DNA from: a virus | Direction: 5' to 3' (one strand) | DNA: 23,003 nucleotides | Virus record (IMG/VR): IMGVR_UViG_3300030044_000196 | Location: 1 to 23,003 of that record | Program-made: the position numbers and the translations under genes | Part shown: piece after piece, positions 1 through 23,003 of the stretch | Layout: every line of letters begins with the position of its first letter | Position numbering within the stretch: position 1 is the stretch's first letter | Notes under the pieces: generated by a model | What the model was told of the DNA's origin: nothing | Databases searched by the model: none | Seen by the model: only the letters and a program-made list of their open reading frames with translations

Positions 1-2
1 AC

Positions 3-575
3 ACAACAATGGGGTTTGCACTAGTAGTTTATGACGCTATCAATAGTTGCTATTCGTCTGTTGACTTCAACTCCCTGAGTGGTGCTGGCGCTAAGCAGTT
101 TGCTGCTATTACAATTGGAACACTTGCCCTGTACGCTATTACGACAGATGACAGGATTGTCCAGTTGTACTCTGCTCCTACTGTAGAATCTGGGGTTGTG
201 CGTCTCGGATCTGTCGCATCACAAGATCCTGAGAAAGAATTGCAAGTTATAGATGTCAGGGCAATCTTCACCAATATCACCAAAGACTTCTCTGTCACTT
301 GTCATCTATTCGTGAACAATAGATATGATGGCTCTATCACAGAGAAACTCAAGTATGTTCCGCCCGCCAACACTTACACCGGTCCATCAATAGGTTTAGA
401 CGTTGGCACGCAAACTAACTCTATACGATTTCCTTTTAACTCATCACAAGGGTGGAAGGCATTCCCTGTGATTTCTTGGACTGATGGAGCATCACTAACA
501 TCTGTCTCTATCAGTACAAAAGATGTTATGCCACTACAACCTCTCCGCACACAAGCAGTCGTCGATCAATCATAA
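3..575 (+). CDS. Virion structural protein, C-terminal part (5' end outside window)
   Basis: The reading frame is already open at the first base, so this is the C-terminal part of a longer gene; the ATG at 9 is probably internal. The visible 190 or so residues are rich in Val, Thr, Ser and Ile, alternate polar and hydrophobic residues, and carry no signal peptide or membrane segment, as expected for beta-sheet tail or capsid proteins. The gene lies 5 bases upstream of an adaptor-like gene and just before the internal-virion block. By T7-like order it could be a tail-nozzle (tail tubular protein B-type) or DNA-stabilising protein, but no diagnostic motif supports this. Structural role fairly likely, exact identity not. 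Confidence 0.6.
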   Translation, partial: TTMGFALVVYDAINSCYSSVDFNSLSGAGAKQFAAITIGTLALYAITTDDRIVQLYSAPTVESGVVRLGSVASQDPEKELQVIDVRAIFTNITKDFSVTCHLFVNNRYDGSITEKLKYVPPANTYTGPSIGLDVGTQTNSIRFPFNSSQGWKAFPVISWTDGASLTSVSISTKDVMPLQPLRTQAVVDQS

Positions 576-580
576 TACAT

Positions 581-1564
581 ATGCCACTTTCCTACATACT
601 AATGCGTACAGGTCAGAAGATTGGGCTTAACCCTGCTGACAGCACACAGAGAGCACTTCTCCTTAACTATGTCAACGAAGCTGCGAGAGAGTTGTATGAC
701 CAATCTGACCCTCCTGGGTCACAGATGGAGGAAGTGTTTAAGGTCAACGGTGACCAGACAATCTCCTGCCCTCAAAGAGTCGGACCTTTGCGGGGGGTAA
801 GAGAGTTAGACAGTCAGATTACTTGGTCGATAAACAAGATGCGTCCAAGGTATAATCAGTTCAACTGGCCTGATAGTTGGAGGAACTTGAGGTTGAAGAA
901 TGTACAGGCACTTCAATGTACTGTGACCAATACGTCTGTTGGAGTGATTACTGTTCCGTTTGTTGAGAATCCTCCTATCAAGATCTCTGTCTCTGGCCCT
1001 ACTGCCTATGCTACCAATGTGTCAGAGACTATTGTGATGTCCTCTGTGTCTGTTCAAACCATCAACCAGTACAATGACTTCACTTCTGTGAAGAAAGATA
1101 GAGTTAATACTTGTGATGTGACTCTCTCTGATATTGATGGGAAGGTTCTTACAGTCATCCCCAATAACCAACTTGCTGCTCAGTACCAGATTATTGATGT
1201 CTCTCAGTGTCCTTGGCTTGCTACCTCAACAAACGTGATGGAACACTATGTTGAGATCCTCTACAAGCAAGCAAACATAGAGTTGTCAAATGACCAAGAT
1301 GAGTTTGTGTTTGGAAAGATCTATGATGACATCATCGTAAACAAGACTCTACAGATCTACTACGAAGAAGTCAATCCTGCAACTGCGATGGCTTATGATG
1401 CTAAAGCTACCAGGTCACTTGCAAGAAAGACAGAGGATCAGAATAGAGCTACTGAAGATGTCATTGCTACTGTAGCGAATCCTCATGATGTTCTACTTCC
1501 ACGTGTCCGGGCAGGAAGAAGGAAATATTACAGGGGGTATGGCGGTAGAGGATATGGTTATTAA
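581..1564 (+). CDS. Putative head-tail adaptor / DNA-packaging stabilisation protein
   Basis: A 327-aa protein. Its N-terminus is helical (about residues 1-42, including LLNYVNEAARELYDQ), followed by a long Val/Thr/Ser-rich, probably beta-sandwich, middle (about 50-225). A second helical region follows (about 225-290) and then a basic, Tyr/Gly/Arg-rich tail ending RGYGGRGYGY. A helical 'number of sites/adaptor' start followed by a beta domain is typical of podovirus connector or tail-tube adaptors. The ATG follows the upstream stop by 5 bases. There is no catalytic motif. The aromatic-glycine tail could contact DNA or another virion protein, which is inference. Function rests on gene order and general shape, so the name is tentative. 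Confidence 0.45.
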   Translation: MPLSYILMRTGQKIGLNPADSTQRALLLNYVNEAARELYDQSDPPGSQMEEVFKVNGDQTISCPQRVGPLRGVRELDSQITWSINKMRPRYNQFNWPDSWRNLRLKNVQALQCTVTNTSVGVITVPFVENPPIKISVSGPTAYATNVSETIVMSSVSVQTINQYNDFTSVKKDRVNTCDVTLSDIDGKVLTVIPNNQLAAQYQIIDVSQCPWLATSTNVMEHYVEILYKQANIELSNDQDEFVFGKIYDDIIVNKTLQIYYEEVNPATAMAYDAKATRSLARKTEDQNRATEDVIATVANPHDVLLPRVRAGRRKYYRGYGGRGYGY

Positions 1565-1567
1565 TAT

Positions 1568-1741
1568 ATGAACACCTACGAACAACTTGCAAAGGAGAGA
1601 GACTCTCTAGCAAGAGTAGTCAAGGAAGGTCGTAAAGGGACAGTATACCATACAGTAGCTGTAAAGAGGTTGGAAGAGATCAGAAGAAGAATTAAACAAA
1701 CAGTAAAGGACTACAACCAAAATGAGCGCAAGAAAGTATAG
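1568..1741 (+). CDS. Small basic helical ORF, 57 aa
   Basis: An ORF of 57 codons starting at the ATG three bases after the upstream stop (TAA, 1562-1564) and ending TAG at 1739-1741. It overlaps the start of the next gene (1722) by 20 bases, the compact style seen throughout this window. The peptide begins MNTYEQLAKERDSLARV and is very rich in Lys, Arg and Glu, so it is predicted to be almost entirely helical or coiled coil and strongly basic at its C-terminus. A GAGGA stretch about 15 bases upstream is a weak ribosome site. I do not recognise the family. It fills what would otherwise be a 157-base gap between virion genes, which supports it being real. Confidence 0.55.
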   Translation: MNTYEQLAKERDSLARVVKEGRKGTVYHTVAVKRLEEIRRRIKQTVKDYNQNERKKV

Positions 1742-2132
1742 AGTGCCAATTGGCACATTTCATGCTACGTTATGTGAGATGACACCTACGTTCAAAGATC
1801 TTCTTGACTTTGTGATGGCTAACAAAGGGCAGGAGATCTTTGAAGGAAGGACTGAATTGGAGATTGCCTCTTTGTTGAAGAAGGGGATTGATGAACAGTC
1901 TATGTACTTTGAACAGGGACTTGACGGGAAGATTGCTGGGATGATACTTGCAGAGTTTATCCCAGAGAAGAAATTGTGTTTCGTCACATTCAACATGGCA
2001 ATGTCTCTTGAACGACTTGGGAGGTTTGCTGCCAAACTCAAAGAGAGACATCCAGATTTTACACTTGCAGGAATACGACATGGTCGTGCAGTCTATTACA
2101 ACACTAAAAAACTTTATAGGAAGCTAATATGA
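1722..2132 (+). CDS. GNAT-fold-like internal virion protein (T7 gp13 analogue?)
   Basis: A 136-aa protein. The segment at about residues 66-101 (GLDGKIAGMILAEF, then PEKKLCFVTFNMAM) has the beta4-beta5 pattern of GNAT-type acetyltransferase folds. I do not see the usual acetyl-CoA pyrophosphate loop (Q/R-x-x-G-x-G/A), so catalysis is doubtful. In T7-like phages a small protein with this fold (gp13) sits at the head of the internal-virion block, and this gene holds that place here. It overlaps the 57-aa ORF and ends in an ATGA overlap with the next gene (2129), implying coupled translation. Alternative: an active acetyltransferase acting on host protein; less likely from position. Confidence 0.5.
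   Translation: MSARKYRVPIGTFHATLCEMTPTFKDLLDFVMANKGQEIFEGRTELEIASLLKKGIDEQSMYFEQGLDGKIAGMILAEFIPEKKLCFVTFNMAMSLERLGRFAAKLKERHPDFTLAGIRHGRAVYYNTKKLYRKLI
1744..1757. repeat. 14-bp perfect palindrome GTGCCAATTGGCAC
   Basis: A perfect 14-bp palindrome inside the 5' end of the GNAT-like gene. Its right half forms the -24 part of a sigma-54-like match read on the + strand (TTGGCACATTTCATGCT, 1750-1766). That match has GG-N10-GC spacing but a single mismatch in the -12 box (ATGC instead of TTGC). Because it lies in coding sequence it may be chance. A role as an operator or promoter is inference. Confidence 0.25.
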
Positions 2133-3043
2133 TTAACAATTTCAAGGTTGAACAGAAGATGGGGTTAAGGTATTATAATGGAGGTGCTAGTGATGGTAGT
2201 ACACAATCACAAGGTACTAGTTCTTCGCAGTCAGGTGGTATGAGTCAGTCTGCTTCGCAGGCTCAACTAAACCCAACACAGTTGTTGAACCTATACTCTC
2301 AAGGTCTTCCTTCTATGTTGAACACTGCAAACAAGGCAGTGCAAAGTACCGCTGCCGCCCCGGCATTGAACGCTGCTACCACTGGGGCAACCAATGCAGT
2401 TAATGCTATTAACTTAAATGGTCTTTCTCCAGGTGAGGGTAATGCTGTAGAACGGTCTACCAACCAACAGAATCAAGCAACTGGCAATCTTGGAGTCAAC
2501 AACCCCACCAACACAACTGCCAATGCTATGAACTTTGGTAATGCGTTTAACAATAAGATTGGGCTGATGAATCAGACAACAGCCAATGCTGCTAGTGTTG
2601 CAAATGCTGGCAATACTGCTCTCAATACAGTTGGCAATGTGTTTGCACCTCTTGCTGCTAATGCCAACACCGCTGTGTCTAATTCTAACTCACTGTACGG
2701 CGCACAGAGTGCAGGTCAGAATACTGGTTCTGGACAGAACTCTTCTGCACAAGGTGGTATTTGCTACCTAACTACTGCTTGTTGTCAATACAAAGGTCTT
2801 CCTGATGATTGCGAAGAACTCACACTCCTCCGGAAGTTCAGGGATGAGTTTGTTCCTAAAGGGCTAGTTGATGACTACTATGCAATGCAGAATCAACTCC
2901 TTCCGAAAGTTCAAGGTAATGCAGAGACGTTGGAATATATCTGGCAAGTTGTCAGGAAGTGTGTTGAGGACATCAAGCACGACAGAAAAGAATCTGCCCT
3001 TAACCGATATACCAACATGGTTGAGTACCTGAAAGGACTATAA
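2129..3043 (+). CDS. Low-complexity virion protein with C-terminal CFI-box-like cysteine module
   Basis: A 304-aa protein with two parts. Residues about 15-208 are a low-complexity stretch rich in Ser, Gln, Gly, Asn, Ala and Thr, typical of flexible internal-virion proteins. Residues about 212-304 are a compact, charged domain beginning CYLTTACC, then CEELTLLRKFRDEF. This resembles the CFI-box C-terminal module (consensus beginning C-F/Y-I/L-A/T-T-A) found at the ends of assorted bacterial and phage proteins, whose function is not established. The start overlaps the upstream stop as ATGA; a second ATG at 2159 is possible. Its position matches T7 gp14. Virion or ejection role is inferred. Confidence 0.5.
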   Translation: MINNFKVEQKMGLRYYNGGASDGSTQSQGTSSSQSGGMSQSASQAQLNPTQLLNLYSQGLPSMLNTANKAVQSTAAAPALNAATTGATNAVNAINLNGLSPGEGNAVERSTNQQNQATGNLGVNNPTNTTANAMNFGNAFNNKIGLMNQTTANAASVANAGNTALNTVGNVFAPLAANANTAVSNSNSLYGAQSAGQNTGSGQNSSAQGGICYLTTACCQYKGLPDDCEELTLLRKFRDEFVPKGLVDDYYAMQNQLLPKVQGNAETLEYIWQVVRKCVEDIKHDRKESALNRYTNMVEYLKGL

Positions 3044-3048
3044 GACCT

Positions 3049-3294
3049 ATGGATGAACAACCTGTATGGTCTATATATGGACTTCCCAACCCAGGGCAAG
3101 CTAATCCTGGAGGTACATCTGCTGGTCAGGGGCAAACACAACCTCTTGTTGGAGGTGGACTTCAACAGCAAAAGCAAGGTGAGGGGTATGATGCGACGGC
3201 AAGTAAGATTAATGATATGTCTGCTGCTATGGGTGGCACTACTGCCCTTCCATCTTCTGGTGAACTGATTGGTAAACTTTTAGCTTTTCTATAA
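3049..3294 (+). CDS. Small Gly/Gln-rich virion-block protein, 81 aa
   Basis: An 81-aa protein. It is dominated by Gly, Gln, Pro and Ser up to about residue 50, then has a short amphipathic segment and a hydrophobic C-terminal end (LIGKLLAFL). It starts five bases after the previous stop, with AAAGGA about 13 bases upstream as a plausible ribosome site, and is followed after three bases by the next gene. There is no recognisable domain. Composition and location match its neighbours, so it is probably a minor internal-virion or assembly protein. An overlapping +1-frame reading from 3053 is treated as a shadow because this frame has the neighbouring composition. Confidence 0.5.
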   Translation: MDEQPVWSIYGLPNPGQANPGGTSAGQGQTQPLVGGGLQQQKQGEGYDATASKINDMSAAMGGTTALPSSGELIGKLLAFL

Positions 3295-3297
3295 CTT

Positions 3298-4677
3298 ATG
3301 AGTGCTGCTGGCGTTCAACTTTTAATGAGTCTTTTTGGTCATATGCTCTACGGAGGGCAACCACAAGCTAATCCTGAATACACTAAACAACAACAGTTGA
3401 ATAGTGATCCCAACTACAATGGGCCTGTTGATTCTAACTTACCGAAGATGACTCCATATAGACAACCCGGGCCGTGGGAAAGTCTTCTTGCACCTGAGGT
3501 TGCCAATAGGGAGTGGACTCTCAACAACCAAGGTAATCAAGCTCTCTTAGACGATCAGAACCAGTTCCGAGTAGCTCAACAACAAGTTGGTCGTCTAGGT
3601 CCTGTACAGGGACTTACACCTGACCAGCAGGCAGAGTACTATCGCCATAGCCCAACTGCTGGAGGACAACTTGCCAATGCCACTGCACAGAATGAGATTG
3701 GTGATAATGTGCAAGGTATCACTGCTGCCACCGACAAACTGTTTGAGCAAAATAAAGGTCGTTCTGAGCTGGCAAAACAGAATGTTGGTATTCCGCAGGG
3801 GGATGTAGATGTCCAGAAAGCACTCAATGACTTGACACTTGGTTCTAGGGTACCACTTGAGTATGGGCAGAATGCCAACCAGCAATGGTGGGAGAACAAT
3901 GGACAACCAAGAGTCAATGCTGGTCGTGCTATCTCAGCACAGGGAACACTCAATACGGCACCAGTGATCAATGACATCAATGCTCTCAATGCTCAGACAG
4001 AGCGTGACGAGGCAGGTAGTCGTTCGAGGCTGGAACCTACTACTTATGAGGCTCGTCAAGTTGAAGGTCAGTATGATGCTTTACACCCTAATGATCCATA
4101 CAACCCAAGAGCTGGATTCTTCCTAGATGGACGCTACTACCCAGGACAACCTGACTTTAAAACAGCGATGAATAATAGTATGACTGGTGGTATGCAACAA
4201 CCAGTTACCCTGTCGTCTGGATTGTCTGGCCAAGTTGCTCGTCCTTCGTACCAGCCAACTATCTCTGGGTCGTTGCTTAGCAATACACATGGTTCTCCCT
4301 CGTACGCAGACGACTGGAGAAATGCTCCTGGGATGAGACCTTACGTAGACCCAGTGCCTACTGCATCTAACCCTACAACTGAGACTACTGGTTATCATGA
4401 CAATCCTGATGTACAGAGTTTGACCCAACAAGCAAGAGAAGAACATGATCAAAACGGAGTTACTCCTAGGTACAAACAATTGGTACAGAAACTTGAACAA
4501 CTTCACAACAAACTGGATGAGGAGACTCCACAGCAGAAGGTTACAAGAACGATTAATGAGTATGTAAAGTCTATCTCCAATCCTGTAGAGGAAAAGAAAA
4601 AGAAAGACTACATCAATGCAAATCAGAATCTCAATGATTTTGCACACGTTCGTACCAATACTTCCAACACCTACTGA
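3298..4677 (+). CDS. Internal virion / ejection protein candidate, 459 aa
   Basis: A 459-aa protein with a short hydrophobic N-terminus (about residues 1-18, MSAAGVQLLMSLFGHMLY), then a long Gln/Asn/Pro/Gly/Thr-rich, largely disordered body. A charged helical stretch near the C-terminus (about 375-440, with LEQLHNKLDEE and a Lys cluster) could be a coiled coil. There are no cysteines forming a site and no enzyme motif. It sits directly before the 1488-aa protein with a two-base gap. By order and size it may play the T7 gp14/gp15 part: an internal core protein ejected with the DNA. No sequence motif proves this. Confidence 0.5.
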   Translation: MSAAGVQLLMSLFGHMLYGGQPQANPEYTKQQQLNSDPNYNGPVDSNLPKMTPYRQPGPWESLLAPEVANREWTLNNQGNQALLDDQNQFRVAQQQVGRLGPVQGLTPDQQAEYYRHSPTAGGQLANATAQNEIGDNVQGITAATDKLFEQNKGRSELAKQNVGIPQGDVDVQKALNDLTLGSRVPLEYGQNANQQWWENNGQPRVNAGRAISAQGTLNTAPVINDINALNAQTERDEAGSRSRLEPTTYEARQVEGQYDALHPNDPYNPRAGFFLDGRYYPGQPDFKTAMNNSMTGGMQQPVTLSSGLSGQVARPSYQPTISGSLLSNTHGSPSYADDWRNAPGMRPYVDPVPTASNPTTETTGYHDNPDVQSLTQQAREEHDQNGVTPRYKQLVQKLEQLHNKLDEETPQQKVTRTINEYVKSISNPVEEKKKKDYINANQNLNDFAHVRTNTSNTY

Positions 4678-4679
4678 TT

Positions 4680-7600
4680 ATGCCCATCGACCCACGTCTT
4701 ACAAAAGAAGATATTGAAGAACTGAAAGCAAAGGGCATTGACCCCGAGCAGTTCGTTGTGACTGGTCGAGGTGACCAAGGTCAACAGTCTGGGATGTCCT
4801 CTGCCCAAGCTGCTGGTGCGACTCTCACGGGTAATGCTGGTGGTATCATAGGTGGTGGTGTTGGTGTTGGTGGTGCTGGTGCTTTGCTTGCACCTTGGCT
4901 AGCTGGACCTGAGGCTGGTATCCCTGCTGACTTGATGATGTTAGTCGCTGCGGGGTTGGCTGGTGCTGGTGGTGGTTATGTCGGGCAGAAAGCACAACAA
5001 GCTCTACAGTCAGAACAAACCAACCAAGCACAACAACAAGCACTTGAAGAAGCACAAAGAACTCATCCTCTTGTATCTGGCGCTACTGACATCATCGCCT
5101 CTGCTCTTGCATCTGGTGGTGCTCCTTCGTGGTCTGCTCCCCTGAGGGCACTCGGTGGTGAGAGAGAAGCAATCAAACACGTATTAATGGGTGCAGTTGC
5201 CAACCCCGCGATCAATGCTGGTATTCAATATGGTACTACCGGTGAGTTGCCAACGGCAGGGGAGGTAGCTTCACAGGCCGGGGCGGGATTGCTGTTTGGC
5301 GGTGGGTATAACCCACTTGGGAGGATCGGACAGAAGAGAGTACAGCCTCAGACAGAACAATCACAAGAGGAAAACTCTAATGGTACTCCACCTCCGCCCG
5401 ACGAGGAGAAGAATGATGAGGGGTTCACTATTAGTGCTAAGGAGATACAGGAGTCATTATCTGGGATCAACCGTAGGCTTGAGGTTGATCATAACTCTCC
5501 CTACTACCAGGAGAATGAGCAGGGGTTCATTATTGGTGATAAGGAGGTAAAGGAGGCATTCTCTAAGAATAACCCCAAGCCAAAAGCTCCAGAAGATGCT
5601 GCTACATCGACGGACTACTATGCTGCTAAGACTGCATGGAGTAGGTCTACGGCTCTACCTGTTGAGGAAAAGAGAGCGTGGTTACATGACCAATGGGTCA
5701 AGAGACAACAGACTCAGATAGAACAACCACAAGAACCTCTTAACAATATCAAAGAAGGTGAAACTACCACTCCAGCATCCGAAGAGTTTGATCCTAGAGG
5801 ATTCAAACCGTACACCGGCCAGGAGATTCCAGAGTCATTACCGTCAACACCAAAAGAAGAGGCTAACACTACCACGGAGGACCCTACTCGATTGGTGAAT
5901 AGTGAAGCACAGCCACATGATGATGATGAAGGTCCTAATAGGGCTACTGACAGCGCTACTGGTGGTACTCAGCAGACCGTTGGTGAGTTTAAACCGACAG
6001 ATCAGTATATGCAATATCTTGCCTCTATTAGAGAGAGAGATATGCGCCGCAATCAATTCGTACCTCCTACTATAAAGGAACCTCAACTACCTACTGATAA
6101 GTTTCCAGAGTTACCGCCTGCTAAACCTGTCAGTGCTAATACTCTTAGAATAACTAAAGACCAATTACTACCATCTTCTGTTGGTAGAACCGAATCCATT
6201 CCTGAGATCAATCCATTTGACCATCTTGCTCCTGTCTATCCTCATAGTACTCCTGAACAAGCTAATGAGGCTAAGAATCTTACAACTAAACAAACACAAG
6301 GTAGTTGGCAAGACAAGGCTGATGAATGGAACTCTAAGTTGGAGAACATGAAGTCAGGTTGGAATCCTAACCAACTCCATGCTTTTGGGATTATCCCACA
6401 CGTCTGGGACACTGCAATCTCTCTTGCTCAGCATGCAATCAAACTGACAGGTAAGGTAGCTGATGGTGTTAATGCGTTCATGAAACACGTCAAGTACAAC
6501 CACATAGGTCCTGCCATCGACGAACAAGCTCTTCGTGACCACATAACAAAACAACTAGGAGATCAAAATGCCATACAAAAGTCAAGCACAAGCGGGGTTC
6601 TTCCACAGTCACCAAAAGAAACTGTCCAAGCAGGGAGTCAACATCAAGGAGTGGGACAAAGCAAGCAAGGGCAAAAAGCTACCTTACAAGGTGGGACCAC
6701 TCACAATGCACCACCCAGCGATCAAGGACAAGTCAACCCAGTAAGTGGTAAGGACTTTGGTCCTTTTAGGAAGATTGCTGGGTCTGTCTTGGACAATGTT
6801 CGTGCCCTTCCACATAAGGGTGCTCGTGCACTGGCAGATGCTATGCAGAGTGCGCTGAACAAACAACAGTTACTCATTGGGAAATACAAGAATGCTTCCC
6901 TCGATGCTGTACAGTCAAAGGGCGGATTGTCGAAGTATGAACCGGGAGTTCTCAATAGAGCAATTGACAAGTTCATGACTACTGGTGTTAAGCCTACTAA
7001 CTTAGCACCTAAGTTGCAGAAATGGTTCGATACCAACAAGGCTCTACTGCATCAATTTGGTCAGGAGCACATCCAAGCAAAAGTCCCGATCAAGAACCCC
7101 AACGGCTCTGTTCGACTGATGCAACAGAAAGAGAACTACTGGCCAACGATGGCTAACCAGCAGACAGAAGACATCTTTCGTCAGGGGACAGACCATGCAA
7201 AGATGACCGCACTGAAGGGTGATTGGATGGACTACTACACAAAGAAGTTGGGATACACTCCACAAGAAGCAGAGGACAAGTTCAACAACTGGAAATCTAG
7301 TGCTGCTGGTTCTTTGCAACAGAGTAACCTCAACCACCAAGACTACTTCAATGCCATTCGCCGCGCGCAAGGTGATCCACTTCCACCTTCCTTCAGGGAA
7401 CAAGATCCAGTGAAGAATATGTCACGGTACTTTGACCGTGCTTTAACTTCGTTGGCTCACTACACAGAGGTAGAGAAGAACCCAAAGGCAATGGCTGCTG
7501 TTGGTGCGACAAAGGATGCTTGGGGGAATAACATTCCCAAGGACCCTGAAGGGTCTATTGCCAACAATGACTATGTGAAAGCTGCCCTTGGGCAATATCA

Positions 7601-9146
7601 CACTGAACCGGGCGGAGTTGCAGAACAGACAGAGGGTGGTGTCTCTACCTTGGCAACACAGATGTTTATTCAATACCCAGGACTTCAAGCTCACGTTCTT
7701 GCGTCCAATGCCGTAGGTGCTATCTCTTGTGCTCCCAATCCCTATGTTGCTGCTAGGGCTGTAGGACATGCTCTTACACACATGAAAGAGGGGTGGACTC
7801 GCTCGAAAGAGAATGGCCTGTTCAAGTGGTCAGCTGTCAACACAAAGGATATGTTTGACAACTCTATGTCCACCTATCAAAGGATGGCTGGAGTGTCAAA
7901 AGCGATCAGGGATGTTTCGACACTGGGTGGGTTGACTACGAAGGTAAATGCTGCTTTCCAGCAGGTTTACTTTGAGCACTTGATTCCCACAATTATTGCA
8001 CGTGCAAACCAAGGTGATATACACGCTGCACAACAACTAAGACACTGGGACTCCTCGTACAAAGTGGGTAAAACCTACGGACAGAAAGAGACTCAACAAC
8101 TTGCATCTATTGCTGCGTCGTATATCCATGGAACTGGTGACATACGACAGATGCCAGCGTGGATGATGCAGGAGGGTGAGATCAGTGGGTTTATGCAACT
8201 TGCACACTGGTCTGTTAGTCAGACTAATAACTTCATGCACAATTTTGTTGTACCTGCACAGAGAGGTAATTATGCCCCGCTGATGACTGCTATGTTTGGT
8301 GCGACTGTCGGAGGGTATATGGTGAAGGAACTGCGGGAAGCACTACAAGGTAAGAAGGGACAGATTCCATCGTTACAGGAAATATCTGCTGGTGAAGGTG
8401 GGCTGGCTGGACATCCTGGACTGTTGGTGTACAACATGATCGCTGGGATGCAGTACGCTGGATTCGGGGGACTGTTCTCTCAAGTGGCGAAGTATCCTTT
8501 TGACTTTAAGTACAAGAACTCACCACAGGGAGCAACGTTCCCACTTGATGAAGTGGCACACGACGTGTTAGAGACTATCAAGAATGTCTCACAGACTATT
8601 GCCAATGACCCTAATGTCAACTGGGTTGACTTAGCTAGTGCTGTCGCGATGAATACGTTCAGGAACAACTTGAAGTTGTCGTCTGTTGCCATCAACCAAG
8701 GTATTAACCTCGGTCTTATTACTGGGATGCCTGCTGAGAAGAAACAGCTAGCAGACAAGCTGGGGGAACTGAGAAGGTTTGAAGAAGTGCAAGGACTACC
8801 GTACGACGAGACTGAGCAAGGGTCTAACCCCTACATGAACCTCGAACAGAAGAAGTTCAAGATGACACAAGACATGGGTAAAGCAGTACAGATGCTACCT
8901 GGGCTTATCAACAATATCGTAGAGAAGTACAAAAGCAATCCCGACGTGATGATGAATAAACTGGAAGCCCTTAAGAGTGGTGACCAGTATGCCACCTTCC
9001 CGTCGTTTGAGAAGATGCCTCTACAGGCAATGAAGTACATCGCATACTTACAGAGAGAGGAGGGGCCTGAGCAAGCTCAAGCTGCCCTCCAAGACTACTT
9101 ACGTCACAAGACTATTAATGAGGTGAAGGGGAGTCTAGTGCCTTAG
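4680..9146 (+). CDS. Giant internal/ejection protein, 1488 aa (T7 gp16-like position)
   Basis: The largest gene in the window. Residues 1-30 are charged. Residues 45-103 are a Gly/Ala-rich, glycine-zipper-like hydrophobic region that could insert in a membrane. About 225-545 is an acidic, Pro/Thr/Gln-rich linker with short internal repeats. From about 690 onward the protein is helical and better structured (for example QKENYWPTMANQQ), with two further hydrophobic stretches near 1199-1217 and 1239-1268. Size, position as last virion gene and membrane-active-looking segments fit a podovirus ejection protein that crosses the host envelope during DNA entry. I see no lysozyme or transglycosylase catalytic motif. 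It could also be called a large polyvalent-protein relative. Confidence 0.6.
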   Translation: MPIDPRLTKEDIEELKAKGIDPEQFVVTGRGDQGQQSGMSSAQAAGATLTGNAGGIIGGGVGVGGAGALLAPWLAGPEAGIPADLMMLVAAGLAGAGGGYVGQKAQQALQSEQTNQAQQQALEEAQRTHPLVSGATDIIASALASGGAPSWSAPLRALGGEREAIKHVLMGAVANPAINAGIQYGTTGELPTAGEVASQAGAGLLFGGGYNPLGRIGQKRVQPQTEQSQEENSNGTPPPPDEEKNDEGFTISAKEIQESLSGINRRLEVDHNSPYYQENEQGFIIGDKEVKEAFSKNNPKPKAPEDAATSTDYYAAKTAWSRSTALPVEEKRAWLHDQWVKRQQTQIEQPQEPLNNIKEGETTTPASEEFDPRGFKPYTGQEIPESLPSTPKEEANTTTEDPTRLVNSEAQPHDDDEGPNRATDSATGGTQQTVGEFKPTDQYMQYLASIRERDMRRNQFVPPTIKEPQLPTDKFPELPPAKPVSANTLRITKDQLLPSSVGRTESIPEINPFDHLAPVYPHSTPEQANEAKNLTTKQTQGSWQDKADEWNSKLENMKSGWNPNQLHAFGIIPHVWDTAISLAQHAIKLTGKVADGVNAFMKHVKYNHIGPAIDEQALRDHITKQLGDQNAIQKSSTSGVLPQSPKETVQAGSQHQGVGQSKQGQKATLQGGTTHNAPPSDQGQVNPVSGKDFGPFRKIAGSVLDNVRALPHKGARALADAMQSALNKQQLLIGKYKNASLDAVQSKGGLSKYEPGVLNRAIDKFMTTGVKPTNLAPKLQKWFDTNKALLHQFGQEHIQAKVPIKNPNGSVRLMQQKENYWPTMANQQTEDIFRQGTDHAKMTALKGDWMDYYTKKLGYTPQEAEDKFNNWKSSAAGSLQQSNLNHQDYFNAIRRAQGDPLPPSFREQDPVKNMSRYFDRALTSLAHYTEVEKNPKAMAAVGATKDAWGNNIPKDPEGSIANNDYVKAALGQYHTEPGGVAEQTEGGVSTLATQMFIQYPGLQAHVLASNAVGAISCAPNPYVAARAVGHALTHMKEGWTRSKENGLFKWSAVNTKDMFDNSMSTYQRMAGVSKAIRDVSTLGGLTTKVNAAFQQVYFEHLIPTIIARANQGDIHAAQQLRHWDSSYKVGKTYGQKETQQLASIAASYIHGTGDIRQMPAWMMQEGEISGFMQLAHWSVSQTNNFMHNFVVPAQRGNYAPLMTAMFGATVGGYMVKELREALQGKKGQIPSLQEISAGEGGLAGHPGLLVYNMIAGMQYAGFGGLFSQVAKYPFDFKYKNSPQGATFPLDEVAHDVLETIKNVSQTIANDPNVNWVDLASAVAMNTFRNNLKLSSVAINQGINLGLITGMPAEKKQLADKLGELRRFEEVQGLPYDETEQGSNPYMNLEQKKFKMTQDMGKAVQMLPGLINNIVEKYKSNPDVMMNKLEALKSGDQYATFPSFEKMPLQAMKYIAYLQREEGPEQAQAALQDYLRHKTINEVKGSLVP
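5415..5564 (+). repeat. Duplicated 16-codon motif inside the ejection protein linker
   Basis: Two copies of a 16-codon unit, at 5415-5462 (DEGFTISAKEIQESLS) and 5517-5564 (EQGFIIGDKEVKEAFS). They agree at 39 of 48 bases when aligned without gaps. A more diverged third copy, PRGFKPYTGQEIPESL, lies at 5793-5840. The pattern is G-F, four or five residues, K/Q-E-I/V-x-E-S/A-L/F. They sit in the disordered linker and may be short binding motifs for a capsid or core partner; that role is inference. Confidence 0.6.
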
Positions 9147-9149
9147 ACT
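9132..9149. terminator. Dyad at the convergent gene junction, possible weak bidirectional terminator
   Basis: AGTCTA (9132-9137) and TAGACT (9144-9149) form a perfect 6-bp inverted repeat with a 6-base loop. In RNA a G-U pair can add one more step. It contains the + strand stop codon (9144-9146) and touches the - strand stop (9149-9151), so it sits exactly where the two transcripts collide. The stem is only moderately stable and no clean T-run follows it on either strand, so termination is possible but not shown. Confidence 0.3.
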
Positions 9150-10528
9150 TATGTCTTCCTGTAGTATATAGTCTCAACACCAGTATCTTTGTCTGGTCTT
9201 GAGTCTGTTATTATTTGGTTAGTTACCATCAGCACTTCAAGTGCTTCCTCAAACTGTTGCCTGTTGACTCCCTGTTTGTGACAAGGGATCATCAGGTCAA
9301 CCACTTGCTTCTCACCATCATGTAGAAGTTCCAGTATCTTCTGCGAGGCTTTTGCTTCTGGACTCTTACCCTCCATGACAAGAGCAAGGTGCATGTTCTT
9401 CTCCTCTGCTTCCAAGACTGCTATCGCTCTCTCGAATGTACCCTGAGGGATTTCATTCTTTGGACGACCTTGTTCGTCTGCCTCTGCATCCTCCCCGAAG
9501 TGAAGAGCCATTGCTAACTTCATCACATGGATGTTCTTACGAGCATAGTAAGGAATCATCTCAGGTGACTTGTTCTTCCACTCTTTCTTCTCGTTGTACT
9601 TCTCCCACCATTCTTGCATCCACTGACGAGTAGCATCAGAAATGCGAGCAGGGCCGTAGAGGGAGGTAAGTTTCTTAACGTGTGTAAGAAGGTCAGTCTT
9701 GTGCTGTTCTTGTTCAGGAGTCAGTGGGGGAAGCCACATCTGATAGAAGCGATTCTTATTCGCATAGACATAGAATGTCCTAGAGGTAAAACCTTCACCT
9801 ATCAAATCTTCATCAAAAGTAGACTGCATAAAAGCAGGAGTTGTCCCAGCAATAAGATTGAGACAACCACGGCGGATACGATCCTTTCCACGTGTAATTG
9901 TCGAGTACTCATAGTCAACCGGACAATCATATAACCCAAGCAAATAGTTAACAGTATCGTTAGTCCGCTTACGCATAAGGGAACTAAGCTCTTCAAGAAC
10001 AAAGCAGAGTGATGAGTGTCCATAGGCTCTTAATTTTGGTTGACCATTGACTTCTTCGACGTAGTTGATATATCTGTATGACTGCGCGACTGCTTGTACA
10101 AGTGCTTCGTAGGTGATAGCATCTGCACAGACTGGGATCAAGAGAGGTTTGATTAAGTCTTTTGGGCCTTTACCAGTACCTTGTTGTTCTGTCGCAGAGG
10201 CATTCTTCAAGTTCTCACTTACCGCCGCCTCTACTACAGCTGCCTTCTCTGGTGATGTTGCCAGCTTTTCATTGCCCTTGGAAGTGTCAAGGGTCCAGTG
10301 TTTCAACATTGAAGTGACTGCTTTGATGGAGAGACCTTTTCCCAGACCTGGTGGTCCGACAAGGATCACGTACATGTTTGGGTAACATGGCTGGTGCGCA
10401 GGACCCAACCATACACGACGTTGTAGCGCTGCTGTCACTGTGTAGTACCATGACCAATCTAAGTAGTTGTCTGGTGATGGTAGGCCAGAGGTGTAGGACT
10501 TCCATCTCTCATAATTTGTTATAGCCAT
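9149..10528 (-). CDS. DUF3987-like AAA+/P-loop ATPase, putative replicative helicase
   Basis: A 459-aa P-loop ATPase. Walker A is at residues 58-67 (GPPGLGKGLS) and a Walker B-like segment at about 175-181 (CFVLEEL). A sensor-like strand lies at 224-231 (NLIAGTTP), followed by GEGFTSRTFYVY with a candidate arginine finger, R250. The block around DW..YYTVTAALQRRVWLG before Walker A is characteristic of DUF3987-type proteins, which in phages usually take the replicative helicase or helicase-primase place. No primase active-site motif is visible. The ATG overlaps the end of the polymerase C-half by 10 bases and has AGGAG six bases upstream. It is the last gene of the leftward operon. Confidence 0.65.
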   Translation of the reverse strand: MAITNYERWKSYTSGLPSPDNYLDWSWYYTVTAALQRRVWLGPAHQPCYPNMYVILVGPPGLGKGLSIKAVTSMLKHWTLDTSKGNEKLATSPEKAAVVEAAVSENLKNASATEQQGTGKGPKDLIKPLLIPVCADAITYEALVQAVAQSYRYINYVEEVNGQPKLRAYGHSSLCFVLEELSSLMRKRTNDTVNYLLGLYDCPVDYEYSTITRGKDRIRRGCLNLIAGTTPAFMQSTFDEDLIGEGFTSRTFYVYANKNRFYQMWLPPLTPEQEQHKTDLLTHVKKLTSLYGPARISDATRQWMQEWWEKYNEKKEWKNKSPEMIPYYARKNIHVMKLAMALHFGEDAEADEQGRPKNEIPQGTFERAIAVLEAEEKNMHLALVMEGKSPEAKASQKILELLHDGEKQVVDLMIPCHKQGVNRQQFEEALEVLMVTNQIITDSRPDKDTGVETIYYRKT

Positions 10529-11634
10529 GTCAACTCCTGTAGTCCTAGAGGGTTAGATTCCTTTGCTGAGTTCCAGTTAAACCCTATATTCTGTTCAGAT
10601 TTCATCTTAAATTTAGTACCGTCATTTGGTGACACAAGGTCAATATTCATTCTCTGTCTCATTGCATCTCTGTTCTCTCTAACAAACATCAATGGACACT
10701 GTGTCAAAAAGGAGTCATGAGTGTCAGCAAGTAAGTCGTATGGTTTCTTGTTCTCCAGCATTTCCTCCAGGTAGTAGTTAGTCGAGGCAATGCGAGTAAT
10801 TTCGCCGACAGTTGATTGAGATGACCAAGCGTAGTATTCTTTCAACTTCTTGTCGATGTTGTAGTCTGTTAAGATGAATGGATGACCAAACAAATTGAAC
10901 AACATCCCAGTCTCTCTGATCTGTTTCTCGATCCTCTTGTTTCTCTCTGGCACCTCAGGGAATAGGGACCTGATAGTCAACAGAAAATTGCAAGCATCTT
11001 CGTTGGAGATGTAAATCTGACCTTCTGACTTCTCCAAGATATTCATCCTGAATGTAGGACCTTGTACGTCATATGAGAAAGAGTGAACTGTCTGTTTTGC
11101 TAGGTAGTAGTATCTCTCTCTTGCTTGCCAGTTGTCAGAGGACTTGATTAGCTTATCCATGTCAGACCAGAAAGGATTCTTCTTCAAGTCTTCGATTGGT
11201 GTGTTACACAGGAGGTCAATGTCCAACCCTTCAGTCAAACCACCAGAGTCTTTCAACTTCTTCTTCCACACGTCCTTGAACAACTTAAGGGCAACATAGA
11301 CATGTGGTTTGACGTTGTGGATAAACAACTGACGATAGTCAAGAGGGTCTGACTCGTATGCAACTATCAGTGCCTCTGCACCTGATTGGTCTGACTGGAT
11401 GAAGACCTTCAGACATAGCAACTCAATCTCTGTGAACTGGGATGTCTCGCCTGTCTTTATCCAGTGCAAACACTTCTCAGTAAGCGCGGGGGAGAGACCA
11501 TCTGGCTTATAGATCTGACGCATGTGTTTCTCAATGTTCTGTAAGTTACTACCCCAGTAACCTAAGATCTTTGTTGAGGAACGTCGAAAGGTCTTTGTGC
11601 CAGAAAGTTTGTATGTGGTGGAGTTTCTTAGCAT
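10519..11634 (-). CDS. Family-A DNA polymerase, C-terminal half (fingers and palm)
   Basis: A 371-aa protein holding the whole polymerase catalytic core. GYWGSNLQNI (25-34) matches the conserved block before motif A. Motif A is D82-Q-S-G-A-E87 (family D-x-S-x-x-E). Motif B spans about R172-Y188 with K180 and Y188, and motif C is H306-D307-S308, with Ser where Glu is commonest. The exonuclease and thumb are missing because they are encoded in the separate gene at 11956-13566. The start ATG overlaps the stop of the 42-aa ORF (ATGCTAA), so translation is probably coupled. The first residues (MLRNSTTYKL) continue the fold where the N-terminal gene stops. Family assignment is firm; two-chain activity is inferred. 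Confidence 0.85.
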   Translation of the reverse strand: MLRNSTTYKLSGTKTFRRSSTKILGYWGSNLQNIEKHMRQIYKPDGLSPALTEKCLHWIKTGETSQFTEIELLCLKVFIQSDQSGAEALIVAYESDPLDYRQLFIHNVKPHVYVALKLFKDVWKKKLKDSGGLTEGLDIDLLCNTPIEDLKKNPFWSDMDKLIKSSDNWQARERYYYLAKQTVHSFSYDVQGPTFRMNILEKSEGQIYISNEDACNFLLTIRSLFPEVPERNKRIEKQIRETGMLFNLFGHPFILTDYNIDKKLKEYYAWSSQSTVGEITRIASTNYYLEEMLENKKPYDLLADTHDSFLTQCPLMFVRENRDAMRQRMNIDLVSPNDGTKFKMKSEQNIGFNWNSAKESNPLGLQELTWL

Positions 11635-11756
11635 ATCTCTTGGAGGTAACCAAGATTAGCCAATTCGGCTCCGTAGAGTGCAGACATTGGACACCACCTA
11701 TAACCATGTTCTAATAACCACTGTTCTTGTTCAGGGAATGGACGTAGTATTTTCAT
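11628..11756 (-). CDS. 42-aa ORF between the polymerase halves
   Basis: A 42-codon ORF starting with the ATG at 11756, which overlaps the stop of the 68-aa gene as ATGA, and ending TAA at 11628-11630, seven bases inside the polymerase C-half gene. The peptide begins MKILRPFPEQEQWLLEHGY and contains two cysteines, several aromatics and leucines, and no known motif. Its perfect fit between two overlapping start/stop signals is the main evidence that it is translated. At minimum it carries ribosomes from the N-half to the C-half of the polymerase; whether the peptide itself does anything is unknown. Confidence 0.55.
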   Translation of the reverse strand: MKILRPFPEQEQWLLEHGYRWCPMSALYGAELANLGYLQEIC

Positions 11757-11959
11757 AAGTCACTCAAGTGTAATGCAGTTACGGTACAAGCTTCACACAA
11801 CTGATCTTCGTTGAATATGTGAAGTAAATGAAACTGGTCCATCTCAACAACATACCTTGTTTGTCCGTTGAGAGTATTGAACACAGAAACTACTGTTCCT
11901 GGGAATCCATAACCTGTTGGTTTGGTTACCCTGTCACCAACTTTAAACTTAGTGTTCAT
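11753..11959 (-). CDS. 68-aa SH3/KOW-like small protein inserted between polymerase halves
   Basis: A 68-aa protein starting MNTKFKVGDRVTKPTGYG, then PGTVVSVFNT, RYVVE and LLHIFNEDQL. The run 'F-x-V-G-D-R-V ... G-x-V-V-S-V' followed by short beta strands resembles small SH3/KOW-like beta-barrel proteins, which are common as small phage ORFs of unknown role. Its ATG overlaps the stop of the polymerase N-half as ATGA and its own stop overlaps the next ORF as ATGA. It is not part of the polymerase fold and has no homing-endonuclease motif. Function unknown; a polymerase-bridging or DNA-contact role would be speculation from position. Confidence 0.7.
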   Translation of the reverse strand: MNTKFKVGDRVTKPTGYGFPGTVVSVFNTLNGQTRYVVEMDQFHLLHIFNEDQLCEACTVTALHLSDL

Positions 11960-13566
11960 ATAAATGTTTCTTGTTGTTCGGCTACCAAGGGTTTTGTTAC
12001 TCTACCATCATGTCCCTTCCAAGGGATAAACCTAAAAGCTGAAGTCTCCTTCGCAACTTTCCTGTATGCAAGGACTAGTTGTATCACCGGATTATCAGGG
12101 TGTTTCATTGCAAGTCGATACATGATCTTCTTACCTAATGAGGGATCACCTGTCTGTGGTGATTTAAATAGAACAGGATAACCTAAGATCAAGTGGAAGT
12201 AAGCACAACATTGTTTGTTAGACCCCGGGAATAACTTTGGCTTTCCTTTTAGGTATGACCGAATTTCCACGAGACCCTCTAACCCTATCAGTAGGTTAAT
12301 CATCCTACAGTACTGCATCATCAGTCGGTCGTTCTCTCTGATCTGCCTCTGTCTGTCCTCGTCATCAAAGGCAATTCCTTGGATTGTCATACAGAGATAA
12401 GGAACAATAGAATCATTTGCACACTTAATGGACGACTCTAACCCAGGAATTGTCTCTGAGAACTTCTCGATCTCTCTGTGGATAAGGACCATTGTATAGA
12501 CATCCGCCCCACAATACTTCAACTTCTGCTTAACGTGTTCCTGTGTAAAGTATGCCCTGCTGTCTGTATCTTTGTGGAACTTCTCCCAAGTCCAGTAAGA
12601 CGTGCAATGACCTAATGACTTCTCAATACATGGGAAGCACCGATGCTGAGCCAGCATAGTATCATAGCACCTATGAACTGGGATTCGATATTTAAACCCA
12701 AGGACAAAGAAGTCAAAAGCTGCACCGTTATGAGCGACAATAATGTTGTCACGAATAGCAACCGCCAGTGCTCGAAGAATGAGGTGATAAGCACTATAAG
12801 CGGGATGGTAATTACCATCAAGAATAGGCACACAATAAATGTTAACACCGTCAAAAGAAAACGAGAAACAGAGTAGATTTTGTTCTTCATAGTCAGTCTC
12901 CATGTCAAAGTAGAAGAAAGAATTCTTTGTCCCTCTGAGGACTTGAACCACTTCTTGGGCGGGAGGGGAGAGGTGATAGCTGGGTTTAGGCCCACAGATC
13001 AAACCCTTTATGCGACTCCATCCCATTTTATCTTGTAGAATCTGTTTGACCTTCCATATATCCGCTCGCAACCAGAAAGCGTAATTAGATCTTTTTGTCG
13101 GGGAGAAACGTTTGACATCCCCTTCGTCTTCACTATCCTCAGATAGTTCATCGTCTGCCACAAAGTCTTTAGAATTTTCATTGAGTGTTGATTCCCAGTT
13201 TTTCATATCACAAGCATCTTGTGGGAAGTAAGATGCTATTGCAGGGATACCTTTGTATTGAAGGACTGAACCTCTCATCTCATTAAGAGTGTTGTCCTTT
13301 GTCTCTTCTGGACACCAAGCGTGCATTGTCTGCTCACCGAGCAGAAGGACACACTTAGTGTCAGGCAACAAGGGAACCATACACTCCATCACACGAACAT
13401 CACATTGCATCAGCGAGCACACAGGAGACAGTGCTTCATTAACTAGAATGCCAGATGAACCTTGCAGGAGGCGGACAGTATCAAACCGTGATGGATTGTT
13501 CAGGACAATTGTAAGACCTGAATACTTACCATACGGAATGTTTCTTGTTAGGTTGGGTGTTGCCAT
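11956..13566 (-). CDS. Family-A DNA polymerase, N-terminal half (UDG-like domain, 3'-5' exonuclease, thumb)
   Basis: A 536-aa protein. Residues about 1-130 look like a uracil-DNA-glycosylase-superfamily domain (VLLLGEQTMHAW, RGSVLQYKGIPAIASYFPQD), as found at the N-terminus of some phage family-A polymerases. An acidic linker spans 137-150. The proofreading exonuclease follows with Exo I D221-M-E223, Exo II H279-N280 to D285 and Exo III Y351 to D355, so all expected acidic residues are present. Residues about 385-516 resemble the polymerase thumb, ending AYRKVAKETSAFRFIPW. The gene stops just before the conserved block preceding motif A, which resumes in 10519-11634. The start has a strong AAGGAG nine bases upstream of ATG. 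Confidence 0.85.
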   Translation of the reverse strand: MATPNLTRNIPYGKYSGLTIVLNNPSRFDTVRLLQGSSGILVNEALSPVCSLMQCDVRVMECMVPLLPDTKCVLLLGEQTMHAWCPEETKDNTLNEMRGSVLQYKGIPAIASYFPQDACDMKNWESTLNENSKDFVADDELSEDSEDEGDVKRFSPTKRSNYAFWLRADIWKVKQILQDKMGWSRIKGLICGPKPSYHLSPPAQEVVQVLRGTKNSFFYFDMETDYEEQNLLCFSFSFDGVNIYCVPILDGNYHPAYSAYHLILRALAVAIRDNIIVAHNGAAFDFFVLGFKYRIPVHRCYDTMLAQHRCFPCIEKSLGHCTSYWTWEKFHKDTDSRAYFTQEHVKQKLKYCGADVYTMVLIHREIEKFSETIPGLESSIKCANDSIVPYLCMTIQGIAFDDEDRQRQIRENDRLMMQYCRMINLLIGLEGLVEIRSYLKGKPKLFPGSNKQCCAYFHLILGYPVLFKSPQTGDPSLGKKIMYRLAMKHPDNPVIQLVLAYRKVAKETSAFRFIPWKGHDGRVTKPLVAEQQETFI

Positions 13567-13575
13567 GAAATTGTT

Positions 13576-13612
13576 CTCCTTCTATTTAGACTCTAAAGGA
13601 GGAAGAGAGTCT
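13576..13612 (-). promoter_or_regulatory. Hairpin with anti-Shine-Dalgarno loop ahead of the polymerase gene
   Basis: On the - strand AGACTCT and AGAGTCT (13588-13612) form a perfect 7-bp stem with an 11-base loop reading CTTCCTCCTTT. The loop contains CTCCTT, the exact complement of the polymerase ribosome site AAGGAG at 13576-13581, which starts six bases after the stem. Loop-to-ribosome-site pairing could reduce polymerase translation, similar in idea to the T4 gp43 translational operator. The complementarity is seen; the regulation is inferred. Confidence 0.4.
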
Positions 13613-13617
13613 CTTGC

Positions 13618-13815
13618 TTACTCGACTGAGGTAATCTCGATTTTGCCACCTTGGCAAACGTCGTCGATAATACTCTCAGCGCCGTTGTCTTCAAGTTCTG
13701 CCTGTTTGACAATTTCTAATCGCTGCTCGTTTGTCATACTATCCCAACCAGAAATATCTTCCCGGTAGTACTCTCCAATTTCCAATGAACCAGTAATTGT
13801 GTAGTTAATCCTCAT
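13618..13815 (-). CDS. Unknown small acidic protein, 65 aa
   Basis: The ATG at 13815 is preferred because it lies four bases after the stop of the ssDNA-binding candidate; an earlier in-frame start at 13863 would overlap that gene by 44 bases. The 65-aa product begins MRINYTITGSLEIGEYY, is predominantly acidic, and ends in KIEITSVE. The pattern suggests a small alpha/beta fold with strands at both ends. I do not recognise it. It lies between the ssDNA-binding candidate and the polymerase, so a replication-accessory role is possible, but nothing in the sequence says which. Confidence 0.55.
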   Translation of the reverse strand: MRINYTITGSLEIGEYYREDISGWDSMTNEQRLEIVKQAELEDNGAESIIDDVCQGGKIEITSVE

Positions 13816-13819
13816 ATGC

Positions 13820-14416
13820 TCAATAAGGTTTGTTGCTACCAGCACCCTCAGGAGCCAACCCAAAGATCTCAGTCACTTCAGATTTCCACTTGACAATCTC
13901 CTTGCCAGTCACTGGATTCTTCTGGATGTCACCCTCAGGATGCTTGCCAGCCTTCTTCGCAGCAGCAATCTGTGCACCAGTAGGAGTCCTACGAACAGGG
14001 TCAGACTTACCCCTCATCTGTGCAAGAACACACTTACCAATGAACTGCTTCACGTTGGGGTTAGACTTGTCTTCCTGCGATCCATCAAGACCGAACTTCT
14101 CGAAGAGAGACTGACCAACTGCACTGTTCCCGATAAACACCTTGGCTTCGTCATTGGAAGTTTTGGCTTCGTCAGGCGAACCATCTGCATTGAAGTGGGC
14201 AGTAGTGTGGTAGGAAGTGGCGTTAACCCCAGCAATCACTACAATCTGTCCACCAATCTCATACGTGTCAGGAGCTACAACTTCCCAGTCCAGCGTAATC
14301 ATCGGATTGCCAGCGGACTTTGAAGGACCAAACGTTGCATTCTTCACCCGGAGAGTGAAGCAACTATCTGACGGGAACTGAATGTTGCTATTCCAATTTA
14401 CTTGTGATGTACTCAT
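13820..14416 (-). CDS. Putative single-stranded DNA-binding protein
   Basis: A 198-aa protein whose first half (about residues 17-70, CFTLRVKNATFGPSKSAGNP, then ITLDWEVVAP) has the pattern of phage DUF669-like/OB-fold ssDNA-binding proteins. Conserved beta strands are followed by basic segments at about 125-175. The C-terminus (GAGSNKPY) lacks the acidic tail of bacterial SSB. It sits between a Sak4-like recombinase and the DNA polymerase, the usual place for such a protein. There is no clear Shine-Dalgarno before the ATG; instead the leader holds two small hairpins. The assignment rests on pattern and context and is likely but not certain. Confidence 0.55.
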   Translation of the reverse strand: MSTSQVNWNSNIQFPSDSCFTLRVKNATFGPSKSAGNPMITLDWEVVAPDTYEIGGQIVVIAGVNATSYHTTAHFNADGSPDEAKTSNDEAKVFIGNSAVGQSLFEKFGLDGSQEDKSNPNVKQFIGKCVLAQMRGKSDPVRRTPTGAQIAAAKKAGKHPEGDIQKNPVTGKEIVKWKSEVTEIFGLAPEGAGSNKPY

Positions 14417-14426
14417 TTTGTTTTAT

Positions 14427-14487
14427 TGGCAGTTGGTTGCCAGCCTATTTGTTTTTGGTTGTTAAGAATCCTAAGGACAACTTAGGA
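14427..14487 (-). promoter_or_regulatory. Two hairpins in the leader of the ssDNA-binding gene
   Basis: The short gap before the ssDNA-binding gene holds two perfect dyads. TCCTAAG/CTTAGGA (14469-14487, loop 5) overlaps the stop of the 52-aa ORF. TGGCA/TGCCA (14427-14442, loop 6) lies about ten bases before the start codon. An A/C-rich unstructured stretch separates them. No Shine-Dalgarno is visible. The arrangement could be an autoregulatory RNA site or a weak attenuator; either is inference. Confidence 0.35.
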
Positions 14488-14640
14488 AAGTGTAAGAATA
14501 TAGTCAGCAACCTCTTGGAGAGTTGCACAGTAGTGAACGTCAGGTTGAGCTGGACCTTGACTGACGTCCAGTAGAGACTGTTCAGGTGGAGTAGAGACTA
14601 ACCATCCGTTGTTGATTTGACTGATGTGTATTTGTTTCAT
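14482..14640 (-). CDS. Unknown small protein, 52 aa
   Basis: A 52-codon ORF from the ATG at 14640 to TAA at 14482-14484, filling the gap between the Sak4-like gene (stop at 14649) and the ssDNA-binding gene. The product begins MKQIHISQINNGWLVSTPPE and ends CATLQEVADYILTLS. Two short strands around the N-G-W turn followed by a C-terminal helix (LQEVADYILT) give a sensible small fold, and this layout recurs in small phage proteins of unknown function. The leader is A-rich with no strong ribosome site. Probably translated; role unknown. Confidence 0.5.
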   Translation of the reverse strand: MKQIHISQINNGWLVSTPPEQSLLDVSQGPAQPDVHYCATLQEVADYILTLS

Positions 14641-14648
14641 TTTGTTTC

Positions 14649-15533
14649 TTATGCTTGTGGTTTGTTTGTGTCCACAAATTGTTTCCGGTACTTCTGGAAA
14701 GTTTCGTAATTAGCAAGGATGTACTTAGGTGCATCTCTCAATGAGGAAGAACCCCCGCCAAAGGTGTCATCACCTTGGATCTTCCAGAGGTGGAATGATC
14801 CATAGTTAATAGGTGTAGAAGCACACCATTCTTTCAGGGTAGTAGCGTTGATTCCAAAATACGACAAGGCTCTCTGTGTCTCATCATCAGTCTTTGGTTT
14901 AGCTATACACAACTGTCGGAAATAATCTGTAAAGTTAAGACCCATCTTGTCAGCTGCTTGACCTGTCAGGAGAGGGCTAATCTTACCATTGTACTCACCT
15001 TCTTTATCCCTCTCTTTCTGCTCATGACAGATGAATATCACATCACACTGAAGTGCTTTAATACAGTCCCACAACTCCTCGAAGTAGGCTTTCTTCAAGT
15101 CCCACTGGATGAACTTGTTAAATGTTCCTTTGGTAGAATGTGCCAACTCTGTCTCGTTAAACTTGTACCAGATATGATATGCTGTCTCAATGCCTGAGCA
15201 ACCATCAATGATTAGAGTCTGTTCATGTACCAACTTCAACCCCTCGGTTGAGAGCCACTTGGTAAGTGCTTCCTTCTTCGAGCAAGGAGCTTGAAGACCT
15301 GGTCTAGGGAGGATGGTGTCTACAAACTTAGGATCATAGAATGGTGCTATTGGAATGTCAGACCTGTGCAAGTGTGCAGAGACTTTCCTGTCGAAAGACA
15401 GGATGACTGGGTTAGGGAACGTCAGTGCTGAGGTAGTCTTACCAGAGAACGGTGCTCCCTGCACTATCAATCGTACTTGACTGTCCTCTGTCTGCGAAAG
15501 GAACTTACAGCCTTTGGGTGTGTATGGTGTCAT
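14649..15533 (-). CDS. Sak4-like RecA-fold ATPase (recombination mediator / annealase)
   Basis: A 294-aa P-loop ATPase with Walker A at 26-33 (GAPFSGKT), Walker B at about 106-110 (TLIID) and a downstream strand IFICHEQKERD (about 166-176) ending in a likely sensor. This short, single RecA-core layout without added domains is typical of phage AAA_24/Sak4 proteins, which work with a phage ssDNA-binding protein in recombination-dependent replication. The ssDNA-binding candidate is two genes downstream. The start overlaps the nucleotidyltransferase gene by four bases (ATGA). An alternative reading is a DnaB/RadA-like ATPase of other function. Confidence 0.7.
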   Translation of the reverse strand: MTPYTPKGCKFLSQTEDSQVRLIVQGAPFSGKTTSALTFPNPVILSFDRKVSAHLHRSDIPIAPFYDPKFVDTILPRPGLQAPCSKKEALTKWLSTEGLKLVHEQTLIIDGCSGIETAYHIWYKFNETELAHSTKGTFNKFIQWDLKKAYFEELWDCIKALQCDVIFICHEQKERDKEGEYNGKISPLLTGQAADKMGLNFTDYFRQLCIAKPKTDDETQRALSYFGINATTLKEWCASTPINYGSFHLWKIQGDDTFGGGSSSLRDAPKYILANYETFQKYRKQFVDTNKPQA

Positions 15534-15868
15534 GATAAGAAAAAGATGTCTACGCGTTTACCGTTGTACATGTACTTGATGACTTCTTTGTTATCATAGT
15601 ACTCTGCATGGATAGAGGTTCTGTCTTCTGCATCTACAAGACCAAACTCTGACAACATCTTGTTGAGATATTTTCTGTCAATTTGACCTGTCTTGTGTGG
15701 GTATATAAAGATATCTAAATCTTTAGTACTACTACCTCTATGCAGGACTGAACCTCCAAGAGCTACATGATAATGATTGTAGATCCTCTCGATCTTTGTC
15801 TCAAGAGCTCTGGCTACAACTAGAGCTTCCTCCAGAGACCACATCATGGGTGTAGGTGTTGGTGTCAT
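15530..15868 (-). CDS. Minimal nucleotidyltransferase (MNT/pol-beta fold)
   Basis: A 112-aa protein with the diagnostic G38-G39-S40 motif, then D50-L-D52 (GGSVLHRGSSTKDLDIF) and a third acidic residue, D107 (RVDIFF). All three predicted metal-binding aspartates of the pol-beta nucleotidyltransferase superfamily are therefore present. Nothing beyond the catalytic core is encoded, as in minimal nucleotidyltransferases that attach nucleotides to proteins or tRNA ends. The start may instead be M8 or M9, after the repeated Thr-Pro leader. It overlaps both neighbours by four bases in a nucleotide-metabolism group. Its substrate cannot be read from sequence. Confidence 0.7.
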   Translation of the reverse strand: MTPTPTPMMWSLEEALVVARALETKIERIYNHYHVALGGSVLHRGSSTKDLDIFIYPHKTGQIDRKYLNKMLSEFGLVDAEDRTSIHAEYYDNKEVIKYMYNGKRVDIFFLS

Positions 15869-16254
15869 TGCTTTGTGATTTGTTTGTCTAACAGTGGCTT
15901 AAGATCCGGCGAGCGGAAGGAAGGTCCTTTGATCCACTTACCACTCTTGTCTTTGTGCCCGTCAATGAACTTAGACATGTTGGATGAATGGACTTCTTGG
16001 AAGATAGGATCAATGTCCATACCATGAGCTACTGCTGTTCCAAGTACGACGTACAACAGATCAGCAATTGCGTCAGCGATCTCTGTGAGATCTTCTCTGA
16101 ATTGAGCAGCATTATACTCATCCAGTTCTTCCTGAATTAGTGCAACTCTTAATGCACGAATATCTGCACGGTCTGGTAAAGTTGTCGGCCTGTCAGGACA
16201 CTCTTGCTCAGCCTTCAACATAAACTCACGAACTTGTTCTTGCTCTTTCATCAT
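15865..16254 (-). CDS. MazG-like / phosphoribosyl-ATP pyrophosphohydrolase-like NTPase
   Basis: A 129-aa, all-helical protein with the family's acidic metal site: E42-E43-x-x-E46 (QEELDEY) in one helix and E58 to D65 (EIADAIADLLYV) in the next. MazG-type enzymes hydrolyse NTPs or dNTPs to monophosphates plus pyrophosphate; phage versions are thought to adjust nucleotide or alarmone pools. The C-terminal part includes SNMSKF and a Lys/Gly/Ser loop, often seen in this subgroup. GGAG lies upstream of the start; ATGATG offers two adjacent starts, and the first is used here because it overlaps the previous stop as ATGA. It lies next to the dNMP kinase, supporting a role in the dNTP pool. Confidence 0.75.
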   Translation of the reverse strand: MMKEQEQVREFMLKAEQECPDRPTTLPDRADIRALRVALIQEELDEYNAAQFREDLTEIADAIADLLYVVLGTAVAHGMDIDPIFQEVHSSNMSKFIDGHKDKSGKWIKGPSFRSPDLKPLLDKQITKQ

Positions 16255-16760
16255 ACTTTTATCTCCAATACTTTTGTTAGTAGATCTTTCAATGTTCCAT
16301 TGTTCTCAATCACTTTGTCAAACTTGTAGTCATCCAACTCAATCTCTGATGGATGCTTGTCTGTGGTGTCGTCATACATCTTTGTCACTCTGATGACAGA
16401 ACCACCCTGCTTTCTCACCCACTCTGCTTCGTCGAAGAAGCGAACATCAGGTATCAATAGAACTTTAAACCCTGACCTCTCGAACTGAGGAAGTGCTTCC
16501 TCTACTTTCCTTACCCAGTAGTCATGGCCATATAGATTACGTTTGTAGTCTGTACCATGACCCTGTAAGATAAGACGGAAGGCATCCTTGTGACTCTCAA
16601 TGAAGTCAACAGTAACACCGTACATGATTGCTACTTCGCGCTTCAAAGCATCAGCAAAGTGATACCTGATGGCACTACCTTTCGGTAGATTGGCTGCAAG
16701 TAGAGATGCTACTGTGTCTTTGCCTGATTTCTTCTTACCAGAGATTCCGATGATTTTCAT
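16251..16760 (-). CDS. Deoxynucleoside monophosphate kinase (dNMP kinase)
   Basis: A 169-aa kinase starting MKIIGISGKKKSGKDT, a P-loop at residues 8-16 of the GxxxSGKD type typical of T4 gp1-like phage dNMP kinases. IPDVRFFDEAEWVRKQGG (about 103-120) is the second conserved block, with the Asp-Val-Arg of the lid/substrate region. The length is shorter than T4 gp1 but normal for compact phage versions. It would convert dNMPs, including those from host DNA breakdown, to dNDPs. The ATG overlaps the stop of the nuclease gene (ATATGA), and the next gene starts by ATGA, so these genes are co-translated. Confidence 0.8.
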   Translation of the reverse strand: MKIIGISGKKKSGKDTVASLLAANLPKGSAIRYHFADALKREVAIMYGVTVDFIESHKDAFRLILQGHGTDYKRNLYGHDYWVRKVEEALPQFERSGFKVLLIPDVRFFDEAEWVRKQGGSVIRVTKMYDDTTDKHPSEIELDDYKFDKVIENNGTLKDLLTKVLEIKV

Positions 16761-17815
16761 ATGTCATTATAGTTAAGTGGATCGTGGTGTACTTGTTTGA
16801 AATTTCTCTTGAGAAGGACGTTCGCAACGTTGTCTGGATTCCTGCAACAGTCCCAGAACTGACACTTCACAAAGTTCTTCTCAGATACGTTCTGATACTT
16901 GATGCAAGTACCATTGATGATCCCAGTCTTTGGGAAGTAATTAGTCCTGATTGCTTCTGAGATCTCCCTGATCTTAGCATCAACCATCAACTGGAAGTTG
17001 TCGATCTCTCCGCCCGCAGTGAGGAATACCTCCGAGCGTTCAAAGGATGTAGCATTAGGGTCTTTGTCGAGGAAGATTGCGTCGATAAAGCAACCTATGT
17101 TTGTCTGACCTAACTGACCAAGTACAGATGTAGGGTGCATAGTGCCCATCAGCTTGATCGCTAGCTTGTACATCCTCAATTGCCTTGACAACTCGTACTG
17201 CTGGAAGTAACCTCTATTGTCCCAAGTGCCAGAAGTCTTCCAATCACCAAGAGCATAGCAACCGTTCTTGAACTTACCGATCTTGTCGATTGTTCCACAG
17301 AGGTTTACAATGATGTAATCGTCTTCGTAGTACTTGATTGAGAAGGTAACCTCTGTTGCTGGTTGCAGTAAGTTCTTCTCACCTTTGCAGGCAGGGCAAG
17401 GACCTTGATCTAACTGCCCACTCCCTCTACACCTCCAACAAGGAAGGACTAGTTGTAGTAACTCGAATGAGTTCTCTTGCATGACAAAATCAGTCCACAG
17501 ATTCATACAGACTGTCGATAGGTGCCTTTCGTCTCTCAGGTAAGGTTTCTTGGGGTGGTCCCTTGTGGGAATCTTAAACGCATCAAGAGCATACTTCCGT
17601 GCAATAGGCAGTTGCCCACCAGTCTTGTATGCCACGTCAATGAACTTATGAACCGCAACTCCATATGTCAACTCAGGTCCATTCAGGAGTTCTTTATAAC
17701 CACCTGTTGGTTGACCACTCTCTGCAACACTACCAACAACTGTTCGGTAGAAATCTAGGATGCAGGATGAGTGACCTAGAGAAGTGGAGTCGATATTGAT
17801 AATCAGTTTACTCAT
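16757..17815 (-). CDS. Cas4/RecB-like PD-(D/E)XK exonuclease with Fe-S cysteines and inserted DnaJ-type zinc motif
   Basis: A 352-aa nuclease. Core motifs are H56 (GVAVHKFI), D177 (GTIDKI), D191-W-K193 (GDWKTSG) and a Q212/Y216 helix (SRQLRMYKL), matching the PDDEXK_1/RecB-Cas4 family. C18 near the N-terminus plus C304, C318 and C323 or C324 near the C-terminus fit a 4Fe-4S staple like that in Cas4 and AddB. Unusually, residues 126-145 contain CWRCRGSGQ, then CPACKG: a CxxCxGxG repeat pair like one DnaJ zinc-finger module, inserted before the catalytic residues. It probably resects DNA ends for recombination with the Sak4-like ATPase. The ATG overlaps the upstream gene by eight bases. Confidence 0.8.
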   Translation of the reverse strand: MSKLIINIDSTSLGHSSCILDFYRTVVGSVAESGQPTGGYKELLNGPELTYGVAVHKFIDVAYKTGGQLPIARKYALDAFKIPTRDHPKKPYLRDERHLSTVCMNLWTDFVMQENSFELLQLVLPCWRCRGSGQLDQGPCPACKGEKNLLQPATEVTFSIKYYEDDYIIVNLCGTIDKIGKFKNGCYALGDWKTSGTWDNRGYFQQYELSRQLRMYKLAIKLMGTMHPTSVLGQLGQTNIGCFIDAIFLDKDPNATSFERSEVFLTAGGEIDNFQLMVDAKIREISEAIRTNYFPKTGIINGTCIKYQNVSEKNFVKCQFWDCCRNPDNVANVLLKRNFKQVHHDPLNYNDI

Positions 17816-18164
17816 TTACAAGTGCTCCTGCTGGATGACCTTTGTAGGTGTAGTTTTCTACAACATACTTGAATGAGAGAAAAACAGCATTAATACACAT
17901 ACCACCATCATCAACACTGGTGATCAGTCCCCTGCCAAGGGGGTTACTAACCACCTCTCCCACCGGAACTTCCTCCACAGTCCAAGGACGATACTTTGGT
18001 TCTGGTTTGATGCGATAGTACTCAGGCGGGCTAGAGAAGTTGATTGTCTCTCCTGGAGTAATCGCTGACCAAGTCTGGTATTGGATAAGATTAATCTCCA
18101 ATGTACTACCCTCACTCCATGCTTTAATGATTGGCCACATCTTCTTAGCTTGTTCTTGATTCAT
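17808..18164 (-). CDS. Conserved-looking phage protein of unknown function, 118 aa
   Basis: A 118-aa protein. The central segment PPEYYRIKPEPKYRPWTVEE (about 46-65) is a pattern recurring in many small phage proteins that combine a modified 'PEYYRIKPE' strand with a following 'PW-x-x-EE' turn. The second half is beta-rich with a Gly-rich loop (SNPLGRGLITSVDDGG). No catalytic or metal site is visible. GGAAG precedes the ATG. It overlaps the previous gene by four bases and the nuclease gene by eight. Role unknown; its place among the genes behind the putative sigma-54 promoter suggests expression together with replication functions. Confidence 0.6.
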   Translation of the reverse strand: MNQEQAKKMWPIIKAWSEGSTLEINLIQYQTWSAITPGETINFSSPPEYYRIKPEPKYRPWTVEEVPVGEVVSNPLGRGLITSVDDGGMCINAVFLSFKYVVENYTYKGHPAGALVNE

Positions 18165-18403
18165 TTTCTTCCTTTCTTTTTTGTGATAAACTCTGGATCA
18201 ACTCCCATCGCAATCAGAGCATCCATTGCTCGTTTCTTGCTTGGTGATATATAAGGAGCTGGTTCAGTTTTCTTTGGTGTTATTGTTCTTGCTCTCTCAG
18301 GTCTAGTGACGTTGAGAAATGGTTCGAAATGCTTTAGAAGTTCTGCATCAGATAACTTCTCCAACTGATCAGCAGAACAGTCTAGCAGTTGGGTAAGAGT
18401 CAC
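18161..18403 (-). CDS. Unknown small protein, 80 aa, GTG start
   Basis: An 80-aa protein starting with GTG, which overlaps the stop of the upstream gene as GTGA. It begins with a helical, acidic part (about 1-32, TQLLDCSADQLEKLSDAELL), followed by a Pro/Lys-rich basic middle (about 35-58). A short helix and a Lys-rich tail (ITKKKGRK) follow. The split between an acidic helix and a basic tail is typical of small phage adaptor or nucleic-acid-associated proteins, but I recognise no family. Confidence 0.55.
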   Translation of the reverse strand: MTLTQLLDCSADQLEKLSDAELLKHFEPFLNVTRPERARTITPKKTEPAPYISPSKKRAMDALIAMGVDPEFITKKKGRK

Positions 18404-19032
18404 AGCGATGTCCTTATGATACTGATGTGCCTCTCGTCAACGGCGTACTGTACTCCACGGACAGTTGACAACATCGTCTTGATGTCAACAATCTCCTCTG
18501 GAGAGAGGGCTAAGTTGTCCTGTGTGAAGGGTTCCCAGTTGTCAGAGTCCTCTATCCAATCTGTCATCTTCCTATACCAGACTGGTTTGCCTTCGCGCGG
18601 GGCGACAAGGACTGGCTTTAGACCATCAGTCCCAGACAACCCAGCAAGGAAGGAGATACGAACACCGAGTCCCCTGACTCGTTCTACTTTCACAGAGTCA
18701 TACCACCGTTCATAAATGCCAGCTTTGTCTAGTCCATTCTGTGGTTCAACAAGGAATCTGATTGATTGATTGACTCTATTATACAGAGTCTGTGATGACA
18801 CTCCAGTCTCAGGTGTACACCATTGAGAGTAGTAGTAGATGATGTTCTCACCAGTTTGAATCATCGCGTCGATGGCCTCCTTGATCTCAAGGGCATATAC
18901 CTTCTTGTAGTAAGGTGCGTTAGATCGGTGTGACCAACCTGCTGGTTTAGTTGATGTTAACATGTTGACTAGTTTCTCTGAAAGTTTCTGCGAAGGGAAG
19001 AGTGCCTTGGCTAGGTCCTCAGGAGTGTTCAT
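18400..19032 (-). CDS. Unknown protein, 210 aa
   Basis: A 210-aa soluble protein. The N-terminal half looks helical (residues about 1-85: EDLAKALF, then LSEKLVNML and KEAIDAMI). The middle is beta-rich (about 112-155, KVERVRGLGVRISF, then LKPVLVAPREGKPVWY). It is rich in Tyr and Trp, has a single cysteine and no P-loop or metal motif. The ATG overlaps the stop of the 89-aa gene by four bases and its own stop overlaps the next gene as GTGA. It is the second gene after the putative sigma-54 promoter. I cannot assign a function; nucleic-acid or host-protein binding are both open. Confidence 0.6.
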   Translation of the reverse strand: MNTPEDLAKALFPSQKLSEKLVNMLTSTKPAGWSHRSNAPYYKKVYALEIKEAIDAMIQTGENIIYYYSQWCTPETGVSSQTLYNRVNQSIRFLVEPQNGLDKAGIYERWYDSVKVERVRGLGVRISFLAGLSGTDGLKPVLVAPREGKPVWYRKMTDWIEDSDNWEPFTQDNLALSPEEIVDIKTMLSTVRGVQYAVDERHISIIRTSL

Positions 19033-19298
19033 ACTTCCTTCTCGTAGATTTGCTCCATCACAAACTTGTGAGTTCTGACGATTGCACCTGGCTCAAACTG
19101 ACAAGCCATCCGAAGAAGGATCATTGCATCTTGGTAGCAGAGATGGATACGAGTAGGTTGTTGGTTCTCTGTGAACGAGAGATCAATGAATGTCTTTGCC
19201 ACGTAAGAACCACAGACCATACACATCTGTTTGGATTCTTTTGGTGCGGGTGGAAAGCTGGGAAGTGGAGGCTGTTCCTCTGTGTTGTTTAAACTCAT
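19029..19298 (-). CDS. Unknown 89-aa protein with CxxC motif, first gene after the sigma-54 promoter
   Basis: An 89-aa protein with a Pro-rich N-terminus (about 8-20) and a possible small metal site: C26-M-V-C29 and, about 25 residues later, H-L-C (HLCYQDA). The remainder is a short helix-rich domain. The ATG lies about 25 bases downstream of the transcription start expected from the sigma-54-type promoter, with three tandem AATCA units in the leader and no obvious Shine-Dalgarno. It overlaps the next gene by four bases. As the leading gene of this transcription unit it might have an early or regulatory role, but that is inference from position; the zinc idea is tentative. Confidence 0.55.
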   Translation of the reverse strand: MSLNNTEEQPPLPSFPPAPKESKQMCMVCGSYVAKTFIDLSFTENQQPTRIHLCYQDAMILLRMACQFEPGAIVRTHKFVMEQIYEKEV

Positions 19299-19333
19299 AG
19301 TGATTTGATTTGATTGGTGTGGATGTTTTACTC

Positions 19334-19350
19334 AGCAATTTCTGTGCCAA
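19334..19350 (-). promoter_or_regulatory. Sigma-54 (RpoN) -24/-12 promoter
   Basis: The - strand reads TTGGCACAGAAATTGCT. Against the consensus YTGGCAC-R-N4-TTGCW every defined position matches, and the essential GG and GC doublets are exactly ten bases apart. It lies in one of the few intergenic gaps of the minus arm (19299-19374), directly after the NtrC-like ATPase gene and pointing into the downstream operon. The expected start is near 19323-19324, leaving a leader of about 25 bases before the ATG at 19298. The upstream TGCCA/TGGCA half-sites could form an additional dyad. Activity depends on a host RpoN, which the window cannot show. Confidence 0.7.
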
Positions 19351-19374
19351 GAATATGGCAAGTATAACTCCTAA

Positions 19375-20253
19375 CTATGATATACTCCCCCACACATTGT
19401 AACGAATAACATACTTCTGGATTGATCGGACATTGTGAGACAAGTCCAACTGACCAGCCTTTAATGCTCCGCCCCACTGCTCTAAGAACTTCCCAGAGTC
19501 AGATAGAGATCGAGCAATAGGTACTGTGTCACCAAGACGAGCCTTCAATGGAGTGATGTTCAATGTCAACGTAGAAATACGAGCAAGAAGATCTTCACGG
19601 AACTCCCTAGTCTTAACCATCTCCTCTAGGTTCCTATTAGTTGCAAAGACAAACTTACAGTCAATGTCCTCCTCGTCAACTGCACCTACCTTACAGATCT
19701 TATTCTCTTGGAGAACCCGTAGAAGTTTTGACTGCATTCCAAGTGGCAGTTCTCCTACTTCATCCATGAACATTACACCACCTTGGGCCTCAGAGATCAA
19801 GCCATTCTTTGTTCCAGTTGCACCGGTGAAAGAGCCCTTCATGTGACCAAAGAGAATGGACTCAATAAGTGTCTCAGGAATACCAGCACAGTTCACTGCC
19901 TTGAAGGCACCCTTGCGGGCGGCAATCATAGAGGATGCAATGATCTCTTTGCCTGTACCAGTTGCACCATAGATTAGAACAGCGTGTTGACTCTTAGAAG
20001 CCTTGAGTGCTCTATCTTTCATCTCCAACATTGCCTGATCTTCTGTGATGAATCTCTTCAACTTCAACTCACCTGCACAGAGCGTATCAACAAGACGAAA
20101 GGAACCATCAGTACACGGTTGAATTGTGTATGGAAGTTTGCCTCTATCAATATAGTCTTGGACGATAGGAACAAAGTCTTCCCCGTTTGCAAGCTGCATC
20201 TCTAATTGAAAACGAGAGAGTGTTTTAGTGGGGGTAGTAGTGGGTGGTGTCAT
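19375..20253 (-). CDS. NtrC-type sigma-54 activator AAA+ ATPase lacking receiver and DNA-binding domains
   Basis: A 292-aa protein. Residues about 1-75 are a non-receiver N-terminus. The bEBP AAA+ core follows with Walker A GATGTGKE (96-103) and ESILFGHMKGSFTGA with loop 1 GSFTGA at 140-145, a variant of the sigma-54-contacting GAFTGA. Walker B is D164-E165 (FMDEVG), sensor I N206, arginine fingers R219 and R225 (FREDLLAR) and sensor II near R276. It ends shortly after sensor II, so the usual Fis-type helix-turn-helix is absent. Such activators can work from solution without DNA binding. A matching RpoN promoter lies just downstream. The ATG overlaps an upstream in-frame stop as ATGA. Confidence 0.85.
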   Translation of the reverse strand: MTPPTTTPTKTLSRFQLEMQLANGEDFVPIVQDYIDRGKLPYTIQPCTDGSFRLVDTLCAGELKLKRFITEDQAMLEMKDRALKASKSQHAVLIYGATGTGKEIIASSMIAARKGAFKAVNCAGIPETLIESILFGHMKGSFTGATGTKNGLISEAQGGVMFMDEVGELPLGMQSKLLRVLQENKICKVGAVDEEDIDCKFVFATNRNLEEMVKTREFREDLLARISTLTLNITPLKARLGDTVPIARSLSDSGKFLEQWGGALKAGQLDLSHNVRSIQKYVIRYNVWGSIS

Positions 20254-20312
20254 ATAAGTTTCTTGTACTTCGCGATCAAGTCATCATACTCAAGTAACTT
20301 CTGCTGGAGAAC
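20250..20312 (-). other. 20-codon in-frame extension after the stop of the 125-aa gene
   Basis: Directly after the TGA of the 125-aa ORF the same frame stays open for 20 codons (LQQKLLEYDDLIAKYKKLI after an initial Val), which look like a charged amphipathic helix. It closes with a TGA overlapping the ATG of the NtrC-like gene as ATGA, the junction used throughout this operon. No ATG, GTG or good ribosome site starts this stretch. It may be a readthrough tail, the end of a gene truncated by a point mutation, or a small ORF frameshifted near its start (ATGAGT at 20317-20312). Confidence 0.35.
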
Positions 20313-20690
20313 TCATTTGTTTCCTTTCTCCTTTTGTGATTTGTTAAATTGTTTCTCACACCATGCTTTCCAGATGGACTGAGCCTTCTCACCGGTGTAA
20401 GTGAGTCGATGGTTTGCTTGGACTTGAAGAGTGGTGTATGGAATCCATTCGTCAATGATGCCAAGATAGAATGCTCTCTCTAGCATCGTTGTCTCCTCTC
20501 GAAGCTGTGACCCTGCACCAACAAATCCAGGATACACAACAATAGCTGGTGCCTCACACTCAAACTCATGACCATGAACTGTTGGTTGAGTTGGCTTTGA
20601 CTGACGCCTATAGTTCCCATCAGCTGTACACCAACCAGTCCAAGCGTACTGAACCTTGTTTAGGTCAACGACTATGCGATTATTTTTCAT
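20313..20690 (-). CDS. Unknown protein, 125 aa
   Basis: A 125-aa protein beginning MKNNRIVVDLNKVQYAW. The first 55 residues appear beta-rich with a Gly/Asp/Asn loop (TADGNYRRQSKP). The middle has two strands (APAIVVYPGFVG). The C-terminal third is helical and basic (KAQSIWKAWCEKQFNKSQ, then KEKGNK). It is rich in Trp and contains three cysteines without a clear metal pattern. It overlaps its upstream neighbour by four bases; downstream the frame continues past the stop (see 20250-20312). I recognise no family. Its position directly before the NtrC-like ATPase could mean a link to regulation, but this is only proximity. Confidence 0.55.
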   Translation of the reverse strand: MKNNRIVVDLNKVQYAWTGWCTADGNYRRQSKPTQPTVHGHEFECEAPAIVVYPGFVGAGSQLREETTMLERAFYLGIIDEWIPYTTLQVQANHRLTYTGEKAQSIWKAWCEKQFNKSQKEKGNK

Positions 20691-20908
20691 CGTTCAATGA
20701 TGGTGTATTGTGCACTGTCTAGATACCAATTGCCACCGTAGATTGGGTCAACCCAATTGCAAGCAAATGTTATTGAGGAGTCTTCACCACGTGCCAACTG
20801 TGCATCAATGATCGTACTAGCTGCCAACTCAATGGCATTCTCCAGTGTGATACCACACTGAACCATCGACTTAATATTCTTCAACGAACTGTGAACTTTG
20901 ATTTTCAT
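20687..20908 (-). CDS. Unknown small protein, 73 aa
   Basis: A 73-aa protein. The N-terminus MKIKVHSSLKNIKSMVQ gives a strand and helix, followed by a second helix (LENAIELAASTIIDAQL) and a C-terminal beta part (SSITFACNWVDPIYGGNWYLDSAQ). The helix-strand mix suggests a small alpha/beta fold. No catalytic motif is seen. It overlaps the ligase gene by four bases (ATATGA) and the 125-aa gene by four bases at the other end, so it is co-translated with both. Function unknown. Confidence 0.55.
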   Translation of the reverse strand: MKIKVHSSLKNIKSMVQCGITLENAIELAASTIIDAQLARGEDSSITFACNWVDPIYGGNWYLDSAQYTIIER

Positions 20909-21828
20909 ATATCAATCTCATTTCTAAGTCCTACATAGATAGGACTTCTTGGTTTAGTTTTAACACCATGGGACTTAGACTTGATTGTAATTGTTTTCCA
21001 CAACCACTTATCTTTGTCCGCCCAAATCTCTCGACGCTTTTGGTCGGTCAATCCAACACCAGTCCCAACCCTGAACTCAAGACCAACATTGTCACGAACA
21101 AGGAATGCACCCAATGTCCCTTTGCCAACCAGTAGAGCACCAGCTGATGACCTGTCCATCTTACCAACTGCATTCCTTTTCTCTGGATTGCAGTTCAACA
21201 TCTGCTCTTCAAATCCAATGATGATGCACTCCGACCGGGTGAAGCGAGCTAGCTTGACTAGGTATTGTTCCCTCAGCGTAGAACGACCTTGCTTGTAAGG
21301 AGAGTAAGGCGCTCGGAAACAAATACCCTCACCTTGTTGCTCTTCACATTCGTGGAAGAATTCCAACAGCTCTCGGGGGGATGTACAAGCTACAAGTTCA
21401 GGTAAGACACAGAAAGGAGGTAGTGATGGTCGTTCAAAGATAGCAGTATCTATCCTATCTTTGTACCCCATATTGTATCCTCTATCCCACCAGTCAAGGA
21501 CATGGAACTGTATCTTGTCAGAGTCAGGATGTTCCTCTGACATCACGATTGATTCTACTTGGTCGTAAGGTAAGTCCTTATTCCACAACTCCATGTCAAA
21601 CCCATATGGAAGGGAGTCTGACCTCTGCTGGAGCAGTTTGTTGGGGATCTTCTTCAGAGTCCTAGAGGCCAAGTCACCTAGTTTGATTGCTCTTATACCA
21701 TCCTTCTTTAAGGAAGCAATGACTGGGTAACAAAGTTTCTTCATTGCTTCTAAGATGGAAGAATCAGAGTGATCTGACTCTGAACTCAACAAAGAAGCAG
21801 CTAGCATTGGTTTGGTGAAAGGTATCAT
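20905..21828 (-). CDS. ATP-dependent DNA ligase (altered motif V)
   Basis: A 307-aa ligase with nucleotidyltransferase motif I K41-K-D43-G44 (the AMP-accepting lysine), motif III-like F77-D-M-E80-L, motif IV E167-G-I-C-F-R172 and a C-terminal OB-like part (about 205-300). In motif V the sequence is LVK192-L-A194-RF, where family members typically have K-x-K, so the second lysine is replaced by alanine. Other motifs look intact. Length is close to small viral ligases with no extra domains. It seals nicks during replication and recombination. The start overlaps the helicase stop by four bases. Confidence 0.85.
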   Translation of the reverse strand: MIPFTKPMLAASLLSSESDHSDSSILEAMKKLCYPVIASLKKDGIRAIKLGDLASRTLKKIPNKLLQQRSDSLPYGFDMELWNKDLPYDQVESIVMSEEHPDSDKIQFHVLDWWDRGYNMGYKDRIDTAIFERPSLPPFCVLPELVACTSPRELLEFFHECEEQQGEGICFRAPYSPYKQGRSTLREQYLVKLARFTRSECIIIGFEEQMLNCNPEKRNAVGKMDRSSAGALLVGKGTLGAFLVRDNVGLEFRVGTGVGLTDQKRREIWADKDKWLWKTITIKSKSHGVKTKPRSPIYVGLRNEIDI

Positions 21829-23003
21829 TCTTCTCCTTCTTGTTCTACCAGACCGTCTCCTTCAAGATCATCTGGTAAGGTTTCTTTGTATTTTTCTATG
21901 TCTTCTGTCCGACCACCGACTACCATATTACTCCATGGTTCTTTGTGTTTCACTATCTTCGACAAACACCTCAACCCCTTCCCTGCAATGTCTGCCACTC
22001 GACCTTCGATGGTTCCTTTGTAGAAAACAAGCCACTGTTTAGTCACTGACAGGGAGGTAAGTCTTGGCGCGCGGCCAACACCTTGGACTAGTTCAATTGG
22101 TGACCACGTAGGAGTAACGAGAACTTCTCTCGGACGGGTAGGTATCAGTGGAATATCCTCCTCCACAACATACCCTGACTCCTTTCTCCTGCATCTTTTC
22201 TCAGCAGGAAAGACTTCATCAGTATGATGCAGAGACAACCCCACACCACCAGCCTTCAACGTATAGATACAGTATAAAGTCTTACCAGATTGGAACTTGT
22301 CTATCTCCTTCTGTCTCTCCTCGAAGGACTGCATCCCAAGACGAAGGTGTTCTGGCAGATCAAGAATCTCCCTCTCCTCAACATCCTCAAGAGCTAGAGC
22401 CTCAAGCAACTCTTCACGTGTAGTTCCTTGTGTTTGTAGTTGCTTGTCTGTCAGACTCATTATCTTTGACTTGGCCTTTTGTTTTTCTGTCAACTGAGTC
22501 TGACCACCACCCCAGATGATGGAGATTTGATCTCGTGTTACTCCCTTTCTCTCAAACTCAAGAATCATCTGTATGATTGTAGGCTTGAAACTAAGAGCAC
22601 ACACTGCTGCCTTACCACCTTCGACGATCTCCATCATCCTATTGACTAAGTACTTATGTCTAATGTACTCAGCAGCCATGCGAAACTTGAGGAACTGTAC
22701 CAGTAGAGCCATGCCTGTAGGAATACCAGCAAGTGACTTTGCTTCCAGCTTTGCCTTCTCCTCCAAATACCTCTCCCAAGCTTTCTCATAGTACTCCCTC
22801 TCTTCCCTTGACTGGAAGTCAATCATCTGAACTTTGTTGTCAGCTTCAAACTGCGGACGTACACCTTTCACCCTGACAACATACTCACTCAGGTCATCCA
22901 TCAACCTCTCGACTGCTGCTTCATTGTAGTCCTCAGGAGCACCTTCACCTGCAATTACCTTAGCATACTGAGGCCAAGTCTCATTCGTCAAGATAGCATT
23001 CTC
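21825..23003 (-). CDS. SF2 DNA helicase, C-terminal part (5' end outside window)
   Basis: The frame is open to the edge of the window (E-N-A-I-L-T-N-E-T-W), and no ATG is seen where a start would be needed, so this is the C-terminal half of a longer gene. Visible features are a helicase C domain with motif V-like YTLKAGGVGLSLHHTDEV and motif VI-like ELVQGVGRAPR followed by WLVFYKGTIEGRVADI. The N-terminal Walker A/DExx part lies outside. The arrangement is typical of SNF2/SF2 phage helicases used in replication or recombination. The acidic C-terminus (DDLEGDGLVEQEGEE) ends in an ATGA overlap with the ligase gene. Confidence 0.75.
   Translation of the reverse strand, partial: ENAILTNETWPQYAKVIAGEGAPEDYNEAAVERLMDDLSEYVVRVKGVRPQFEADNKVQMIDFQSREEREYYEKAWERYLEEKAKLEAKSLAGIPTGMALLVQFLKFRMAAEYIRHKYLVNRMMEIVEGGKAAVCALSFKPTIIQMILEFERKGVTRDQISIIWGGGQTQLTEKQKAKSKIMSLTDKQLQTQGTTREELLEALALEDVEEREILDLPEHLRLGMQSFEERQKEIDKFQSGKTLYCIYTLKAGGVGLSLHHTDEVFPAEKRCRRKESGYVVEEDIPLIPTRPREVLVTPTWSPIELVQGVGRAPRLTSLSVTKQWLVFYKGTIEGRVADIAGKGLRCLSKIVKHKEPWSNMVVGGRTEDIEKYKETLPDDLEGDGLVEQEGEE

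Follow-up and report, generated by a model that had tools for sequence, protein, structure and literature searches.

Several phages are known to redirect the transcription machinery of their host, and T4 MotA/AsiA, Mu Mor/C and P2 Ogr are middle or late activators that do so with the sigma-70 holoenzyme. To our knowledge, none of these is an ATP-hydrolysing sigma-54 remodeller, and most described phage programmes rely on redirected sigma-70 holoenzyme, on a sigma factor of their own or on their own RNA polymerase. Among bacterial activators, PspF, the phage-shock activator of E. coli, is a bEBP without a regulatory domain, and those of the FlgR/CtcC type have no DNA-binding domain. The -24/-12 promoters of Pseudomonas phage YuA are said, in 2008 work by Ceyssens et al., to use host RpoN. 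According to PMC5053324, phages seldom make use of host sigma-54, and the development of YuA depends on it strictly; the same paper uses the isolated catalytic domain of PspF (PspF1-275) to activate sigma-54 promoters in vitro. Pectobacterium phage Q19 has a weak sigma-54-like protein (PMC7693777). The GenBank record of YuA (AM749441) annotates three -24/-12 promoters in the structural region; no YuA protein matches Sigma54_activat above the cut-off, and the first 50 kb hold no match to the strict pattern TTGGCAYN5YTGCT.

The phage family described here resembles YuA in having -24/-12 promoters and, presumably, in using host RpoN. Unlike YuA, where sigma-54 serves the particle/lysis region only and no activator was found, this family has sites before early, replication, packaging and capsid-position blocks, and its phages bring their own activator. 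In common with MotA/AsiA, Mor/C and Ogr, this activator would be an early phage protein turning on later operons via host RNA polymerase. The biochemistry of bEBPs and RpoN is already known; as a phage strategy, their use appears to be new. The initial annotation of this locus was not aware of the scheme as a standard one among phages, and our search of mainly open-access literature found no description of a phage that encodes a sigma-54 activator together with promoters for it.

The predicted activator and its adjoining element

The window, that is, the whole 23-kb stretch analysed, is a phage fragment in IMG/VR, and the phage, itself uncultured, has dozens of relatives. Tail-region genes occupy the plus strand. 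On the minus strand, genes for a helicase and a DNA ligase, a pair of small genes and the ATPase gene run from 22991 down to 19375, and a 76-nt gap separates the ATPase stop from an ATG at 19298, beyond which lies the replication block. No tRNA or Rfam family was found in the window. The features are as follows.

20313 to 22991, minus strand: upstream part of the ATPase operon (two small ORFs, ligase and helicase)
21825 to 22991, minus strand: helicase, truncated by the contig end
20905 to 21828, minus strand: ATP-dependent DNA ligase, part of the ATPase operon
19375 to 20253, minus strand: predicted mini sigma-54 activator, an NtrC/PspF-type AAA+ ATPase of 292 aa (Pfam, motifs, AlphaFold)
19945 to 19968, minus strand: Walker A GATGTGKE, residues 96-103 (motif reading)
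19819 to 19836, minus strand: GSFTGA loop (sigma-54 contact loop), residues 140-145 (motif reading)
19759 to 19776, minus strand: Walker B VMFMDE, residues 160-165 (motif reading)
19579 to 19602, minus strand: arginine-finger region FREDLLAR, residues 218-225 (conserved among phage relatives)
ATPase residues 274-278, minus strand: sensor II NVRSI (motif reading)
19360 to 19374, minus strand: conserved upstream block TTAGGAGTTATACTT
19361 to 19369, minus strand: recurring upstream motif AGTTATACT, lying within TTAGGAGTTATACTT
19334 to 19350, minus strand: predicted sigma-54 -24/-12 element TTGGCACAGAAATTGCT, GG at 19348-19347 and GC at 19336-19335
19323, minus strand: predicted start of transcription, lying 12 nt from the -12 element
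19029 to 19298, minus strand: first gene past the promoter, encoding 89 aa with motifs of the CxxC type
9149 to 19032, minus strand: replication/recombination block downstream of the promoter
Within 9149 to 19032, minus strand: conserved cl1 (cluster 1) gene, member of the replication block
16757 to 17815, minus strand: exonuclease-like, replication block
14649 to 15533, minus strand: Sak4-like, replication block
11956 to 13566, minus strand: split DNA polymerase A, exonuclease-side ORF, replication block
10519 to 11634, minus strand: split DNA polymerase A, polymerase-side ORF, replication block
9149 to 10528, minus strand: primase/helicase, replication block

The ATPase matches PF00158 (Sigma54_activat) over residues 69-231 with E=1.2e-54 and 184.9 bits (cut-off 20.2). 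Every catalytic part of an NtrC-type activator, which the initial annotation had attributed to it, was recovered: the Walker A and B motifs, the GSFTGA loop, the arginine finger and sensor II. The loop is a variant of the majority form GAFTGA in which F and T are kept, and a GAFTGA, GSFTGA or GSYTGA loop is present in most of 36 phage relatives, with altered loops in a few (GSYTGS in L040, GAFTDA in L046, a further change in L088). A C-terminal Fis-type HTH for enhancer binding was looked for in the ATPase and is absent, since the protein ends 14 residues past the sensor II motif; it has no receiver domain, and a small helix-helix-hairpin segment lies at its N-terminus. The AlphaFold model, built from the 36 phage relatives, reaches a pLDDT of 95.1, and in the PDB it matches best the AAA+ domains of FleQ, FlrC, NtrC4, NtrC1 and LuxO, with PspF lower in the list. 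Among predicted viral protein structures, the top matches are remote AAA+ proteins (TM 0.54-0.55, 13-15% identity) and no activator of this type is among the best matches; the best phage protein family match is PHROG 7998, of unknown function (E=1.8e-34). Judged by its sequence, the product of 19375-20253 is an HTH-less sigma-54 activator with an intact catalytic core. It shares with PspF and other bEBPs the AAA+ core, the GxFTGA loop, the Walker motifs, the arginine fingers and the lack of a receiver domain. On the other hand, it differs from PspF-type bEBPs in being phage-encoded and naturally HTH-less with a shortened lid, in the N-terminal helix-helix-hairpin segment of its subgroup, and in a gene position directly preceding its predicted target promoter.

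The element TTGGCACAGAAATTGCT lies 24 nt past the ATPase stop, inside the 76-nt gap; nowhere else in the window is TTGGCACN5TTGCW matched without a mismatch. With its correct GG-N10-GC spacing and its agreement with the consensus TGGCAC-N5-TTGCW, it bears out at 19334-19350 the initial claim of a sigma-54 consensus site on the same strand in the adjoining gap. The chance of such a site had been put at about 0.01 per window; the order of magnitude stands, while the value rises to 0.03 per window, both strands, in a first-order Markov simulation. In -24/-12 promoters the start is predicted by a spacing convention, 12 nt past the -12 element, which gives 19323. The exonuclease, Sak4-like, DNA polymerase and primase/helicase genes downstream share the strand of the promoter.

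The window, being a fragment, contains only this one convincing -24/-12 site. A second candidate, TTGGCACATTTCATGCT at 1750-1766 on the plus strand, has the right spacing and lies within the ORF 1722-2132, and was therefore taken as probably due to chance; a short inverted repeat, GTGCCAATTGGCAC, accompanies it at 1744-1766 (plus strand) in the same ORF. As a separate observation, a small ORF sits between the two DNA polymerase A halves of the window (10519-13566, minus strand). The split is common to most relatives, and the polymerase is one ORF of ~790-840 aa in G017, G020, G026, G027 and G028.

Occurrence of the sites in the phage family

In G003, a 49-kb relative whose ATPase is 63% identical, TTGGCATGAAAAATGCT stands in the same position as TTGGCACAGAAATTGCT, the 15-bp block TTAGGAGTTATACTT just upstream of the element is identical to that of the window, and an ORF resembling the 89-aa gene occupies the same place. 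Loci with more distant ATPases (L002-L008, 37-42% identity) carry TTGGCACAGTTCTTGCT, TTGGCACACTTCCTGCT or TTGGCATGGTTCTTGCT 13-45 nt past the ATPase stop. A wider set of 80 ATPase loci came down to 42 at an 80% identity threshold, and near and far sites were counted for the ATPases with enough flanking DNA, namely 29 non-redundant HTH-less and 11 HTH-bearing ones. A same-strand site occurs within ~80 nt downstream of 20/29 HTH-less ATPases and within 700 nt of 26/29, as compared with 0/11 for long-tailed or HTH-bearing, host-type activators (near class, Fisher p=1.5e-4, the 29 loci being related and not fully independent). The initial annotation had named a promoter lost from ATPase-bearing relatives as an outcome that would refute its model, and the model withstood this comparison. 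The sites of the 29 loci vary in distance and in the variable positions. Three HTH-less loci (L067, L074, L092) have no site within 700 nt, and the L074 genome has one ~2 kb further on.

Some records with ATPase matches were set aside: five human-fecal "Bacteriophage sp." GenBank contigs, whose activators are HTH-bearing and host-type, and Salmonella, Listeria and Acinetobacter "phage" records that, by names and annotations only, resemble host DNA. A gut phage outside the family, Phage DP SC_2_H4_2017 (MT121960.1, L012), encodes an HTH-less GAFTGA ATPase in a 307-aa frame at 19761-20684; the canonical site is absent from the whole stretch examined.

In 30 records, the strict pattern TTGGCAYN5YTGCT matched 63 times and its reversed control once; 973 kb of family DNA yielded 57 matches, and 225 kb of viral DNA from outside the family yielded none. 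As a spacing control, a relaxed pattern was run over 22 family records (0.97 Mb, ~95% coding). With the correct spacer of 5 it yields 126 matches, 85 of them outside predicted genes, as opposed to 4-14 matches each, 0-3 outside genes, for spacers of 2, 3, 4, 6, 7, 8 and 10; the enrichment is thus confined to the correct spacing.

The sites fall upstream of the helicase-ligase-ATPase operon of relatives (class A), between the ATPase and the replication block (class B), upstream of the capsid-position gene (class C) and, in about ten records, ahead of the terminase/portal operon (class D, part of a group otherwise called "other"). Because class A sites precede the operon of the activator itself, they imply a putative positive feedback on the activator. 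The initial annotation had the promoter switch on the polymerase and helicase block; the comparison argues for such a role, whereas its restriction to a single promoter falls, with more sites found elsewhere. A G003 site at 16192, within the counterpart there of the window's ORF 1722-2132, encodes the peptide TGMVLAE and was taken as a coding coincidence. The same genome (L014-L016) carries, at 40135-42674 of its record, a tandem paralogue array of four successive cl 65 genes (186-220 aa), downstream of a -24/-12 site at 43087.

As the preceding sets had been picked via the ATPase, the capsid-position gene (cluster 12) was taken as an independent bait. It follows the terminase, portal-position and cluster-11 genes, is named by gene order alone, and on that ground its product is probably the major capsid protein. 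A -24/-12 element lies 125-306 nt upstream of its start in 35/35 bait loci (33 viral and 2 in MAGs, some being near-duplicates), and, as a control, 41 kb of coding DNA from the gene itself contain 5 element matches. The ATPase is encoded in 12/12 bait-selected records above 48 kb, and the records without an ATPase match are fragments of 14-34 kb. The capsid-position protein has no relative in 50,697 GenBank phage records, so that the family is apparently without an isolate there; PHROG, Pfam and PDB profile searches with it gave no reliable match, and its structure prediction (pLDDT 31.6) is unusable.

In an unbiased word count upstream of the family sites, AGTTATA, ATATAAC and their relatives rank top. 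With up to 1 mismatch, AGTTATACT occurs 23 times upstream of sites against 6.4 +/- 2.8 in shuffles; its density is 1.83 per kb there and 0.54 per kb in the remaining intergenic DNA of these genomes. The copies lie mostly 13-70 nt upstream of the element, and such a motif (up to 1 mismatch) is found at only 22/84 sites. The motif may be bound by the N-terminal segment of the ATPase, by a partner or by some other factor. An IMG/VR scan for the conserved upstream block combined with TGGCAY returned 18 loci, of which the G003 record alone also has the ATPase. Around 3300-3800 of G012, 243 9-mers are shared between site-upstream regions against 34 expected, which points to duplication of promoter regions, or just to overlap between the stretches upstream of adjacent sites.

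Proposed mechanism and alternatives

We propose that the phage makes a minimal HTH-less bEBP whose hexamer would hydrolyse ATP and remodel host RpoN-RNA polymerase waiting at the phage -24/-12 promoters. The promoter directly after the activator gene would turn on the replication block; in relatives, the same activator would also drive the terminase/portal and capsid-position operons and raise its own helicase-ligase-ATPase operon by positive feedback. By extrapolation, these last three controls may also exist in the unsequenced rest of the window's genome. Hexamer formation and the ATP-driven opening of the RpoN holoenzyme are deduced from established bEBP biochemistry, and the assignment of one activator, with feedback, to the replication, packaging and capsid blocks from gene order; the catalytic core, the promoter elements, their spacing specificity, positions and orientation, and their co-conservation with the ATPase are read directly from the sequences, and ATPase activity, use of host RpoN, timing and the feedback loop are predictions. 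A search of 20 family records for a phage-encoded sigma-54 gene found none, so that host RpoN would have to serve. Targeting could be achieved by the AGTTATACT-like upstream motif, by a partner protein or by activation from solution, and the first ATPase transcript may come from some of the sigma-70-like pairs noted below. To the core of this mechanism, the opening of host RpoN holoenzyme at phage promoters by the phage HTH-less activator, we assign a probability of about 0.88, the lack of the C-terminal HTH used by most such activators counting against it, together with the few relatives that have no site within 700 nt or an altered loop and the single convincing site of the window.

The RpoN promoters could also be real and be opened mainly by host activators, with the phage ATPase in an auxiliary role, boosting or modulating the traffic of host sigma-54. 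The missing HTH would fit such a role, and YuA, with its three annotated promoters and its lack of a Sigma54_activat protein above the cut-off, must function in this manner unless an unrecognised activator exists there. We nevertheless regard it as unlikely for the present family: every long family record has both the ATPase and the sites, HTH-less phage activators are tied to sites and HTH-bearing ones are not, and a family-wide programme hanging on variable host signals would need no ATPase of its own.

Less probable still is a role of the ATPase as a takeover factor, in which it would titrate host sigma-54 or divert it, with the nearby element as a decoy or binding site. While phage proteins acting on the sigma-54 holoenzyme exist, such as Xp10 P7, which inhibits it (PMC5053324), each site class here points to, and sits just upstream of, co-directional operons, and decoys would not need the 125-306 nt placement before the capsid-position gene seen throughout the bait loci. 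As for a common AAA+ gene lying by accident beside a fortuitous -24/-12 match, a single site in a single window (~0.03 expected) could be granted to it; conservation down to 30-40% protein identity, the spacing control and the independent bait leave it a negligible share, and as an explanation of the family-wide pattern chance is refuted.

The activation of host RpoN holoenzyme by the phage's own ATPase thus remains our preferred reading. Since the phage carries the ATPase switch as well as sites before its main blocks, most of the infection programme would probably run through host sigma-54. That sigma-54 is the main driver of the whole gene-expression programme is a view towards which we lean with some reserve, and we hold with similar caution the broader picture of a large uncultured lineage running its whole programme on host sigma-54 with one HTH-less bEBP, feedback, a phage-specific upstream motif and no phage sigma. 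Without an ATPase, sigma-54 promoters stay completely off; by bringing this ATPase, a phage would gain a tight, near leak-free switch. If correct, this would represent a new way of host takeover, and rpoN would count among the host-range and phage-resistance genes for a widespread group of phages; studies of sigma-54 remodelling would gain a natural HTH-less activator, and a compact switch acting on sigma-54 promoters would become available as a tool. The regulatory signature furthermore lets otherwise unannotated viral contigs be recognised.

Search for the host

The host search matched two MAG contigs, one in an archaeal and one in a Proteobacteria MAG, and 384 genomes of the class of the latter gave no further match. 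The archaeal case is a family contig (L173, JACTVG010000014.1) in a MAG labelled Methanoregulaceae archaeon, which holds a mini-ATPase on another contig; because archaea lack sigma-54, the contig is almost certainly misbinned. Bacteroidota-type promoters are not enriched in the family. Shine-Dalgarno-like sequences are rare in the 22 family records, preceding 0-36% of genes above 450 nt with many records near 10%, and their scarcity may point to a host using few of them. Finally, sigma-70-like pairs were observed 6 times against 1.8 expected.
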